Assembly (NCBI RefSeq): GCF_007744075.1
Contig: NZ_CP036266.1
Coordinates: 5,317,748 to 5,381,747, forward strand
From: Gimesia chilikensis
Lineage (GTDB): Bacteria; Planctomycetota; Planctomycetia; Planctomycetales; Planctomycetaceae
DNA length: 64,000 nt
Reading direction: 5' to 3'
Shown here: in pieces, positions 1 through 64,000 of the stretch
Layout of the letters: every line of letters begins with the position of its first letter
Numbering within the stretch: the stretch's first letter is position 1
Notes under the pieces: generated by a model
Database searches by the model: none
What the model saw: only the letters and a program-made list of their open reading frames with translations
What the model was told of the DNA's origin: nothing
Translations under genes and position numbers: made by a program

Positions 1-515
1 AAGTGGTCGGCATCGGAGAAACCGGTCTGGACCGTTACTGGGACTACGCTCCTATTGAACTGCAGCAGGACTACTTCAGCAAACACATTCAGCTCTCCCG
101 CGAACGTGATCTCCCTTTCGTGGTGCACTGCCGGGAAGCGGAAGCCGATGTCGTCGATCTGCTGCAACGCGAAGCAGAACAGGCCCCATTCAAAGGTCTG
201 ATGCATTCTTTCTGTGGGACTCCGGAAACAGCTGCTGCCTGTCTGGAACTGGGAATGTACATCTCCTTTGCCGGGATGCTGACCTTCAAGAAGAACGACG
301 AACTCCGCGAAACCGCGCGGCTGATTCCCCTCGACCGCCTGCTCGTCGAAACCGATGCCCCCTATCTGGCACCGGTACCGCAACGGGGCAAACGGAACGA
401 ACCCGCGTTCGTGAAACACACCTGTGCCTGCCTGGCAGAGCTTCACGATAAGACGCCCGAGGAGATGGCTGAGATCACCGCGCAGAATGCCAGAACACTC
501 TTCCAGTTAAACTAG
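1..515 (+). CDS. TatD family metal-dependent hydrolase, 5' end missing
   Basis: C-terminal about 170 residues of a TatD-type hydrolase (TIM-barrel metal-dependent DNase/deacylase family). The reading frame is open from the first base, so the true start and the N-terminal HxH metal motif lie upstream of the window. Visible family motifs are GETGLD (metal-binding Glu), VVHCRE (His), the LMHSFCG His segment and ETDAPYLAP (metal-binding Asp), in the right order and spacing. TatD family proteins are usually about 260 residues, so roughly a third is absent. The gene ends at TAG and is followed by about 250 bp without a gene. The family has been linked to DNA 3' processing and quality control; the actual substrate here is unknown. 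Confidence 0.93.
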   Translation, partial: VVGIGETGLDRYWDYAPIELQQDYFSKHIQLSRERDLPFVVHCREAEADVVDLLQREAEQAPFKGLMHSFCGTPETAAACLELGMYISFAGMLTFKKNDELRETARLIPLDRLLVETDAPYLAPVPQRGKRNEPAFVKHTCACLAELHDKTPEEMAEITAQNARTLFQLN

Positions 516-770
516 CGCTCGCAGCCCAGCGAATCTCATCTTCCGTTCTGAATCAGGATTCAGTCAGAATCCGTTTTTCTGACGAGAGAATATTTTCATT
601 TGAGCTTCATCCTGCTATTGTTACACTTAGCTCAAATAGACAAATAACTTGCGTCAATCAATCACCACAACAGGTATCATAAGAACGCGTTCAAAGTCAC
701 GGCAGCAACGGACTGCTCTTCCCTGAGCATCTCCGCCCGTCGTTTCGCTGAACCCGGGATTCGGGCTAGG

Positions 771-1169
771 ATGGTCATGATCAAACAGTGGCTCGCGAAC
801 GCCTTCGCGATCGAACGACCGGAAGATTTCGCTCCGACTGCCGAGCAGCAGAAAGTCGCTGACCACATCTGCCGTGAGATTGTCCGCAGGGACATGGTCA
901 CCCTCGCCATCCTCTCACTGGAAACCTGTCGCCCTCTTAATTACGTCGGCGCGCAGGCCCTGCATTTTTTCACTCCGTTTCTCTCCATCCTGATTGAGCC
1001 CCGCTCACAAAAACTCTTTGCAGAATTCCTGGAGAAACGCGGTTCGATTGAATGGATGTGCCAGCGGCTGGAAACCCTCAGTCAGGCGACGACCGAACCC
1101 ACAACTGCTGCAACTTCACAGAAACCGCCCCCCGTTGGTTCCACCCATAATCCCGAGGACGGTTCCTGA
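771..1169 (+). CDS. Hypothetical protein
   Basis: Predicted 132-residue cytoplasmic protein with no motif I recognise. The first 100 residues are mixed charged and hydrophobic and could form a small helical domain, and the last 30 are Thr/Pro/Ser rich and probably disordered. There are two possible ATG codons (771 and 777) and no strong ribosome binding site. It lies 66 bases upstream of the MutL-like gene on the same strand and could be the first gene of that operon. No opposite-strand alternative in the region looks better, so I accept it as coding at moderate confidence. Confidence 0.55.
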   Translation: MVMIKQWLANAFAIERPEDFAPTAEQQKVADHICREIVRRDMVTLAILSLETCRPLNYVGAQALHFFTPFLSILIEPRSQKLFAEFLEKRGSIEWMCQRLETLSQATTEPTTAATSQKPPPVGSTHNPEDGS

Positions 1170-1235
1170 CCGAGACAAATCAGCGCGATCACAGCGTCCC
1201 CTGCTTTCCCGCTTACATGGATGGTGAGTCACAGA

Positions 1236-3062
1236 ATGAACTCCGCAACAGAAAAAAAACTTGATCCTGATCAAATCAATGTGATTCTCGCCACAGACTG
1301 CGGCAGTACCACGACCAAAGCCATTCTGATCGAAAAAGTAAATGGCGAATATCGTCAGACCTATCGTGGTGAAGCACCGACTACGGTCGAAGAGCCGGCC
1401 GCGGATGTAACCGTAGGAGTCGTCAATGCTGTAACCGAAGTCGGGGAACTCGCGGGTCGCAAACTGATAGACGAAAACGGCGAAATCATTCGCCCTGCCC
1501 AGGGAGATGTCGGCTGTGACATCTATATCTCGACTTCCAGTGCAGGAGGCGGACTGCAGATGATGGTTGCTGGCGTCGTGCGGGAAATGTCAGCCGCCAG
1601 TGCCAAACGAGCCGCGTTGGGGGCGGGTGCCATTGTAATGGACACAATCTGTTCCAACGACAAACGGCTGCCCCACGAACAGATTCAGCGAATCCGGGAA
1701 CTGCGTCCCGATATGATTCTGCTCGCAGGAGGGACCGATGGCGGTACTCAGAAACATGTGGTACAGCTGGCAGAACTGATCGCACCCGCCAAGCCGCAGC
1801 CCCGCTTTGGTGGCACCTATAAGATGCCCATCATCTACGCCGGCAACCAGGAAGCAACCGAACTGGTCGAAGAGGCCTTTGACGAAGACGTCAAGCTGAC
1901 AACCGTCGCCAACGTGCGTCCGGTGCTGGAACTGGAAAATCTGGCCCCTGCCCGCGATGCGATTCACGATCTCTTCCTCGAACACGTGATGGCCCATGCC
2001 CCGGGGTATAACAAACTCATCTCCTGGGCCGATGCCCCCATCATGCCCACTCCCGGAGCTGTCGGAAATATCCTGCAAACCATCGCGGAACGACAGGGCA
2101 TCAACGCATTGGGGGTCGACATCGGTGGTGCCACGACCGATGTCTTCAGTGTCTTTGATGGCACTTTCAACCGCACTGTGAGCGCCAACCTGGGCATGAG
2201 CTATTCCATCTCCAATGTTTGTGCCTCCGCGACGCTCCCCATGATTCTCCGCTGGGTGCATCTGAATATGGATCCCCGTGCCTTACAGAATCACATTAAG
2301 AACAAAATGATTCGCCCCACGACCATTCCCCAGACCAGGGAAGCTCTGGTATTCGAGCAGGCCGTAGCCCGGGAAGCACTCAGGCTGGCTTACATCCAGC
2401 ATAAGGAATTCGCGACAACACTCAAAGGGGTGCAGCAGCAGCGGACCGTAGGTGACACCTTCAGCCAGGAAACCAGCGGTCAGTCCATCGTCGATAACAT
2501 GAAACTGAATCTGCTCGTGGGTTCCGGTGGCGTACTCTCACATGCCCCCAACATGCAACAGACGGCTGCCATGATGATCGATGCCTTTGAACCGGAAGGC
2601 ATGACCGTACTGGCCAAGGACAGTATTTTCATGATGCCTCATCTGGGTGTGCTGGCCCAGGTTCATCCGGCTGCGGCACTGCAGGTCTTTGAACGAGACT
2701 GCCTGATTTATCTGGGAACCTGCATTGCTCCCCGCGGTTTTTACAAGGCTGGTAAAACCTGTTTCGCATATAAGATCACTGGCAAAACATTGAATGAATC
2801 GGGGGAGATGGTTTGCGGCGACATGCGGCTGTTCCCCCTAGGCGATGATGAATGGGCCACCGTGACCGTAGAACCCCGCCGTGGTTATGATTTTGGAGAA
2901 GGGTCCGGCAAACGCGTTGAATTCAAAGCACGGGGCGGAACTGTAGGCCTGATTCTGGATGCCCGCGGCAGACCGCTCATGGTCCCCGCAGATGAATCGC
3001 GACATCTGGCTGAACTTAACAGCTGGGTTGAAGAACTAAAACTTTACCCGGAAGTCACTTAG
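1236..3062 (+). CDS. MutL/GlmL-like ASKHA ATPase (glutamate mutase L family)
   Basis: A protein of about 608 residues of the MutL/GlmL family, which belongs to the actin/Hsp70/sugar-kinase (ASKHA) fold. The phosphate-1 loop TDCGSTTTKAILIE is near the N-terminus, the phosphate-2 loop GVDIGGATTDVFSVFDG lies near residue 295, and the adenosine-side loop LLVGSGGVLSHAP near residue 430. In clostridia the family protein accompanies B12-dependent glutamate mutase as a presumed reactivase. Here no mutase subunits are nearby. Instead the gene leads a tight cluster with a KOW/barrel protein and four membrane proteins, so its client may be that complex. I prefer ATG 1236, preceded by GGTGAG, over ATG 1221. 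The mutase-reactivase role is not supported by context. Confidence 0.85.
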   Translation: MNSATEKKLDPDQINVILATDCGSTTTKAILIEKVNGEYRQTYRGEAPTTVEEPAADVTVGVVNAVTEVGELAGRKLIDENGEIIRPAQGDVGCDIYISTSSAGGGLQMMVAGVVREMSAASAKRAALGAGAIVMDTICSNDKRLPHEQIQRIRELRPDMILLAGGTDGGTQKHVVQLAELIAPAKPQPRFGGTYKMPIIYAGNQEATELVEEAFDEDVKLTTVANVRPVLELENLAPARDAIHDLFLEHVMAHAPGYNKLISWADAPIMPTPGAVGNILQTIAERQGINALGVDIGGATTDVFSVFDGTFNRTVSANLGMSYSISNVCASATLPMILRWVHLNMDPRALQNHIKNKMIRPTTIPQTREALVFEQAVAREALRLAYIQHKEFATTLKGVQQQRTVGDTFSQETSGQSIVDNMKLNLLVGSGGVLSHAPNMQQTAAMMIDAFEPEGMTVLAKDSIFMMPHLGVLAQVHPAAALQVFERDCLIYLGTCIAPRGFYKAGKTCFAYKITGKTLNESGEMVCGDMRLFPLGDDEWATVTVEPRRGYDFGEGSGKRVEFKARGGTVGLILDARGRPLMVPADESRHLAELNSWVEELKLYPEVT

Positions 3063-3074
3063 AGAACTCACACC

Positions 3075-4208
3075 ATGACACAGGCTTATTCTCCAGGATT
3101 ACAGGTACGCAGGCAAACGCTGCATTCCAGTCGACGGATTCTTCCAATCCCCGGCGATGTGCTCGTTAAGGTTGGCGAACAGGTTTCCGCACAGCAGATT
3201 GTCGCTCAGACCTTCATGCCCGGCGATGTCACACCGATCAACGTTGCCAACCAGATCTCGGTCGCTCCCGCTGAAGTTCCCGGCTGCATGCTCTTCAAGG
3301 AAGGAGACGAAGTCCAGGTGGGTGACCTCCTGGCTCGAAGTAAGGGTATCTTCGGATTCTTCAAATCGGAAACGAAAGCCAAAACGGCAGGGACCATCGA
3401 ATCAATATCGCATGTCACCGGTCAGGTGATCCTCCGCGGTGCACCGCTGCCGATTCAAGTACGAGCCTATCAGGCAGGCGTCGTCAAAGAGGTGATTCCT
3501 GAACAGGGCGTCGTCATTGAATCCGAAGTTACCTTCCTACAGGGAATCCTCGGAATCGGCGGAGAAGCCTACGGCACGATTCAGTTTGCCTGTCAGACCA
3601 AGGACCAGCCACTGACAGAAGAGCTGCTCGACGAAACAATCAAAGGTAAAGTCGTGATTGGCGGAGCCCGCATGACCGGCACCGCAGTAAAACGTGGCAT
3701 CGAACTCGGGGCTGCAGCCATTGTTTCGGGTGGGATCGATGACGAAGACCTCAAAGAGATCCTGGGCTATGACCTGGGCGTCGCGGTCACCGGTTCTGAG
3801 CACCTCGGAACCACATTGATCATTACCGAGGGTTTCGGGGACATCGCGATGGCCGAGCGGACGTTTAATTTACTCAAAGAGCGAGAGGGAGCGGAAGCCG
3901 CCGTAAACGGGACAACTCAGATTCGGGCAGGTGTGCTCCGGCCTGAAATCGTTATCCCATTGGATAAAAGCATGACCTCTGGTTCTTCCACGGAAGACGT
4001 TGAAGTCACTTCCGGTCTACTGGAAACCGGCGTCCCGGTCCGAATCATTCGCGATCCCTATTTTGGTCTGCTGGGAGAAGTCGGCGAGATGCCCACCGAG
4101 CTGAGAACACTGGAATCAGGTTCCCAGTCCCGGGTACTCGAAGTCATTCTTGATTCGGGTGAGAAAGTGATTGTCCCGCGTGCCAACGTAGAACTCATCG
4201 AAGGATAA
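3075..4208 (+). CDS. Barrel-sandwich and KOW-domain protein of the MutL-membrane cluster
   Basis: 377 residues, no signal peptide and no membrane segment, so probably cytoplasmic. The N-terminal 160 residues resemble repeated barrel-sandwich (biotinyl/lipoyl-like, RnfC-like) folds: they contain PGDVLVKVGEQV and CMLFKEGDEVQVGDLLARS, but no lipoylated or biotinylated lysine motif. A Gly-rich middle segment (KGKVVIGGARMTGTAVKRGI) follows. The last 50 residues carry a KOW-like motif (FGLLGEVGEMPTEL ... VIVPRANVELIE). It starts 12 bases after the MutL-like gene and ends 3 bases before the DUF6754-like gene, so co-translation is likely. It may be an adaptor between the ATPase and the membrane proteins; that is inference. 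Confidence 0.75.
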   Translation: MTQAYSPGLQVRRQTLHSSRRILPIPGDVLVKVGEQVSAQQIVAQTFMPGDVTPINVANQISVAPAEVPGCMLFKEGDEVQVGDLLARSKGIFGFFKSETKAKTAGTIESISHVTGQVILRGAPLPIQVRAYQAGVVKEVIPEQGVVIESEVTFLQGILGIGGEAYGTIQFACQTKDQPLTEELLDETIKGKVVIGGARMTGTAVKRGIELGAAAIVSGGIDDEDLKEILGYDLGVAVTGSEHLGTTLIITEGFGDIAMAERTFNLLKEREGAEAAVNGTTQIRAGVLRPEIVIPLDKSMTSGSSTEDVEVTSGLLETGVPVRIIRDPYFGLLGEVGEMPTELRTLESGSQSRVLEVILDSGEKVIVPRANVELIEG

Positions 4209-4211
4209 ACC

Positions 4212-5546
4212 ATGATCAGTTCATTTAATCATATGCTGAAACAGACGCTGCTTCCGCTGCTGACGCTCTGCCTGCTGCTGTCGCCGGCGTTGGGAGCCGA
4301 GGCTCCTGCTCCGCCTGCCAACTTCCTGGCTCAGGATGTCCCCGGAGATGCAGGGACCGCCATTGATTTGAGCTGGACTCTTTCTCCTGATGATGAGGAA
4401 CAGACCAAACCGCGCAAAGTCCTGAGATATGTCATTTCGCGAAAGGTTTTCACCGGTGATGCCAAAACATTGACACCGGGAACAACGCTCACGGTCGAAG
4501 TCGGCGGAAAAGAAATGACTGTCGAAGTCGTCAAGAATATGAACGAGTATCAGCTTGTCGGCGAGACCACCTATAGTGTTAATAAATTCCGCGATTCCAA
4601 TTGTGAAACGGATGTCCCTTACCTGTATCAGATTCAAGCCATCGGACAGGAGGGACTGGCATCGAGGCCAGTCGTTCTCGAACAACCAGTGGTAGCGCAG
4701 CTGCAATGGTTCAATCTCCAACGAGGTTGGTTTGCCATGTTTGTGCTCCTGATCTGCGGGTCAGTCATCATGTTCATTGAAATGGCTCGCCGGGGAAAGA
4801 AACTCAAGGTCCGCAAAATCGCTGGTCTGGAAGCGATCACCGATGCTGTGGGCCGCGCGACCGAAATGGGACGTTCCTGCCTGTTCGTCCCCGGTATTCA
4901 GGACATTAACGATATCCAGACCGTCGCCGGCATCACCGTACTCGCCCAGGTCGCAGAAACAACCGCCGACTACCGGGCGACTCTGGAAGTCCCCACTTCA
5001 CGATCCCTGGTAATGACCACCGCCCGCGATACCGTGGAAGCCGCATACCTCGCCGCAGGTCGTCCTGATGAATACAACGAAGACGATATCTACTACATCA
5101 CCGACGAACAGTTTGGTTATGTCGCCAGCGTGACTGGCAAAATGGTGCGCGACAAACCTGCTGCCTGTTTCTATATGGGTGCGTTTTACGCCGAGTCCCT
5201 GATTCTGGCAGAAACCGGAAACTCGGTCGGCGCGATTCAGGTCGCCGGCACAGCCATGCCGACTCAGCTCCCCTTCTTCGTCGCTGCCTGTGACTTCACT
5301 TTGATCGGCGAAGAGTTCTTCGCCGCTTCCGCTTACCTGTCACGGGAACCTCAGCAGTTGGGGAGTCTCAAGGGACAGGACTTCGGCAAGCTGGTGGGAG
5401 GCATCGTGCTGGTCGTTGGCTGCGTGATTGCCACTCTTGCTGCCTTTGAAGCAAAAGCAGCTCCTGCAGAACAGGACGAACCGACTTCCCTGGAGTCAGC
5501 TCAGACCTACATCAAAGAGAACATCCTCGGTAAGGGAGGTTTTTAA
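4212..5546 (+). CDS. DUF6754-like membrane protein with extracytoplasmic Fn3-like domain
   Basis: 444 residues. A signal peptide (about residues 1-30, ending near LGAEAPAPP) is followed by a beta-rich extracytoplasmic domain resembling fibronectin type III (about 30-165). A transmembrane segment follows (about 173-192, GWFAMFVLLICGSVIMFIEM), then a cytoplasmic domain of about 195 residues and a second transmembrane segment (about 391-411). The cytoplasmic part has RKIAGLEAITDAVGRATEMG and AFYAESLILAETG and looks like DUF6754. I assign that name from recollection of the family, not from a search. It overlaps no neighbour and the next gene starts 2 bases downstream. Function is unknown; the tight conserved-looking linkage points to a membrane complex with the MutL-like ATPase. 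Confidence 0.75.
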   Translation: MISSFNHMLKQTLLPLLTLCLLLSPALGAEAPAPPANFLAQDVPGDAGTAIDLSWTLSPDDEEQTKPRKVLRYVISRKVFTGDAKTLTPGTTLTVEVGGKEMTVEVVKNMNEYQLVGETTYSVNKFRDSNCETDVPYLYQIQAIGQEGLASRPVVLEQPVVAQLQWFNLQRGWFAMFVLLICGSVIMFIEMARRGKKLKVRKIAGLEAITDAVGRATEMGRSCLFVPGIQDINDIQTVAGITVLAQVAETTADYRATLEVPTSRSLVMTTARDTVEAAYLAAGRPDEYNEDDIYYITDEQFGYVASVTGKMVRDKPAACFYMGAFYAESLILAETGNSVGAIQVAGTAMPTQLPFFVAACDFTLIGEEFFAASAYLSREPQQLGSLKGQDFGKLVGGIVLVVGCVIATLAAFEAKAAPAEQDEPTSLESAQTYIKENILGKGGF

Positions 5547-5548
5547 TA

Positions 5549-6280
5549 ATGAAACGGACAATCCCCCTGTTGATCTCTGCGGTGACAGGTTTCGTGCTGA
5601 TCGGCACGGCCTTCATCCCCAAGTTCGTGGACTGGGGAAACACCGCGATGGCCTGGTTTAATATCCTGGCAGCCTTCGCGTTCATTCTCGGTGGCGGAAA
5701 CCTGCTCAAAATGCAGTTACAGAAGATTTCAGCGCAACAGCCGGGCTGGGGTTATGCCGCGGTCACGCTGATCGCGTTTTTCATCACCCTGTTCGTCGGG
5801 TTATTCAAGGTCGGCGTGCACCCCAATCTCAATGCCGCAGAGCTGCCCTGGTCGGGAGACTTTCTGGAAGAAGGCAGCGCATTCTGGTGGCTGTTCGAGT
5901 ATATCTTCTATCCACTCTCAGCGACCATGTTTGCCCTGCTCGCCTTTTATATTTCATCCGCTGCATTTCGTGCCTTCCGGGCCAAAAATACGGAAGCAAC
6001 GATTCTGCTGGTCATCGCCGTGATTGTCCTGCTGGGACGAACCTATGCCGGCGAATGGCTCACCGGCAGTTGGCTTCCCGAAGAACCCATCATGGGTTTC
6101 AAGGAAGTTTATTACAGTGACTTCAGATTACCGCATCTTTCGCAAATCATTATGGACGTTTTCACCACTCCCGGCATGCGGGCCATCACGATTGGAATCG
6201 CATTGGGAGTGGCTTCGACCTCATTGAAAGTCCTGCTGGGCGTCGATCGTTCTTACCTCGGCTCGGATCAGGAGGCATAA
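5549..6280 (+). CDS. Polytopic membrane protein of the MutL-membrane cluster
   Basis: 243 residues with about six hydrophobic segments (near residues 5-24, 35-55, 68-90, 110-135, 148-166 and 210-230). A strong ribosome binding site (AAGGGAGG) lies inside the end of the preceding gene and the start codon is 2 bases after its stop. No enzymatic motif is visible. A conserved-looking extracytoplasmic loop holds WLPEEPIMGFKEVYYSDF. The gene is followed after 3 bases by the next membrane gene. It is probably a structural subunit of the complex encoded by this cluster. I do not recognise a named family. Confidence 0.75.
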   Translation: MKRTIPLLISAVTGFVLIGTAFIPKFVDWGNTAMAWFNILAAFAFILGGGNLLKMQLQKISAQQPGWGYAAVTLIAFFITLFVGLFKVGVHPNLNAAELPWSGDFLEEGSAFWWLFEYIFYPLSATMFALLAFYISSAAFRAFRAKNTEATILLVIAVIVLLGRTYAGEWLTGSWLPEEPIMGFKEVYYSDFRLPHLSQIIMDVFTTPGMRAITIGIALGVASTSLKVLLGVDRSYLGSDQEA

Positions 6281-6283
6281 CCC

Positions 6284-7147
6284 ATGTTACATTTTCTACA
6301 AAACCTGGACCGCCGCTGGATATTTCTGCTGATGCTGTTTGCGGTCGCAATTCCCCTCATTATGGGGACAACCTTTCCGGAAAAACCTTCTGACCAGGTG
6401 ATGTCCGTCTTTCACGCGGTCGACGATCTGCCCGATGGTTCCAATATTTTTATTGCCCTCGATTACGATCCGGCCAGTGAAGGTGAACTTCAGCCGATGG
6501 CTTCTGCATTCACCCGACACTGTGCTTTGAAAAAACACAATATTTACTTCATGACACTCTGGCCACAGGGTGTTCCCATGATTCAGCGATCGGTTGATAT
6601 TCTGGAAAATGAATTCCCCGACACCTACAAAGGCAAGTACGGCACCAAATACGTGAACCTTGGTTTTCGTACCGGGAATGAAGGGGTCATCAAACTGGTT
6701 GTAGAAGATTTGAAAAAAACGTATTCGACCGACATCAACAGCACCAGCCTCGATAATCTCCCACTCACGAAAAACCTGAAGAACATCCAGCAGGTCGATC
6801 TGCTGGTCAATGTGAGTGCCGGCTACCCGGGTTCCAAGGAATGGGTGCTCTATGGGTCTGCCCCTTTCGATATTCCCACGGTCGTTGGTTGCACCGGGGT
6901 TCAGGCTCCGATCATGCTGCCTTACATCCCCAAGCAGTTGATTGGCATGATCGCTGCGATCAAAGGGGCTGCGGAGTACGAACAGGCCATCATCAACGCC
7001 TACCCCCAACTGGAGGACAATCCGGCAGCGAAAGAGGGACTCAAACGCATGGGCCCTCAGCTGGTGGCCCATGTTCTCCTGATCGGATTGATTGTACTGG
7101 GAAATGTGATTTACTTCTGGGAACGTAAGCTGGGACTGTATCGATGA
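6284..7147 (+). CDS. Membrane-anchored extracytoplasmic-domain protein of the MutL-membrane cluster
   Basis: 287 residues: an N-terminal membrane segment (about 11-30), a soluble domain of about 220 residues, and a C-terminal membrane segment (about 262-280, AHVLLIGLIVLGNVIYFWER). The soluble part is alpha/beta in character (SNIFIALDYDPASEGELQPM, QQVDLLVNVSAGYPGSKEW, PTVVGCTGVQAPIMLPYIP) and may be a Rossmann-like fold placed outside the cytoplasm. Its last codons overlap the next gene by 4 bases (ATGA), a translational-coupling arrangement. No catalytic motif is recognised. Confidence 0.72.
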   Translation: MLHFLQNLDRRWIFLLMLFAVAIPLIMGTTFPEKPSDQVMSVFHAVDDLPDGSNIFIALDYDPASEGELQPMASAFTRHCALKKHNIYFMTLWPQGVPMIQRSVDILENEFPDTYKGKYGTKYVNLGFRTGNEGVIKLVVEDLKKTYSTDINSTSLDNLPLTKNLKNIQQVDLLVNVSAGYPGSKEWVLYGSAPFDIPTVVGCTGVQAPIMLPYIPKQLIGMIAAIKGAAEYEQAIINAYPQLEDNPAAKEGLKRMGPQLVAHVLLIGLIVLGNVIYFWERKLGLYR

Positions 7148-8046
7148 AACAATCTACACTCATCTGGACAATCTTGATGGTCGCTGGTGGCGGGTTCCTG
7201 CTCTTTCAGACGATCGACAAAAAAAGTGGCCGCGTCTATGTACGTGAAGTACCCGTAGAAGCGAAGTCCTCAGTTGAGGGAGCGGAACAGGCTATAGAGT
7301 GGACCAAAGAGCAAGTCGTCCCCGAAGCAGAAAAAGATCAACCGGGAGTGAGGCTGGGACTCTCCCGCACGATTGGCCTCTGGGTAGCTGCGTTCTGTAC
7401 GCTGGCGATCTTCTCGTTTCTCTATGGTGATAATCCGGTTTATAAATTCACGGAATCCGTCTTCGTGGGGGTTTCAGCAGGCTATGCGATGGTGGTCGCG
7501 TTCTGGTCAGAAATCATCCCCAATCTGTTCGGCAAGCTGTTTCCGGTAGAAGCGAAGGACATCTTCTTTCTCGACATTAAAGATAGTGAGATGAATGCCA
7601 ACCTCTGGTACCTGATTCCACTGGCCATGAGCGTCTTGCTGCTGCTGCGTCTCTCCCCCAAAGGAAGCTGGCTCGCCCGCTGGCCACTGGCATTCTTCAT
7701 CGGAGCCACGGCCGGGATTCGGCTCATCAGTTACCTGGAAGCAGACTTCGTCGGCCAGTTGCAGAATACGATCATGCCCTTCGTGGTCTTCGGCTCTGAT
7801 GGCAGCTGGCAGATCGTAGAATCGCTCAAGAACACAATCATCATTGTGGGTGTGGTCTCCTGTATGGTTTACTTCTTCTTCTCCATTGAGCATGAAGGCT
7901 TCGTGAAGTACGTCTCCCGTCTCGGCGTCTGGTTTTTGATGGTCACTTTCGGTGCCAGCTTCGCTTACACCGTGATGGGACGCATTGCACTGCTCAGTGG
8001 TCGACTGGACTTCCTGTTCCACAACTGGCTGGGAATCGGTCTCTAA
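7144..8046 (+). CDS. Polytopic membrane protein, last gene of the MutL-membrane cluster
   Basis: 300 residues. An N-terminal membrane segment (about 7-23) and a charged extracytoplasmic linker (about 25-72) precede at least six more hydrophobic segments. It starts inside the stop of the preceding gene (ATGA overlap). Large hydrophobic blocks such as ESVFVGVSAGYAMVVAFW and FFIGATAGIRLISYLEADF suggest a channel-like or scaffold subunit. Because this is the last gene of the tight run, the cluster probably ends here; about 200 bp separate it from the MFS gene. Function not known. Confidence 0.72.
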   Translation: MKQSTLIWTILMVAGGGFLLFQTIDKKSGRVYVREVPVEAKSSVEGAEQAIEWTKEQVVPEAEKDQPGVRLGLSRTIGLWVAAFCTLAIFSFLYGDNPVYKFTESVFVGVSAGYAMVVAFWSEIIPNLFGKLFPVEAKDIFFLDIKDSEMNANLWYLIPLAMSVLLLLRLSPKGSWLARWPLAFFIGATAGIRLISYLEADFVGQLQNTIMPFVVFGSDGSWQIVESLKNTIIIVGVVSCMVYFFFSIEHEGFVKYVSRLGVWFLMVTFGASFAYTVMGRIALLSGRLDFLFHNWLGIGL

Positions 8047-8255
8047 GTTTTGTTTTGAGCAGAAGATAATACAGCCACGGTGTGCGACTGCTGATATTTT
8101 GATTGATAAAAAAACATGAAGAAGCCGTTTTTTTATCAAAAGCCGCGGCGACAGAGGTTACCTGTCCATTTCCTGATCTGCTATAGTGAAATTCCCACCG
8201 GTTGCCCGCCCCGGGTCGATCCTGAAAAAATATCCAGGGAAGAAACTGATTAGAA

Positions 8256-9611
8256 ATGAATTCACAGTCCTCTTGTGCAGAAGTGGAACTGAAGGGTGGT
8301 CTCGAAGAGATCGCACTCCCCACCTATAAATTTTTCCCCGGCTGGTCCATTCTGGGAATCGCGGCACTGGCCCAGTTTCTGTCCGCACCTGGTCAGTCTT
8401 TCTCTGTCGCTGTCTTCAAAGATCCCATGCGGATGAGCCTGGGGCTTTCGGAAACCCAATACTCACTCGCCTATGGATTCGCCACGATTGTCAGTGCCTG
8501 TCTGCTCCCCTTCATCGGTCGCATGCTGGATCACTGGGGCGCCCGCATCATCCTGCCGATCGTGGCGACGGGACTGGCGATCTCCTGTTTCTTCATGTCG
8601 CAGATCCATACCCTGGGCAGCCTGTATCTGGGCTTCAGCCTTGTCCGCAGCCTGGGACAGGGCGCACTGACACTCATCTCGGTCTGGATGGTGGGCGAAT
8701 GGTTTGAAAAGAAACGGGGACGCGCCACAGCCCTCGCCGGTTTCGGCAGTGCCTTTTCTGTGATGACTGTCCCCTTTATTAATAGCTGGTTGATCAGTGA
8801 GTATGGCTGGAAAACAGGCTGGATCTTCCACGCGGTTACCGTAGCGGTCTGTTTAATTCTGCCGGGTATTTTTATCGTCAGGAACCGGCCCGAGGATCTC
8901 GGCCTGCACCCGGATGGCATCGATCCCGCACAGGAACCGGAGCCCCAACCAGAAGAGAAGTCGAAGCGTCCCCTGATCACAGCCACGATTGAATCCTGGA
9001 CGGTCCGCCAGGTCCTTCGCGACCCGACATTCTGGAAACTGCTCTCGGTGATCACCACCCACGCCCTGGTCGGTACCGGACTGGTCTTTCACCAGATCGC
9101 CTTGCTGGGCAGTCATGGAGTTCCCGAAAATTGGGCGATCCGCATGATGGCCTTTCAGGCCGTGTGTGCCACTCTGCTGATGTTCCCGGCTGGCTGGTTG
9201 ACCGACCGCTTCCCCAGCCGCTACATCCTCTGCTTTTCCATGCTCTGCATGGCACTGGCGAATCTCATCGTGTTGACTATGCCTGCGATCTGGATGGTTG
9301 TTGTCTACACCTTCCTGCTGGGGATCACCGGGAGTATCTTTCGCAGCACAGCCACGGTCGTCTGGATCAACTATTATGGCCGCATGAATCAGGGCGCCGT
9401 ACGTGGCGTGGCCTGGTCAATGATGATCCTTGCTTCTGCTTTGGGGCCCTTGCCGGTCGCCATGTCGATTGACTACTTCGGATCTTACAACCCGGTGCTC
9501 TATCTGTTCATGGCGCTCCCGCTGATGGCAGCCCTGGCCGTCTGGTCAGCTCATCCTCCGACATTGTTTAAGGACGAGGAGCCTGCTGCGGAACCGGAAG
9601 CCGCGAGTTAG
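8256..9611 (+). CDS. MFS transporter
   Basis: 451-residue major facilitator superfamily permease with about twelve hydrophobic helices split by a charged central loop (DPAQEPEPQPEEKSKR, around residue 230). The loop between helices 2 and 3 has an MFS-type GRMLDHWGAR signature, and WLTDRFPSRY after the central loop is the matching motif of the second half. The overall look is of a monocarboxylate/oxalate-formate-type (OFA/MCT-like) carrier, but the substrate cannot be read from the sequence. It is followed 8 bases later by a convergent ion-channel gene on the other strand. The ribosome binding site is weak (GGGAAGAAAC). Confidence 0.9.
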   Translation: MNSQSSCAEVELKGGLEEIALPTYKFFPGWSILGIAALAQFLSAPGQSFSVAVFKDPMRMSLGLSETQYSLAYGFATIVSACLLPFIGRMLDHWGARIILPIVATGLAISCFFMSQIHTLGSLYLGFSLVRSLGQGALTLISVWMVGEWFEKKRGRATALAGFGSAFSVMTVPFINSWLISEYGWKTGWIFHAVTVAVCLILPGIFIVRNRPEDLGLHPDGIDPAQEPEPQPEEKSKRPLITATIESWTVRQVLRDPTFWKLLSVITTHALVGTGLVFHQIALLGSHGVPENWAIRMMAFQAVCATLLMFPAGWLTDRFPSRYILCFSMLCMALANLIVLTMPAIWMVVVYTFLLGITGSIFRSTATVVWINYYGRMNQGAVRGVAWSMMILASALGPLPVAMSIDYFGSYNPVLYLFMALPLMAALAVWSAHPPTLFKDEEPAAEPEAAS

Positions 9612-9619
9612 CTAAGACT

Positions 9620-10471
9620 TCAGAGTTGCGCGCCGCAGTATTTACAGAATGTGGCATCGGAATCGTGTCCTTCCTTCATGCATTCCGGACAGACCTGCGT
9701 AGTAACCCAGTGAGGGGTTTTCTTACCGCCGGGATGGGCCAGTTCTGCTGAGACGATCCCGGTCGGAACGATGATCAGGCTGTAACCCAGAATCATGATG
9801 ATCGCTGCCAGAAACTTTCCGAGAGGCGTCACTGGCGCGATATCACCATATCCGACCGTCGTCATGGTCACGATTGCCCAGTACATGCTCTGAGGAATCG
9901 AAGTAAATCCGCTGTCCTGATCCCCCTCGATCAGATACAGGGCAGTCCCTTCAATCACAACAGCAATTACGACAGTTGCCAGGAAGACTGTGATTTTGGA
10001 ACGGCTGGCCCAGATCGCTCGCCGCAATTCCGAAGCTTCTGTCAGCATGTGGGCGAGCTTGAAAATTCGGAACGCACGTAACAACCGCAGTGCACGGATC
10101 ACGCCCAGACTCTGCATTTCCAGCGGAGCGAAGAACATCAGGTAGGTTGGCAGAATCGAGAGCAGGTCGACGATGCCGTAAAAGCTGACGATGTACCGCA
10201 AAGGATGCCGGGCACAGCTGATGCGGGCCGCATATTCAATCGTAAATAGAATGGTAAAAAACCACTCGGCATAGCCGAATTCCTGACCATAGTGTTCATC
10301 CAGAGAAGGAACACTCTCGAGCATGATGACCAGCACACTTAATAGAATGGCAACCAGCAGCACGACATCAAACAGTTTCCCTGCAGGTGTATCCGCTTCA
10401 AAAATGATCTCGTACCAGCGATCGCGCCAGTGTTCTGGTTTGGTTCGGGGAGCAGGTTGAGGCTCATTCAT
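9620..10471 (-). CDS. Voltage-gated-type potassium channel with C-terminal zinc ribbon
   Basis: 283 residues with the six-helix ion channel plan. S1-S3 lie in about residues 30-105. An Arg-spaced S4 voltage-sensor helix contains RALRLLRAFRIFKLAHML. S5, a pore helix with the potassium selectivity filter TMTTVGYGDIAP, and S6 follow. The C-terminal tail holds a CPEC...CKYCG zinc ribbon near residues 262-281, an addition I would not expect in a minimal bacterial channel and a possible cytoplasmic sensing or assembly domain. It converges with the MFS gene with 8 bases between the stops. The filter makes potassium the likely ion. Confidence 0.92.
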   Translation of the reverse strand: MNEPQPAPRTKPEHWRDRWYEIIFEADTPAGKLFDVVLLVAILLSVLVIMLESVPSLDEHYGQEFGYAEWFFTILFTIEYAARISCARHPLRYIVSFYGIVDLLSILPTYLMFFAPLEMQSLGVIRALRLLRAFRIFKLAHMLTEASELRRAIWASRSKITVFLATVVIAVVIEGTALYLIEGDQDSGFTSIPQSMYWAIVTMTTVGYGDIAPVTPLGKFLAAIIMILGYSLIIVPTGIVSAELAHPGGKKTPHWVTTQVCPECMKEGHDSDATFCKYCGAQL

Positions 10472-10637
10472 AAGAGGTGATGGTTCGTTTTAACGAGGAT
10501 ATTTCAGGATTACTTCAGTGGGCATCAATAACTGATCTGCCTGCAGATTATGAGCGATCAGGCACTTGCAGGTCAACCTGACTCCTGACCCCTGTCAGCG
10601 ATCCTGCTGATGCATCATATCACAGTGATTGGGCGAT

Positions 10638-12170
10638 CTACTTCTGAAACTGAAACGAGTACAGGTCCGCATCTTTCAGCTTGAATCGCAGACGAACCGG
10701 TTTTCCAGCCAGCGCACTGAGGTCTGCCCCCTGTTTCCAGGTGACTTTGCGATCCAGTGTATCGCCGAAGAGTTCGACGGAATCAGCCAGGGAAAAGCCC
10801 TCAATCGGCTTTCCGTCAGCGGTTTGCAGCTCCACCCATATACTTCCAGCCGCAGAAGTCGCGAAGTTGACTGACAGTGTCTTCCCCGCAATCACAAATG
10901 GTTGTGTAATCAGTTCCCCTCCCTTAAGAGAGGCATGCACCGAGGTGAAGCCGTCCATTCTCAAAGAATAACGCCTGAGAGCGCCCCCTTTTCCATGCCA
11001 GTAATCTTCAGCGGCATAGAGTGACAGTTCATTCGGAGCACCGGGCAGATCCGAAGCGGTTTCGACCAGATGTTCTGCAATAAACTGATGCCCGTACTGC
11101 CAGGTTCCCGTGCGTTCAATGCCCGGTCGCAGAAAGGCTTCGTTCCAGCGTTTAAAATGGACACCATCCCGACTGGCCATCAGCAGCCCTTCACTGATCG
11201 CGGTGCCGTAGCGTTCTACCGAAGAAGCTCTCAATTGACGACGCTCCGGATCGGGTAGTGCCCGCATCGACTCAGACCAGCCACGCTCAACGTAGCGTGC
11301 AGGAAAACCAATACGAATATGTGGGGCCCGCAGGTAAGGCTTCACCTGGTTGGTATATAGTTCCTCGTCGGGTGAATCAGCGTAGACCAGATCGATGCCA
11401 TCACTCCAGTTTAGAAAATCATCAGAAGTCGCCGTCTGAATCGCACGGATCCCCTCCGGCTTCCAGGTCTTGGAGTTGGTAACTCCTCCTGTAAAAACAC
11501 GAAAGTATGTGCGATACGTTTTATGATCCTCATCCCAGAAGGCCAGGTTCTGAGAGTCGAAGGCCCCTTTGGTAATCACAGCTTTCTCCTGCATTCGCTT
11601 CCAGTGAATCCCATCTGCTGACTGGAAGGCATGCAGGCCTCCTTCATTCTGCAGTCCCGCCAGTGCTTTGAAGCGTGCCTCAGGTTTGCATTCCGGATTT
11701 TCATCTTTGAATGGAGCAAAGTTATGCGTTCCCAGACCTTCCAGAATGATGTTGTTCTGTTTCGATCCCTGAAACTCAACAATCCCCAGCTCGGGACGCG
11801 TCCAGTGAATTCCATCCTTACTTTCAGCATAACAGTAGTACGGCTTATGACTGCCCGTGTTGATGCGTCCCTGGGACACCTCGATGTGCGTACCGCGGTA
11901 ATAAAGCCGATAGATGTCTCCATCCTGGATGATCGTATGATAGCCGGAACTGCTCCCCTCCCAGGGTTGATCGAATCGAATGACCACTTCGCGGGGCACA
12001 GGATGCTGTAACCGGATCTCGGCTTCCCCAGAAAGATGATCGACCAGTGCGTCATCGACAAACAGTTCCCGACGTGTCCCGATCGACAGCGGTTCTGTTG
12101 CGGGTAGCAAGTCAATCCACAACACAGACAGTAAACAGATCAACGCAAAACGGATGACGCATGTAGACAT
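10638..12170 (-). CDS. Secreted beta-propeller (GH32/43-like) hypothetical hydrolase
   Basis: 510 residues with a signal peptide (about 1-25, ending near LLPATEP). The body begins GTRRELFVDDALVDHL, a signature I associate with planctomycete glycosidase-like proteins. It contains repeated blade-like segments (DGIHWTRPELGIVEF, DGIHWKRMQEKAVITKGAF, DGVHFKRWNEAFLRPG) typical of five-bladed propellers of the GH32/GH43/GH68 type. The C-terminal 110 residues form a beta-sandwich-like region. It is probably exported and acts on carbohydrate. No catalytic acid triad could be assigned with confidence, so the enzymatic role is family-level inference. Confidence 0.75.
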   Translation of the reverse strand: MSTCVIRFALICLLSVLWIDLLPATEPLSIGTRRELFVDDALVDHLSGEAEIRLQHPVPREVVIRFDQPWEGSSSGYHTIIQDGDIYRLYYRGTHIEVSQGRINTGSHKPYYCYAESKDGIHWTRPELGIVEFQGSKQNNIILEGLGTHNFAPFKDENPECKPEARFKALAGLQNEGGLHAFQSADGIHWKRMQEKAVITKGAFDSQNLAFWDEDHKTYRTYFRVFTGGVTNSKTWKPEGIRAIQTATSDDFLNWSDGIDLVYADSPDEELYTNQVKPYLRAPHIRIGFPARYVERGWSESMRALPDPERRQLRASSVERYGTAISEGLLMASRDGVHFKRWNEAFLRPGIERTGTWQYGHQFIAEHLVETASDLPGAPNELSLYAAEDYWHGKGGALRRYSLRMDGFTSVHASLKGGELITQPFVIAGKTLSVNFATSAAGSIWVELQTADGKPIEGFSLADSVELFGDTLDRKVTWKQGADLSALAGKPVRLRFKLKDADLYSFQFQK

Positions 12171-12242
12171 AGTGTAGGCTCCTGGTTGAGTATGAGGGAG
12201 CTTTCACAATACCAGAAGCGGATGTGGAATGCATCAGAAACT

Positions 12243-12701
12243 TCAGATTGTCTGATCCGGCAGTTTCAGGTGCAGCAGAGGATACGGCTTTCCAAAGCCA
12301 TCCACATCCGAGCGATGGGCGACCTCAAAACCGAGATGCAGATAGAAGTCAACGGCTGCAGGATTCTGCTCGTTCACATCGACGAGACAGACATCCTGTT
12401 CCCGGATGGCGTGCTCTACCAGCAAACGTCCCAGCCCTTTGCCAGACCAGTCCGGATGGACGAACAGCGCTTCCAGTTTGGGAGAATCAACTCCCGAAAA
12501 AGCAATCACTTCTCCCTCAGAATCGCGCACACCAAACAGCGGCATTCCTTCAAAGCAGGCCTGCCTGACCAACGGTTTGAGAGTCTCGATTTCGTCTTCA
12601 GAGAGAAAATGGTGAGTCGCGCGGACCGCGGCTTCCCAGACAATCAGGACCCGGCCATGATCAGCGGGCATTAGCGGGGAGACTTGAAACGGTGAAGACA
12701 T
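12243..12701 (-). CDS. GNAT family N-acetyltransferase
   Basis: 152-residue GNAT-fold acetyltransferase. The acetyl-CoA-binding motif A is visible as HPDWSGKGLGRLLVEHAI (Q/RxxGxG/A type), and motif B-like NEQNPAAVDFYLHLGFE follows. Length is typical for a single-domain GNAT enzyme. It resembles the YjaB/PhnO-like small acetyltransferases. The acceptor substrate is not predictable. It stands alone between the propeller protein and the terminator of the Gfo/Idh/MocA gene. Confidence 0.88.
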   Translation of the reverse strand: MSSPFQVSPLMPADHGRVLIVWEAAVRATHHFLSEDEIETLKPLVRQACFEGMPLFGVRDSEGEVIAFSGVDSPKLEALFVHPDWSGKGLGRLLVEHAIREQDVCLVDVNEQNPAAVDFYLHLGFEVAHRSDVDGFGKPYPLLHLKLPDQTI

Positions 12702-12735
12702 GGACGAAATAAAACAGGCTTGAAGTGATGGAGAT

Positions 12736-12773
12736 TAAAAAAAGCCGATCCGCTTCAAGGAAGCGAATCGGCC
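12736..12773 (-). terminator. Rho-independent terminator of the Gfo/Idh/MocA gene
   Basis: On the minus strand the arms GCCGATTCGCTTCC and AAGCGGATCGGC form a stem followed by a run of T. It lies about 20 bases beyond the stop of the oxidoreductase gene. Confidence 0.85.
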
Positions 12774-12794
12774 AATCAGTTTGGATATCAGAGT

Positions 12795-14123
12795 TTAGAG
12801 TACTTTGGTGATACCGGGCATCGGAATCGGGTAGTACCCGTTCTCATCGGGAACCGTAACCGGCTGACCTTCCCAGGAGAACTCTTTGGGCATCAGGCTG
12901 ACATTAGATGCCATTGCTTCGTCCCAGGTAACAGGCTTACCGCTGTAGGTCGCCAGACGTCCCAGGATCGAAGTCATGGTGGACTTGGCACCGTATTCGG
13001 CTTCGTTGTAGGGAGTTCCCTGACGGATTGCAGCGAAGAGGTCATCGTGCTCAACCTGGTAGGGGTTGGTTTTCTTACCACGGTAGCGCCACTTGTAGCC
13101 GCCTGTGGTTTCGTATTTTGCACCGCTGATGTCGCAGAACCCTTTGGTCCCCTGAGCATGCTCAGTCACGCTGTTCCAGCAGTTGCGGATATGACGGCAC
13201 TGGCTGTACATCCGGGTTCCGTCTTCGTAAACAAACTCAACAGCGAAGTGGTCATAAATTTCACCGTACTTCTTGTCGGTACGAACCTGGCGACCACCCA
13301 TCCCGTATGCCTGAACGGGGAAAGCATCTTTCACCCAGTTACAGACGTCGATGTTGTGGATGTGCTGCTCGTTGATGTGGTCACCACAGAGCCAGTTGTA
13401 GTAGTACCAGTTACGCATCTGGTAGTCCATCTCGCTCTTGGCTTCCTCACGAGACAGACGAGGCTCCCAGACCCCACCACTGTTCCAGTAGCAACGCAGG
13501 GAAGTAATGTCGCCGATCGCGCCATCTTTCAGACGTTTGATGGTTTCAATGTAATTAGCCTGGTGGTGACGCTGCAGACCAACGCCGACGGCCAGTTTCT
13601 TTTCCTTGGCTTTCTCAGCTGCTTCGAGCACCTTGCGAACGCCGGGTACATCGGTGGCAACCGGTTTTTCCATGAAGACGTGCTTGCCTTTTTCGACAGC
13701 TGCTTCGAAGTGAATCGGTCGGAATCCGGGAGGAGTCGCCAAGATCACAACATCGATTCCACTGTCGAGCAGTTTCTGATAGGCGTCAAAACCGACGAAC
13801 TTTTTCTCTTCGGCCACGTCAACCTTTTCAGGTTCACCCGAAAACTGCTTCTGCAGGTTGCTGAGGCTTTTGTCCATCCGATCACGGTAGGCATCAGCCA
13901 TGGCTTCGAGTTTAATGTTGCCTTTGGTCGACAAAGCCTGAGATGCAGCCCCTGTTCCACGACCACCACAACCGACCAGACCGACTTTGATTTTATCGTC
14001 GCCATTGGCGTAAACATGAGCCGACGATCCCAGAGTAGACAGGATGCTGGTTCCCACAGCGGTGGCTGTGGTTACCTTAAGGAAGTCACGTCGGGAAGAA
14101 GATTGATTATTAGATTGAGTCAT
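12795..14123 (-). CDS. Gfo/Idh/MocA family oxidoreductase, Tat-exported
   Basis: 442 residues. The N-terminus SSRRDFLKVTTATAVGTSIL is a twin-arginine signal, so the protein is probably exported folded with its cofactor. The Rossmann NAD(P) motif VGLVGCGGRGTGAA follows at about residues 48-61, and HVFMEKPVATDVPGVR is the EKP motif characteristic of Gfo/Idh/MocA enzymes. The C-terminal domain has the alpha/beta sheet dimer face with DHINEQHIHNIDVCNW. Paralogous Tat-exported members are numerous in planctomycetes and are thought to act on sugars or polyols. A terminator follows the gene; upstream is about 140 bp to the SUMF1 gene's stop. Confidence 0.92.
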   Translation of the reverse strand: MTQSNNQSSSRRDFLKVTTATAVGTSILSTLGSSAHVYANGDDKIKVGLVGCGGRGTGAASQALSTKGNIKLEAMADAYRDRMDKSLSNLQKQFSGEPEKVDVAEEKKFVGFDAYQKLLDSGIDVVILATPPGFRPIHFEAAVEKGKHVFMEKPVATDVPGVRKVLEAAEKAKEKKLAVGVGLQRHHQANYIETIKRLKDGAIGDITSLRCYWNSGGVWEPRLSREEAKSEMDYQMRNWYYYNWLCGDHINEQHIHNIDVCNWVKDAFPVQAYGMGGRQVRTDKKYGEIYDHFAVEFVYEDGTRMYSQCRHIRNCWNSVTEHAQGTKGFCDISGAKYETTGGYKWRYRGKKTNPYQVEHDDLFAAIRQGTPYNEAEYGAKSTMTSILGRLATYSGKPVTWDEAMASNVSLMPKEFSWEGQPVTVPDENGYYPIPMPGITKVL

Positions 14124-14261
14124 CAGAGGCCTTTCCTAATCTGCAGGACGATTTGGTCAGTGGTACGTTTCTAAGATACATATGCCCTTCGCCGGACTTT
14201 ATGTTTGCAGGAATCCGACGAAGGCATCTGTTTTCAATAAACTATCAGCAGCTGGCGGGAT

Positions 14262-15296
14262 TTAACGCCCTTCATCGGCCGGAATGACCGGATCCAGGTT
14301 GTATTTCTTGCGTTCTTCAGCCGTAGGCACTTTCAGAGGCCGTACGACACGGAAGCCCACAAAGATGGCATCGGTGTGGTACCAGATACTCTGTGGAATC
14401 TGGGGATCCTGAATTTTCCAGTCGGCACTGGAGGCGATCCGATTCGCACTTCGCAGTGCTTCGGGATCATCATCCCAGGAACCGCCACGCACAACACGCG
14501 GATAAAGTTTTTCGGGAGTCGTAGGACTGACGGGGAACTCCACGGTTCCTTTGCCACTCCACTTTTTGTAGGCATCAGGAATGTACTGATCGAGGACCCA
14601 CTCCGAAACGTTACCGTGCATATCGTACAGACCGAACGGGTTCGGCTTTTTCTGACCGACCTTCTGGTAGGTATCGTTACAGTTTGCGTAGTGCCAGGCG
14701 TAATCATCCATTTTGGCAGGGTTGTCACCGAATGAGTAAGCCGTCGTGGTGCCGGCACGGCACGCGTATTCCCACTCCGCTTCGGTAGGCAGACGATAGT
14801 AGTGACCGGTTTTTTCACTCAGCCATTTGCAGTAGGTTTTTGCTGCCAGCTGGGTCATGCAAATCGCCGGGTACCCATCGTGCCCCATGTCGAAGGTCAT
14901 GTCGGTATAAGGCTTGGTAGGACGGGTTACAGCATCTGCTGCTTTTTCTTTGTCATCCGATTTGAGACGCATCAGCTTACGACGCTGAATATCCAGATTG
15001 AAGCTCCAGATATCATATTCGTTCCAGGTCACTTCATGCTTGCCCATCCAGAAAGGCTCAATTTTGACTTTGACCTGAGGACCTTCATCTTCTTCCCGGT
15101 TCTTTTCATCGGCAGGGCTGCCCATGACGTATTCACCACCGGGGATCGGCACCATATCAAAACTGACATCGGTGTTGGTAATTTTCTGCGTGTAAGGTTT
15201 CATCTCTTTTTCTGTTTTTGCTTCCGAGGGATCGGCAGCGAACGCCACGGAAGACGAGCAACAGAGAATGGCGAGTAATGCAGTTTTGGCTTGCAT
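14262..15296 (-). CDS. SUMF1/formylglycine-generating-enzyme-family secreted protein
   Basis: 344 residues from ATG 15296, whose N-terminus [20 protein letters not shown] is a clean signal peptide; an upstream ATG at 15326 would spoil it. The FGE-sulfatase domain starts with [17 protein letters not shown] and includes [41 protein letters not shown] and [18 protein letters not shown], all hallmarks of the family. Whether it oxidises sulfatase cysteines is uncertain. Many planctomycete members are used as carbohydrate- or protein-binding modules, and I could not verify the paired active-site cysteines. It is divergent from the ApbE gene with only about 85 bp between the starts. Confidence 0.88.
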
Positions 15297-15380
15297 TATG
15301 AGACTGGAACGACATACGCTAAGCATATTAGTTTACTCCGTAACTTTAAGCGGAAATCAGACTTTAGATCTGGATGGAAG

Positions 15381-16412
15381 ATGTCTTACCTATATCACAC
15401 ATGCCTGTTGCTCTCCACATTGTCAGGCAATCAACAGTGCACGGAAAGCGAAATTCTGCATCGGTATGAATTTCAGGAAGTACATATGGGAGTGCAGTGG
15501 AGAATCGTATTATATGCAACGGACAAACCAATCGCAAACAATGCCTCTCAAATTGCTTTTCGCCGTGTAAAGGAACTTAACAAAGTCCTCAGCGATTACG
15601 ATCCCAACAGCGAGTTAAACCAGTTGTGTCAGTTATCCGGGCCGGGAAAGCCAGTCAAAGTCAGTCCCGACCTGTTCCAGGTACTGAAAAGAAGTCAAGC
15701 ACTTTCCCGTGAGACCGCTGGCGCGTTCGACGTCACCATCAGTCCCGTAGTCCGCCTCTGGCGCAGAGCCCGTCGACGTAAAGAGTTGCCTGACAGTGAA
15801 CGACTGCAGGCCGCCCGGGATCTGGTCGGTTATGAATTGATGCGACTATCTGAACAGAACCAGACCGTGGAACTCCTCAAGCCGGGCATGCGATTAGATC
15901 TCGGGGGAATCGCCAAAGGCTATGCGGCAGACGTCGCGATTCGGGTTTTGCAAGAACAGGGAATTGACCGGGTGATGATTGACGCCAGCGGCGATCTGTC
16001 ACTGGGGGCTCCCCCTCCTGGAAGTTGTGGCTGGAAGATCGGCATCTCTTCGACAGATGCCCCGGATGCCAAAATTGATCGTTACCTCATGTTGAGAGAC
16101 TGCGCAGTCGCCACTTCGGGTGACGCGTTTCAGCACGTGGTCATCAATGGCACTCGCTATTCGCATATTGTGAATCCCCATACCGGCCTCGGTCTGAACG
16201 ATCATAGTCGCGTGACTGTGATCGCCCCTGATGGAATCACAGCCGACAGCCTGGCATCCGCGATCAGCGTCCTCGGACCGGAAAAAGGAATTGCGCTGTT
16301 AAGTCAGAAACCGGGCACGGCCTGCCTGATTCTGAGACATGAACAGGATCAGTTAAAGTCATACGAATCTCCCTGTTTCTCCTGCTTTGAAGCATCCCAG
16401 ACCGCCCCCTGA
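15381..16412 (+). CDS. apbE: FAD:protein FMN transferase (ApbE family)
   Basis: About 343 residues. ApbE transfers FMN from FAD to Thr/Ser of target proteins such as Nqr/Rnf subunits, outside the cytoplasm. Visible family features are HMGVQWRIVLYA near the N-terminus, LNKVLSDYDPNSELNQL, GAFDVTISPVVRLW, MRLDLGGIAKGYAADVA (flavin site), GDLSLGAPPPG, TSGDAFQ and YSHIVNPHTGLGL. I take ATG 15381, giving a short hydrophobic leader (YHTCLLLSTLSG), rather than the upstream ATG 15291, which would overlap the divergent SUMF1 gene. The target protein is not encoded nearby. The aminotransferase gene starts 10 bases downstream, so the two may be co-transcribed. Confidence 0.9.
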   Translation: MSYLYHTCLLLSTLSGNQQCTESEILHRYEFQEVHMGVQWRIVLYATDKPIANNASQIAFRRVKELNKVLSDYDPNSELNQLCQLSGPGKPVKVSPDLFQVLKRSQALSRETAGAFDVTISPVVRLWRRARRRKELPDSERLQAARDLVGYELMRLSEQNQTVELLKPGMRLDLGGIAKGYAADVAIRVLQEQGIDRVMIDASGDLSLGAPPPGSCGWKIGISSTDAPDAKIDRYLMLRDCAVATSGDAFQHVVINGTRYSHIVNPHTGLGLNDHSRVTVIAPDGITADSLASAISVLGPEKGIALLSQKPGTACLILRHEQDQLKSYESPCFSCFEASQTAP

Positions 16413-16422
16413 AAGGACATCC

Positions 16423-17340
16423 ATGACACAGAACCTGGTTTACTTGAATGGAGAATACGTTCCCGCGGATCAAGCCAAAATCTCCATCTTTGATGGTGCG
16501 ATCAGCCTGGGAATGACAGTGACGGAATCGACGCGCACGTTCGGTCATCAACCGTATCGTCTGCGGGATCACATCGACCGTTTGTACCTCAGCCTCAAGG
16601 CAGCGCGGTTCGATGCCGGCATGACACAAGACGAACTCGAAAAATTAACTCTCGAAGTCTGGGAAAAGAATAAACCCAATTATGACGCTGGAACTGATGC
16701 CTGGATCATCCATAACATCACACCGGGACAATGGGTTCCCTCCAGCGGTCAGAAGCCCGCTGATTCCGCATCAACGGTAATGATCATCACCCTGCCCCTC
16801 GACCTGAGTTACTGGGCCGACTTCTATCAGACAGGCTGCCACGCAGTGACTCCCTTCACCCGCATTCAACCCGCGCAGTCGCTGGATGCCCGCATTAAGA
16901 ACCGCAGCCGCTTCATCTACACACTGGCTGAATCTGAAGTGAAACTGGTCGATCCTAAAGCACAAAGTCTGCTGCTCGACACCGACGGTTATCTTTCCGA
17001 AAACAAAGGGGGGAACTTCTTCCTGGTTTCAAATAATCGCATTCGAACGCCCAGTACGATCAACTGCCTGGACGGCATCAGCCGACAGTCTATCTTTACC
17101 CTGGGAGAAAAACTGAATATCCCGGTCGAAGAATGTCAGCTGCTGCCTTATGATGTCACGACTGCGGATGAAGCCTTTTTCACCAGCACCCCCTATTGCA
17201 TCATGCCGGCAACCAAATTTAACGGGCTTGAAATTGGTGACGGAAAAGTGGGACCGATCACAAAACAGTTGATTGCAGCCTGGAGCGATCTGGTCGGCGT
17301 CGACATCATTGAGCAGGCTCAGGCCTCGAAAGCATCGTGA
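16423..17340 (+). CDS. Class IV aminotransferase (BCAT/DAAT-like)
   Basis: 305 residues from ATG 16423, preceded by GAAAGG at proper distance. PLP-dependent fold type IV enzyme. The N-terminus NLVYLNGEYVPADQAKISIFDG is typical for branched-chain or D-amino acid aminotransferases and 4-amino-4-deoxychorismate lyases. SLDARIKNRSRFIYTLAE carries the expected lysine region, followed by DTDGYLSENKGGNFFLV (glutamate near the PLP nitrogen) and GISRQSIFTLGEKL. Length is normal for the family. The exact substrate among BCAT, DAAT and ADCL types cannot be decided. Confidence 0.88.
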   Translation: MTQNLVYLNGEYVPADQAKISIFDGAISLGMTVTESTRTFGHQPYRLRDHIDRLYLSLKAARFDAGMTQDELEKLTLEVWEKNKPNYDAGTDAWIIHNITPGQWVPSSGQKPADSASTVMIITLPLDLSYWADFYQTGCHAVTPFTRIQPAQSLDARIKNRSRFIYTLAESEVKLVDPKAQSLLLDTDGYLSENKGGNFFLVSNNRIRTPSTINCLDGISRQSIFTLGEKLNIPVEECQLLPYDVTTADEAFFTSTPYCIMPATKFNGLEIGDGKVGPITKQLIAAWSDLVGVDIIEQAQASKAS

Positions 17341-17362
17341 ACTGGCAGCAGTCGACTGACAC

Positions 17363-18811
17363 TCAAGCCAGCAGCATATCAAGAACTTCGCCTTCCACTC
17401 CGGTGAGTCGGTAATCCAGCCCCTTGTGTTTGACGATCAGCTTTGTGTGGTCAAAGCCCAGCTGATGGAGAATCGTCGCATGCAGATTATGCAGGTGCAC
17501 GGGCTGCTCGACCGGATGGAAGCCAAGATCGTCTGTTTTCCCGATAACCGTTCCTGCCTTTACGCCGCCACCTGCCATGAGCATCGTAAAGCTGAAGGGA
17601 TGGTGATCCCGTCCTTCCCGCCCCGGCGATGAGCCCCGACGGACTTCGGTCATCGGTGTCCTGCCAAATTCCGCTCCCCAGATCACCAGTGTGTCATCCA
17701 GCAGACCCCGCTGCTTGAGGTCTTTGATCAGTGCCGCACAGGGCTGATCAGTCATCTCGCAGTTCGTCTTCAGATTCTTATCCAGATTGGAATGATCGTC
17801 CCATGTTGAATGATACAACTGCACAAAGCGGACGCCACGTTCAACCATTCGGCGGGCCAGCAGTGCATTGCTGCCAAACCAGTTGGTCGTCTCATTTTCA
17901 ATGCCGTACATGTCCAGCGTCGCTTTAGACTCATCACTGAAATCCAGCAGATCCGGTGCAGCCGTCTGCATGCGATACGCCAGTTCGTACGCAGCAATCC
18001 GGGATGCAATTTCCGGATCCCCGACCTGATCGAACCGTTGTGCGTTCAGATCCCGAATCGCGTTGATTCGAGCCTGCTGCATGGCCTGTGAAACCCCTTC
18101 CGGATTGGAGAGATACAAAATGGCCTCGCCCCGACTGCGGAAGGTCACCCCCCGGTAAGTGGAAGGTAGAATTCCATTGGTCCACAACGAAGAACCGCCG
18201 TCTACGCCCTTGCCCGAATTCGAAAGCAGCACAACATAGCCGGGCAGGTTTTCAGATTCACTCCCCAGCCCATAGGTCACCCAGGAGCCCATACTGGGAC
18301 GGTCGAACATGGTCGAGCCGCTGTTCATCAGCATCTGGGCGGGGTGGTGGTTGCTGACGTCAGTCTGAACCGTCCGAATCATGCACAGATCATCGGCGCA
18401 TGTTCCCAGGTGTGGCAGGTTATCTGAAAAATCGAGTCCCGCTGCCCCATACTTTTTGAATTTCCGAGGTGACGCCATCACCTGGGCCGTCGTTTTGATC
18501 AGAGCATCCTGAATTCCTTTCAGAAAGGACTCAGGCACCGGCTGACCGTGCAGTTTCTGTAACTGTGGTTTCGGATCGAAGAGATCCAGCTGGCTTGGAC
18601 CGCCTGACATGAAAATGAAAATCACGTTTTTGGCACGAGGCTTGAAATGCGGCGTCTTAACCGCAAGAGGATTCACCGCATTCAGGGCACCGGATTCTGC
18701 CAGACCATCGCGAGCCAGCAGGCTGTTGAGCGCCACTCCCCCCAGTCCACAAGCCGTGGACTGCAGAAAGTGTCGTCGTTTCAAATTAAGCCAGGGATCA
18801 GGTGATAGCAT
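17363..18811 (-). CDS. DUF1501 domain protein (Tat-type leader)
   Basis: 482 residues. The N-terminus LKRRHFLQSTACGLGGVA is a twin-arginine type export signal. The DUF1501 body has the alkaline-phosphatase-superfamily-like segments VIFIFMSGGPSQLDLFDPKP, LVIWGAEFGRTPMTEVRRG, GRDHHPFSFTMLMAGGGV and LGFHPVEQPVHLHNLHATIL. Such proteins are nearly always encoded next to a PSCyt1/DUF1549/DUF1553 gene, as here, with only 5 bases between the stop of the upstream gene and this start. The biochemical role of the pair is unknown; a role in periplasmic breakdown of polysaccharides has been suggested from context. Confidence 0.93.
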   Translation of the reverse strand: MLSPDPWLNLKRRHFLQSTACGLGGVALNSLLARDGLAESGALNAVNPLAVKTPHFKPRAKNVIFIFMSGGPSQLDLFDPKPQLQKLHGQPVPESFLKGIQDALIKTTAQVMASPRKFKKYGAAGLDFSDNLPHLGTCADDLCMIRTVQTDVSNHHPAQMLMNSGSTMFDRPSMGSWVTYGLGSESENLPGYVVLLSNSGKGVDGGSSLWTNGILPSTYRGVTFRSRGEAILYLSNPEGVSQAMQQARINAIRDLNAQRFDQVGDPEIASRIAAYELAYRMQTAAPDLLDFSDESKATLDMYGIENETTNWFGSNALLARRMVERGVRFVQLYHSTWDDHSNLDKNLKTNCEMTDQPCAALIKDLKQRGLLDDTLVIWGAEFGRTPMTEVRRGSSPGREGRDHHPFSFTMLMAGGGVKAGTVIGKTDDLGFHPVEQPVHLHNLHATILHQLGFDHTKLIVKHKGLDYRLTGVEGEVLDMLLA

Positions 18812-18816
18812 CGCTG

Positions 18817-21411
18817 TCAGTCCCGTGTTATGAATTCATGCAGGTTGAGTAAGACACTCGCCACAAGCGTCCAGGCCACGTCCTGTTTTTCAGCAGGCGT
18901 TCTGTCAGCTGGCTGTTGAGCAATCTGCTTCCGATAAAGCTCCTTCAGGCGTTCCCGTTCCATTTCCAGCGGTTCTCGTGCCAGGCAGAGACGGAACGCA
19001 TAGCTCATCTGTTGATCGAGGTCCCCCGAACTCTCCCGGGTAACACGTCGTCCCAGATGTTGTGCTGCTTCGTAAAAGACAGGATCGTTCAACAGAGTTA
19101 AAGCCTGCAGCGGTGTATTAGACCGATCGCGTCTGGTACAGGTCTGACTCGGATTCGGAGCATCGAAGATCACTGACTGAGCATAAGGCGAAGTCCTGAG
19201 AATCAACGTATAAAGCCCCCTGCGATAGCGATCGCTCCCCGTACTGACATCCCATGTATTGGAACCAAAGGCTTCCATCACGACGCTGTCCGGCTGGGGA
19301 GGCCGCACGCAGGGTCCCCCCAGCTCTCGAGTCAGCAAACCACTGACCGCGAGTGCCTGATCGCGCACGAGTTCGGCAGAGAGCCTCAGATTCGCCTGAT
19401 GGCTCAGAAGTCGATTCGCGGGATCTTTTTCCTGCATGTCCGGTCGTGTCTTTGATGACTGTCTGTACGTCGCAGAAGTCACGATCAGGCGATGCAGGGC
19501 TTTGACATCCCAGCCACTCTCCTGAAATCGCCGTGCCAGCCGGTCCAGCAGTCGCGGATGTGAAGGACGATCCCCCTGGGTACCGAAGTCATCCGACGAT
19601 ATCACAATTCCTTGACCGAAATATTCCTGCCAGACACGATTCACAGTCACCCGGGCTGTGAGCGGATTTGAGTCCGAAACCAGCCAACGTGCCAGATCAA
19701 GTCGATCCGGCTTCCCTGAAGGTTGGAAAGTCGGTAAGGAACGGGGCGTCCCTGGTGCCACAGGGATTCCGGGAGAAAGATGGGAACCGCGTAGATGCAC
19801 AAACGCCTGATTCGGCGTCTGCATCTCATGCATCGCGGGAGCACGCGAAACCGCCGGAAACTCGTTTCGCAAAGCAGTCAAGTTTCGAGCAAGTTCACCC
19901 AGTTTGAGTTCTTTAAAACGGGCACTGTCTACCAGATGCCCACGGGCCAGAAAGTAATCCAGCAGATCGTCGCGCTGCCTCTGTGAACGCTCTGAGGGAT
20001 CCAGCTTAAGGATCTCCAGGCCTTCCTGTTGCCCCTCCCCGGATTTGACGCCCCAGACCAACCCCATCACTTCCCAGGCCCGAGCCCAGTGATGATCTTC
20101 CGCAGGGTGCTCAGAGGCATGTAGCATTTTCTGCTCCCACTCTCGCTGCAAATGTTCGAGCGGTTCGCGAATGGGATCGATGAGTGCTTGTCGTTTCTGT
20201 TGATAGAGCGTCTGTTGCGCGACCAGTTCCTGGTCTTGTAGCAAGGGAGCATCAATGTTGACTTCATAGGCTGAATTAAAAAAGGCGTAGAGCTGATAGA
20301 ATTCTTTCTGGCTGATAGGATCGTACTTGTGGTTATGGCAGCGGCAGCAGTCCAGCGTAAGCCCCAGCCAAATCGTTCCCATCAGCTTGGTACGATCGAC
20401 TACTTTATTGACCCGGAACTCTTCCAGGTCGGCGCCTCCTTCTCGGTTACTCAAGGTCTGGCGCAGGAAACCAGTACCAGCGTGTGCTTCAGTCGAACTT
20501 TCAGGCAACAGATCGCCGGCAATCTGCTCAATCGTAAACTGATCGAAAGGTTTGTTCTGGTTGAGTGATTGCACTACCCAGTCGCGAAACCGCCAGGCAT
20601 GCGGTCGGACGGCATCGGTCAGGTATCCATCACTGTCTGCGTAATGACACAAGTCGAGCCAGGGCCGAGCCCATTTCTCACCGAAATGCGGTGACTGCAG
20701 GAGACGATCTACAAGTCGCTCATAAGCATCCGGCCGCTTATCCTGCAAAAAAGCCATTACTTCTTCTGGCGAGGGAGGCAGACCGGTCAGGTCCAAAGTG
20801 ACACGACGAATGAGCGTTGTTTTGTCTGCTTCAGCTGAGGGAGTGAACTGTTCTTTTTCCAGGCGATGCAAAATGAAATAGTCTATTTCGTTCCGACACC
20901 AGTCACTTTTTCTGACTGTTGGCAGCTCTGGATTAGAAATTGTTTGAAAAGCCCAATGTGACTTCTGGGGGTTCGGTTCTGATTCATTGCCTAAGACAAG
21001 TTTTTCAGGCCAGGGGGCCCCCTGTTGAATCCACTCCCGAATCAAAGCAATCTCCCGTGCAGGCAACCGTTCTCCCTCGGGAGGCATGACTATCTTGTCA
21101 GGATGAGTCCCCGAGATCATCTGAAACAACAGGCTGCGGGCCGGCTGCTGGGGAATAACAGCTTTCCCATAATTCCCGCCAGCCAGAGTGGTCTGCCTGG
21201 TTGAGAGGGAAAAGCTGCTTTCGGGTTCTTCTCCCGAATGACATTCCAGACAATGAGTTTTCAGAATTGGGAGAATGTCTCTCGAAAACGATACTTTCTT
21301 AGCAGTCTCAGATTCTGCCAGCGCGAACTCCGGGTAGATGCTGGCACTGAGAAACCCGAAGCCGAACAACCAGTTGAGCATCATATTCCATGCTGAGAAT
21401 CGGGCGTTCAT
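18817..21411 (-). CDS. PSCyt1/DUF1549/DUF1553 (PSD1) planctomycete cytochrome C protein
   Basis: 864 residues from ATG 21411, which has AGAGGAG just upstream and opens a signal peptide (NWLFGFGFLSASIYPEFALA). A planctomycete cytochrome C (PSCyt1) domain follows, with the haem-binding motif CLECH near residue 56. DUF1549 then covers roughly residues 160-370 (RRVTLDLTGLPPSPEEV, CHNHKYDPISQKEFYQL) and DUF1553 the C-terminal part (LARWLVSDSNPLTARVTVNR, QALTLLNDPVFYEAAQHLG). It is a large extracytoplasmic protein, first gene of a two-gene operon with the DUF1501 protein. Electron transfer linked to carbohydrate attack is inference. Confidence 0.93.
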   Translation of the reverse strand: MNARFSAWNMMLNWLFGFGFLSASIYPEFALAESETAKKVSFSRDILPILKTHCLECHSGEEPESSFSLSTRQTTLAGGNYGKAVIPQQPARSLLFQMISGTHPDKIVMPPEGERLPAREIALIREWIQQGAPWPEKLVLGNESEPNPQKSHWAFQTISNPELPTVRKSDWCRNEIDYFILHRLEKEQFTPSAEADKTTLIRRVTLDLTGLPPSPEEVMAFLQDKRPDAYERLVDRLLQSPHFGEKWARPWLDLCHYADSDGYLTDAVRPHAWRFRDWVVQSLNQNKPFDQFTIEQIAGDLLPESSTEAHAGTGFLRQTLSNREGGADLEEFRVNKVVDRTKLMGTIWLGLTLDCCRCHNHKYDPISQKEFYQLYAFFNSAYEVNIDAPLLQDQELVAQQTLYQQKRQALIDPIREPLEHLQREWEQKMLHASEHPAEDHHWARAWEVMGLVWGVKSGEGQQEGLEILKLDPSERSQRQRDDLLDYFLARGHLVDSARFKELKLGELARNLTALRNEFPAVSRAPAMHEMQTPNQAFVHLRGSHLSPGIPVAPGTPRSLPTFQPSGKPDRLDLARWLVSDSNPLTARVTVNRVWQEYFGQGIVISSDDFGTQGDRPSHPRLLDRLARRFQESGWDVKALHRLIVTSATYRQSSKTRPDMQEKDPANRLLSHQANLRLSAELVRDQALAVSGLLTRELGGPCVRPPQPDSVVMEAFGSNTWDVSTGSDRYRRGLYTLILRTSPYAQSVIFDAPNPSQTCTRRDRSNTPLQALTLLNDPVFYEAAQHLGRRVTRESSGDLDQQMSYAFRLCLAREPLEMERERLKELYRKQIAQQPADRTPAEKQDVAWTLVASVLLNLHEFITRD

Positions 21412-21540
21412 CAAAACTCCTCTCAACACACAGAGGCAAAAAAAGAACGAATGGAACGAATTTAATATAACAGAACTTTTATCTGTTTAACAGTACGAAG
21501 GCCCCCTGACGAGGGGATATTTGATTCGGATCTCTATAGC

Positions 21541-21577
21541 AAAAAACGCTGCTGTCGGATAATGAGAGCAGCGTTTT
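21541..21577 (-). terminator. Rho-independent terminator (minus strand)
   Basis: Arms AAAACGCTGCT and AGCAGCGTTTT with a 13-base loop, followed on the minus strand by six T. It would end minus-strand transcripts from the decayed DUF1559 and lipoprotein remnants to its right, not the PSD1 gene, which starts to its left. Confidence 0.75.
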
Positions 21578-21704
21578 GTTTTGCTAAGCAAAGTTATCGC
21601 GAGCAGCATTGACTGACTTCACCTAACTCCACTTATTGTCAGTGATGACCAGGGCGGGGCCTACTAGTGGATCTTCATCTGCTGGTAAAAAAGTAACCTC
21701 TGCA

Positions 21705-21887
21705 TTACTTAACAGTTTCCCATTTGGTGAACGCCACTGATTCGCTTTCATCTACCACAGATTCTTTGCCACAACCACTAATCACAATGTTCAATAGTAT
21801 CAGGCAGTAACTACGTAAGTTTATGTCACAGTCTGATCTGGCTAAATGAAAAAGAAGCTTAATCCTCTCTGGGACCGAACCCAGCAT
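21705..21887 (-). pseudogene. Remnant of a small lipoprotein gene
   Basis: A short open stretch of 60 residues whose middle reads YCLILLNIVISGCGKES, a lipoprotein signal with a lipobox (VISGC). The mature part is only about 20 residues. It lies between a DUF1559 remnant and a minus-strand terminator, the same order as the intact DUF1559 and transthyretin-like lipoprotein pair at 22.6-24.1 kb. I read it as the signal-peptide end of a decayed copy of that second gene. No other homology is visible. Confidence 0.4.
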
Positions 21888-21972
21888 GGATTAAATATTC
21901 AATTGCGATCAGACAGAAGTCTCAGGGGACTATTACTACTTCGCCACCGCGTGGAGTACAGAGGGCCTGACA

Positions 21973-22500
21973 TTAACTACCGTCAATATTGTTGCTGATA
22001 AACCGAACGGCGCCATCCATGAATCTAGAATGCACTCCTTCAACATCAGCACTACCTAATGTTCCAAAGCTTGTTGTGCTGTAAGTAATGTTTTGACTGT
22101 CAGGAGTCGCATCATTCCTGGTAGAGAAACCAATATTGCCGTAATTCACTGCAGAATCACTCCTGCTTCTCTCCATCAGATTCTTGCAGGAAGTAAGCCG
22201 CCCATAATTCAGGCCTGTAGAATACTCAGAAAAGATAATTGTGTTACTGGATCTGTGGGTAACATTCTGTGGTCGCATTTGAGTCATGTATACTGCGCCG
22301 GTTGTATCATCGAAGAGCCAGGAGGAAGCAAAATTTTCGTTTGAGTTCTCCTGGCCATGACGACTACATAAATCGTAACCATGATTATCACTGGCTGTTG
22401 GATAGTTGTCTTGTGCGTAACTGGCATCCTGCAGGAGCTACAGTAAAATTAATTTTGTTATTATGCGGTGTCTGATCCAGGGAAATTAATATAGGGTCCC
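21973..22500 (-). pseudogene. Decayed DUF1559 (prepilin-like) protein, C-terminal remnant
   Basis: The last 104 codons end with GVHSRFMDGAVRFISNNIDGS, the H-x-DG C-terminal motif of DUF1559 proteins. The frame stays open upstream to about 22437, where a TAG interrupts it. The protein-like text continues in another frame (SLDQTPHNNKINFTVAPAGC) to about 22500, so there is a frameshift near 22430. The N-terminal pilin-like helix is missing altogether. The terminator of the neighbouring lipoprotein gene lies directly at the broken end. Confidence 0.8.
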
Positions 22501-22509
22501 TGCCTCAAC

Positions 22510-22560
22510 AAAAAACGGCCCCGGTTCTATTTCCAGGGTGAAATAAAACCGAAGGCCGTT
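22510..22560 (-). terminator. Rho-independent terminator of the lipoprotein gene
   Basis: Arms AACGGCC and GGCCGTT with additional inner pairing CCGGTT/AACCG; read on the minus strand the stem is followed by a T run. It lies about 55 bases past the stop of the transthyretin-like lipoprotein gene. Confidence 0.8.
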
Positions 22561-22614
22561 GAGTATTTAGAGCTCGTCTTTACTGCCGTCGAACAAAGTC
22601 GACATCAGACGCTG

Positions 22615-23070
22615 CTACTTCAGATCAAAATTAAACTCGCCTCCTGCATCGCTCACCTGAGCAGTCAGTTTTGAGTCAAGAAAGCTGCTGTATTGAATCG
22701 GCAGTGATTCAACAGCACCGAGGTTCGCCGGGGGCTCAGAGCCATCAATCTTGATAGGAGAACCATCCCCCTTCACGAAGTGATTGATAACCACTTTATA
22801 GCTGCCCGGAGGAGCTCCTTCGCCACCTCGAATCTGTTTCAGCTGGTACTTACCGGCTTCATCAGTAAAGCCAACGCATTCCACGCCCTTGGTCTCACCC
22901 TGCGGGACGAAAGTAACAGTTGCTGAGACCAGTGGTTTGCCCTTCATAGTTACTGCGCCAGTAACAGGCACAGTGTTCGGTAGCGGCTTTTCTTCAGCAC
23001 CGCCACCACAGCCCGACAGCCCCACCAGGAGACCGCAGACTGCCAGACATAAGCTGATTCGTTGTAACAT
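22615..23070 (-). CDS. Transthyretin/carboxypeptidase-regulatory-like lipoprotein
   Basis: 151 residues from ATG 23070. A lipoprotein signal peptide MLQRISLCLAVCGLLVGLSG is followed by the lipidated Cys in LSGCGGGAE. The mature part is a beta-sandwich like the carboxypeptidase regulatory domain: VTGAVTMKGKPLVSATVTFVP, GFTDEAGKYQLKQIRGG and GAPPGSYKVVINHF. Such lipoproteins commonly lie directly downstream of DUF1559 genes in planctomycetes, as here (71 bases apart). It is probably anchored in a membrane facing the periplasm; function unknown. Confidence 0.88.
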   Translation of the reverse strand: MLQRISLCLAVCGLLVGLSGCGGGAEEKPLPNTVPVTGAVTMKGKPLVSATVTFVPQGETKGVECVGFTDEAGKYQLKQIRGGEGAPPGSYKVVINHFVKGDGSPIKIDGSEPPANLGAVESLPIQYSSFLDSKLTAQVSDAGGEFNFDLK

Positions 23071-23141
23071 CGTTTGGAGTTTCCTCTTAAAAACGTCTGA
23101 ATAGAGAGGCCTGAAAATCCGATTTGAGTTTTCAGTCGACC

Positions 23142-24110
23142 TTACCATTCTCCTATGACTTTGCCATCAGACATACGTGCCAGATTCTGACGGGTAGTGG
23201 TGTCGATGTTCTCACTGAGAAAGTGAACCGAACCATCTGCCAGCAGGAAGTGAGCACCACCGGTGTGCAGACTTCCGGAGTATGCCCAGCTCCCCAGTTT
23301 TCCACGCGGCTGTTCCGGAGGTGAGGCGGATGAATAATAGAAGCGGTTGATCGGGTAAGAAACCAGATTCAGACCGACCATCACGTGTCCACGATACCCC
23401 CAGGCGTTGGTCCCGCCGTTGTATACAGTGCGGGTGGTTTCGCCCATCATCAGGGTGTTACTTGTCCCGTCTTTGACGTCATCCAGCCGGCACTTGCTGT
23501 TGTCGCCAAACATGCAGCGACTGGTTGGTGCAGTCAGAGTCCAGTTTTCGCAGGAATTGTAAGGGGTAATGGTAATGAAATCGTAGTTGGTCTTAGCGCC
23601 CCCTGTTCCCGTATTCGTAGCAGAAATACCGTAGCTGCTGGTGGCGGAAGGAATGAAGTAAGTCCCGTCATCGGATGGGCACAGGAAGACGGTGACCAGT
23701 GTTTTGACCACAGCAGCATTTCCGTTGGTCACGGGGTCATCACCTGCGGAAAGTGCGCCCCCACCAGTAGAAATACTGGAGTGAGTCGTAGCAGAACCGC
23801 TGGAGTTGTACATATTGTACAAAGGAGCCTGATCCAGATAAGGCAGCAACATGGTCAGACCGGTAGCCATGAGCCGGGGAGTCGTACAACGTCCGATGTG
23901 AGCTGGTGGCAGAACCGAAAACGTTTCATGGTAATTGTGGAGTGCCAGTCCAAGCTGCTTCAAGTTGTTTTTACACTGGGATCTTCTGGCTGCCTCACGG
24001 GCCTGCTGTACAGCAGGTAACAAAAGGGCAATCAGAATTGCGATAATGGCGATTACCACCAGCAATTCGATCAAGGTAAAACCCCGTTTTGGCCTTTGCA
24101 TCTTAGACAT
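23142..24110 (-). CDS. DUF1559 protein with prepilin-type N-terminus
   Basis: 322 residues. The N-terminus [20 protein letters not shown] is a type IV prepilin cleavage motif (G before FTLIE) with the following membrane helix. Next comes [20 protein letters not shown], the signature of the planctomycete DUF1559 family, and the end carries the H-x-DG motif ([21 protein letters not shown]). A good ribosome binding site (AGGAG) precedes ATG 24110. These pseudopilin-like proteins exist in tens of copies per genome, and their role is not established. It forms a two-gene unit with the downstream lipoprotein. Confidence 0.95.
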
Positions 24111-24473
24111 TAAAAGAACTCCTGAAAAAATTTAAATCAGAACTGAAATGAACTCACCCCTGTCTTTGTCTGCCTACTGAACCTGCAGGGTATGCTGTTT
24201 TTTCAGGCTCAACTGGTTGATTGATCAAGGATTTGTTAACGACGCTTTACTCATGCAAAATCAGTGCCAGACCATGCTGTTGACGAAAAGAACACTCAGA
24301 TCGTGCGATCGCCAGGCGTATGGTACGACTCAAGAAATGCTGCCAGAATCAGGAAGAGAGATGACAACTCAGGGAATCGTGTCGTATGATGCAGCTAACC
24401 CGTTCTTTCAGGCTTTGTCATCTGCCAGGGAAAATCAAATCATTGTTAACAATTGAATAAGTAAACACAGCTC
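24111..24473. other. Intergenic region between divergent genes
   Basis: About 360 bases between the DUF1559 gene (minus) and the FAD oxidoreductase gene (plus). A plus-strand open stretch at 24217-24456 has no motif or ribosome binding site and I do not call it a gene. The region must hold both promoters, but no clear -35/-10 pair stood out. Confidence 0.5.
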
Positions 24474-27146
24474 ATGAAAAAGAAGATCGCGCTCCTCTGC
24501 TGGTTACTAAGTTTTTTTTCAGAAAATTTCCTGTTCGCTCAACAGGCCGAAGAGCAAACCGATTTATTGATTGTCGGTGGAACGGAATCAGGATGGGCCG
24601 CAGCCATTCAGGCGGCTCGACTCGGGGTGGAATCCATTACCCTTGTGCTGGATGGAGACTGGCTGGGCGGACAGTACACAGAACAGGCGCTCGCCTGTGT
24701 CGACGAGAACAAGGGGCCGGGTAAAGTTGGCTGGGGCGTTGACTGGCATCCGATGAAACGCTCCTTCCACCGCAGTGGCCTGTTCAAAGAACTGATGGAT
24801 CGGATCGAAGCTTTCAATACACAAAAATACGGCTCTCCCATGCCGGGACGCCCGTTCCATGGACCTTCCACATTTCGCCCCGCCGAAGCCGAAGCCATCT
24901 TTCGTGAACTGCTCCAGCCCTACATCCAGAGTGGCCAGATTCGACTGATCACCCGCCATTATCCCGTCAAAGCAGACATCGACCGGAGTGGAACTCATCC
25001 CCGGCTGACAGGTCTCTGGTTTGCACCGGCCGGGTCGGAAATACCTGACCTGCACGTACGGGCCAGCCTGACGATTGACGCTTCTGACTGGGGAGAAGCA
25101 ATCCAGGTTGCCGGTGCCGCATTCGAAATTGGAGCCGACCCGCGTTCGCGGTACGGAGAACCGAGTGCACCTCTGAGCCTGAAGGATTACCCACCCAATG
25201 AAATGAATCCGATCACCTGGGCCATGATCGTAGAAGAATCGGACGGCGATACCCCCATTCCCAAACCCGAACGCTACGATGATCGCTGTTTCGTAAGAAC
25301 ATCCAAACTGAGTTTCGCCGAGATGAAGCACTTGGAATGGGATCGCCCCCTCAAAAAAATGGGCTCTATCCCTCACTGGCCGCCGGCCGGACAGGCTTCC
25401 CCCCGCCAGCTCTCTGTCTTCACGGTCCGACGAATCGTGGACGGCTATACCAGTAAAGATCATAAAACCAGTATTCTCCTGAATTATATGCTGGGCCAGG
25501 ACTACCCCCTCGAACGACTTCCGTACCAGGTCTGTGAAGCTCTGGAAGCAACCGAACCAGGGGCTTCCATGAAGAACATTGTGCTGATGAACCGTCGCCA
25601 GAGAGAGATTATTTTTAATGACGCGAAACGGCATTCGCTCTGCCTGCTGTATCACTTGCAGAATTTCGTGCACGATCGAGCTGATGACCAGACCAACAGT
25701 TTCCGGCACTTCCACTTGAGCAAGGAGTTCGGTACGCCCGACCAGCTGCCCCCCAAACCTTATATACGCGAATCACTGCGTCTGAAAGCCATGTACATGA
25801 TGCGTGAGCAAGATGGCCGTAACATGGACGGCCCGACCAAGAAATTCGCTCGCGAACGGTTCTCCCGGGTCATGTATCCGGATGGGCTGTTCGCCTGGCA
25901 GTTCCATTATGACTTCCACCGTACCGGACGTACCTACTTGAAATCTGAGGGTAACCGAGGCCCCTGGATCGACTATGAGAAACCGGGCCGGAACACGAGC
26001 CTGGTCAGCGATCGCAGCCTGTTTCCCCTGCGGAGTCTGGTTCCTGTAGAAATGGACGGCTTGCTCGGCGCACAGAAAAATGTCGGCTACAGCAGTATTG
26101 TAAGTGCCGCGATTCGTCTGCACGATCAGTGTATCACCATCGGTCAGGCGGCAGGGGCGACTGCTGCTGTCTCATTGAAAGAGCAGGTCGAGCCACGCGA
26201 AATCCCCTACAACCGTCGACAGTTGGAACAGGTGCGGCATGCACTTTGTGGGGAATCGGAGACCGGTTTGGCAGTTTTAATCTGGCCGTTCCGCGACCTG
26301 GCTCCGGAACATCCGGCTTTTGTGGCCGTCAATCGACTCGCTGCCCGCGGGGCTCTCCCACTCAAGGTCCGTGAAGTCGATTTCCGACCAGACCAACCCG
26401 CAACTCCCGAGTGGCGTGCAGCCACGATGGAGCTGACGATGAAGACACTGCAGGACCCCGACCTGATTCTATCACTTCCAGACAACCTTTCACGAGGAGA
26501 ATTCTGTCAAAAACTCTGGTCTGCCATTCAAGGAGTTCCCATCCGTCCCTACCAACGGCTTACACCAGACGACGCCGATGGGGACGGTATCGCGGATGCC
26601 GATGATCCCTCCCTTTTCACTCCGGGCGAACCACTGCAATGGATGCCTGAAAAACTGACCGCCGACCAGGATGGCCTACTGGAAAAAAACATTTCAAACC
26701 GGGCCCGAAAATTTAACTTCGCTGGCAGCAAAACTCCTGCCATCTCCGGATTTGAAGCCGATCATGGGTTGTCTTTCAAAGAGTCCCGGGGTTTTGGTTG
26801 GCAACAGGATCTGAGCAGGAATGTGCGCGAACGAAAGCAGGTTCCGGAAGCCTATCGAGACACATTTATTTTCACACGGAGTCATGCCACCTGGGAATGC
26901 GTACTCCCTCGAGGCAGTTATCGCGTTACTGTTTGTGTCGGAGATGCCGGCCACGAACAGGTCGGGCAATGGGTGACAGTAGAAGGCAACACGCTCATTG
27001 AGGACCAGGCCACAGTCAGTGGCGCATTTCATGAGCAAAGCACAACTGTCGATGTTTCCGATGGCCGACTGACAATCGAAATCGGAAAGACTGGCTCAAC
27101 AACAAACACCTGCCTGAACTGGATTGTGCTCGAACCAGCCCCCTAA
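24474..27146 (+). CDS. Secreted FAD-dependent oxidoreductase with C-terminal golvesin-like domain
   Basis: 890 residues. A signal peptide (ALLCWLLSFFSENFLFAQQ) is followed by the FAD-binding Rossmann motif DLLIVGGTESGWAAAIQAAR near residue 30. The next 600 residues match the FAD-dependent oxidoreductase type (PF12831-like; GQYTEQALAC, ASLTIDASDWGEAIQVAGA, IRLHDQCITIGQAAGATAAV). A calcium-type DADGDGIADADDPSLF segment is at about residue 700. The last 140 residues are a beta domain resembling golvesin/xanthan-lyase C-terminal modules (WVTVEGNTLI, CLNWIVLEPA). The FAD would be bound outside the cytoplasm. Substrate unknown, probably carbohydrate derived. Confidence 0.85.
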   Translation: MKKKIALLCWLLSFFSENFLFAQQAEEQTDLLIVGGTESGWAAAIQAARLGVESITLVLDGDWLGGQYTEQALACVDENKGPGKVGWGVDWHPMKRSFHRSGLFKELMDRIEAFNTQKYGSPMPGRPFHGPSTFRPAEAEAIFRELLQPYIQSGQIRLITRHYPVKADIDRSGTHPRLTGLWFAPAGSEIPDLHVRASLTIDASDWGEAIQVAGAAFEIGADPRSRYGEPSAPLSLKDYPPNEMNPITWAMIVEESDGDTPIPKPERYDDRCFVRTSKLSFAEMKHLEWDRPLKKMGSIPHWPPAGQASPRQLSVFTVRRIVDGYTSKDHKTSILLNYMLGQDYPLERLPYQVCEALEATEPGASMKNIVLMNRRQREIIFNDAKRHSLCLLYHLQNFVHDRADDQTNSFRHFHLSKEFGTPDQLPPKPYIRESLRLKAMYMMREQDGRNMDGPTKKFARERFSRVMYPDGLFAWQFHYDFHRTGRTYLKSEGNRGPWIDYEKPGRNTSLVSDRSLFPLRSLVPVEMDGLLGAQKNVGYSSIVSAAIRLHDQCITIGQAAGATAAVSLKEQVEPREIPYNRRQLEQVRHALCGESETGLAVLIWPFRDLAPEHPAFVAVNRLAARGALPLKVREVDFRPDQPATPEWRAATMELTMKTLQDPDLILSLPDNLSRGEFCQKLWSAIQGVPIRPYQRLTPDDADGDGIADADDPSLFTPGEPLQWMPEKLTADQDGLLEKNISNRARKFNFAGSKTPAISGFEADHGLSFKESRGFGWQQDLSRNVRERKQVPEAYRDTFIFTRSHATWECVLPRGSYRVTVCVGDAGHEQVGQWVTVEGNTLIEDQATVSGAFHEQSTTVDVSDGRLTIEIGKTGSTTNTCLNWIVLEPAP

Positions 27147-27369
27147 AAGACGCTTATCAGAAGAGCCACTCTGATCAGTTGCCAACCCTTTCAGACAGAA
27201 ATATCAGATTTTGAGAGCCATAATTTGTCTGAAATTGTCTGCTGCGACAGAGAATCATATTGAACACATCAGAGACAGACGATATATTAAATAAGATTAA
27301 ATATTTATGAAATTCTAACTGCAAGTTCGCTCGCGCTTTGCAACCCCGATATGGGAAGTGGAATTGATA

Positions 27370-28827
27370 ATGAAGTTCAATCTACATTCGCGCACACATT
27401 CACAGCATGCATTTACCGCTTTTAACCCGCTGGTACCGGAAGGTCTGGTTGTTCAAAGTCGGCGGAATATGCTCAAAGCCTCGCTGGCAGGCCTGGCAGG
27501 TCTGACTGTACCGAACTTGTTGCGTGCTTCTGATTCTCTGCTCTCAGAAGGTAAATCTTCACTCCCCAAGAAGAGTATCATCCTGCTCTGGATGACGGGC
27601 GGGCCCAGCCACATTGATACCTGGGATCCCAAACCGGATCGTCCGATTCAGAACCGGGGACCGTTTGGTGTCACTCAGACCAATGTCCCGGGTATTACGA
27701 TTACCGATCGGCTCCCTAAACAGGCAGCCATGATGGATCGCTTTACGCTGATCCGCTCCGTCGATCCCAAGATGAGCAGCCATCAACCCAACCAGGTCAT
27801 GCAGACCGCCAATCTGCTGGCAACCCCGCGTACAAATCGCAAAGGTGATAAATACCCAGCGATGGCTTCTATCGTCGCCAAGCATCATGGCTCGAATCAT
27901 CCCGGGATGCCCCCTTACGTCGCCTTCATGAAACACGATTCCCATATTGCCTGGGGAGGCTATCTCGGCAAACAATATGATCCCTTCATCGCCAACGATG
28001 CCGCCGACCTGCCTGTGTACGACATGGTGGGTAAAGACACCGGCGGAATGAGTGGCGGCAAAATGTTTCAGTTCGCTCCCGGTCTGTCCTTTGAGCGTAT
28101 GAAAAGTCGACGCGATCTGATGCTGCAGTTCGATAATCTCCGCAGTGATATCGATCAGGCGGGATCCATGAACGCCATCGACAGTTACAGTCAGCGTGCC
28201 TACAACATGGTCCTCGGAAAGCGGGTTCAACAGGCATTTGATCTGTCACAAGAGTCGGCTGAAACACGCGACCGTTACGGCAAGCACCTGTGGTGCCAGC
28301 AGGCGTTGCTCGCACGACGGTTGGTGGAAGCCGGCAGTTCGTTCGTCACCCTCGACCTGAGCTATCATACCGCTTCCGGAACCTGGGATAACCACGGTGA
28401 CAACATTCCTCCGTACGGGGGCATTAAGAACGGACTGGGGCCACTGCTCCCCCTGTTCGACCATCTGTTGACCACCCTTGTTCTCGATCTCGAAGAACGA
28501 GGCCGATTGGATGATACCCTGGTGATCGCCATGGGCGAGTTCGGACGATCCCCCATGTCGGGAACTCAGGGCAGCACCGATGGGCGTAACCACTGGCCGG
28601 TCGTCATGTCCATGTGCATGGCAGGCGGAGGTCTGAATCATGGTCAGGTGATCGGAGCCAGCGAAAATGATGGCAGTAACATCAAGCATCGGCCTGTTCG
28701 TCCGGGCGATCTGGCTGCTACCATTTACCGCTACATGGGCGTCCCACTGGATACGCACTATGTCGATGACAAAGGACGTCCGATCCCCGTAATCGAAAAT
28801 GGTGCTCCGATTCACGAATTGTTCTGA
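27370..28827 (+). CDS. DUF1501 domain protein
   Basis: 485 residues from ATG 27370. The N-terminal VQSRRNMLKASLAGLAGLTV is a Tat-like signal. The DUF1501 core has SIILLWMTGGPSHIDTWDPK, KMSSHQPNQVMQTANLL, LVIAMGEFGRSPM, GRNHWPVVMSMCMAGGGL and HRPVRPGDLAATIYRYMGV. Unlike the copy at 17-19 kb, it has no PSCyt1/DUF1553 partner beside it. It follows the FAD oxidoreductase by about 220 bp, with no terminator found between them. Confidence 0.92.
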   Translation: MKFNLHSRTHSQHAFTAFNPLVPEGLVVQSRRNMLKASLAGLAGLTVPNLLRASDSLLSEGKSSLPKKSIILLWMTGGPSHIDTWDPKPDRPIQNRGPFGVTQTNVPGITITDRLPKQAAMMDRFTLIRSVDPKMSSHQPNQVMQTANLLATPRTNRKGDKYPAMASIVAKHHGSNHPGMPPYVAFMKHDSHIAWGGYLGKQYDPFIANDAADLPVYDMVGKDTGGMSGGKMFQFAPGLSFERMKSRRDLMLQFDNLRSDIDQAGSMNAIDSYSQRAYNMVLGKRVQQAFDLSQESAETRDRYGKHLWCQQALLARRLVEAGSSFVTLDLSYHTASGTWDNHGDNIPPYGGIKNGLGPLLPLFDHLLTTLVLDLEERGRLDDTLVIAMGEFGRSPMSGTQGSTDGRNHWPVVMSMCMAGGGLNHGQVIGASENDGSNIKHRPVRPGDLAATIYRYMGVPLDTHYVDDKGRPIPVIENGAPIHELF

Positions 28828-29040
28828 TTCGCGTGTTTCGTAGCTTACTTCGGTTTCGCCGTGGAGTCGCTGATTTTCTGAAAAACCGCCTGAACGGACC
28901 CCAGTTCCCCGTTTGCATTTCGAGTGCCATGCGATAATCTGCATGCTGCAGACAGAGTCCAGTCCCGCTGTGCTCCTGCTGGATGACCTCACTTGAACTG
29001 ACAATTCACACTGCGTTCTTTCAGAAACCGTTTTGTGCTC

Positions 29041-31038
29041 ATGACCAATACAGCCCTCGCGACAGATCTTCCCACATCAGATCAGATCGTTCACAACACC
29101 AGACTTCGCTGGTGTATCTACATTCTGCTCCTGACAGTCACCGCAGGCCAGAATCTGGCTGCGATCATGAACAGCGTACCTCTGCAGAGTGCGAATGACC
29201 GTTCTCGCTGGTGCACTGTCTGGTCACTGGTCGAAGAAGGCACCTATCAGATCGATACGATCAACGATCGTTCCGGCTGGTCCAGCATCGACAAGGTCCG
29301 TCACCAGGATCATTTTTATTCATCCAAGCCGCCCCTGTTTCCTACGATGGTAGCGGGCCTGTACTGGCTTATCAAAACAATCACCGGGCTGAACCTGAAT
29401 CAAAATCTCTATGATGTAGCCCACCTGATTTTAATACTCGTGAACCTGATTCCGATGCTCATTGCGCTGGCACTTATCTGTCGCATGGTCGAAAAGTATG
29501 CCCAGACCGATTTCACACGTTTCTTTGTAGTCATCGCTTCCTGCTTCGCTACATTACTGACTCCGTTTCTGCTGACTTTGAACAATCATTCCATCGCCGC
29601 CAGTTGCGCTGTCTGTACGCTCTATCCCCTGATGAGAATCATCCTCGACGGAGACCAGAAGAAACGCTACTTTGTCCTTGCCGGTTTCTTTGCCATGTTT
29701 ACCTGCTGCAATGAACTGCCGGCGGCCCTGTTTGGTCTGGTCACTTTCGGTCTGCTGTTCAAAGCCAATCCACGACTGACGCTGCTGGTATTTTCTCCCG
29801 CAGCCCTGATTCCACTGATCGGTTTTTTCGTCACCAACTACGCAGCTACCGGCGGCTGGAAGCCCTTCTATATGTATTACGGAACCGAGAAATATCTCTA
29901 CGAACATAAAGGCATCCCCAGCTACTGGAACAACCCGCAGGGCCTGGACCAGAATCTCGATTCCCCGCTGGTTTATTTCTTTCATTGCACGCTGGGACAT
30001 CATGGAATCTTTTCGTTGTCGCCCATTTACCTCTTAACACTCTTCTCATGGGTGCGCATCAGACAGGCTGCCCAACACACTCTACGTCCCCTGCTCTGGA
30101 TCAGTCTTGGTTTGACGGTCATCGTTTTTGGTTTCTACATGACTCGGACCGGCAACTACAACTATGGTGGAAACAGTGCCGCCCTTCGCTGGATGCTCTG
30201 GCTCACTCCCTTCTGGTTGATCAGCATGATCCCGCTGCTCGATCAGTTCGCAAACAGGCGCTGGTTACAGTGTGTGGGAGTCCTTTGCCTGCTGCTTTCG
30301 GTCTTCTCCGCACATCATCCGCTACATAACCCCTGGCGCGCCCCCTGGATTTTTTCCTGGTTCAAAGAGGCTGGCTGGATTCAATATGAACAGCGTCCCA
30401 CAGCATTCAAACGCCCCCATTCCAGTTGGCTGGCATCGATTCCGGAATCAACACCGGAGGTGCCTGAACCGTTTGTCGAATTCACCGGTCCCGCCAACGA
30501 CGGACGATTGATCCGTCTCAGGATCAGCGTCGTCAAGTCGGAAGAACAACAGAGCAAAGCACCGAACCTTCGCACGATTCAGGTCACTCGTCATCTGGGA
30601 AGTGACCTCGTTCAGTCCAGTCGCTACTCCATCGATGTCGCTAAGTTTAATGCGGGAAAGTGGCCGGAAGAATTTCTCCAATGGCCCAATGAAAATGTCT
30701 CGGACGCAGAGAAGTATGCTGCCTATCGTTTCTTCTATGGCATGCCACGTCGTCGGGCATATAACCCCGGCAAGACCAGGCATCTGTTTACACCGCTCCG
30801 GCAAGACGCCTATCGCTGTCAACTGGCAGCCTCACAAGTCGCGGTTACCATCGCCGCTGATACCCAGGCAGAAAAAAAACTGCGCTACCGCACGGATCTC
30901 TGGCTGACTGACCAGATTCCATTTGGAGTCGCGCAGTTCGAAACTTCGGTGTATGATGGTTCCAAAGGACAGCTGCTCAGCCGCCAGACACTGATTGTCA
31001 CCAGTGCCAGCGGACAGTCAGCAGAGACTACAGAGTAA
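29041..31038 (+). CDS. Polytopic membrane protein, glycosyltransferase 39 (GT-C)-like
   Basis: About 665 residues (start ATG 29041; GTG 29035 also possible). Roughly ten hydrophobic helices occupy residues 25-460, followed by a soluble C-terminal domain of about 200 residues. The first large loop after helix 1 (NDRSRWCTVWSLVEEGTYQI, DHFYSSKPPLFPTMVAGLYW) has the acidic and SKPP/YSSKPPL features seen in GT-C fold membrane glycosyltransferases. Such enzymes use lipid-linked sugars and act at the membrane. The acceptor is unknown. Confidence 0.75.
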   Translation: MTNTALATDLPTSDQIVHNTRLRWCIYILLLTVTAGQNLAAIMNSVPLQSANDRSRWCTVWSLVEEGTYQIDTINDRSGWSSIDKVRHQDHFYSSKPPLFPTMVAGLYWLIKTITGLNLNQNLYDVAHLILILVNLIPMLIALALICRMVEKYAQTDFTRFFVVIASCFATLLTPFLLTLNNHSIAASCAVCTLYPLMRIILDGDQKKRYFVLAGFFAMFTCCNELPAALFGLVTFGLLFKANPRLTLLVFSPAALIPLIGFFVTNYAATGGWKPFYMYYGTEKYLYEHKGIPSYWNNPQGLDQNLDSPLVYFFHCTLGHHGIFSLSPIYLLTLFSWVRIRQAAQHTLRPLLWISLGLTVIVFGFYMTRTGNYNYGGNSAALRWMLWLTPFWLISMIPLLDQFANRRWLQCVGVLCLLLSVFSAHHPLHNPWRAPWIFSWFKEAGWIQYEQRPTAFKRPHSSWLASIPESTPEVPEPFVEFTGPANDGRLIRLRISVVKSEEQQSKAPNLRTIQVTRHLGSDLVQSSRYSIDVAKFNAGKWPEEFLQWPNENVSDAEKYAAYRFFYGMPRRRAYNPGKTRHLFTPLRQDAYRCQLAASQVAVTIAADTQAEKKLRYRTDLWLTDQIPFGVAQFETSVYDGSKGQLLSRQTLIVTSASGQSAETTE

Positions 31039-31049
31039 GTTCAATGAAC

Positions 31050-32393
31050 CTACTTTTTTGGTGCTCCGGGACCGGTAATCGGCTGCACCCAGGCACGCTC
31101 GACTTCTCCCACCTCTGATGGATTGGGATGCAGCTTTGACGAATGCACAACTGCCCGCACATAAATCTCACTTCCATCAAAATCATAGCTGGCGGAAGTC
31201 CCCTTCACCGATTTAAACGATTCCCCAATCTTCTTGCTGTAGCGTTTGGTGGCATGCATTTCCTGGCCCTTGCTGTCCAGCACGGGAATCCCTCGTTTAG
31301 GATAGCCTTCTCGTGTCCCGACGAATTCGATCGTGTACTCGACCCCCTTCTCGGGATCTACTTCCACCTGCATTCCTTTGTCAGAATGCCGGACTGATTT
31401 CAATTTCACACCGGAGGATGCATAGAACTTCCCGGCTTCCAGTGCCTTCACCAGGGCTTCCGGCTCCAGAGTTTCGGAAAGTACGACGACCCAACCCCGC
31501 CCCGGTTCGCTGGCGCGACTGGGAATCTTGTGATAGTTATGTCCGTCATCGGTCCCCAGGCCATACATCATGGGCAGGTCCAGTTCAGCCAGCCGCTTCG
31601 TGAGAATAATATCCCAGATTCGCTCAGTGCTGGCATGAGATTCATCCCCTGAGTCATTCACACCAGGATGGCCGTTATAGACTTCAAAGAAATTGTCGCC
31701 GATCACCTTCATCAGCTCTTCTGCGGTGACCCCATAATGAAAATTCGGATGGTTCAGGTGAATCATCATCGTCTTCCCCGAACGCTCCCGCTGGGCCAGT
31801 AGTGCGTTGGTATTGTTCTGCATCACCTCATACACGCTCTGCCCTCCGCGTGGCGTCAACAGGGAATGCACATTGGTCGCATTCATATGCACGGGCATGT
31901 TCTTGTAACGGTCCGTTACCTCTTCGCTCAGAATCAGCAGGAATTTCCCGGGCTCTCCCAGTTTTTCCGATACCTCTTCGAAAGTCCGCATCCGAACTTC
32001 GATCTGCCCTTCTTTATTTTTCCGCTCTTCAATCCAGTCGGGAAAACGTTTCTTCAATTCTTCGTATGCGTGCAGTTTGCCTTTGTTTTTTTCGGGAACG
32101 GTCCACCGTTCACTGGTTGAGAGCACGTTATGGTCCGTGAATGACAGGAAGTCGTACCCATGTGACTTATACCAGTCAGCAATCATTTCCAGGTAATCAT
32201 CGCCATCGCTCCATAATGAATGCGTATGCAGATTACCTTTGTACCATTTCTGCTGCTCAGTCTCTTCCAGCACGACCGGGTCAGCTGCGAGAGTCATCGA
32301 GCTCAATCCAACCACGAACAGCGAAAGTAAAGAAAAGCAAACCACGGCCTGCCGGGCTCGTGAAGAATAAGCGAAAAGATTCAGAAGTTTCAT
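31050..32393 (-). CDS. Secreted PHP-domain-like protein
   Basis: 447 residues from ATG 32393, which has GGAG upstream and starts a signal peptide (AVVCFSLLSLFVVGLSSMTLA). The N-terminal KGNLHTHSLWSDGDDYLEMI and YDFLSFTDHNVLS are the HxH and FTDHN motifs of the PHP metal-dependent phosphoesterase superfamily. ILSEEVTD and MMIHLNHPNFHYG provide further metal-ligand-like residues. The C-terminal about 130 residues look like a beta domain. It is probably a zinc/manganese-dependent hydrolase outside the cytoplasm. It converges with the GT-C-like gene with 11 bases between the stops. Confidence 0.83.
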   Translation of the reverse strand: MKLLNLFAYSSRARQAVVCFSLLSLFVVGLSSMTLAADPVVLEETEQQKWYKGNLHTHSLWSDGDDYLEMIADWYKSHGYDFLSFTDHNVLSTSERWTVPEKNKGKLHAYEELKKRFPDWIEERKNKEGQIEVRMRTFEEVSEKLGEPGKFLLILSEEVTDRYKNMPVHMNATNVHSLLTPRGGQSVYEVMQNNTNALLAQRERSGKTMMIHLNHPNFHYGVTAEELMKVIGDNFFEVYNGHPGVNDSGDESHASTERIWDIILTKRLAELDLPMMYGLGTDDGHNYHKIPSRASEPGRGWVVVLSETLEPEALVKALEAGKFYASSGVKLKSVRHSDKGMQVEVDPEKGVEYTIEFVGTREGYPKRGIPVLDSKGQEMHATKRYSKKIGESFKSVKGTSASYDFDGSEIYVRAVVHSSKLHPNPSEVGEVERAWVQPITGPGAPKK

Positions 32394-32441
32394 GTAGCTG
32401 ACTCCAAAGCAAAAAATCACGAAATGATTGAGATAACTAAT

Positions 32442-34172
32442 TCAGAAACCAGGTGGTGCTTTACTGACGAGATCCGCCTGCAGTTCCTGATTTTTGTAAA
32501 CATCGGGTTGTGCAACAGGCTTTAAGACAAAATCCGCGTTCAGGATATTACGTAACGCAACAGGAGATGCCCCCCAGCGAATGATCACCTGCTTCTCACC
32601 AGGTTCATCTGCATGAGTGCGATCAGGAATCTGGAGATCCTGGGGCAACACCGCCCCCTGGATCTGTTTGAGTTCGATATCCCCCCACAGATAGAACACC
32701 AGAAATTTCAGTTCCAGAGGCACCTGGTCACTCTTGCTGACCAGAAAACAGTCTCCCACATTTTCAGTCAATCGCAGTTGATTCTCAAACTGCAGCAGCC
32801 GTTCGCCAGCTGGGTGAGGTTTAGGAATGGAAAAGACACCATAGACCACATGCAGCACAGACAACGCCAGCACCAGCGCGACTTCGACAATCCTGTGGGC
32901 ATGCTCTTTCTTGAATCGATGACTGTACCAGAGCACCATCACCAGTGATAATCCCAGAATGATCAACTGCCGCAGAAAACGCGCGCTGATCAATGGACTG
33001 AGCGTATCCGTATTAGAAGCGTTGATGAAAATCACCGCCAAGACACCCAGGGTAAATACCGCCAGCACAGTCGGATAGCCGACTCGTCGTAGAGCGATCT
33101 GCTGGAATTCCCAGGCAACAACTGCCATCATGGGAATGATGAAGAACAGCTTCCACATGGCCCGCGTACTGGTATTCATCTGCGGCAGGTATTGCACGCC
33201 CCACCAGAATAAGGCACCACACAATGCCCAGATTACGACCAGACGCAACCAGGCGATCTCCTGCAGATTTCCTCCCTGTGGGTTCAGTACTCGTTTGATA
33301 CCGTGAAACAGGCCGAAAATGGCAAACCCCAACAGGAAGCCCATGGAAGAAATGATATCCCGGGCCAGATACGACGGGTAAAATTCCGCCTTCCAGTAAA
33401 AGCTGATCGTGGGCTGACCGGTGCCTGCAAACCAGTTGGACCAGAAGCCTTCGACCTGAGAAGCCGCCATCAGTTCCCACCAGCCCCCGACTGCAAAACC
33501 CGTGAAGGCCAGAACCAGGAGTGATTTCCAGACTCTCAATACCTGCTTCACCCCGGGCAGCTTCTGTTGATCTGCCAGGGACCGACCGCGAGGCAGATAC
33601 AGGGGGTTGATAATAAACACCCCGAGCATCAGTAACACTCCCAGTGCCAGGACTCCTCCCGACAACAGACAGAGCCCCAACGATATCCCTCCGCACATGA
33701 GTTTGTACGAGACCACACCCGATTCAGACTGCAAGTGCGTGATGAAGCCCCAGATCGTCAGCAGGGCAAACAGAATGGGGAACGCAGGCGCCTCTATCAG
33801 TTGAATCTGCTTGAGCACCACCGGATGGAATGCAAGTAAGAAGCAATAGACCAGCGCATACCGCGGATTACAGACTTTACGCGTCAGTCGATACGCGACA
33901 TACAACATGGCCGCTGTGGAGAAGTAGGAAAACAGAACCAGCGAAGAAGACCAGTGCCCGATGATCGACAACAGACCAGAGAAGATCCAGCCGACCAGGG
34001 GGGGCTGAGAAATCAGCGCATTGCCGCTGTCCCCCAGCAGATGCGACTTCCCAAGGCACTGTAATCCAAACCAGGCAGACAGTTCATCAATCCGGTAGGA
34101 ATGGAAGGCCAGTAACCCCGGTCCCAGCGCCAGCAACGCCACCAGGGGCGACATTACGGAAGCACGACGCAT
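32442..34172 (-). CDS. Glycosyltransferase family 39 (ArnT/PMT-like) membrane protein
   Basis: About 576 residues from ATG 34172 (the frame stays open upstream to 34508, so a longer start is possible; no strong ribosome binding site was found for either). It has about ten to twelve hydrophobic helices. The first extracytoplasmic loop (HSYRIDELSAWFGLQCLG, GDSGNALISQPPLVGWIFSG) resembles the DE...QPPLxY arrangement of ArnT and protein mannosyltransferases. The C-terminal soluble part ends VYKNQELQADLVSK. It probably transfers a sugar from a polyprenyl phosphate carrier. It is read toward the PHP gene on the same strand, 48 bases apart. Confidence 0.78.
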   Translation of the reverse strand: MRRASVMSPLVALLALGPGLLAFHSYRIDELSAWFGLQCLGKSHLLGDSGNALISQPPLVGWIFSGLLSIIGHWSSSLVLFSYFSTAAMLYVAYRLTRKVCNPRYALVYCFLLAFHPVVLKQIQLIEAPAFPILFALLTIWGFITHLQSESGVVSYKLMCGGISLGLCLLSGGVLALGVLLMLGVFIINPLYLPRGRSLADQQKLPGVKQVLRVWKSLLVLAFTGFAVGGWWELMAASQVEGFWSNWFAGTGQPTISFYWKAEFYPSYLARDIISSMGFLLGFAIFGLFHGIKRVLNPQGGNLQEIAWLRLVVIWALCGALFWWGVQYLPQMNTSTRAMWKLFFIIPMMAVVAWEFQQIALRRVGYPTVLAVFTLGVLAVIFINASNTDTLSPLISARFLRQLIILGLSLVMVLWYSHRFKKEHAHRIVEVALVLALSVLHVVYGVFSIPKPHPAGERLLQFENQLRLTENVGDCFLVSKSDQVPLELKFLVFYLWGDIELKQIQGAVLPQDLQIPDRTHADEPGEKQVIIRWGASPVALRNILNADFVLKPVAQPDVYKNQELQADLVSKAPPGF

Positions 34173-34605
34173 CACGGGAAATAAATCATGAGCAGGTTCT
34201 GCTGATCGCTGCAAAAGCTCCTGATCACTGATGATTACCAAGGTTGTTTCCTTCTCAGAATCTCGAACCTGACTTGGCAGGGCAACCGTGATGTCTAAAC
34301 CCACAGAACCCCTGACTGATTGATACTCCCTGATTGTACATGACAACAAAACACAGGAACACCTCACTGTCAGAAAAGCCTGGACCGTCGGGTGATCACA
34401 TGTACGCAACCGGAGCGTGGGGGAGATCTCCCTCCTGATCAGGTCCTTTCGTACCTTTTTTTCTGATTCTAATCCTGATTCCTGACCAGCTTTACGGAAC
34501 CCTTGCATTCCTCATCTTTTTCCTGATTGGGGAAAAATCAATCAGCCGAACAGTCAAAGAGTGCATGAACTGATTGCACCCATTTCTAACCTCAGGATGA
34601 GAAGC

Positions 34606-34923
34606 ATGTATAAGGATAAGGTGAAATTTTTAAAATCCTTAAAGTATTGGTCTCCCATGACGCAACACATCAGCATTGACCGCGCCCATCAGTTGCATGA
34701 GCTGATCAGCCATGCCATTTCGCAAACCAGTCTGGCTTCTCGTCAGAATGTGAAATATCGAGTCGAACAGGAACAGGTCTATTTGACCGGAATTGTCAGC
34801 AGCTATTATGAGAAACAGCTGGCTCAGGAGTCAGTCAGCCGCATCCAGGGGGTCAGACAGGTCCACAACAGCCTCAATGTGGAACCAGCCTCCCGAGCGG
34901 CTCTCAGCGTGGATATCCCCTGA
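34606..34923 (+). CDS. BON-domain protein
   Basis: 105 residues from ATG 34606 (AGGATGAGAAG upstream). Residues about 30-95 form a BON domain: VKYRVEQEQVYLTGIVSSYY followed by KQLAQESVSRIQGVRQVHNS, the beta-alpha-beta pattern with the conserved Gly of the family. BON domains bind membranes or polymers in OsmY-like and secretin-associated proteins. No signal peptide is visible here, so it may be cytoplasmic. Stand-alone gene. Confidence 0.75.
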   Translation: MYKDKVKFLKSLKYWSPMTQHISIDRAHQLHELISHAISQTSLASRQNVKYRVEQEQVYLTGIVSSYYEKQLAQESVSRIQGVRQVHNSLNVEPASRAALSVDIP

Positions 34924-35158
34924 ATCCAGCCCCGAGCAATCCTGCTAACATGTTCAATTGCAACATTTTGAGCAAAAAACGGGACAATACATCAGGTTAC
35001 GTCCCCTGACCGTTGTCAAATCCGGGCTGATCTTGTTAGAATTCTCGTTCCTTCGGCTGCCGGCCTTGGGAAGTCAATCATTTTGCGCATAGTAAGGGGC
35101 CGAACCCCTTCCAGAGATAAACGGTCAATAACTACATCAAAAGGGACATGGGAAGACA

Positions 35159-35401
35159 ATGTCTTTACGCAGAGAACAGTTAGAACGTCAGTTACAGAAT
35201 GCAGAAGCCGCTATTTCAGACTACGCCAAAGTCCTGGATGAGCAGAACATTCCTGCAGAAGCGCGTAAGAAACACCCCAAATGGCGGCAGATCAACGCTC
35301 AGAAAACTCAGGTTAAAAACCGGCTTAAATCCCTGAAGAAGATTGAAGACCGGGAAGCTGCGATCAAAGCAGGCGCTTCCGCAGAAACTGCAGATGAATA
35401 A
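35159..35401 (+). CDS. Small charged coiled-coil protein
   Basis: 80 residues, almost entirely predicted helix and strongly charged (LRREQLERQLQNAEAAISDY, NRLKSLKKIEDREAAIKAG). It begins directly after GGGAAGACA and the frame is clean. It has no membrane segment or known motif, and lies just upstream of the tRNA-Ser that marks the island edge. I do not recognise the family. Confidence 0.65.
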   Translation: MSLRREQLERQLQNAEAAISDYAKVLDEQNIPAEARKKHPKWRQINAQKTQVKNRLKSLKKIEDREAAIKAGASAETADE

Positions 35402-35463
35402 GCTGCCCCATTTCGAAGTGAATCAAAATACCTGAGTCGCCTCATTACGAGTGCAACTCAACC

Positions 35464-35553
<90 letters not shown>

Positions 35554-35570
35554 ATCAAACTGACCAAACG

Positions 35571-35607
35571 CGCTAAGTTATTGAATTCAATAGCTTAGCG
35601 TTGTTTT
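35571..35607 (+). terminator. 30-bp palindrome plus T run just 3' of tRNA-Ser
   Basis: Positions 35571-35600 are a nearly perfect palindrome (CGCTAAG...TTGAATTCAA...CTTAGCG, one mismatch pair) followed by TTGTTTTTTG. It can serve as the terminator of the tRNA transcript. Being between the tRNA and the integrase, it may also be part of the recombination junction. Confidence 0.7.
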
Positions 35608-35631
35608 TTGCGCGTCGTAATAAACCCCCTG

Positions 35632-35659
35632 GTGCACAGTTGGTGCACACAGCGTGCAC
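35632..35659 (+). promoter_or_regulatory. Three GTGCAC palindromes at 11-bp spacing before the integrase
   Basis: GTGCAC occurs at 35632, 35643 and 35654, one helical turn apart, directly upstream of the integrase ribosome binding site (AGGAGG). This phasing fits a protein-binding operator or integrase arm-type sites. Confidence 0.55.
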
Positions 35660-35670
35660 AGGAGGTTTTG

Positions 35671-37029
35671 ATGAGACGACGCAAAAAGTCTGCGCAACGC
35701 AAACGCGTTGGTCGCGTTTCGTACTATCTGCATCACGGTGCCTGGTATCTTTACTACCGTGATGGAGACCGGCCAGTCCGGTTGCGAGTCGCTGACACAG
35801 AGGGTGAAGCCGAGCAGATCGCGGCGCAAGTAAACGCGCAGCTGGCTTCGTCCAGCCCTACTCTGTTTTCCTTCACGTCTGTCAGTTTTTCAGAACTGCG
35901 ACAGGCCTTCCTCAATCATCACGAAACCGTGGCTCCATCCTCTCCGGCCACGATCAGGCGCTATCGATCGGCGACCCAGCATCTTGAGAATTATTTCAAT
36001 GAATGCCGTCCATCTGACCTGGCGCATGCGATACGTACAGACCATTTTGTAGCCTGGCTGAGGAAGCAGAAAGTTTCCCCAAACGGCCATCCCAACACGG
36101 CCAAACGGGTACTTCGTGATAAAGGCCTGCGCTTCGTTTTGGAAGTCTGTCGGTCGGTATATATCTATGCCGCCCAGCAACGATTTCTTCCCCCCTACTT
36201 CGAAAATCCTTTCTCCAAGCTCAACCTGGAGCGGATGAGAATCGAAGATGCCAAACCCATCTTTGTCTTCGATGCGGAGGATGAACTGAGATTCTTCCAG
36301 AAAGCGGATGACTGGACTTTTCCCATCCACTTTATTCTTGCCAAGACAGGATTAAGGTCGGGCGAACTGATCCATCTGCTGATCGAAGACGTCGACCTGG
36401 AAAACGGATGGCTGCATGTTCGCAACAAGCCAGAGTTGCACTGGAAAATCAAAACCAGACGCGAACGCTCTGTCCCCTTGATTGAGGAAGCGGTCGCCGT
36501 CTTACGCAGGGTGATTGGTAATCGAACAGCGGGTCCTGTCTTTATCCGGCACCAGTTTGATCCCCTCAACTCGCCTTTGGGAAACCTGGACCAGATGGCA
36601 CTCCAGGAAGAACTTCGGCAACGCATCTCGCATGCTGACTCAGGAAGTGTGCTGACTCTTTCGCAAACCATGGAGGAGAAGCTCGCCCGAGCCGTCTGGC
36701 GTGAAGCCGGCGTGATTCGCTCGGAGCGTGTGCGGACATCGTTTATCCGTACCGCCAAGTCTGCAGATCTGAAACAGTCTTCCTGCCCCAAAAGCTGGCG
36801 GCACTCTTTTGCCACACTGCTTCAGGATGCCAACGTCGATCCACTCATTCGTCAGGTCACACTGGGGCATAAACCGAGCGAGGACGCCCGCAGTGGCGGT
36901 CTGGGGATGACAGGCGTGTATACGCACACTCGCGCCACCACGCAGAAGCGAGAGATCGAACGTGCTCTTCGCTTCTGGCCCCAGTCTCTCGCTTATGCGA
37001 GGCAATGGACCAATTCTAACAAAGCCTGA
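35671..37029 (+). CDS. Tyrosine recombinase (island integrase)
   Basis: 452 residues from ATG 35671, preceded by AGGAGG. An N-terminal basic segment (RRRKKSAQRKRVGRV) and a SAM-like core-binding domain (SELRQAFLNHHETVAPSSPA) come first. The catalytic domain has KTGLRSGELIHLLIEDVDL (first Arg), SWRHSFATLLQDANVDPLIR with VTLGHKP (Arg and His), and GVYTHTRATT with the nucleophilic Tyr. The residue three before the second Arg is Lys rather than the usual His. Placement next to the 3' end of tRNA-Ser, transcribed away from it, is the classic set-up of a tRNA-integrated island. Confidence 0.92.
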   Translation: MRRRKKSAQRKRVGRVSYYLHHGAWYLYYRDGDRPVRLRVADTEGEAEQIAAQVNAQLASSSPTLFSFTSVSFSELRQAFLNHHETVAPSSPATIRRYRSATQHLENYFNECRPSDLAHAIRTDHFVAWLRKQKVSPNGHPNTAKRVLRDKGLRFVLEVCRSVYIYAAQQRFLPPYFENPFSKLNLERMRIEDAKPIFVFDAEDELRFFQKADDWTFPIHFILAKTGLRSGELIHLLIEDVDLENGWLHVRNKPELHWKIKTRRERSVPLIEEAVAVLRRVIGNRTAGPVFIRHQFDPLNSPLGNLDQMALQEELRQRISHADSGSVLTLSQTMEEKLARAVWREAGVIRSERVRTSFIRTAKSADLKQSSCPKSWRHSFATLLQDANVDPLIRQVTLGHKPSEDARSGGLGMTGVYTHTRATTQKREIERALRFWPQSLAYARQWTNSNKA

Positions 37030-37097
37030 GTCTCAACATACTGACTCGCTTTGAACGCATTAATAAATATATATCTATTTAAAAGGGAGTTTTAAGC

Positions 37098-39062
37098 ATG
37101 AGCTATAGAGAAGAAAATGAACTCAAACCACGGAATGGTCATACACTGGTCGTTGGGATTCTAGGACGTATTTCCGGTTGTGTAAACCAAAAAGAACTCA
37201 GTCTGGAAGATCAAGTAGATCATGGAAAACAAGTTGTCTATGAAATGTACGATGGAGAGATCGACTTCAGGACAATCACAACCAAAGGAAAAGGTGAGCG
37301 ACTTGACCGTCCGGAACTTCTTGAGATTGAGAACTGGCTCAACTCAGATGAATTGGATTTATTAATTGTCGAAGATCTTGGTCGCCTGGTACGTGGCCCA
37401 GCAGCTCATCGTCTGTGTGGCATTGCGGTCGACCATGGAACCAGAGTCATTTCTCCCAATGATTTTATTGACACTAATAATGAGAACTGGGAAGACGATG
37501 TGCTTGATGCATGTAAAGAGCACCTAAAACACAATACGCATGCCTCTCTTCGATTGAAACAAAAGTTAATGAATCGGTTTGAAAAATATGGAGGTGCCAC
37601 CCCTTGCCCCATCGCTGGATATATCAAACCTGAGAATGCCAAGTCGTACTCAGATTGGGTCAAGAAGGAAGATGCAACTATATTCATACGCGAAGGTCTT
37701 CAAATCCTCAAACGGACTCTCAATGGCGAAGCCGTTGCGGAATACTTTAACGAAAATGGATTTTCACCAGGTCCCTATTGTAGTAAGGATCAATGGGACG
37801 GACGTATGGTGCTACGCTTCTACCGTAATCCGACACTTAAAGGATTTCCGCAACGTGGAGATAAGCATTCCATCAAACATCATGAAACCGGCAGAAGAAT
37901 CTCAGTCCGTAATCCGAATGGTCCCCGGTATCGGGAAGAACCTCACCTGGCATTTTTCTCTCCTGATGAAATTGATCCCGTTCTCAAAGCGTTAGCTGAG
38001 AAAAATGCGAATTATAAACGTAAGAAAAATCAGAATGGCACTGACTCACGGCATCGGGTCCCCAAGAAACGGACCCGGGCCTTTGGTCAGCATGCCACCT
38101 GCTTCTATTGCGGTTTTCATTACGTGTGGGGAGGGAACGGCATGACGAACAACCTGATGTGCTCCAATTCCCGCGAGTGGCACTGCTGGAACTCTGTTGG
38201 GTTTAACGGGCCTGAAGCCGCACAGAAACTTCTGGAGGTGGTTCTGGATAGCGTTGCGACTCTGGATGAAATTGATTCTCAGTTTCGAGAGATTGTGCAG
38301 CAGACGCATGCCGGTGGTCCTGAAAAACTTCTTGCCCGTGAAAATCAATTAAATCGGGAAGAGGAAGTCATTGAACGTGAACGCGCTAAGCTCAAAAAGT
38401 TTTTCAAGGAGATCGATGATATCGATGGTGAATTTCTTTCTGAGATGCTTGCCGAGTTAAAGGGTCGAGAAAAACAGTTATTACTTGACCGGAGGGCATT
38501 AGAGCATGCAAGATCTCGTCAACTCGATCTTCCGAAATCCACATTAGAGCTCAAGGGGATTTTGCAGCATCACCTCGAAGATGTCGATATCCACTCTCAT
38601 GAATTCGGTGATTTGATCCGGGAATTGGTCCCGGAAATTCATGTCTACCTAGTACGGCTGATTGACGGTGGTCATCTACTGCCTCGTGCCAAGATCTGCC
38701 TTAATCTTGCAGGGAGCATTCCGGATGCAGCTGCGTCTACTGAGTTACAGCAGTTACTGTCCAGGGAACTGACTCTGGATCTCTTTGAGCCCCCTCAACG
38801 TGAATTGATCCGACCGGAAGCCGTCAAACTGGCTGCTGCCGGTTTGGAACAGCGAGAGATCGCCCGTCGGATAGAGCCAAACCCCACCCAGACGGCAGTC
38901 TCGAATGCCTTGAAGCTGCATCAGCAGATGCTGGAACAGGGACTGACAAGTCCCTACATATTTTTGGATGAACCGCCTGATGACTATAAAAAACTGCGCA
39001 GGCACAAGAACAAAAAGTATTCTTTTCAGGCGAAGGCCGGTTATCAGCGTCCTCCGCTCTGA
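37098..39062 (+). CDS. Large serine recombinase
   Basis: 654 residues. A resolvase-type N-terminal domain carries the catalytic Ser in VVGILGRISGCVNQKELSLE and the LIVEDLGRLVRGP segment that matches the DRLSR region. A recombinase domain (YGGATPCPIAGYIKPENAK) and a zinc ribbon (CFYCGFHYVWGG ... LMCSNSREWHCW) follow. A long coiled coil spans about residues 430-480 and a helical tail closes the protein. These are the domains of phage-type large serine integrases. It lies 69 bases after the tyrosine recombinase, so the island carries two unrelated recombinases side by side. A strong ribosome binding site (AAGGGAG) precedes ATG 37098. Confidence 0.92.
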   Translation: MSYREENELKPRNGHTLVVGILGRISGCVNQKELSLEDQVDHGKQVVYEMYDGEIDFRTITTKGKGERLDRPELLEIENWLNSDELDLLIVEDLGRLVRGPAAHRLCGIAVDHGTRVISPNDFIDTNNENWEDDVLDACKEHLKHNTHASLRLKQKLMNRFEKYGGATPCPIAGYIKPENAKSYSDWVKKEDATIFIREGLQILKRTLNGEAVAEYFNENGFSPGPYCSKDQWDGRMVLRFYRNPTLKGFPQRGDKHSIKHHETGRRISVRNPNGPRYREEPHLAFFSPDEIDPVLKALAEKNANYKRKKNQNGTDSRHRVPKKRTRAFGQHATCFYCGFHYVWGGNGMTNNLMCSNSREWHCWNSVGFNGPEAAQKLLEVVLDSVATLDEIDSQFREIVQQTHAGGPEKLLARENQLNREEEVIERERAKLKKFFKEIDDIDGEFLSEMLAELKGREKQLLLDRRALEHARSRQLDLPKSTLELKGILQHHLEDVDIHSHEFGDLIRELVPEIHVYLVRLIDGGHLLPRAKICLNLAGSIPDAAASTELQQLLSRELTLDLFEPPQRELIRPEAVKLAAAGLEQREIARRIEPNPTQTAVSNALKLHQQMLEQGLTSPYIFLDEPPDDYKKLRRHKNKKYSFQAKAGYQRPPL

Positions 39063-39093
39063 AATTGAACACCCCCATTGATTCCTGATCCGA

Positions 39094-39118
39094 CCCCGGC
39101 AAGTTGCCGGGGTTTTTT
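39094..39118 (+). terminator. Rho-independent terminator after the serine recombinase
   Basis: CCCCGGC and GCCGGGG arms with a 5-base loop and six T, 32 bases after the serine recombinase stop. Confidence 0.92.
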
Positions 39119-39143
39119 AATGCGCTATCTGAAAGGAGCTATT

Positions 39144-39302
39144 TTGAAAGCCAGACACTCCAAAACCAAAAAGAAAAACGTGAAGCCAACCGGCCCCGTC
39201 ATTCCGGGAAGCCCCGTCCATCGGCTGTTACAGCTGATTGCCAGATCAATTGTCAAAAAGTATGAACCGGACGACGCAGAACGGGATTCCCGTAAAAACT
39301 AA
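39144..39302 (+). CDS. Small basic protein with probable TTG start
   Basis: About 52 residues, rich in Lys/Arg at the N-terminus (KARHSKTKKKNVKPTGPVIP) with a helical C-terminus (RLLQLIARSIVKKYEPDD). The strongest ribosome binding site (GAAAGGAG, 39131-39138) is followed by TTG 39144 rather than by ATG. The alternative ATG 39120 sits in the tail of the terminator. Length and composition fit a small island-encoded DNA- or RNA-binding protein, but no family is recognised. Confidence 0.5.
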   Translation: MKARHSKTKKKNVKPTGPVIPGSPVHRLLQLIARSIVKKYEPDDAERDSRKN

Positions 39303-39327
39303 ATATTGGCCCAAAACGTGTCATAAT
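39299..39327 (+). promoter_or_regulatory. CTAAAT-N17-CATAAT element, copy 1
   Basis: CTAAAT at 39299-39304, a 17-base spacer containing TTGGCCCAAAACGTGT, and CATAAT at 39322-39327. The same layout with shared AAAACG(T/C)GTCATAATA recurs at 44110 and 44245. Spacing is promoter-like. It overlaps the stop codon of the small basic gene and ends just before the left hairpin of the IS91-type element. Confidence 0.55.
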
Positions 39328-39337
39328 AAGTAGGATT

Positions 39338-39398
39338 ATATGCAGCGTGTTAGCATTCAGGTGGAGCGGTTTTTCGGGGTGCTCAACACGCTGCATAT
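39338..39398. repeat. Perfect 14-bp inverted repeat at the left edge of the IS91-type element
   Basis: ATATGCAGCGTGTT (39338-39351) and AACACGCTGCATAT (39385-39398) can pair across a 33-base loop. It lies about 270 bp beyond the transposase stop, where an IS91 family origin-type end would be expected. Confidence 0.6.
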
Positions 39399-39671
39399 GA
39401 TCTATTGGACTGAACCGCAGGGGCGTTTTCGACTATGGGGATTGAATGCCCGCAGGGTGAAAACAGCGTTCTGTTTTCTCTGCGATTGCGGGCATAATTG
39501 TCCGACGGGATCGTTCGCTCAAGTGTCGAGGCAGGCCGCTGTGGCGGGTTGTAATTGCCAAGACGGTTGTGCGGGGCGTCCCGGAGGCGGAATCCGTCAC
39601 CGGCGCAGACCCCGACCGGAACACTCTATAAAGGGAGATCAAAACGAGGGGCCGGTTCTCTTGCAGAAGAC

Positions 39672-40895
39672 TCATGAGGTATCACAGACCTCCCAGAGTT
39701 CGGAAGCCGGAAGCGAGGCACGAACCAAATATGGAGCAGGAAGTCGCTCCCAGCGGGAGTGCAATTCCTGCGACCTCTGGAGCGCGGCCTGTCCGCAGGA
39801 GGGACAGATGGCAGACGATTCCCCGGGAACCGGAGACGCTGCCCGAGGACGTTTTTCGCTCAGAGGCCCCGCTCCTTCCAGCAGTCCGCGGCACAGCGCG
39901 ATCTTCTCTGCCCGGAAGCGATTGGCCAGAAAGCCATAATGCCGAATCCGCATCAGCCCATCTGGAAGCACATGCTGCAGGAACCTGCGGAGAAACTCCG
40001 TGGCGGCGAGCGTCATGGTCCGCTTCCGACTGCCTTGGGCGTAGTCTTTATAGCGGAACGTGACCTGGCCGTCTGCGACGTTCAACAGCCGGCTGTTCGA
40101 GATCGCCACGCGGTGCGTGTAGCGTGCCAGGTATTTCAGTACCGACTCGGGGCCGCCGAAAGGCGGCCGGGCATACACGACCCATTCGGTCCGCACGGAC
40201 TGGTTGAGAAGACGCTTGAAGCCCTGGGGATCGGCGACGGAAGCCAGCCGCCCGGGGAATTCCAGTTTTCCCGCGACATACGTCTGCTTGAGCAGGTCCA
40301 GAAACTTGCCGCGAAACAGCCGGCTGAGTACGCGCACGGGCAGGAAGAAATCGGCCCGTCCCGCGACCCAGCGTGTGCGGTCGGGCGCCAGTCCGCCGGA
40401 AGGGACCACGCAATGCAGGTGGGGATGCGGCATCAGGGTCTGTCCCCAGGTATGCAGCACGGCCAGAAACCCGATTTCCGCCCCCAGGTGCCTGGGATCG
40501 GCGGCGACTTCCAGCAGCGTCTGGCTGGCCGCGCGGAACAGCATCCCGTACATCAGCCGCGGGTTGGCAAGTGTCAGATCCACCAGCACGTTCGGCAGTG
40601 TGAACACCACGTGGAAGTAGGGCACGGGCAACAGTTCGGTCGCCCGGCGCTGCATCCACTGCGCACAGGCGGACCCCTGACACTTGGGGCAGTGGCGATT
40701 CCGGCAGGAATTGTAACTGATCTGTCGATGGTCGCAGGAGCGGCACGTTTCTACATGCCCGCCCAGGACCGCAGTCCGGCAGTTCTGCAACGCCCGCATG
40801 ACGCGGCGCTGGGCAACGGACGTGGGATAGCGCTTCAGGTATTCCGCACCGTACTGCCGCACGACGTCAGCGAGTTCCCACCGGGGACGCGTCAT
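39672..40895 (-). CDS. IS91 family transposase
   Basis: 407 residues. The N-terminal zinc-binding region CRSCDHRQISYNSCRNRHCP leads into the Y-type transposase domain with the HUH metal motif HPHLHCVVPSGG and the tyrosine segment YLARYTHRVAISNSRL, then TFRYKDYAQGS. The C-terminus has a second CPSCG zinc element. These are hallmarks of IS91/ISCR rolling-circle transposases. It overlaps the upstream recombinase gene by 4 bases. Confidence 0.95.
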   Translation of the reverse strand: MTRPRWELADVVRQYGAEYLKRYPTSVAQRRVMRALQNCRTAVLGGHVETCRSCDHRQISYNSCRNRHCPKCQGSACAQWMQRRATELLPVPYFHVVFTLPNVLVDLTLANPRLMYGMLFRAASQTLLEVAADPRHLGAEIGFLAVLHTWGQTLMPHPHLHCVVPSGGLAPDRTRWVAGRADFFLPVRVLSRLFRGKFLDLLKQTYVAGKLEFPGRLASVADPQGFKRLLNQSVRTEWVVYARPPFGGPESVLKYLARYTHRVAISNSRLLNVADGQVTFRYKDYAQGSRKRTMTLAATEFLRRFLQHVLPDGLMRIRHYGFLANRFRAEKIALCRGLLEGAGPLSEKRPRAASPVPGESSAICPSCGQAALQRSQELHSRWERLPAPYLVRASLPASELWEVCDTS

Positions 40896-41764
40896 GAGTC
40901 CTCCTGTGGCGTGTCTGGCTGGTCTTGCTCATGGAGCAGTTCCAGGGGACTGCGGGTGCCGCCGATCAGGTGCTTGGAAACGTGCGTGTAGATCGAGGTG
41001 GTCCGCAGGCTGGCATGGCCCAGGAGTTCCTGGATGACCCGCAGTTCCGTGCCGGCTTCGAGTAGATGCGTGGCGAAACTGTGACGCAGCATGTGTGGCG
41101 TGACGGCTTTGTCCAGGCCGGCCTCACTACAGGCGTCCCGGCAGACCCGTTGCACCGACCCCACAGCGATCGGCTTGATCCGTGAGGGACCGAGAAACAG
41201 CCAGTCGGCCGGACGGGCGGCCCACCAGTAGTGCCGCAGCGTTTGCAGCAACAGGGGTGAGAGCAGTGTATAGCGATCTTTGTTTCCCTTGCCCTGCACG
41301 ATGCGGATCACCATCCGCTGGCTGTCAATGTCGCACACCCGCAGACGCACTGCCTCGGAAATCCGCAATCCCGACGCGTAGGCCGTCATCAGGATGGTGC
41401 GGTGCTTGAAGGAGTGCACCGCCTGAAAGAAGCGACGGACCTCGTCAAGACTCAGCACTTCCGGTAAATGCCGTTCGGGCCGGGGGCAGCGAATGTCCTG
41501 CACGATCTCGCCGCGCTGAAGTGTATTCCGATACAGAAACCGCAGTGCCGCCAGTGCCTGATTGTAGGTTCCCCAGGCGACTTGCCGGTCCTGGACCAGA
41601 TACAGCAGATAAGTCCGGATGGCCTCCGGTCCCAGGACTTCCGGGCTTTTACCGAAGTGCCGGGCAAAGCGGGACACGTTGTTGACGTAAAGCTTGATCG
41701 TTTTCGGGGACAGGTTCCGCAGTTCCATGTCCTCGATCATGCGCTGCCGCAGTGGAGTCATCAC
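40892..41764 (-). CDS. XerD-like tyrosine recombinase of the IS91 element
   Basis: 290 residues. The N-terminal SAM-like domain (LRNLSPKTIKLYVNNVSRFA) is followed by the catalytic domain: ASGLRISEAVRLRVCDID (Arg), GKGNKDRYTLLSP (Lys), TPHMLRHSFATHLLEAG (HxxR), LLGHASLRTTSIYTHV (His and Tyr). All catalytic residues are present. Such genes accompany one branch of IS91 elements and are translationally coupled to the transposase (ATGA overlap). Confidence 0.95.
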   Translation of the reverse strand: MMTPLRQRMIEDMELRNLSPKTIKLYVNNVSRFARHFGKSPEVLGPEAIRTYLLYLVQDRQVAWGTYNQALAALRFLYRNTLQRGEIVQDIRCPRPERHLPEVLSLDEVRRFFQAVHSFKHRTILMTAYASGLRISEAVRLRVCDIDSQRMVIRIVQGKGNKDRYTLLSPLLLQTLRHYWWAARPADWLFLGPSRIKPIAVGSVQRVCRDACSEAGLDKAVTPHMLRHSFATHLLEAGTELRVIQELLGHASLRTTSIYTHVSKHLIGGTRSPLELLHEQDQPDTPQEDS

Positions 41765-42091
41765 TGGACCTTTCGTGAAACAGAGATTTCAGAGACCGGG
41801 AAGGTACTGAAACTATGCCTCACAAATGGCGGAAGCGCAAATCGGAATATTCGGAACAGTCCGTACAGACGGACCGGGGTGCTACGTGTACTTTGCAGTC
41901 CGGTGGGACGAGCCCTCAGCGGAGGGATCAATCACAGTTGCCGATCCCAGGCCTACCGCGAAGCGGTTTAGTTCAATAAACAGGGAATACTTAGCTATTG
42001 AAATCGTTGAGCTGCTCTGTATCGGCAGTGTGCTTGATTGACGATGGAGTTTATGCCCTGATAAAAAGTCCCTTCGACAGAAAGGAGAACA
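41765..42091. other. IS91 right end and junction, no gene
   Basis: Contains a small hairpin GTCCG...CGGAC near 41860 and no convincing gene. Short open stretches here lack ribosome binding sites and motifs. The drop in GC near 41960 is my estimate of the element edge. Confidence 0.45.
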
Positions 42092-42403
42092 ATGATACAG
42101 AAACAAGATTTCATGTTGATCCGAGCGGCCCTGCAGTTCTGGTACGAATAGATGGATCTCAAGGACGCAGACGTGTTCGCGATCTATTCAGGTGGCCGCA
42201 GAATCAAGCCATCCTGGCAATAAGAAGATATTCAACAACTTCGCCAGCAGTTGCTGGCAGCACGGCTGCGCTATGCTGTGTCCCATCCTGACGCAGCCAG
42301 CGTAAAGACTCCCCGTCCCTTTACCTCTCCGGAGGCTGCCAGACAGGCGATGGCAGACGCGTCTGACCGCCTGGGAGTCGTTCAGGTCGCCCCAGCGGTC
42401 TGA
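42092..42403 (+). pseudogene. Small gene interrupted by two in-frame stops
   Basis: ATG 42092 follows an excellent ribosome binding site (AGAAAGGAG). One frame runs 104 codons to TGA 42401 with TAG at 42149 and TAA at 42221. The text reads QKQDFMLIRAALQFWYE, stop, DLKDADVFAIYSGGRRIKPSWQ, stop, then a helical EDIQQLRQQLLAARLRYAV and an acidic-to-neutral tail (EAARQAMADASDRLGVVQV). Continuity of the protein-like sequence across both stops indicates a broken gene. Family not recognised. Confidence 0.65.
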
Positions 42404-42409
42404 GCTCCC

Positions 42410-42606
42410 TCAAATCCCTTCCATCCGTTCGGCTAGGCTGATCTCAAGTGTCTTTGCGATCCGCTCAATATTTCGCAGGGACAGTTTCTCTCCCCCCGTT
42501 CGATCCCGCCGAAGTAGGTCCGGTCCAGCTCACATACGCAAGCAAAATTCTCCTGCGAGTAACCTTGCTCTTTGCGCAGTTCACGGACCCGCTGTCCAAA
42601 TCTCAC
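42410..42606 (-). pseudogene. XRE-type helix-turn-helix regulator, frameshifted
   Basis: From GTG 42606 (ribosome binding site GGAGG) the frame reads [20 protein letters not shown] and [16 protein letters not shown], the Xre/SinR helix-turn-helix. After ERN the frame is lost. One base further the text continues as [19 protein letters not shown] and ends at 42410, exactly the expected C-terminus of such regulators. A one-base deletion near 42485 explains it. The intact form would be a DNA-binding repressor of about 65 residues. Confidence 0.8.
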
Positions 42607-42707
42607 CAGGAGAGTCCTCCAGGATTCAGTGGGAATGCAGCAGAACAAGCAGTCCCCAAGCAAACGTAAAAACAAAATATTTCAGCTAGATAAGATTGGT
42701 AGGTTTT

Positions 42708-43451
42708 ATGCACGAAGAAAATAACAAAACAATGGAAAGTCCCCAGAGCCAGTGGTGGCTGGCAAAGAATGGTGTGGCTGAAGGTCCTCTATCTCACCAG
42801 CAAATTAGAGATTCCTTATAGTCAAACAAAATCAGTCTGGCTGATTATGTTTACTCATCAGATTCGAAAGAATGGAAGCCACTGTCTGACTGGAATAACT
42901 TCGAGCCTGATACTGTAGATGCCGCTCTGCAATCTCCTCCAGCTCCCCCTCTGGAGAGCTATCCCACCGACCCTCTGATCACGAATCCCAGGCTGCCCAC
43001 CATGGCAAACTGGATCTGTATCTACACTCTCCTGGTGTCTCCCTGGTTATGGTGGTTCTATGTAGTATCAGCTCTGACTAGTGGTCTCACGTTTGTAGAA
43101 AACGCTCCCCTGGCGGGCGTGGATGCACTAGTAATGTTCGTCGATATGCTCACATCACTGATTATCACCGTTGCCCTGTTCATCGGTGGGATGCGACTTC
43201 GAGCATTACGTCGTTCAGGAACTACGATCATTATTCTCAGTATCGTCGTGGCCGTTGCGGTCCAGGTTCTGATGCTTTTCGGGGTGATGCTACTTCTCGC
43301 CATGTCTGATCCGATTCACTATGCCACTAAAACAGTGGCAGTCGAATTGATCGATTTCTTAGCTGTGATTGTCGGGTTGTGTGAAGCAGCCTTTATGGTC
43401 ACTGCACTTCTCTGGCTGCGACGCAATGAACGGTCTCTCCCCTTAACCTGA
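42708..43451 (+). pseudogene. GYF_2/DUF4339-like membrane protein with internal amber codon
   Basis: A single frame runs from ATG 42708 to TGA 43451 except for TAG at 42819. The first part, WWLAKNGVAEGPLSHQQIRD, then stop, then SLADYVYSSDSKEWKPLSDW, is one GYF_2 (DUF4339) domain cut in the middle. From codon 99 on, four hydrophobic helices follow (NWICIYTLLVSPWLWWFYVV and later). The downstream part from ATG 43002 could still be made as a 149-residue membrane protein. Either the gene is dead or the amber is read through. Confidence 0.7.
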
Positions 43452-43514
43452 GTAAGCGGTACAAACAGGACAGAGAATTATGTTGTTTCAATCTGGTAAC
43501 AAAGAAAGGCTCTT

Positions 43515-44060
43515 ATGAGTGATAATATGATTCCTGAAAACAGGAAAACCACTGAATGGCGGTTTGATGACCAGGGCCTGCTTGCAGGCCCTTACTCTTA
43601 TAACGAACTGATAGAATATGTTGAGTTGGATTACATCCAGCCTGATACGGAGATCATTCACGAGGACGGTCGGAAATATCAGGCATTTGAAATCGGATTA
43701 TTTCCCGGCTTTGTCCCTGTAATTCCAGAGCCTGCCGACGAGCACAAAAAAGTCCCCCCTTTGCCTGGCTGGAATTTTCTGGCGGGAGTGGCATTCTTGT
43801 CATGGATTACAGTCAACGCACTGGCGTTGATCCCAGGTGGTCACTGGTTCCACGGAGTGAAACCCTATTCGATGATCATTGGGGGCTGCGCTGTGCTATT
43901 GATTGGCTGTTACACGATGCTGACCGGAACAGCCCATGATTCCGGAGGGAACCCGGAACATAGACCGGTGGCCAACAGAATTGCAGGGCTGTTTGTAATT
44001 CTCATTGGTGTTTACCTGATCGGTGGTGGAGTCAGCTTCTTTATACCCGTAGGTAAATAA
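43515..44060 (+). CDS. GYF_2-like membrane protein
   Basis: 181 residues. The N-terminal EWRFDDQGLLAGPYSYNELI and DYIQPDTEIIHEDGRKYQ resemble the GYF_2/DUF4339 domain. The C-terminal half has three hydrophobic helices (LAGVAFLSWITVNALALIPG, YSMIIGGCAVLLIGCYTML, AGLFVILIGVYLIGGGVSFF). It is a same-strand neighbour of the interrupted GYF_2 gene and probably a paralogue. GYF_2 domains in bacteria are thought to be protein-interaction modules; no specific role is visible. Confidence 0.7.
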   Translation: MSDNMIPENRKTTEWRFDDQGLLAGPYSYNELIEYVELDYIQPDTEIIHEDGRKYQAFEIGLFPGFVPVIPEPADEHKKVPPLPGWNFLAGVAFLSWITVNALALIPGGHWFHGVKPYSMIIGGCAVLLIGCYTMLTGTAHDSGGNPEHRPVANRIAGLFVILIGVYLIGGGVSFFIPVGK

Positions 44061-44109
44061 CTGGAGCCGTTGCTCAGAGAGTCGCTTCGGCTATTTGTAT
44101 CCACCGAAC

Positions 44110-44138
44110 CTAAATTATGACGAAAAACGCGTCATAAT
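44110..44138 (+). promoter_or_regulatory. CTAAAT-N17-CATAAT element, copy 2
   Basis: CTAAAT 44110-44115, 17-base spacer ending AAAAACGCGT, CATAAT 44133-44138. Part of the spacer forms a small palindrome (TTATGACG and CGTCATAA). Located 50 bases after the GYF_2-like gene. Confidence 0.5.
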
Positions 44139-44244
44139 AGATGGAAGAAGAGAGAAAGAGCCAGGAGAAATAACAAGCTGGAAAAATTAGATATCAGGTA
44201 CGCGCGGTGATTCTTGCCACACTATTGGACGAGTCCCCATATCT

Positions 44245-44273
44245 TAATTTTGGCCTAAAACGTGTCATAATAC
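44245..44273 (+). promoter_or_regulatory. CTTAAT-N17-CATAAT element, copy 3, probable promoter of the ubiquitin-like operon
   Basis: CTTAAT 44245-44250, 17-base spacer TTTGGCCTAAAACGTGT, CATAAT 44268-44273. The TGT before CATAAT fits an extended -10. It lies upstream of the leader terminator and the first gene of the operon. Confidence 0.55.
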
Positions 44274-44335
44274 ATAGGGGATAGATTACCTATTGTACGA
44301 TGGTAGTCGATCTCCAAAACAAATTCATCGTCAGT

Positions 44336-44375
44336 AAAAACGCCCCGCATGCCACAGGAATGCGGGGCGTTTTGT
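44336..44375 (+). terminator. Leader terminator upstream of the ubiquitin-like operon
   Basis: AACGCCCCGCAT and ATGCGGGGCGTT arms with a GCCACAGGA loop, followed by TTTTGTGTTT. It lies between the probable promoter (44245) and the first ribosome binding site (44395), so it could act as an attenuator. It may alternatively close the transcript of the GYF_2-like gene. Confidence 0.85.
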
Positions 44376-44407
44376 GTTTACACATCCCCAATAGAAAGGA
44401 GCCTTGC

Positions 44408-44599
44408 TTGGAATACATGGTTTTAACGTTCGTCTCTGTCGCCCTGTTGCTGACTGTCGTCTCTTTCATCAAGGAACGGCGGTTGCGGCTGGCGCTGCAG
44501 GGAATTCTCAGACACCTGATTCAACGCTGGAGGGCACATGGAAAAACCGACTCTACCAATCACACTAACACTGATCCTGCTGACCGGAGCCGGATGTAG
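44408..44599 (+). CDS. Small membrane protein, probable TTG start
   Basis: 63 residues from TTG 44408, six bases after AAAGGAG; ATG 44417 in the same frame is an alternative. One N-terminal membrane helix (MVLTFVSVALLLTVVSFI) is followed by a basic region (KERRLRLALQ, RHLIQRWRAHGK). The end overlaps the next gene by 62 bases. First gene of the ubiquitin-like operon; no family recognised. Confidence 0.6.
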   Translation: MEYMVLTFVSVALLLTVVSFIKERRLRLALQGILRHLIQRWRAHGKTDSTNHTNTDPADRSRM

Positions 44600-45110
44600 T
44601 TCCGACGAAAACAGCCGTGTGGCCGAACTGGCCACGCGGCAATTGGAGCGCCAGGCCGAACAGAACCAACGGATGACGGAACTCCAGCAGGAAGTTGCCT
44701 CCGGATCACGGAAACTGGTAGAAGCAGACGCCAGATCCCGGCAGGAGCTGGTCTCGCTGCAGCGTGAGATGCATACCGAGCGAAACGATATCGGATACCA
44801 GCGGGACCAGCTGGAAGCGGAACGCCGTGAAATTGCTGACAGCAGAAATCGTGACCCGATCATTGCGGCGGCGATATCCAGGGTGACCATGGTGGTGGTT
44901 AGCCTGCTGCCCTTACTCATCTGCTGGTTGCTACTCAGTCAGAAAATCGAACCCGCAGACGAACAGCAAATGACAGAGCTGCTGCTGGAAGATCTGGTCT
45001 CAGTGGAACCCCGGCTGATGCCACCGGCCAACACAAATCCAGACAAACCGCGGTTGCCGGATTTCCCGCAGCCCCCCGATCCTGAAGATCCCACAGAAAG
45101 GAGCACATGA
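44538..45110 (+). CDS. Coiled-coil lipoprotein-like membrane protein
   Basis: 190 residues. The start has a lipoprotein-type signal (LPITLTLILLTGAGCSSDEN, lipobox TGAGC). A long charged coiled coil covers residues about 28-112, then one transmembrane helix (SRVTMVVVSLLPLLICWLLL, about 114-133) and an acidic, Pro-rich tail. An N-terminal lipid anchor, a coiled coil and a later membrane helix would place the coil outside and the acidic tail inside the cytoplasm. It may anchor the conjugation machinery to the membrane; that is inference from operon position. Confidence 0.75.
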   Translation: MEKPTLPITLTLILLTGAGCSSDENSRVAELATRQLERQAEQNQRMTELQQEVASGSRKLVEADARSRQELVSLQREMHTERNDIGYQRDQLEAERREIADSRNRDPIIAAAISRVTMVVVSLLPLLICWLLLSQKIEPADEQQMTELLLEDLVSVEPRLMPPANTNPDKPRLPDFPQPPDPEDPTERST

Positions 45111-45111
45111 T

Positions 45112-45480
45112 ATGTCACATATTGTCACGATTCAGACAGAGGTCCGCGACGCGGAAGCCCTAGGGCTGGCCTGCCGTCGTCTCGAACTGGGAGAGCCCGT
45201 TCATGAAACCGTCCCGCTGTTTAGTAGAGAAGTTACTGGTTACGCGGTCCGACTCCCCGACTGGCGGTATCCTGTCGTCTTTGACGTCGAACAGGGCCAG
45301 GTCCGCTACGACAACTTTGAAGGCCGCTGGGGTAGGCCGACTCACCTCAATCGTCTGCTGCAATCGTACTGCGTGGAAAAATGTCGTCTGGAAGCGCGCC
45401 GCAAGGGACATTCCGTCCTAGAAAACCGGCTCAGCGATGGTTCCATCAAACTCACTATTCAGATCGGAGAGGGCCAGTGA
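45112..45480 (+). CDS. DUF1257 (Ycf35-like) protein
   Basis: 122 residues. It begins SHIVTIQTEVRDAEALGLAC and contains DWRYPVVFDVEQGQVRYDNF, LNRLLQSYCVEKCRLEARRK and a final SDGSIKLTIQIGEG, the pattern of DUF1257/Ycf35 proteins (small plastid and cyanobacterial proteins of unknown function). The next gene (DUF2997) starts inside its stop codon (GTGA), and a Ycf46-like AAA+ ATPase follows two genes later. All three families are known from cyanobacteria, so their joint presence here looks like a functional unit. Confidence 0.88.
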   Translation: MSHIVTIQTEVRDAEALGLACRRLELGEPVHETVPLFSREVTGYAVRLPDWRYPVVFDVEQGQVRYDNFEGRWGRPTHLNRLLQSYCVEKCRLEARRKGHSVLENRLSDGSIKLTIQIGEGQ

Positions 45481-45671
45481 AAACCATTGAAATCATCATT
45501 TCAACCAACGGTCAGTCCCGGCTCGAAACCCGCGGCTTTACCGGTTCCCATTGTCGGGATGCCAGTCGGTTTCTGGAAGGAGCTTTGGGAAAAGTCTCCT
45601 CGGAACAGCTGACTGCCGAATACCACCAATCCATTCAACACCAACCCAACCAACTCAAACAGGAGAATTAG
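45477..45671 (+). CDS. DUF2997 protein
   Basis: 64 residues from GTG 45477, overlapping the DUF1257 stop. KTIEIIISTNGQSRLETRGF and GSHCRDASRFLEGALG are the DUF2997 signature (a short beta hairpin, then a CxxASxFLE helix). The C-terminal QHQPNQLKQEN tail is polar. DUF2997 and DUF1257 genes are often neighbours. Function unknown; small adaptor or substrate roles are possible. Confidence 0.88.
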   Translation: MKTIEIIISTNGQSRLETRGFTGSHCRDASRFLEGALGKVSSEQLTAEYHQSIQHQPNQLKQEN

Positions 45672-45730
45672 CTTTCAATTCACAACACATACAGGAATTA
45701 CCTGAACGAATTGACGAAGCCCCCTCACGG

Positions 45731-46336
45731 GTGCGTGTGCTGGTGGTCGTCGAAGGGACACACGACATCAAGTTCCTGAGACGCATCTCGGCACTCCTCC
45801 ATTCTGCGCATCCCGCACTGCCTGATCTGGCCGCAATGGAACGTAATAGAGAACTTATCTTCCTGCCGATCAGTGGACATCCTCAAGCTTGGATTAGACG
45901 ACTGTCGCCCCTCAATCTGCCAGAGTTTCATTTGTACGATCGCGAGCAGTCACCGGTTACGGAACAACGTCTGGAGACCGTCGACAGGATCAACCAACGC
46001 TCTCGTTGCCGCGGCATGTTGACGCAGAAACGGAGTCTGGAGAACTATCTGCATCCCCACTCGATTCAGGTTATCACTAATGTTCCACTGGAATTCGATG
46101 ACCATGCTTGTGTGGCAACTCTGGCAGCACAACAAGTTTTTGAGAGCAGTCATGGAAAATCCACCTGGCAACGGCTCACTCGTCGTGCTCGGGTGCGACT
46201 AACGAATCGGGCCAAGCACTGGCTCAACACCAGTGCCGTTGAGGAGATGACGGTTTCCCTGCTGCAGGAACGCGATCCAGACGGGGAAATCATCTTCTGG
46301 CTGGAGACGATCCGTCAACTGGCTGAGACCGCTTAA
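45731..46336 (+). CDS. TOPRIM-like (OLD-type) protein
   Basis: 201 residues from GTG 45731. It opens with the TOPRIM strand and metal Glu, RVLVVVEGTHDIKFLRRIS; LPEFHLYDREQSPVTEQR supplies the Asp-x-Glu-type second motif, and GMLTQKRSLENYLHPHSI matches the segment after the TOPRIM core in OLD family nucleases. There is no ATPase part, so it resembles the nuclease half of OLD/Gabija GajA-like proteins standing alone. The ribosome binding site AGGAG at 45661 has no usable start codon behind it in this frame; TTG 45551 would overlap DUF2997 by 121 bases. The start is therefore uncertain. Confidence 0.7.
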   Translation: MRVLVVVEGTHDIKFLRRISALLHSAHPALPDLAAMERNRELIFLPISGHPQAWIRRLSPLNLPEFHLYDREQSPVTEQRLETVDRINQRSRCRGMLTQKRSLENYLHPHSIQVITNVPLEFDDHACVATLAAQQVFESSHGKSTWQRLTRRARVRLTNRAKHWLNTSAVEEMTVSLLQERDPDGEIIFWLETIRQLAETA

Positions 46337-46380
46337 GCACACTTCACACACCTATTTCTTTCAACCTGAGAGGAACACTT

Positions 46381-47877
46381 ATGTTACTAACCGAACGACT
46401 AGCGGAGAACGTACGTGCCTGCTTTACCGGCATCTGGATTCAGAGCCACGAACATGACGAGGCGTTGTTGGAAATTACCCGACTCTGCCACAGTGAAGAC
46501 TGGGGCCTGCTCTCCTGGGACATTGACCGGGGGCTGCAGGGAACGCAAGCCATTGGAGAGAGTGATGCATCGTACCCTGATCCCCTGGCAGCCATACACA
46601 GTCTTAACAGCCAGGCCGATTCAGACCGGCCCACGCTGCTGGTCCTCAAGAATTTCCACCGGTTCATCAATTCCCCTGAAATCATCCAGGCCCTGACGCA
46701 ACAGATCGGTCTGGGAAAGCAGACCCGGGCCTTCGTGATCATTCTAGCCAGCCTGATCCAGATTCCCCCGGAACTGGAAAAACTGTTCGTCTGCCTGGAA
46801 CACGATCTTCCCGACCGGAGCCAGCTGGAGGAGATCGCTCGCAGCATTGCCACGGAACCCGGCGAATTGCCGGAGGGAATGGAACTGGAGCGTGTCTTGG
46901 ACGCCGCCTGTGGACTGACCCGCTATGAAGCAGAGGGAGCCTTTAGTCTCTCCCTGGTACGTCATGGACGCATCGACGTCTCCGTCGTATTGGAGCTGAA
47001 GGCCCAGACGCTGCTGAAAAGCGGGCTGTTAACGCTCCATAGCGGTTCTGAGTCATTTGACGACCTGGGCGGCCTGGAATCTTTAAAAGCCTTTTGCCGG
47101 CGTGCGCTGCGTCCCAGATCACAGGAATCATCCCATGTGCGTCCTCGGGGCGTTCTGCTGTTGGGAGTTCCCGGGACCGGGAAAAGTGCCTTCGCCAAAG
47201 CCCTGGGCAGGGAGACCGGACGGGCCACACTGACTCTTGACGTGGGAGCCCTGATGGGCGCGCTGGTCGGTCAGACAGAGGAGCGAACCAGACAGGCGCT
47301 CCGTATTGTCGATGCAATGCAACCAGCAGTCCTGTTTATCGATGAGGTCGAAAAGGGGCTGAGCGGGGCCACCTCGTCCGGACAGTCCGACAGCGGTGTT
47401 TCCACACGCATGCTGGGGACACTTTTAAGCTGGCTGAACGACCATACTTCAGACGTGTTCGTGGTCTGTACTGCCAACGACATTTCAAAACTTCCTCCCG
47501 AGCTGATCCGTGCCGAACGCTTTGACGGTCTCTTCTTTCTGGATCTGCCCGGAGATTCACAGAAGCAGGTGATCTGGAACATCTACCGGGAACAGTATGG
47601 ACTCACAGAGGAGCAGAAGTTGCCCGAAGACCGGCACTGGACCGGATCGGAGATCCGGGCCTGCTGCCGTCTGGCGGCCCTACTGGATGTCCCGTTAACC
47701 CAGGCTTCTGAAAACGTGGTGCCCGTGGCCGTCACAGCCGCAGAATCAGTGGCCCGACTCAGACGCTGGGCCAGCAACCGTTGCCTGTCTGCAGAGCAGC
47801 CAGGCGTCTTTGTTCACGGAGAGCGGTCGAAAGGCCGAGCGCAGCGCAAACTCTCCCGTGATCCCCGTAGAAACTAA
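46381..47877 (+). CDS. Ycf46-like AAA+ ATPase
   Basis: 498 residues. The N-terminal about 210 residues are a degenerate regulatory domain as in Ycf46 (YPDPLAAIHSLNSQ, RPTLLVLKNFHRFINSPEII, ASLIQIPPELEKLFVCLEHD). The AAA+ module has Walker A LGVPGTGKSAF (about 261-271), Walker B AVLFIDEVE (about 316-324), sensor-1 VFVVCTANDISKLPPEL and arginine-finger-like IRAERFDGLFFLDLP, then a small helical lid. All ATPase residues are present. As in CDC48/FtsH-type remodelling enzymes, it could unfold or extract tagged proteins. A clear ribosome binding site (GAGAGGAAC) precedes ATG 46381. Confidence 0.9.
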   Translation: MLLTERLAENVRACFTGIWIQSHEHDEALLEITRLCHSEDWGLLSWDIDRGLQGTQAIGESDASYPDPLAAIHSLNSQADSDRPTLLVLKNFHRFINSPEIIQALTQQIGLGKQTRAFVIILASLIQIPPELEKLFVCLEHDLPDRSQLEEIARSIATEPGELPEGMELERVLDAACGLTRYEAEGAFSLSLVRHGRIDVSVVLELKAQTLLKSGLLTLHSGSESFDDLGGLESLKAFCRRALRPRSQESSHVRPRGVLLLGVPGTGKSAFAKALGRETGRATLTLDVGALMGALVGQTEERTRQALRIVDAMQPAVLFIDEVEKGLSGATSSGQSDSGVSTRMLGTLLSWLNDHTSDVFVVCTANDISKLPPELIRAERFDGLFFLDLPGDSQKQVIWNIYREQYGLTEEQKLPEDRHWTGSEIRACCRLAALLDVPLTQASENVVPVAVTAAESVARLRRWASNRCLSAEQPGVFVHGERSKGRAQRKLSRDPRRN

Positions 47878-47908
47878 ACCTGACTCTTATCAAGGAGTAA
47901 CAATCACT

Positions 47909-48847
47909 ATGGCTACAATAGAAGAAGAAGTGGAAACCCGCCACGATCCGATCGACTTACTCAGGGCGACGATGTGTGCGACGCGGGTCAGTTTTGAATG
48001 GTTCGGTACCCGGAAGTCGCTCACACGTGACCAGAAGGCCCAGGCCGCCGAATCGTTTGGGGCGGAAGGGGAGTTCCTGAGTGCCGGTAAGAAGCTGCTG
48101 GATACGGGACATCCCCGTTTTCGAGCCGTGAGTGCGGTTCGTAACCAGGTGCGGAAATACTGGACCTCGGTCAGTCTCCCTTTCCCGGAACCGGGTATCC
48201 GCTTATTGCGGCAGGATGCGCTAACCGCGTTTCAGAATCAGATGCACCAGTTTACGGAAGAACTGGCCGACTCGGTTGCGGAACTGGATGAACAATACCT
48301 GTCCTTGAAATCGGCGGCCCGGGAGCGTCTGGGAAGTCTGTTCAATGACGATGATTACCCCACAACGCTGGTCGGGCTATTCGAAGTGACCTGGGAGTTC
48401 CCCAGTATCGAACCGCCGAATTATCTCAGACAGCTCAATCCCGAACTCTACGAACAGGAGTGCCAGCGAGTGCAGTCGCGATTTGAGGAGGCGGTCAGGT
48501 TGGCGGAAGACGCTTTTCTGGATGAACTGTCTAAACTGGTGTCGCATCTCACGGATCGTTTGAGTGGACAGGCCGATGGCCGTCCCAAGGTCTTCCGGGA
48601 TTCGGCCATCGGGAACCTGCACGAGTTCTTTGAACGCTTCCGGTCGCTGAATGTCCGCTCCAACGAACAGTTGGATGCGCTTGTCTCCCAGTGCCAGCAC
48701 ATTGTGGAGGGAATTCAACCCCAAGAACTGAGGAAGCGGGACGCCCTCCGGCAGCAGGTGGCTTCCGATCTGTCGGGCGTCCAGGCCGCCCTGGATGGTC
48801 TGCTGGTCGACCGGCCGCGGCGTCAGATCATACGAACTCCGAAGTAA
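47909..48847 (+). CDS. DUF3150-like protein
   Basis: 312 residues from ATG 47909 (AAGGAG upstream), helical and probably cytoplasmic. It contains FEWFGTRKSLTRDQKAQAAE, EFLSAGKKLLDTGHPRFRAV and long helices with LVSHLTDRLSGQADGRPKVF. The pattern of an early tryptophan/lysine-rich segment followed by GKKLID resembles DUF3150, a family seen near phage and plasmid genes; this is recollection, not a search result. It follows the AAA+ gene by 31 bases and is followed after 9 bases by the next small gene. Confidence 0.6.
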   Translation: MATIEEEVETRHDPIDLLRATMCATRVSFEWFGTRKSLTRDQKAQAAESFGAEGEFLSAGKKLLDTGHPRFRAVSAVRNQVRKYWTSVSLPFPEPGIRLLRQDALTAFQNQMHQFTEELADSVAELDEQYLSLKSAARERLGSLFNDDDYPTTLVGLFEVTWEFPSIEPPNYLRQLNPELYEQECQRVQSRFEEAVRLAEDAFLDELSKLVSHLTDRLSGQADGRPKVFRDSAIGNLHEFFERFRSLNVRSNEQLDALVSQCQHIVEGIQPQELRKRDALRQQVASDLSGVQAALDGLLVDRPRRQIIRTPK

Positions 48848-48856
48848 GGAGGTCTC

Positions 48857-49102
48857 ATGCAACTCATTATCACACCTGAGGGACAAGTCCGCTGCATTTA
48901 CGCGGAAGCCATTGTACTGGCCACCATCGGTCGACTGCAGATCTCACGCGGCTCGTTTGTTGAACCGAATGCGGCTGGTCAATGGATCGTGGATCTGTCC
49001 CCCGTAAGGGGGCCACGGCTGGGGCCGTTCGCACAGCGGAGTGCGGCCCTGCAGTCAGAAATCGACTGGCTGGAACTGCACTGGCTTTCTTCCGACCACT
49101 GA
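48857..49102 (+). CDS. Small conserved-looking operon protein
   Basis: 81 residues with an excellent ribosome binding site (AAGGAGG). The fold appears mostly beta: LIITPEGQVRCIYAEAIVLA, ISRGSFVEPNAAGQWIVDLS, GPRLGPFAQRSAALQSEIDW. The end WLELHWL is aromatic. I do not recognise a named family. It is followed by an intrinsic terminator. Confidence 0.65.
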   Translation: MQLIITPEGQVRCIYAEAIVLATIGRLQISRGSFVEPNAAGQWIVDLSPVRGPRLGPFAQRSAALQSEIDWLELHWLSSDH

Positions 49103-49124
49103 GAATGGAATGTACCCACACCGT

Positions 49125-49168
49125 GCCCCGGTCTTGCAGAATTGTCTCTGCAGGGCCGGGGCTTTTTT
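49125..49168 (+). terminator. Internal rho-independent terminator
   Basis: GCCCCGG...TGCAGA pairs with TCTGCA...CCGGGGC around an ATTGTC loop, followed by six T. It lies between two same-strand genes of the operon. Confidence 0.9.
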
Positions 49169-49197
49169 ATTGAACCCTTGTAATTAGGAAACGACAG

Positions 49198-49413
49198 ATG
49201 AAACAGACAGACTTGAATCGGGCTGTCGCCCTGGCCACCGGCGAGACAATCGCCACCGTCAAACGCCTGGGCTTTTTATTAGCGGAGCCCCAGGAAACCG
49301 TTGATCCGGATTCGGAGATGTCGGGCCCACTGGTGATCGACTGGGACGAACTGGACAACCTGCGAATGGCTCCACAGACAGAGGGATTGAATCATGTTCC
49401 TTCATGGGTGTGA
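49198..49413 (+). CDS. Small operon protein with HTH-like N-terminus
   Basis: 71 residues. The N-terminal QTDLNRAVALATGETIATVK followed by RLGFLLAEP looks like a short helix-turn-helix-type segment. The rest is acidic (ETVDPDSEMSGPLVIDWDEL). A ribosome binding site AGGAAACGA lies before ATG 49198. Family not recognised. Confidence 0.6.
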   Translation: MKQTDLNRAVALATGETIATVKRLGFLLAEPQETVDPDSEMSGPLVIDWDELDNLRMAPQTEGLNHVPSWV

Positions 49414-49567
49414 TTCCGATCTCAAGGGATTTCACTGTCTCAGTCAGGCAGATGCTCCCTTCCACTCAAATCGACTGCAGTTGCTCCGTAGTGGGCGGCA
49501 ACGGGGACGACGCGCCGTTAAAAGTCAACGTCGAAAAAGGCGTCGCAAACGAAAGTTGCTTGGTTAA
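49394..49567 (+). CDS. Short Arg/Lys-rich protein
   Basis: 57 residues, ATG 49394 to TAA 49565, overlapping the end of the preceding gene by 20 bases. The start [20 protein letters not shown] is Cys/His-containing and the end [11 protein letters not shown] is extremely basic (about 17 Arg/Lys in the last 26 residues). The reading frame fits the gap between two genes of the operon. It might be a nucleic-acid-binding or ribosome-associated peptide. It is too short for firm support. Confidence 0.4.
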
Positions 49568-49614
49568 AGCATTACTCCTTTTACATCTCCAATTCAATTC
49601 CAGAAAGGAATGCT

Positions 49615-49839
49615 ATGAAAGTTTTATTGATCAACAACGATGGTGGTGGATTTGCGGACTACATCGAAGTCGCCACGGGGACCACGGTCTCTCAATTGTT
49701 CGAACAACGCATGGCGAATGCGAACGCCTCGGATTACCTGATCCGGGTCAATCGCCAACCCTGTCCTCCCGATCAGACGTTACAGGACGGGGACCGGATT
49801 TCGATCACTCCGACAAAAATCGAAGGTGCGAAAAGCTAG
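49615..49839 (+). CDS. Ubiquitin-like (beta-grasp) protein of the conjugation operon
   Basis: 74 residues, preceded by AGAAAGGAAT. The predicted order is strand-strand-helix-strand-strand as in ThiS/MoaD/ubiquitin: [19 protein letters not shown], then a helix ([15 protein letters not shown]), then [20 protein letters not shown] and DRISITPTK. The [13 protein letters not shown] end is the typical ThiS/MoaD-like last strand. The C-terminus is KIEGAKS, so there is no double glycine; a single Gly could be exposed by JAB trimming of AKS. Its E2, JAB and E1 partners follow immediately. I infer that it is the modifier of this system. Confidence 0.75.
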
Positions 49840-49869
49840 CCTTTGTTGAAGTGAATTATATTGTCTCTG

Positions 49870-49907
49870 ACAGGCTGCCGGGATCTTCGTCCCGGCAGCC
49901 TGTTTTC
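49870..49907 (+). terminator. Internal rho-independent terminator between Ubl and E2 genes
   Basis: ACAGGCTGCCGGGA and TCCCGGCAGCCTGT form a perfect 14-bp stem with a TCTTCG loop, followed by TTTCT. It lies directly upstream of the E2-like gene's ribosome binding site. Confidence 0.9.
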
Positions 49908-49928
49908 TATTAACAGGAGTGAACGACT

Positions 49929-50945
49929 ATGAATCAGAGTCCGAAAACGGTCTGGCGGATGGCCAGTCTCGTTGAGCAACAACTCAGCTCACTGGGCAGT
50001 GATACATACACCGGGCTGCCAGAAGCGGCCTGGTTAAGCTGTCTGCGGTTGATCCGCAGGCGACAGCAGGCTCAGGAACGAGGTTGGTTTCGTGCGGCCA
50101 CCAAGCTGGAGCGAGAACTTACCAGAGAGGTGTTTCAGCTGACGCGGCAACTGATGACGTTGCAGCAGGAACTGGAATCAGCTACTGATGCAAATCCTGT
50201 CTCTGCAATACGCACCATCTACGAAGACCTGCTGGCTCTGGAAGAGGAGTTCGGTGATTACAGCATTGACCTGAAGAACAAGACGATTTCGGTGGTCACA
50301 GAGCCAATTGTGCTGGAAGGTGTCTATCTGGGGGCGTTTGAGATTCGGCTGGAGTTTACGGACCTGAATTCAGACTCGCCCTTTCACTACCAGGTATTTG
50401 CTCAAGACCCGCAGTCGCCGATCACCGATGATGCAGTCACGCATCCGCACGTGCAGTCTGACAACGTCTGTGAAGGAGACGCCCGTATGCCCATCAGACG
50501 CGCACTGGAACAGGGACGACTGCTGGATTTTTTCGTGCTGGTGTCCCGTCTGTTACGCACCTACAACCCGGAAAGTCCCTATGTCGCCCTCAGCGACTGG
50601 CACAGTGCAGAATGCAGTGATTGTGCGGATGTCGTGACCACCGATGAGCAGACTCACTGCACCAGTTGCGAAAACCGCTTGTGTCGGCAATGTGCGAATA
50701 GCTGTACCGACTGTAGTTCCTCATTTTGCCACGACTGTGCGACTCGCTGTGAAATCTGCCGTGATGACTGTTGTGAATCTTGCCTGAAAGAGTGCGCGCT
50801 CTGTGGTTCCAACTGTTGTTCAAATTGCCTCGATAATGAAGAAAGGTGCCCGATCTGTGAAACACAGGAAGACGAAGAAACATACGAGCCGGACCAGGAA
50901 ACCATATCGCCGGAGACGGTCCCCCCTGCCGGCGATCCGCTTTAG
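49929..50945 (+). CDS. E2-like conjugating enzyme fused to a RING/treble-clef-like Cys-rich domain
   Basis: 338 residues, ribosome binding site ACAGGAGTG. Residues about 1-95 are helical. Residues about 95-225 read like a ubiquitin-conjugating (E2) fold: strands [20 protein letters not shown] and [11 protein letters not shown], then [13 protein letters not shown] with His172-Pro-His in the place of the eukaryotic HPN and Cys181 at the active-site position, then [20 protein letters not shown]. Residues 229-310 carry 22 cysteines, including ten CxxC pairs at 7-15 residue spacing, as in tandem binuclear treble-clef/RING zinc domains. It would thus join E2 and E3-like functions in one chain. The tail is acidic. 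Fold assignments are by pattern, not by search. Confidence 0.8.
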
Positions 50946-51525
50946 CCCAACCGCCTGGGCCAAACTGCTGTTCCTACGTGATTATGGTGATACGGAAGTT
51001 GGCGGCTTTGGAATCGCAGCCTCGACGGATTTGCTGCTGGTCCAGGACCTGCAACTCGTGAAACAGACCTGCTCGCTGGTCCATGTTGCCTTCGATGATG
51101 AAGCGGTGGCGAATTTCTTTGACGATCAGGTGGATGCTGGACTCCGCCCGGAGCAGTTTGGTCGGATCTGGATCCACACCCATCCGGGAGCCTGTCCGGA
51201 ACCCAGCCCCACTGATGAGGCGACGTTTGAACGTGTCTTCGGTCGATCCGACTGGGCCGTGATGTTCATTCTGGCTCGACAGGGTCGGTCCTATGCGCGA
51301 TTGCGGATGAATACCGGCCCCACGTTTGAGTGTGAGATCCCGGTCAGGCGGGAATATTCAGAACCTTTCCCGGGCTGTCAACCCGAAAACTGGGAAGAGG
51401 AATATTTAACGAACGTGCATCCCGAACAACTCCAACCTGGCAGGCGGTTATCGGCGTTCGACGGTTTTGACTGCAATGCGGATTGGTTTTTCAATGAATC
51501 TAATGTGGAAGGAGACTTGAAGTGA
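50836..51525 (+). CDS. JAB/JAMM metalloprotease (Mov34/MPN/PAD-1 family)
   Basis: 229 residues if it starts at ATG 50836, which overlaps the E2 gene by 110 bases (a start near [10 protein letters not shown] would avoid this). A basic N-terminus ([20 protein letters not shown]) precedes the JAB domain: Glu54 in DTEVGGFG, then [19 protein letters not shown] with the full H-x-H-x7-S-x2-D zinc motif (His114, His116, Ser124, Asp127). All catalytic residues are present. Its family removes or trims ubiquitin-like proteins. The next gene starts in its stop codon (GTGA). Confidence 0.92.
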
Positions 51526-52181
51526 CAAATACAACGATAGATCGTTTTCAGAGGCAAAGTAGTCTGGTACCCGCTGAACGGCTTTCACAGATTTCGGTGA
51601 CTGTCATCGGTGTGGGAGCCATCGGACGACAGGTGGCCCTACAGCTGACGGCGATCGGGATACCGCGGATTCAGCTTGTTGATTTTGATTTGGTCGAATT
51701 GACCAATATCACGACACAGGGATATCGGAGACAGGATCTGGGGTTAGCTAAAGTCGAAGCAACAACTCAGGCGATCCTGGAGCTCGATGTTTCGGTTCAG
51801 GTGGAGATGATTTCAGATCGGTTTCGTGCATCCATTAGTACAGGAGAGGCTGTCTTCTGCTGTGTGGATTCCATCTCGGCCCGTGCGGCGATCTGGCGAT
51901 CCATCAGCAGAAAATGTGAGTTCTGGACAGATGGAAGGATGCTGGGAGAAACGATCCGGGTGCTGACTGCCACAAAGGATTCAGGAATAAATCAGTATTC
52001 AGAGACTCTCTTTCCTCAAGCCCAGGCACAAATAGGAAGTTGTACCTCACGAAGTACTGTGTATGCAGCCAGCATTGCAGGGGGATTCATGGTGCATCAG
52101 TTTTGTCGCTGGCTGCGTGGGATATCCATAGATCACGATATTTCTCTAAATCTATTGGCAGGCGAAACTGTAGTTAGCTGA
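51522..52181 (+). CDS. ThiF/E1-like adenylyltransferase
   Basis: 219 residues from GTG 51522. The ATP-binding Rossmann motif [15 protein letters not shown] (Gly30, 32, 35) is followed by [15 protein letters not shown] (Asp54, Asp56, Asn62), [12 protein letters not shown] (Arg, Lys77), the second Asp ([10 protein letters not shown]) and [15 protein letters not shown] with Cys174 as candidate thioester cysteine. This matches the E1-like ThiF proteins that accompany JAB and Ub-like genes. It would adenylate the Ubl C-terminus and pass it on to Cys181 of the E2-like protein. Last gene of the operon; a terminator follows. Confidence 0.92.
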
Positions 52182-52234
52182 CCACTTGCTATTCGATATT
52201 ATCCATCGTCGTTAAAAAGGAATACCTAGAACAG

Positions 52235-52272
52235 GCAGGCCACCTTAGCTGGTGGTCTGCTTCCATTTTTTT
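52235..52272 (+). terminator. Terminator closing the ubiquitin-like operon
   Basis: GCAGGCCACC and GGTGGTCTGC arms with a TTAGCT loop, followed by TTCCATTTTTTT, about 55 bases after the E1-like stop. Confidence 0.85.
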
Positions 52273-52700
52273 ATCTATCAGAAAATTCAGAATATGTTTT
52301 GTGTCAGAACGAAGAAATAGGCCTTGTAATTTTAGTCTTCTCTATCCATTTAATTCGTAACTCTCTAACTATCCAATAATTGAAACTGGACTTCAAAAGT
52401 GGAGTCCTCGGCATCGTTTGAATTGCATTGTGCTTGAATCATGAAACTCGAGCAGCGTCATAAGCTTCAGGATCCAGTTAAGCCTGTAGCTTATTTTGAC
52501 CCGACGTAGTCAGAAATAATTCTGACGATGATACACATCCTTCTGGCTACAGATAAGGTACAGAAAAAGTTGCCACCTTTGAACCACTGAAGGTCTTTTC
52601 AACAAAGAGTTATAGATAGTTTAATTCAAAGTGCTCAAGAGTCTGTCGGCAGGTAACGACATCCTACTTCTATTTATGATTGGATAACTATCTGGTACTT
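52273..52700. other. AT-rich intergenic region without gene
   Basis: About 430 bases with no open frame of interest on either strand. It separates the ubiquitin-like operon from the toxin/immunity region. Confidence 0.6.
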
Positions 52701-53042
52701 CTAGTTGTATTCATCAGTAGTTTGCTGGGCTAATTCAACTCGTCGTGAATGGTCTTTATCAGCAATTAATTCTTTTATACCAACGCATACTGCAGTCCAA
52801 CCGTACCGATTTGTGTAATCTTTTTTAAATTCATCTGATGATTGAAGATAGCGATGCCATTTTTCTAAATCGTACCCAAAATCTTCCCCCGTCAATTCTT
52901 GAAGATAATGCAATGCTCTTCTCATAGCATCAATTCGATCTTCTTCCTTAGCTATGTCGCTTGGCACCCCGCAAAGTGCACCTCCCAAATTCAAGACGTA
53001 CATTTGCAAACTTCTCATTCGACCAAGACCATATGTCCTCAT
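52701..53042 (-). CDS. Putative immunity-type protein, paralogue 1
   Basis: 113 residues, acidic and helical. The core RIDAMRRALHYLQELTGEDF continues GYDLEKWHRYLQSSDEFKK and ends RRVELAQQTTDEYN. It shares RVNSMRR/RIDAMRR, TGxDFGYDLExWH, SSDEF, YT, and VELAQ with the gene at 54.0-54.3 kb, so the two are paralogues. Small acidic proteins in multiple copies beside Rhs toxin genes are often immunity proteins. GAGGTAGAAG lies before the start. The family name is not known to me. Confidence 0.65.
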   Translation of the reverse strand: MRTYGLGRMRSLQMYVLNLGGALCGVPSDIAKEEDRIDAMRRALHYLQELTGEDFGYDLEKWHRYLQSSDEFKKDYTNRYGWTAVCVGIKELIADKDHSRRVELAQQTTDEYN

Positions 53043-53159
53043 CTTCTACCTCAATCCTGAATGAATATCTACCATAGTCCTGTTTGTTCAATTTTTCTTT
53101 TTTACTATAATCCATGATGTCATCTAAACAGTTGCACCAGGTATCATTTAACTCGTCCC

Positions 53160-53625
53160 CAACTCTGTACCAGTTGGAATGCGAGTGAACAAGGGTTTTC
53201 AGACCAGGTATGCCTGGTCTGAAAACTTCGCAAACTCCTGAGGCGTCCTGTTACCCAATGCACTGTGGGACGCCGCTCGTTGTAATCCTTTCGCCAGGAA
53301 TCCAGTTTTTCCTAGGCGTCTTCCAGTGACAGGAGCCAGTGCTGGTTCAGTCATTCCTGTTGCAGTTGACCGTTGAAGGATTCAATAAACGCATTATTTG
53401 TACGATTTCCCGCACGACTAAAGTCTAGCTTTACCCAGCTTCAGTAAGCCAACCAGTCCAGACTCTTCGAAATAAATTCAGGGTTGATGTCGACTCGAAT
53501 CGTTTTTGGATGAATACCATGCTGCCGCGTGACCTGTTCCAGAATCTGAACAACATCATCACCGGTTAGACGATAGCCGGCCTGGATCGCAAGACACTCA
53601 AGGTTAAAGTTATCGACTAGTAAAC
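53160..53625 (-). mobile_element. Degenerate IS3-type transposase fragment, inverted copy
   Basis: Read on the minus strand it matches the fragment at 54.9-55.4 kb through most of its length, including a CCAGCTGGTACAGAGTT-type flank and the GTTTTCAGACCAG segment, with stops and frameshifts. It has no intact reading frame. With that copy it forms an inverted repeat of about 460 bp. Confidence 0.7.
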
Positions 53626-53999
53626 ACTAGTTAATAATATTTTGTCATTCACTTCCAGCATTCCGATTTCCTTATCAATAAAATGCATCTCACAGAGTTT
53701 GCACAATTGTCCAGAATAGCGAGAGTGATTCTGGATGGAACGCATCGGAATTTTAAAAATACATTGAAATGGCAATGGCATTTTGATGGGGATAGAGTGA
53801 AGTGAAGAGACATGTGTGATAAACACTTTGAGAAAAAGGGAAACAAACGGCCAAGCTCTACAATCGGTTAGGTCCAAGCCGTGATGACTCCATCCGAATT
53901 CAATGCCAGTATCGCTTATCGGCTACGTGAGAATCACTACCGACCCTCTTATTTATGGATTATTTTTGGCAATAAATAAAATGGATGGACTAAAACATC
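53626..53999. other. AT-rich region without a supported gene
   Basis: Minus-strand open stretches around 53617-53877 have no motif and poor ribosome binding sites; I do not call them. Confidence 0.5.
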
Positions 54000-54347
54000 T
54001 CAAGAGATGTTCTCATCCTCATCCAATTTCTGGGCTAGCTCAACTAGTTGTAATCGTTCTGGGTTATCAATTAATTCATTCACGTTTTTAAATACTGCAT
54101 CCCAAGCGATAGCGCAAGTATATTCCGCGCTGAATTCATCTGAAGACTCTAGAAAATGATGCCATTCTTCTAAATCGTAACCAAAGTCTCGTCCAGTTCT
54201 GTTTTTCAGTTTACTTAGGGTTCGTCTCATTGAGTTCACTCGGTCCTGCACCTGCCCTTCATTCTGAAATGGGCTTAAATCAGCACCACCTAGTCGTAAT
54301 AGTTGCGATTGCAACGGCGTCAGTTGCCCATATCTCGGTATTGTCAT
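54000..54347 (-). CDS. Putative immunity-type protein, paralogue 2
   Basis: 115 residues with ribosome binding site AGAGGAT before ATG 54347. RVNSMRRTLSKLKNRTGRDF is followed by GYDLEEWHHFLESSDEFSAE and the end LQLVELAQKLDEDEN. It is homologous over its whole length to the gene at 52.7 kb. It lies between IS fragments, so the original toxin neighbour may be lost. The paralogy is clear; the immunity role is inferred from context. Confidence 0.65.
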   Translation of the reverse strand: MTIPRYGQLTPLQSQLLRLGGADLSPFQNEGQVQDRVNSMRRTLSKLKNRTGRDFGYDLEEWHHFLESSDEFSAEYTCAIAWDAVFKNVNELIDNPERLQLVELAQKLDEDENIS

Positions 54348-54427
54348 TATAATCCTCTCTAACTTGTATTATTGACTTATTCCTGAGGCACTCACGGAAT
54401 GCCTCAAGATAATTCAACATTTGGCAC

Positions 54428-54860
54428 TCTGTTTCTTTTGGAACTCTGGCAGAGCTGTTTGCTTCCAGAGGAGTCCCGCAGTGCATCCGAAGTGACAACG
54501 GTCCGGAATTTGTCTCGAAAGCGATTCGACACTGGCTGAGTCAACTGAAGATCAACTCGTTGTATATCGAGCCGGGCGCTCCATGGGAAAACGGTTATGC
54601 GGAAAGTTTCAACAGTCGATTCCGCGATGAATTCCTGGCAGTCGAAGTGTTTGAGAACCTGGGAACAGCCCGCAGGCTCACAGTTGTCTGGAAGGAAGAT
54701 TACAACGGGCAATGCCCACACAGTTCGCTGGGATACGTTACCCCGGCAGAGTTTGCGAGTCGCTGTGCAGTTTCCAACCGGGCTGCGCCCTCATTCCAAC
54801 TGCACAGCGAAATTACCTAAACCAACCTTCATAAGACCTGGTACAGGTATTTGAGGCAGG
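54428..54860 (+). mobile_element. IS3-family transposase C-terminal fragment
   Basis: An open frame of about 130 codons encodes an integrase core end: CIRSDNGPEFVSKAIRHW, YIEPGAPWENGYAESFNSRF, RDEFLAVEVFENLGTARRL, DYNGQCPHSSLGYVTPAEFA. The first part of the gene is missing. It ends with GTATTTGAGGCAGGTCA, which recurs inverted at the right end of the window. Confidence 0.8.
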
Positions 54861-54889
54861 TCACGATCAGCTGTATTCTGGACGGAGAT

Positions 54890-55375
54890 TTCGACTACTG
54901 ACGTTAGTTGATAACTTTATCCGTGAGAGTCTGGCGATCCAGGCCGACCAGCGTGTGACCGGTAATGATGTTGTTCAGATTCTGGAGCAGGTCACGCAGC
55001 AGCGTGGTGCTCATTCAGAAAAGATTCGAGTCGACAACGACCCTGAATTTATTTCGAAGAGTTTGGACTGGTGGGCTTACTGGAACCGGGTGAAGCTTGA
55101 CCTCAGTCGTCCGGGAAAGCATACAGACAATGCGTTTATTGAATCCTTCAACGGTCGACTGCGACAGGAATGTCTGAACCAGCACAGGTTCCTGTCACTC
55201 GAAGACGCACAGGAAAAACTGGATTCCTGGAGGACGGATTACAATGAGTGTCGTCCCCACAGTGCATTGAGCAACAGAACACCTCAGGAGTTTGCGAAGT
55301 TTTCAGACCAGGTACGCCCGGCCTGAAAACACTTGTTCACTCGCATTCCAGCTGGTACAGAGTTAGTAGAGGTCA
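54890..55375 (+). mobile_element. Second IS3-family transposase fragment
   Basis: The 54955-55326 frame encodes QRGAHSEKIRVDNDPEFISK, WNRVKLDLSRPGKHTDNAFI, ESFNGRLRQECLNQHRFL and DYNECRPHSALSNRTPQEF, an IS3 OrfB C-terminal half. One acidic active-site neighbourhood reads VDNDPEF where NG is usual. Its inverted, more decayed copy is at 53160-53625. Confidence 0.8.
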
Positions 55376-55381
55376 CAGGAT

Positions 55382-55756
55382 TCAACCTATCCCTTCATCG
55401 GTTACCTCTTCCCAACCTAATTTAGCCTGTCTAGCAAAATCAATAGCTAAAGCTGAATTATTATCGAATTCCAATTCTTCGGAGATTGTGTTTATTCCTA
55501 ACCCACCACAGTATGGAACTAATAATATACCGCCAGCATAATCATTTACTTCTTCTTTGACCCAATCATTACATTGTATATTTGCGACGATAATACAACT
55601 AGGAATATCAACTGAGTCAAGATTTAAGAGCTGTTTTCCAAGTGTCGTCTGCTGCCAATCTTCAGTATCAACTATAGCAAGCCAAATCAACAGGTATTTC
55701 ATTGATAACTGATGAATCAGTTCAGGGCCTTCTCCATTTGCATTAATTATTTTCAT
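55382..55756 (-). CDS. Putative immunity protein for the papain-like toxin
   Basis: 124 residues, acidic, probably cytoplasmic. It starts 3 bases after the toxin fragment's stop on the same strand, the usual toxin-immunity order. It includes KYLLIWLAIVDTEDWQQTTL, DSVDIPSCIIVANIQCND and a final FARQAKLGWEEVTDEGIG. The family is unknown to me; the immunity role is inferred from position. Confidence 0.65.
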   Translation of the reverse strand: MKIINANGEGPELIHQLSMKYLLIWLAIVDTEDWQQTTLGKQLLNLDSVDIPSCIIVANIQCNDWVKEEVNDYAGGILLVPYCGGLGINTISEELEFDNNSALAIDFARQAKLGWEEVTDEGIG

Positions 55757-55759
55757 GAT

Positions 55760-56546
55760 CTACCTCGTGCTCATAAATAAAAATCCAATATATCCATTAA
55801 GATTGGCTGCTTTACCAGTTTGACCATCAATAAAACGAATAGTACCATTTTGATTCACAACATTAAAGTAATGCCCCGTCTTACCAACTCGAAGCCCTCC
55901 CACTATACCACGAGCACCAGGTTTTTGAACTAATCTCTTAATCTGATTAATTGATAGTACCTGCCCTATCCTACCAGGTTTTGCCCCATACCAATTACGC
56001 CCTGTAAACTTAGGAAAGTCCTGCCATCGAATTTTTCGAACATTTCGTATATTTATAGCTGATGCAGCCTTACCACCTAATGATAGATCTGTCGCTATAG
56101 CGCAACTTCCACAATTTTTGTTTCCACCAACGACATTTATCTCTCGTAATGAGTGCCCGTGTCCATGTGAGTGAAACTTGCGTGAACCAGCGGCACCTGA
56201 TCCGACTGGGGTGGGGCATTTTCGTGTTCCAGGAAGCTTAGATGGTATTTTTCCTGGTCCACTTGGGCCAGGTTGCACTGCAACTATCATCTCTCCCGCC
56301 AGGCAGAATGCTTCTCCCGCTGGAAGCATTTGCTCACTGGTCGCATCTTCGTAACAAAGCGTCTTCAGTTGCCCTGCGTTTGTTACGTTGTCCGGTAAAA
56401 AATCGCCGGCATCAACTATAGTTCCCTTATTCTCAAAAAATGTATCCCACTCTTCCTCTCCCCACCCTCGAACTTTATTTCCATAGTCAAGATTAACTCG
56501 TAGGCCAATTAGTGAGATATTTACGCAATATCCAGCACGGTTACTA
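55760..56546 (-). pseudogene. Papain-like (Tox-PL) toxin tip, cut off from its Rhs core by an IS
   Basis: The frame is open from the IS edge at 56546 to TAG 55760. It has GKNKNCGSCAIATDLSLGG-type sequence (seen as NKNCGSCAIATDLSLGGKAA, catalytic Cys), GGLRVGKTGHYFNVVNQNGT (His) and IRFIDGQTGKAANLNGYIGF (Asp/Gln), the Cys-His-Asp set of papain-fold polymorphic toxins (glutamine deamidase-like). Upstream parts (EEEWDTFFENKGT, EAFCLAGEMIVAV) look like a pre-toxin segment. It no longer has its own start or delivery part. Confidence 0.72.
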
Positions 56547-56582
56547 TGAAGTTCCCCAGAAATAGTGGGCGCTGGGTTTAGG

Positions 56583-57443
56583 TTATACTGCTTGTTCAAA
56601 CATTTCGGGGCTTTGGTATCCCAGAGACGAATGAAGCCTCTCACGATTGTAGAACACTTCGATGTACTCAAAGATGCTGTGCCGGGCTAATGCCCGTGTT
56701 TCGTATTTCTGGCGATGAACCAGCTCTTTCTTGAGCGTCGCAAAGAAGCTCTCCATCACCGCATTGTCCCAACAGTCTCCCTTGCGACTCATACTGCATT
56801 GAATCCCGTTGACCTTAAGGGCTCGCTGATACGCTTCGCTGCAATACTGACTTCCACGATCCGAGTGATGTAACAGACTTCCTTTTGGGCAGCGTCGAAT
56901 GATCGCCATCTGCAACGCATCCAGCACCAGTTCCTTTGTCATCTGTGAAGACATGCTCCAGCCGACCACTTTGCGTGAATACAGATCCACAACGCAGGCC
57001 AGATATAACCAGCCCTGATTGGTCCAGACGTAGGTAATGTCTGAGACCCAGATCTGGTTCGGCTCCGTGGACTTGTCGAACTGGCGATCCAGCACATTCG
57101 CTGCCACAGGATGAGCATGGTTGGAGTCGGTAGTGACTTGAAACTTTTTCTTGGATTTGGCCTGTATACCAGCTGCCTGCATCACTTTGGCAACGGTGTT
57201 CTCACTACAGGGGATGCCTTGAGAAAGGAGTTCCCTGTGGATGCGAGGCGAACCATAATTGTCTTTGTGCTTCGTATTGTGAATGACTTTAATTTTCTCC
57301 TGGAGAGAATTCCGAATTTGTGAACGACTGCTGAGAGGCCTTCGTCGCCAACGATAATAGCCGCTACGTGAAACTTGAAGAACCTGACACATCAGAGAAA
57401 TACTCCAGACGGTTTCATATTCTTCGATGAAGCGGAATCTCAT
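56583..57443 (-). CDS. IS3 family transposase OrfB
   Basis: 286 residues. HTH_21-like start (YETVWSISLMCQVLQVSRSG, YYRWRRRP), then an rve integrase core with the DDE residues: VWVSDITYVWTNQGWLYLAC-like segment (seen as IWVSDITYVWTNQGWLYLAC), HHSDRGSQYCSEAYQ and CWDNAVMESFFATLKKEL, ending YNRERLHSSLGYQSPEMF. All three acidic residues are present. It overlaps orfA and is expected as an OrfAB fusion by -1 frameshifting. Confidence 0.95.
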   Translation of the reverse strand: MRFRFIEEYETVWSISLMCQVLQVSRSGYYRWRRRPLSSRSQIRNSLQEKIKVIHNTKHKDNYGSPRIHRELLSQGIPCSENTVAKVMQAAGIQAKSKKKFQVTTDSNHAHPVAANVLDRQFDKSTEPNQIWVSDITYVWTNQGWLYLACVVDLYSRKVVGWSMSSQMTKELVLDALQMAIIRRCPKGSLLHHSDRGSQYCSEAYQRALKVNGIQCSMSRKGDCWDNAVMESFFATLKKELVHRQKYETRALARHSIFEYIEVFYNRERLHSSLGYQSPEMFEQAV

Positions 57444-57742
57444 TAATTTTCTCTGGCAAAGAAGGCCGTCGCTTTTTTTAATATATCTCGTTCCATTCGC
57501 AGACGCTTGACTTCTTCACGCAGCTGTTTGAGTTCTTCATTCTCGGTATCACTTTCCGGCTGGGAGAACTTTGCCTTCCAGCGATGAATCAGGTTCTCGT
57601 TGACATCCAGGCTGCGTGCCACTTCAGCAGCTTTGAAGCCTTGCTCGGTGACCATCTTGACTGCTTCGATCTTGAATTCATCGGTAAATGACCGTCGTGT
57701 TCGTTTGGGTTTAGATTTTGAATTCGACTGCTGCTTGCTCAT
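57443..57742 (-). CDS. IS3 family transposase OrfA
   Basis: 99 residues with a helix-turn-helix (RRSFTDEFKIEAVKMVTEQG, SLDVNENLIHRWKAKF) and a leucine zipper (LKQLREEVKRLRMERDILKK). An A7G slippery run lies near the end; a -1 shift there continues as SDGLLCQRKLMRFRF into OrfB. Confidence 0.93.
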   Translation of the reverse strand: MSKQQSNSKSKPKRTRRSFTDEFKIEAVKMVTEQGFKAAEVARSLDVNENLIHRWKAKFSQPESDTENEELKQLREEVKRLRMERDILKKATAFFAREN

Positions 57743-57802
57743 GTTGTTCCTCCTCAGAATAGTTTACACTCTTTTTGGAGCGCCCATTATTTCTGGGGAA
57801 CT

Positions 57803-59061
57803 TCAATCTATACCTATTACAAACCCCTCTAAGCCTGCTTGGAGTAGTCTTTTTATCCAAGGCTTCCTTCCTTCATATTCAGCGAAATCAAAGGTTCTCA
57901 CTGTACCCGGATTAGAATAACCTTGCGGAATATAGGCTTGGATTGCCCTGCCATAAGCCATAGCAAACTCTTCTAATTCTTGCGTCTTCGAAATAAGTAA
58001 GTCAATATCCTTATTACTGATTCCAAAACAATTCAATGCATCCTTGTTATTAGCAAGAAAAGCAGTTTGAAATCTGGCATCAACAATTACCTTTGACAAG
58101 ACTTTTAGTTTCTCAATTTCTGCATCATCTAATGCCCAGCTAATTGTACCATTACAAAAAGGAAGATAATCCCATATACCTCCATACGGTACCCAGATCG
58201 CTTTTTTCAGCCCTGAAGGGTCCATCCCATTGACCGGGTTATTCCCGACATAGGCGAAGAAATTACTCTCGCCACTCTCTAAGCCAAGTGGGTCTTCGCT
58301 GAGGAATCTCCCCTGGCCGGCCGAATAACGCCGGTTGCGGATCAGGGTCTGGCCGTTTTCGTCCTGGTAGTAGCCGATTTCCCCTTTCCAGGTGAAGGGG
58401 TTGACTGTTGTGCCGCTGCTGCTGATCGTTTCGCCGAAGGCCGCGTATTTGTATGCGTCCGTTTCCGTTTCGGATGCGTCTGTCAAAGCACTGGCGGAAG
58501 CATTTCCATCATAGTGGTAGAAGCTGGATTCCGCGTCGCGGTACTGGCTGATCAGGTTGCCGTAGGCTTCGGGCTGGTAGTTGAACTGGGCTTCGGTAGT
58601 GACATCGTATTCCTGCAGAATGTTCTGGTTGTCCCAAATGTATTTGACCGTCTCTGCATCCGTCTGTTTCTGGACGACGTATTCATCCTGCTTGTTCGTC
58701 GGATCGTAGATGTACGTTACCAGGCTGTCGTCCGGCAGTTCGATCTGTGACAGGCGGTTTTCGTACTCCCAGCTGTTTGTCGTGACGTCATTCGTCGGCG
58801 TTTCGATGGAACGCTGGTTGCCGTTATTATCGTACGTGTAGGTGGTGATGCCGCTGGTCTCTTCACTGGTAATCAGTTCGTTCGCGGCATCATAGACTGA
58901 TGTTGTGACTCCCGTCGCAGTCTCTTTCAGCAGACGGTTGCCCACCGGGTCGTAAGCGAAGGTGGTCACATCAGTATCAATGTTTTCTGAGATCAGCTGA
59001 TCGATGCCATCGTACGTCCAGGTGGTGATTTCCCCCGTATCATCGGTAACAGGCACCATCT
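57803..59061 (-). pseudogene. N-terminally truncated Rhs protein, ended by the IS3 insertion
   Basis: YD-repeat sequence (EITTWTYDGIDQLISENID, FAYDPVGNRLLKE, TYTYDNNGNQRSIETPTN) leads into the Rhs core domain (FYHYDGNASASALTDASETE, GRFLSEDPLGLESGESNFF, NNPVNGMDPSGLKKA). A tip of about 130 residues ends where the IS begins; the TGA stop is the IS terminus. The N-terminus is cut at about 59061, where a second Rhs gene begins on the other strand. A protein could still start at ATG 59089 or inside, but it has no secretion part. Confidence 0.8.
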
Positions 59062-62000
59062 CTCCCATGCTGGAACGAACCACAAACACCTTCGATCTGG
59101 CTGGTCGTCAAATCGCAGAAACAAATCCACGCGGATTTATCACAACTACTGTTTACGATGCCAATGGCTGGGGCGCTGCAACGATCGACGCCCTCAGTAA
59201 TCGCACCAGTTTCGCTTACGACAACGTGGGACAGGAAATCGCTGTTCAGGATGCGCTCGGCAATATCATTACCACAATTTACAGTGCACAACGACAGCCG
59301 CTCGTCACCATTAATCCACTCGGTTTGCGCACAACCATTACCTATGATGCCCTGGGACGAAAATTAACTGAAACAAATCCCCTGGGAGAGCTCACCACTA
59401 CGATCTACGATGCCGTGGGGAATGTGTTGACAACCATCAATCCTTTGGGAAATCGGACTTCAAATACCTACGATGTCATCAATCAGCAAATCAGCCAGGA
59501 AGATGCCGAAGGGAATACCAGTGAAACGATCTATGACTTGGCCGGCAACGTGATCACCTCGGTCAATGCCAATGATGACCGCACATCCTTTGTCTATAAT
59601 GCAGCTAACTATAAAATGGCACAAATCGATGCCAAAGATCATCGCACGACATATGGCTACGATCCCGATGGGCTGTTGACATCCATTGAAAACCCACTCG
59701 GTGAAATCACATCCATGTCGTACGATATCGCCAGCCGGAAAAAGGCTCAGGTCGATCCCCTGGGACGAATCACCAGTTATACCTATAATTCTAATGGCCA
59801 GGAGATCGGCAGGCAGTATAGTGATAGCACGCGCGTCACGATGTCTTACGATGCGAACGGCAATCGGATTCAGTTACAGGACACAACCGGTGACACCAAT
59901 TATGCTTATGATGCTCTCGATCGCACTGAGTCGGTCACAAACCCCGACAGTCAGACCGTCACTTACAGCTACGACGCTGTCAGCAATCGCACCTTAATGG
60001 TCGATCCCGATGCCGGGCAGTTTACCTACAGTTACGATAATCTCTATCGAGTCGAAACCATTCAGAATCCGGAAGGCGATTCCACCAGTTTTGTCTATGA
60101 TGATGCTAACCGGCCGATCACGAAATATCTGGCGAACGGTTGTTGGGCATCATTCACCTACGATGCTGCCGGGCAAGTAACGAATCTATTCCATCTCAAG
60201 TCCGATAACAACGTTTTCTCGGCGTTCACTTATACCTATGATAAAACCGGCAATCGAACACAAGTGGTCGAAGACACGGGTGACCGAGTGACCTGGACCT
60301 ACGATGATACGTACCAGCTCACCCGAGAACACCGTAGCGGCACCGATGCCTATAATGTCACCTACACCTACGATCCTGTCGGCAATCGGCTGACTTCGGA
60401 CGATGGAACCACCATTACCACCTACGTCTACGACGAAGCCAACCGGACCAAAACTACCGACGATGGTACCGTGGTGACCACCTATTCGTTCGACGCCGCG
60501 GGCAATCAGCGTACGGTGGAAGACTCAGACGGTGTGACCACTTATACCTGGGACTTGAATAACCAGAACACAGGGGTCGAAAAACCGAACGGGGATCTAT
60601 TCACATTCACCTATAACGGCGACATGGTTCGCGTGCAGTCCGAAGATCCCAACGGGACAACAAAATTTATCTACGACGAGCAAAACGTACTGCTCGAAAC
60701 TGATGATCTGGACGCCACCCAAGTTGTCTACACACTCAATCCCCGAGAGTTTGGGAATTTGATCAGCCGCTACGATGTTGTAGCCGCAGATTCGGATATT
60801 TACCATTATGACGCTTTGGGCAGCACAGTGGCGTTAACCGATTCATCTGAAGTGGAAACGGACACCTACGTCTATTACGCCTTTGGAAAAATCAAATCAT
60901 CCAGTGGCACAACTGACCAACCTTACCAGTGGGTAGGCCAAATCGGCTACTATGCTGAACCTGAACTGGACCGCTACCACATTCGTCGCCGTGATTTTGG
61001 TCCTGGTTCTGGACGATTCCTCTCTCAAGACCCGGTACGAGATGATAAGCAGAACCTGTATCGATATGTCAAGAATAATGTAGTTAATGAAAGTGATCCG
61101 AGTGGACTGTACGATGAAGCGGGACATTTCTACACCACGTATATAGTGGCAATAATTGTTGGATACTCAGCTGATGATGCTTTTAAACTTGCTTATTATT
61201 CCCAGTTGCCTGACGAGGTTGGTGAGCATGAGGCAGTGCCAAACGTGTTAGATATTCCCAGAATCGAAACAAAGAAAGCCGTTGGTGAGATTGAGAGTGT
61301 CGCGAATCCCTCAAGGTTATCAAAAACAAAACAACAAGCCCTCCGAGAAGAACAATTTGCATATAACGTAATTGAGATAATCCACTCGCTTCATGGAGGA
61401 GGTCCAAAAGATGTCAGGATTCGGAAAGAAAAGCTTAAGAAGTTAATTATAGATTCAAAACGTGAACAACGAAAAATATGGGAAGTTGGTTATATCATTC
61501 ATGCTTTTGGGGATGCTTATGCTCACACCTTCGTAAGCAACAATCAAGAAACCAGAGTTAAACAACCCCTAAGCGAAAAAGATTCACCTCGTCATGCATT
61601 TAGTGCTCCATTAGGACACCTAAATACTGGCCCAATAAACACAAGTGATTACGGCCATGCCCCAGATATAATTCCTTACGACATTGAAAATTACGTTAAA
61701 TATGTGAATGCACTTGCTGAGGCCCTCGCGAAACGAAGAGGGGGAAGGGTTCCCGAGAATAAAATCAAACTATTTCTTGATAAAGTTCGATCAACTCTAA
61801 AAATATCATATGATGGAGGTAAATCAGCAAGATCTGGCATGAGAAGTATTGCTTGGAATGATTATGGTTATAAAGACCAAAAATTAAAGTTTTACGATCC
61901 TGAAGGAGCAAGTAAAAGATTAGAATCAATTTTACCAACACCTACATATGAACAAGTCGAAGGATTAGTTTCTGATTTAGTATCTGCGATATATGCTAGA

Positions 62001-62105
62001 GATAATCAAAAAATTCTGGAGCGAACCTTTAAGGGCGTAGGAGATAACGTTTTTGAAGGGCCGTCGCTATTGGATCTTTTTAAGGATCAATTTAGGAAGA
62101 AATAG
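59004..62105 (+). CDS. Rhs/YD-repeat protein with zinc-phospholipase-C-like C-terminal tip
   Basis: The frame spans 1033 codons; YD-repeat text begins only at about 59065, and 59004-59065 is the reverse of the other Rhs gene. About 18 YD repeats (for example TTTVYDANGWGAATIDALSN, FTYDAAGQVTN, NVTYTYDPVGNRLTSDDGTT) lead to the core domain ending YHYDALGSTVALTDSSEVET, GRFLSQDPVRDDKQNLYRYV and NVVNESDPSGLYDEAG near residue 700. The tip (about 330 residues, much lower GC) has YSADDAFKLAYYSQLPDEVG and YIIHAFGDAYAHTFVSNNQE, resembling the His/Asp metal sites of phospholipase C-type zinc enzymes (DUF6765-like). No signal or secretion domain is present at the N-terminus. Confidence 0.75.
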   Translation: MPSYVQVVISPVSSVTGTISPMLERTTNTFDLAGRQIAETNPRGFITTTVYDANGWGAATIDALSNRTSFAYDNVGQEIAVQDALGNIITTIYSAQRQPLVTINPLGLRTTITYDALGRKLTETNPLGELTTTIYDAVGNVLTTINPLGNRTSNTYDVINQQISQEDAEGNTSETIYDLAGNVITSVNANDDRTSFVYNAANYKMAQIDAKDHRTTYGYDPDGLLTSIENPLGEITSMSYDIASRKKAQVDPLGRITSYTYNSNGQEIGRQYSDSTRVTMSYDANGNRIQLQDTTGDTNYAYDALDRTESVTNPDSQTVTYSYDAVSNRTLMVDPDAGQFTYSYDNLYRVETIQNPEGDSTSFVYDDANRPITKYLANGCWASFTYDAAGQVTNLFHLKSDNNVFSAFTYTYDKTGNRTQVVEDTGDRVTWTYDDTYQLTREHRSGTDAYNVTYTYDPVGNRLTSDDGTTITTYVYDEANRTKTTDDGTVVTTYSFDAAGNQRTVEDSDGVTTYTWDLNNQNTGVEKPNGDLFTFTYNGDMVRVQSEDPNGTTKFIYDEQNVLLETDDLDATQVVYTLNPREFGNLISRYDVVAADSDIYHYDALGSTVALTDSSEVETDTYVYYAFGKIKSSSGTTDQPYQWVGQIGYYAEPELDRYHIRRRDFGPGSGRFLSQDPVRDDKQNLYRYVKNNVVNESDPSGLYDEAGHFYTTYIVAIIVGYSADDAFKLAYYSQLPDEVGEHEAVPNVLDIPRIETKKAVGEIESVANPSRLSKTKQQALREEQFAYNVIEIIHSLHGGGPKDVRIRKEKLKKLIIDSKREQRKIWEVGYIIHAFGDAYAHTFVSNNQETRVKQPLSEKDSPRHAFSAPLGHLNTGPINTSDYGHAPDIIPYDIENYVKYVNALAEALAKRRGGRVPENKIKLFLDKVRSTLKISYDGGKSARSGMRSIAWNDYGYKDQKLKFYDPEGASKRLESILPTPTYEQVEGLVSDLVSAIYARDNQKILERTFKGVGDNVFEGPSLLDLFKDQFRKK

Positions 62106-62112
62106 AATTGTT

Positions 62113-63594
62113 ATGAAAATTTTGATAATTCTACAGCTTTGGTTATCTCTATTATTAATATCACCGCGTTTGGTAGAGACTCATTTAGTTGTAATGGCTA
62201 GTCCAGAAGTACAGCCAAATAGAAAAGAAATTCTCTTGCAGAAGAAAGAGGCAACTACTACCCCTAACAAACGGGCTAGCCAGGCAATAGAAGAACTAGG
62301 GGGGACTGTGCAATATGCCCAGTCCGGAAAAACTATTGTTGGAATTCATGTTTCCAATATAAAGATAGACAATAAGATTCTATCTCTTCTCAAAGGTTTA
62401 CCGTCCCTGCAATTACTCATCCTCCAAAAAACCACATTCACACCTCAAGATCTGCAACAATTAAGTCAAATAAATTCTTTAAAAAGATTGAATCTATTTG
62501 AATGCAAATTAACATCTAGAGATATCGATGTTCTGGCTCACGATTTCGATCTGGATTATCTTGGGCTAAGTGCTACCAATCTCACCGATGAACAGCTAAT
62601 GCTTTTAAAAGATGAAACTAGCCTGAAGAGTCTTGATTTAGCCTATACCAAAATTTCAGATAAAGGATTAAGAGCTCTCAAAAACCTTTCTCAGCTAAAA
62701 TATCTTGATCTGACTAAAACGAAAATTTCAGATGCAGGATTAAGCGAGCTGAAATCGCTATCTAGCCTCCAGATCTTAGATCTTACCTGGAATCGAATTG
62801 ATGGTCAGGGTTTAGAATCGATTGGAGAATTAGGCCAACTGCGTCAACTGTATCTAAATGCTACGCTTATTAGTGATACAGGAATCAGCCATCTTAAATC
62901 TTTAACAAAACTGGAACTGCTTGATCTTGGAAATTTAGAGATTACAGATAGCACTTTAGATACTATTGGCTTACTACAAACATTAAAAACGTTATCCCTC
63001 AGTGGATCGAATATCACTGGTAAGGGTCTTCAGAAACTCAACACCCTATCAATGCTCGAGGACTTGTATCTTAGGAAGACGGATCTCAGAAATAATGACC
63101 TGATATATTTAAAACCATTCGACAAACTTGAACGCCTCAATCTTAGCCAAACGAAAATTACAGATGCAGGATTGCAGCATCTTGAAAAATTAACAAATCT
63201 TAAGTTTCTGAACCTCTCCAATACAGACATCAGAGATCCTGGTCTTATTTTTTTGCGGCCTTTAAATAAATTGAATACACTTTATTTAGACCTCACTGAG
63301 ATTTCGGATATAGGTCTGAAAGAGGTCGGACGACATGTCCAAATTGAGAAATTGATGTTAAGTCATACTAATGTGTCTGATAAAGGGCTAGCATATCTCG
63401 ACCAGATTCAGAATCTTCAAATACTCTATCTGGACTATACCGAAGTGACTTCTATGGGATTGGTATACATTAAAAAACATAATAACTTAAAAGTTCTTAG
63501 TCTACTTAGAACAAAAATCAGTGATTCAGAAGCAGCCTTGTTCCAAAAAATGCTTCCCGATTGCGAAATTCGTCATTCCCAACTCAGAGAGTAA
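62113..63594 (+). CDS. Exported leucine-rich-repeat protein, possible immunity partner
   Basis: 493 residues from ATG 62113, 7 bases after the Rhs stop. A signal peptide (MKILIILQLWLSLLLISPRL) is followed by about 15 leucine-rich repeats of roughly 24 residues (LKSLDLAYTKISDKGLRALK, LKYLDLTKTKISDAGLSELK, LERLNLSQTKITDAGLQHLE), of the L-x-x-L-x-L-x-x-T-x-I-(S/T)-D-x-G-L type common in planctomycetes. GC is as low as in the toxin tip. Position directly after an Rhs tip suggests a periplasmic immunity or partner role, but LRR proteins are also common free-standing. The repeat class is certain; the role is not. Confidence 0.85.
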   Translation: MKILIILQLWLSLLLISPRLVETHLVVMASPEVQPNRKEILLQKKEATTTPNKRASQAIEELGGTVQYAQSGKTIVGIHVSNIKIDNKILSLLKGLPSLQLLILQKTTFTPQDLQQLSQINSLKRLNLFECKLTSRDIDVLAHDFDLDYLGLSATNLTDEQLMLLKDETSLKSLDLAYTKISDKGLRALKNLSQLKYLDLTKTKISDAGLSELKSLSSLQILDLTWNRIDGQGLESIGELGQLRQLYLNATLISDTGISHLKSLTKLELLDLGNLEITDSTLDTIGLLQTLKTLSLSGSNITGKGLQKLNTLSMLEDLYLRKTDLRNNDLIYLKPFDKLERLNLSQTKITDAGLQHLEKLTNLKFLNLSNTDIRDPGLIFLRPLNKLNTLYLDLTEISDIGLKEVGRHVQIEKLMLSHTNVSDKGLAYLDQIQNLQILYLDYTEVTSMGLVYIKKHNNLKVLSLLRTKISDSEAALFQKMLPDCEIRHSQLRE

Positions 63595-64000
63595 TTATGA
63601 GACAAAGTTGTATTACTTTATGTTTCATATGATAAGGTGCTGTAAAATGATAAGACACAATAATCTCGACTCTTAAAATTAACTGACTTGATGAGATAAC
63701 ACTAACATTGAATTATAAAACACAAACATGAAAATTGCCTTCGGTCTCTTAATGCCGGAGTTTGTTCCTTGGCAATAGATTAGTCAGGATCAAGCAGCGG
63801 AAATTGATACCGACTGGAAAGCTCTACATCAGTGCGACTGTGTCAATTCTCATGCCCCCCTTTCAAAATATTTCGTATGATTACATATGTCGAATTCCTG
63901 GATTATCATCTCAAGTTTACGATTCCCCGTCAGCTCAAGCACAAAACGAATTACCTCATTTTCAGGTCTAGTAATGCCGGTGACCTGCCTCAAAAACCTG
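63595..64000. other. AT-rich end with an IS terminus
   Basis: No gene is supported. The last bases, GTGACCTGCCTCAAAAACCTG, match in inverted orientation the end of the IS3 fragment at 54840-54870, so another copy of that element probably begins at the window edge. Confidence 0.55.

What the first reader, a model, noticed from the sequence alone, without database searches (positions are those of the whole stretch)
44245..52272. Complete bacterial ubiquitin-like conjugation operon with an AAA+ ATPase inside a mobile island
Seen: on one strand, with tight or overlapping junctions, an intact set of Ub-like protein, E2-like/Cys-rich fusion, JAB protease with full H-x-H-x7-S-x2-D motif and ThiF/E1-like enzyme, preceded by a Ycf46-like AAA+ ATPase, DUF1257, DUF2997, a TOPRIM-like protein and a coiled-coil lipoprotein. 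Known: E1/E2/JAB/Ubl operons of the Bil, CBASS-type and RING-associated kinds exist in bacteria, some in antiphage defence. Inference: here the AAA+ ATPase may act on tagged proteins and the lipoprotein may bring the system to the membrane. I do not know this exact gene set as a described system.
Basis: partly seen in the sequence, partly recalled or inferred. Interest (0 to 1): 0.92.

Follow-up and report, generated by a model that had tools for sequence, protein, structure and literature searches.

The report
Mobile bacterial ubiquitin-like tagging system
A planctomycete-like bacterium carries, as the cargo of an integrating mobile element, a complete predicted ubiquitin-like protein-tagging kit whose core is also found in phage-like contigs, which makes a ubiquitin-style system in bacteria-virus conflict directly testable.

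Summary
Twelve same-strand genes (window 44538-52181) include a Ubl, a Ubc-like E2 fused to a Cys-rich zinc-type array, a JAB protease and a ThiF/E1. Of 30 mapped loci (all chosen for having the E2), 30 keep Ubl-E2-JAB-E1 in order and 12 keep all twelve genes; six E2 copies lie in this genome. Motifs: E2 HPH...C-x-G 104 of 106, JAB H-x-H-P...S-x2-D 96 of 98. Foldseek's 50 listed matches of the E2 model are E2s, none at E<=0.001.

New here: (1) the operon is cargo of a ~16.7-kb element at a tRNA-Ser, window ~35552-52287. (2) It is two modules: the Ub core occurs without the AAA module and the reverse. (3) Four IMG/VR contigs carry the core, two with terminase matches; two encode tandem Ubls. 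(4) A hairpin with T-rich tail lies between Ubl and E2 in 24 of 30 copies.

Best reading: a working Ubl conjugation/deconjugation system used in conflicts among mobile elements, phages and host. Conjugation is well supported by anatomy; targets and defence are inferred. New variant of a known kind.

The parts
35464..35551 (+). tRNA-Ser (GGA), left integration site of the element
   Evidence: ARAGORN; G005, G010 and G013 keep the flank to 35551-35555 and then diverge
35608..37029 (+). tyrosine integrase (start uncertain; called TTG 35608, ATG further in)
   Evidence: phrog_1 E 1.5e-37 for 35665-37026; ORF
37098..39062 (+). large serine recombinase, 654 aa
   Evidence: phrog_95 integrase E 1.8e-18; 75% identical to the one upstream of the operon in L060; its cluster occurs in 24 of 80 Ubl loci
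39672..41764 (-). transposase-like gene plus tyrosine-recombinase-like gene lying inside the element (IS91-like by reading)
   Evidence: ORFs; also inside the G001 element and, elsewhere, in G005
44538..45110 (+). LP: coiled-coil membrane protein with conserved Cys20 after an N-terminal hydrophobic stretch and a second hydrophobic segment about 116-134
45112..45480 (+). DUF1257 protein
   Evidence: PF06868, 11 of 11 aligned members match at E<=0.1
45477..45671 (+). DUF2997 protein (GTG start)
   Evidence: PF11211 E 5.2e-16
45641..46336 (+). TOPRIM-like protein (EG..D ... DRE), start uncertain
   Evidence: alignment; no Pfam hit; motif reading only
46381..47877 (+). AAA+ ATPase, 498 aa, active AAA domain about residues 222-438, N-terminal part without Pfam AAA match (Ycf46-like by recall)
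   Evidence: PF00004 E 9.7e-28; phrog_8638 over nearly full length E 3.1e-84
47909..48847 (+). CC: 312-aa helical protein, partner of the AAA
   Evidence: in 23 of 30 mapped loci including the window; distant relative beside an ATPase-like gene in two IMG/VR contigs; low-confidence helical model
48857..49102 (+). S81: 81-aa conserved protein, no Pfam or NCBIfam match
49125..49162 (+). hairpin with T run, terminator-like, between the AAA module and the Ub core
   Evidence: 16 pairs; a stricter test finds one at this position in 8 of 24 copies against 0.2 in shuffles
49198..49413 (+). S71: 71-aa conserved protein, no Pfam match
49615..49839 (+). Ubl: ThiS-type protein ending ...KIEGA-KS
   Evidence: ThiS 28.0 bits; (I/V)(E/D)G(A/G/S) in 109 of 110 by pattern, the last (L131) by eye
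49869..49904 (+). attenuator-like hairpin with T-rich tail between Ubl and E2
   Evidence: 16 pairs; 24 of 30 copies against 0.45 in shuffles
49929..50945 (+). E2: helical N-terminus, Ubc domain about 95-225 with HPH174...C181-EG, then tandem CxxC zinc-finger-type array 229-310
50836..51525 (+). JAB metallopeptidase, HTHP..S..D; start uncertain, overlaps E2
   Evidence: PF14464 E 0.0019; motif in 96 of 98
51522..52181 (+). ThiF-type E1, 219 aa, GVGAIG and G-x-CT cysteine
   Evidence: PF00899 E 1.8e-24; motifs 87 and 83 of 91
52233..52287 (+). terminator hairpin and right end of the element (...CTATCAG)
   Evidence: end of the alignment with G001 at 52287; CTATCAG after E1 in 9 of 30 copies; hairpin

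Best explanation
A complete ubiquitin-like conjugation and deconjugation cassette carried by an integrating element. Most likely steps: the JAB trims the short variable tail of the Ubl precursor to expose ...IEG(A); the small E1 adenylates that C-terminus with ATP and holds it on its CT cysteine; the E2 takes it on Cys181 of the HPH...C site and transfers it to a target, with its zinc-finger-type array acting as a built-in E3 or substrate dock; the JAB can remove the tag. A hairpin after the Ubl gene would let Ubl be made in excess of the enzymes. The neighbouring AAA+/CC/DUF1257/DUF2997/S81 module is a separate, exchangeable ATP-driven machine, perhaps remodelling DNA-protein or phage assemblies, which this element couples to the tagging core. 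The system most likely serves conflict between mobile elements, phages and host (defence or exclusion of competitors). Shown: genes, motifs, E2-like model, linkage, selection, element bounds, presence in phage-like contigs. Inferred: every catalytic step, the target, the role.
For: Ubl-E2-JAB-E1 in fixed order in 30 of 30 mapped loci (selected by E2) and complete in 54 of 60 Ubl-selected loci. Catalytic motifs: E2 104 of 106 (both exceptions are cut fragments), JAB 96 of 98, E1 GxGxxG 87 of 91 and CT cysteine 83 of 91. Ubl end (I/V)(E/D)G(A/G/S) in 109 of 110 by pattern and the last by eye; tails of 0-48 residues, 14 of 109 with no tail. E2 fold: 50 of 50 listed Foldseek matches. dN/dS 0.04-0.35 in 32 of 33 comparisons (11 genes, three copies, DUF2997 not computed; E2 against L033 saturated). 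Tandem Ubl genes in two viral contigs, units ending V(E/Q)GA, one ending exactly there. Element bounds. Ubl-E2 hairpin 24 of 30 against 0.45 expected.
Against: The Ubl ends in Gly-Ala, not Gly-Gly, in 105 of the 109 pattern-matched sequences (IEGA 102, IDGA 2, VEGA 1; Gly-Gly in 3, Gly-Ser in 1). The JAB scores below its Pfam cut-off and the E2 has no Pfam match. No Foldseek match reaches E<=0.001; the E2 model has pTM 0.47 and low confidence near the active site. 6 of 60 Ubl loci lack one or more core genes. No match of the Ubl to a solved structure. The defence role has only circumstantial support: 5 of 9 selected neighbours match PADLOC models at E<=1e-10, but only one is plainly a defence gene (Cas3), the others being candidate-system or generic helicase or enzyme matches; no PADLOC or NCBIfam model identifies the system itself; E2 is found in only 14 of 392 genomes.
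Confidence: 0.72

Rival explanations
1. Sulfur-carrier pathway: the ThiS-like Ubl is adenylated by the ThiF-like E1, carries sulfur as a thiocarboxylate, and the JAB releases products, as in small ThiS/JAB pathways; the E2-like protein is a scaffold.
For: The Ubl matches ThiS best in Pfam and the E1 matches ThiF/MoeB models and PaaA best. ThiS-type carriers with a JAB are described in biosynthetic operons (Iyer 2006, passages read).
Against: The HPH...C site is kept in 104 of 106 E2s. No rhodanese, thiamine or molybdenum gene was noticed in the fetched neighbourhoods, but none was searched for. Tandem Ubl precursors suit a released modifier better.
Confidence: 0.12
2. Tag-and-unfold machine: the AAA+ ATPase recognises Ubl-tagged proteins and unfolds or extracts them, like a small bacterial Cdc48 pathway.
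For: AAA-CC-S81-S71 upstream of the core, in order, in 23 of 30 mapped loci; AAA domain closest in NCBIfam to CDC48 and proteasome-activating ATPases.
Against: The AAA/CC module is often without the core and the core often without it. A terminator-like hairpin separates the two in the window.
Confidence: 0.25
3. Element housekeeping: the system controls excision, replication or copy number of its own element or excludes related elements, rather than protecting the cell from phage.
For: The operon lies between the recombinases and the right end of the element. Six diverged copies coexist in one genome. Recombinase clusters within 10 kb in 27 of 80 Ubl loci.
Against: Copies coexist, so simple exclusion is incomplete; the core is found in phage-like contigs too.
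Confidence: 0.3
4. Phage-derived counter-defence: the cassette descends from phage genes that tag host or competitor proteins, and the element keeps it for that use.
For: Complete core beside phage-type replication genes in four IMG/VR contigs, two with a terminase match; SbcC-like neighbour. Viral branches are long in a JAB+E1 tree, except the L198/L199 pair used as root.
Against: Only four viral contigs found; the terminase models used also match many cellular control genomes (11 of 14 and 6 of 14); the tree was rooted on a viral sequence by choice, so it gives no direction; no phage or plasmid record matches the window E2.
Confidence: 0.2

Closest known systems
Bil (BilABCD) antiphage Ubl system
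   Same: Four-part set of Ubl, E2, JAB-type protease and E1 in one operon (review PMC11354881, passages read)
   Different: BilA has two Ubl domains, BilB uses a CEHH motif, BilD has an inactive and an active adenylation domain; here one Ubl domain, HPH before the cysteine, a single 219-aa E1, a zinc-type array on the E2 and an AAA module
Bub (bacterial ubiquitination-like) operons
   Same: Predicted bacterial Ubl conjugation, not yet shown to protect against phage (PMC13373217, passages read)
   Different: Solved Citrobacter BubCD is a 458-residue chain that our E1 matches only at E 0.001, behind PaaA, UBA5 and ThiF; the Bub gene set could not be compared directly
FtsH ternary systems with Ubl conjugation (Kaur et al. 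2020, PMC7159879, passages and one section read)
   Same: Occur in planctomycetes; complete Ubl conjugation with JAB, E1 and a RING-type part, tied to an AAA+ ATPase with an inactive N-terminal half
   Different: Those have MoxR and vWA proteins, an EAD1-Ubl-E2 fusion, a separate RING protein and a caspase-like effector; here Pfam shows none of these, and E2 and zinc-type array are fused
Operon type 6d (Ubl, JAB, E1, E2, alpha-helical protein; Iyer 2006, PMC1779556, section read); equated with PRTRC by recall
   Same: Separate small Ubl, JAB, E1-like, E2-like and a helical protein
   Different: The 6d E2 lacks the upstream histidine and has one downstream; here HPH precedes the cysteine. No PRTRC model hit for Ubl, E2 or JAB; E1 33 bits of 144.75 needed
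Cyanobacterial DUF2997-DUF1257(ycf35)-ferredoxin cluster (PMC4284462, passage read)
   Same: The DUF1257/DUF2997 gene pair; of 14 control genomes DUF2997 was found only in Synechococcus elongatus
   Different: The passage names no Ubl gene; here the pair sits before an AAA+ ATPase

Membership tests
E2/UBC superfamily | UBC fold | tested here: met
   50 of 50 listed Foldseek matches are E2s or E2 complexes, best probability 0.98, but none at E<=0.001. AlphaFold ten-residue means 71-92 for residues 91-160, 43-68 for 161-180 (next to the active site), 77-90 for 181-210, 55-58 for 211-230
E2/UBC superfamily | HP(N/H) motif followed by catalytic Cys | tested here: met
   104 of 106; two exceptions are cut fragments; HPN in viral L196
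E2/UBC superfamily | thioester with a Ubl | not testable with these tools
   needs biochemistry
Ubiquitin-like modifier | beta-grasp domain with C-terminal Gly reachable after processing | tested here: inconclusive
   ThiS model over cut-off; Gly-Ala rather than Gly-Gly in 105 of 109; the Ubl was not folded
Bil | two-domain Ubl, CEHH E2, two-domain E1 (from review) | tested here: not met
   74-aa single Ubl, HPH..C E2, 219-aa E1
Kaur FtsH-ternary Ubl system | MoxR and vWA genes, Ubl-E2 fusion with EAD1 | tested here: not met
   no such Pfam match in the operon; Ubl and E2 separate
PRTRC | PRTRC models for Ubl, E2, JAB and ThiF | tested here: not met
   only E1 hits PRTRC_ThiF, far below its cut-off
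RING E3 | RING-type zinc finger | tested here: inconclusive
   no Pfam hit; weak PDB hits to a Midline-1 chain (E 9.3e-4), TRAF3 (0.027) and a FYVE-domain protein (0.032)
Integrative mobile element | integrase, attachment site, defined ends, sites without it in relatives | tested here: met
   integrase and serine recombinase; 16.7-kb shared block 35544-52287 with G001; tRNA-Ser without this block next to it in G005, G010, G013. No long direct repeat found at the two ends; the right-end letters CTATCAG occur in 9 of 30 copies; excision not tested
Known antiphage defence system | PADLOC or NCBIfam defence model covering the system | tested here: not met
   partial PADLOC similarities only (IetA, JAB, E1-E2); NCBIfam none over cut-off

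The most novel reading that the evidence does not exclude
Phages and bacterial integrative elements share and trade a true ubiquitin-style tagging cassette, including polyubiquitin-like tandem precursors in the viral forms. Tagging by a fused E2-zinc-array enzyme would be a weapon or shield in bacteria-virus conflict, and in planctomycetes it has been coupled to a separate AAA+ machine.
Probability: 0.35. Interest if true: 0.86.

Novelty: new variant of a known kind. Interest (0 to 1): 0.68.

Why it matters
Ubiquitin-like conjugation in bacteria is known from few characterised systems. This one is complete, small, conserved and mobile, is present in six diverged copies in this genome, and has viral relatives with tandem Ubl precursors. 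Its E2 keeps the HP(H/N)...C active-site order of eukaryotic E2s and carries its own zinc-type array, so it bears on how E2-E3 pairs arose. It offers a compact test bed for whether viruses and mobile elements use ubiquitin-style tagging against each other.

Tried and rejected
Considered and dropped: (a) that E2's conserved C-terminal tail (QP..VG...PA) is a functional motif: by my reading of the frames it is the shadow of the overlapping JAB gene, and one search shows an in-frame TAG before it in the window copy; (b) that the 283-502-aa protein next to many Ub-less AAA modules is a DNA sliding clamp: it looked so by eye, but three members gave no meaningful Pfam hit; (c) plasmid or phage-record homologues of the window E2: none; (d) the Emcibacter, Chloroflexota, SAR324 and Actinomycetes MAG loci as proof of spread to other phyla: contig misbinning not excluded; (e) the CC model: mean pLDDT 66, not searched; (f) transfer direction between phage and chromosome: the tree was rooted on a viral sequence by choice; (g) promoter scan: 5 sites against 4.7 in shuffles, and terminator-like sites in total no more than in shuffles (7 against 8.0), although the two 16-pair hairpins stand out; (h) a long direct repeat at the element's two ends: a blast of the tRNA end against the window found none, only short TATCA-like letters are shared.

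Limits: the phylum searches score at most five candidates per genome, so counts are lower bounds (G000 shows 5 of its 6 E2 copies). The 30 mapped loci were chosen by E2, the 80 by Ubl (best 80 of 129 relatives), the 21 Ub-less loci for lacking E2. Two mapped loci have a partial core hit (L045 JAB, L052 E1). Neighbour proteins for PADLOC were 9 chosen, partly by look, from a list of 30 large ORFs among 954. The hairpin shuffles were mononucleotide and the copies are related. One search's control search over 11 loci gave two weak hits (TOP 1.5e-4, E1 1.6e-5), both in L159, not followed.

Burroughs et al. 2011, the likeliest place for an earlier description, is not held. Papers seen: PMC1779556 (passages, one section), PMC7159879 (passages, one section), PMC11354881, PMC13373217, PMC3482391 and PMC4284462 (passages).

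Full report
CHECK. The window is bases 5317748-5381747 of one 8.29-Mb contig (G000). It is probably a planctomycete: 75 of the 80 named loci with relatives of its Ubl are labelled as Planctomycetota groups (my count of the titles). On the + strand, 44538-52181, twelve genes follow one another: a coiled-coil membrane protein (LP), DUF1257, DUF2997, a TOPRIM-like protein, an AAA+ ATPase, a 312-aa helical protein (CC), 81-aa and 71-aa proteins (S81, S71), a Ubl, an E2-like protein with a Cys-rich tail, a JAB and a ThiF/E1.

CONSERVATION. The E2 protein has six places in G000 and six in its relative G001; 17 of 59 genomes searched, G000 included, have a match. Thirty loci (the window and 29 fetched because they hold an E2) were mapped. 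All 30 have Ubl, E2, JAB and E1 in this order (in L045 the JAB and in L052 the E1 hit is partial); 23 have AAA-CC-S81-S71-core in order; 12 have all twelve genes in order, among them four of the six G000 copies. By gene: S71 30 (after E1 in L051-L053), S81 24, CC 23, AAA 23, DUF2997 22, DUF1257 21, LP 17, TOPRIM-like 15. dN/dS of 11 window genes against three copies is 0.04-0.35 in 32 of 33 comparisons; the E2/L033 comparison is saturated. So this is neither a chance array nor a relic.

ACTIVE SITES. E2: HPH...C-x-G in 104 of 106 sequences, the other two being cut fragments; JAB: H-x-H-P...S-x2-D in 96 of 98; E1: GxGxxG in 87 of 91 and the CT cysteine in 83 of 91. The Ubl ends IEGA in 102, IDGA in 2, VEGA in 1, IEGG in 3 and IDGS in 1 of the 109 pattern-matched sequences; the 110th (L131) missed the pattern but also shows IEGA; tails run from 0 to 48 residues and 14 have none. 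An invariant Gly-(Ala/Gly/Ser) before a variable tail is what a processed Ubl precursor would show; that the JAB does the cutting is inference. The E2 model (mean pLDDT 77.5, pTM 0.47, weak around residues 161-180) has as its 50 listed Foldseek matches only E2s or E2 complexes, best probability 0.98, E 0.026, none at E<=0.001. The Cys-rich part is a tandem of CxxC pairs; its profile matches a Midline-1 chain weakly (E 9.3e-4) and TRAF3 and FYVE-domain chains more weakly still, so it is RING-like at most.

THE ELEMENT. Upstream lie a tRNA-Ser (35464-35551), a tyrosine integrase and a large serine recombinase. A locus in G001 matches the window from 35544 to 52287 in one 16.8-kb alignment at 91% and ends there. 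The letters CTATCAG follow E1 within 140 bases in 9 of 30 mapped copies, the window included; seven of these nine, by eye, differ from the window right after it; 21 of 30 lack it, so the right end is not the same in all copies. One sister copy in G000 shares 245 bases more with the window. In G005, G010 and G013 the same tRNA flank is kept to 35551-35555 and other DNA follows. Thus the Ub operon is the end cargo of an integrating element. Among 80 fetched Ubl loci, 27 have one of three recombinase clusters within 10 kb; the serine recombinase cluster is in 24.

TWO MODULES. A profile search for relatives of the Ubl found 129 and kept 80 loci. Of 60 with at least 4 kb downstream, 52 show E2, JAB and E1, and two more (L090, L092) do when their overlapping E2 segment is counted; six lack something. 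Of 45 with at least 7 kb upstream, 22 have AAA and 23 do not. In six AAA-less loci (four labelled Phycisphaerae or Phycisphaerales) a family sits upstream whose tested member has a weak HSP90-like ATPase match. Conversely, in 392 planctomycetotal genomes the E2 profile matched 14 genomes (23 places) and the CC profile 27 genomes (56 places); 15 CC places have an E2 within 4 kb (coordinates compared by eye, lists capped). In 21 fetched CC loci chosen for lacking E2, S81 is kept in 21 and AAA in 19, with no Ubl, E2, JAB or E1 hit; 11 have a 283-502-aa protein family downstream without a known match, and 3 a family whose one tested member is a PD-(D/E)XK nuclease. G000 itself has one such locus.

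RNA SIGNALS. A 16-pair hairpin with a T run separates S81 from S71, and another with a T-rich tail separates Ubl from E2. The latter position has a strong hairpin with a T-rich tail in 24 of 30 copies against 0.45 expected from shuffles, often with different letters; the former, by the same strict test, in 8 of 24 against 0.2. The Ubl-E2 hairpin would let Ubl be made in excess; this is inference.

VIRAL RELATIVES. Four IMG/VR contigs carry Ubl, E2, JAB and E1 in the same order, beside replication- and repair-type genes such as SbcC; two have a terminase match, by models that also match many cellular control genomes. Their E2s keep HP(H/N)...C. In L198 and L199 the Ubl gene holds two strong Ubl repeats and a doubtful third; the units end in V(E/Q)GA, and in L199 the protein ends exactly there. 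The same two contigs carry a second E2/E1-like set with a JAB-like ORF between (the JAB by reading). Two other contigs hold a distant CC beside an ATPase-like gene. In a JAB+E1 tree rooted on L198 by choice, AAA presence is scattered over the tips and the branches of L196 and L197 are long.

READING. The conjugation core is well supported by anatomy. Against a sulfur-carrier role stands the kept E2 active site. The role in conflict is inferred from mobility, copy number, patchiness and phage-like relatives; the one direct look at neighbours gave PADLOC matches for 5 of 9 chosen proteins, one a CRISPR Cas3 and the others candidate-system or generic matches. E1 and TOPRIM-like genes are far more diverged than the genes around them in some otherwise near-identical copies, suggesting exchange or diversifying pressure.

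NOVELTY. Bil, Bub, the Kaur FtsH-ternary systems and operon type 6d are the nearest known kinds; the tested defining features of Bil, FtsH-ternary and PRTRC are not met. I therefore file it as a new variant of a known kind, with the reservation that Burroughs et al. 2011 could not be read and may contain this gene set.

Noticed in passing
L198 4288-7230 and L199 4020-7220: The viral contigs carry a second, more diverged E2/E1-like set with a JAB-like ORF between, beside the first, and L199 an extra 68-aa beta-grasp-like ORF by eye: possibly two conjugation systems in one phage.
   Followed up: partly
window 45551-46336 and 51522-52181 versus L032, L056, L059, L037: TOPRIM-like and E1 genes are 52-69% identical to the window's while neighbouring AAA and CC genes are 93-96% identical (the 52% is a partial L037 protein): mosaic cassettes.
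   Followed up: partly
L169, L176-L195: AAA-CC-S81 module without Ub core, in 11 of 21 followed by an unnamed 283-502-aa family and in 3 of 21 by a family with a PD-(D/E)XK nuclease member: an undescribed module in its own right.
   Followed up: partly
L102, L107, L111, L115, L126, L135: AAA-less loci with an upstream family whose tested member (L107) has a weak HSP90/MutL-like ATPase match, perhaps an alternative ATPase partner for the Ub core.
   Followed up: no
window 52701-53042, 54000-54347, 55760-62105: Right of the element: two related small proteins, a protein with a Cys-containing C-terminal domain, YD-repeat-like proteins and IS-like genes; looks like a polymorphic-toxin region by reading only.
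   Followed up: no
L031 2113-5453: In this G000 copy the DUF1257 gene is split by about 3 kb of DNA that holds a second, 57% identical DUF1257.
   Followed up: no
window 43002-44060: Two small membrane-type proteins, one with a weak GYF_2 match, precede the operon; a GYF_2 protein also precedes the Ub-less AAA module in L176.
   Followed up: no
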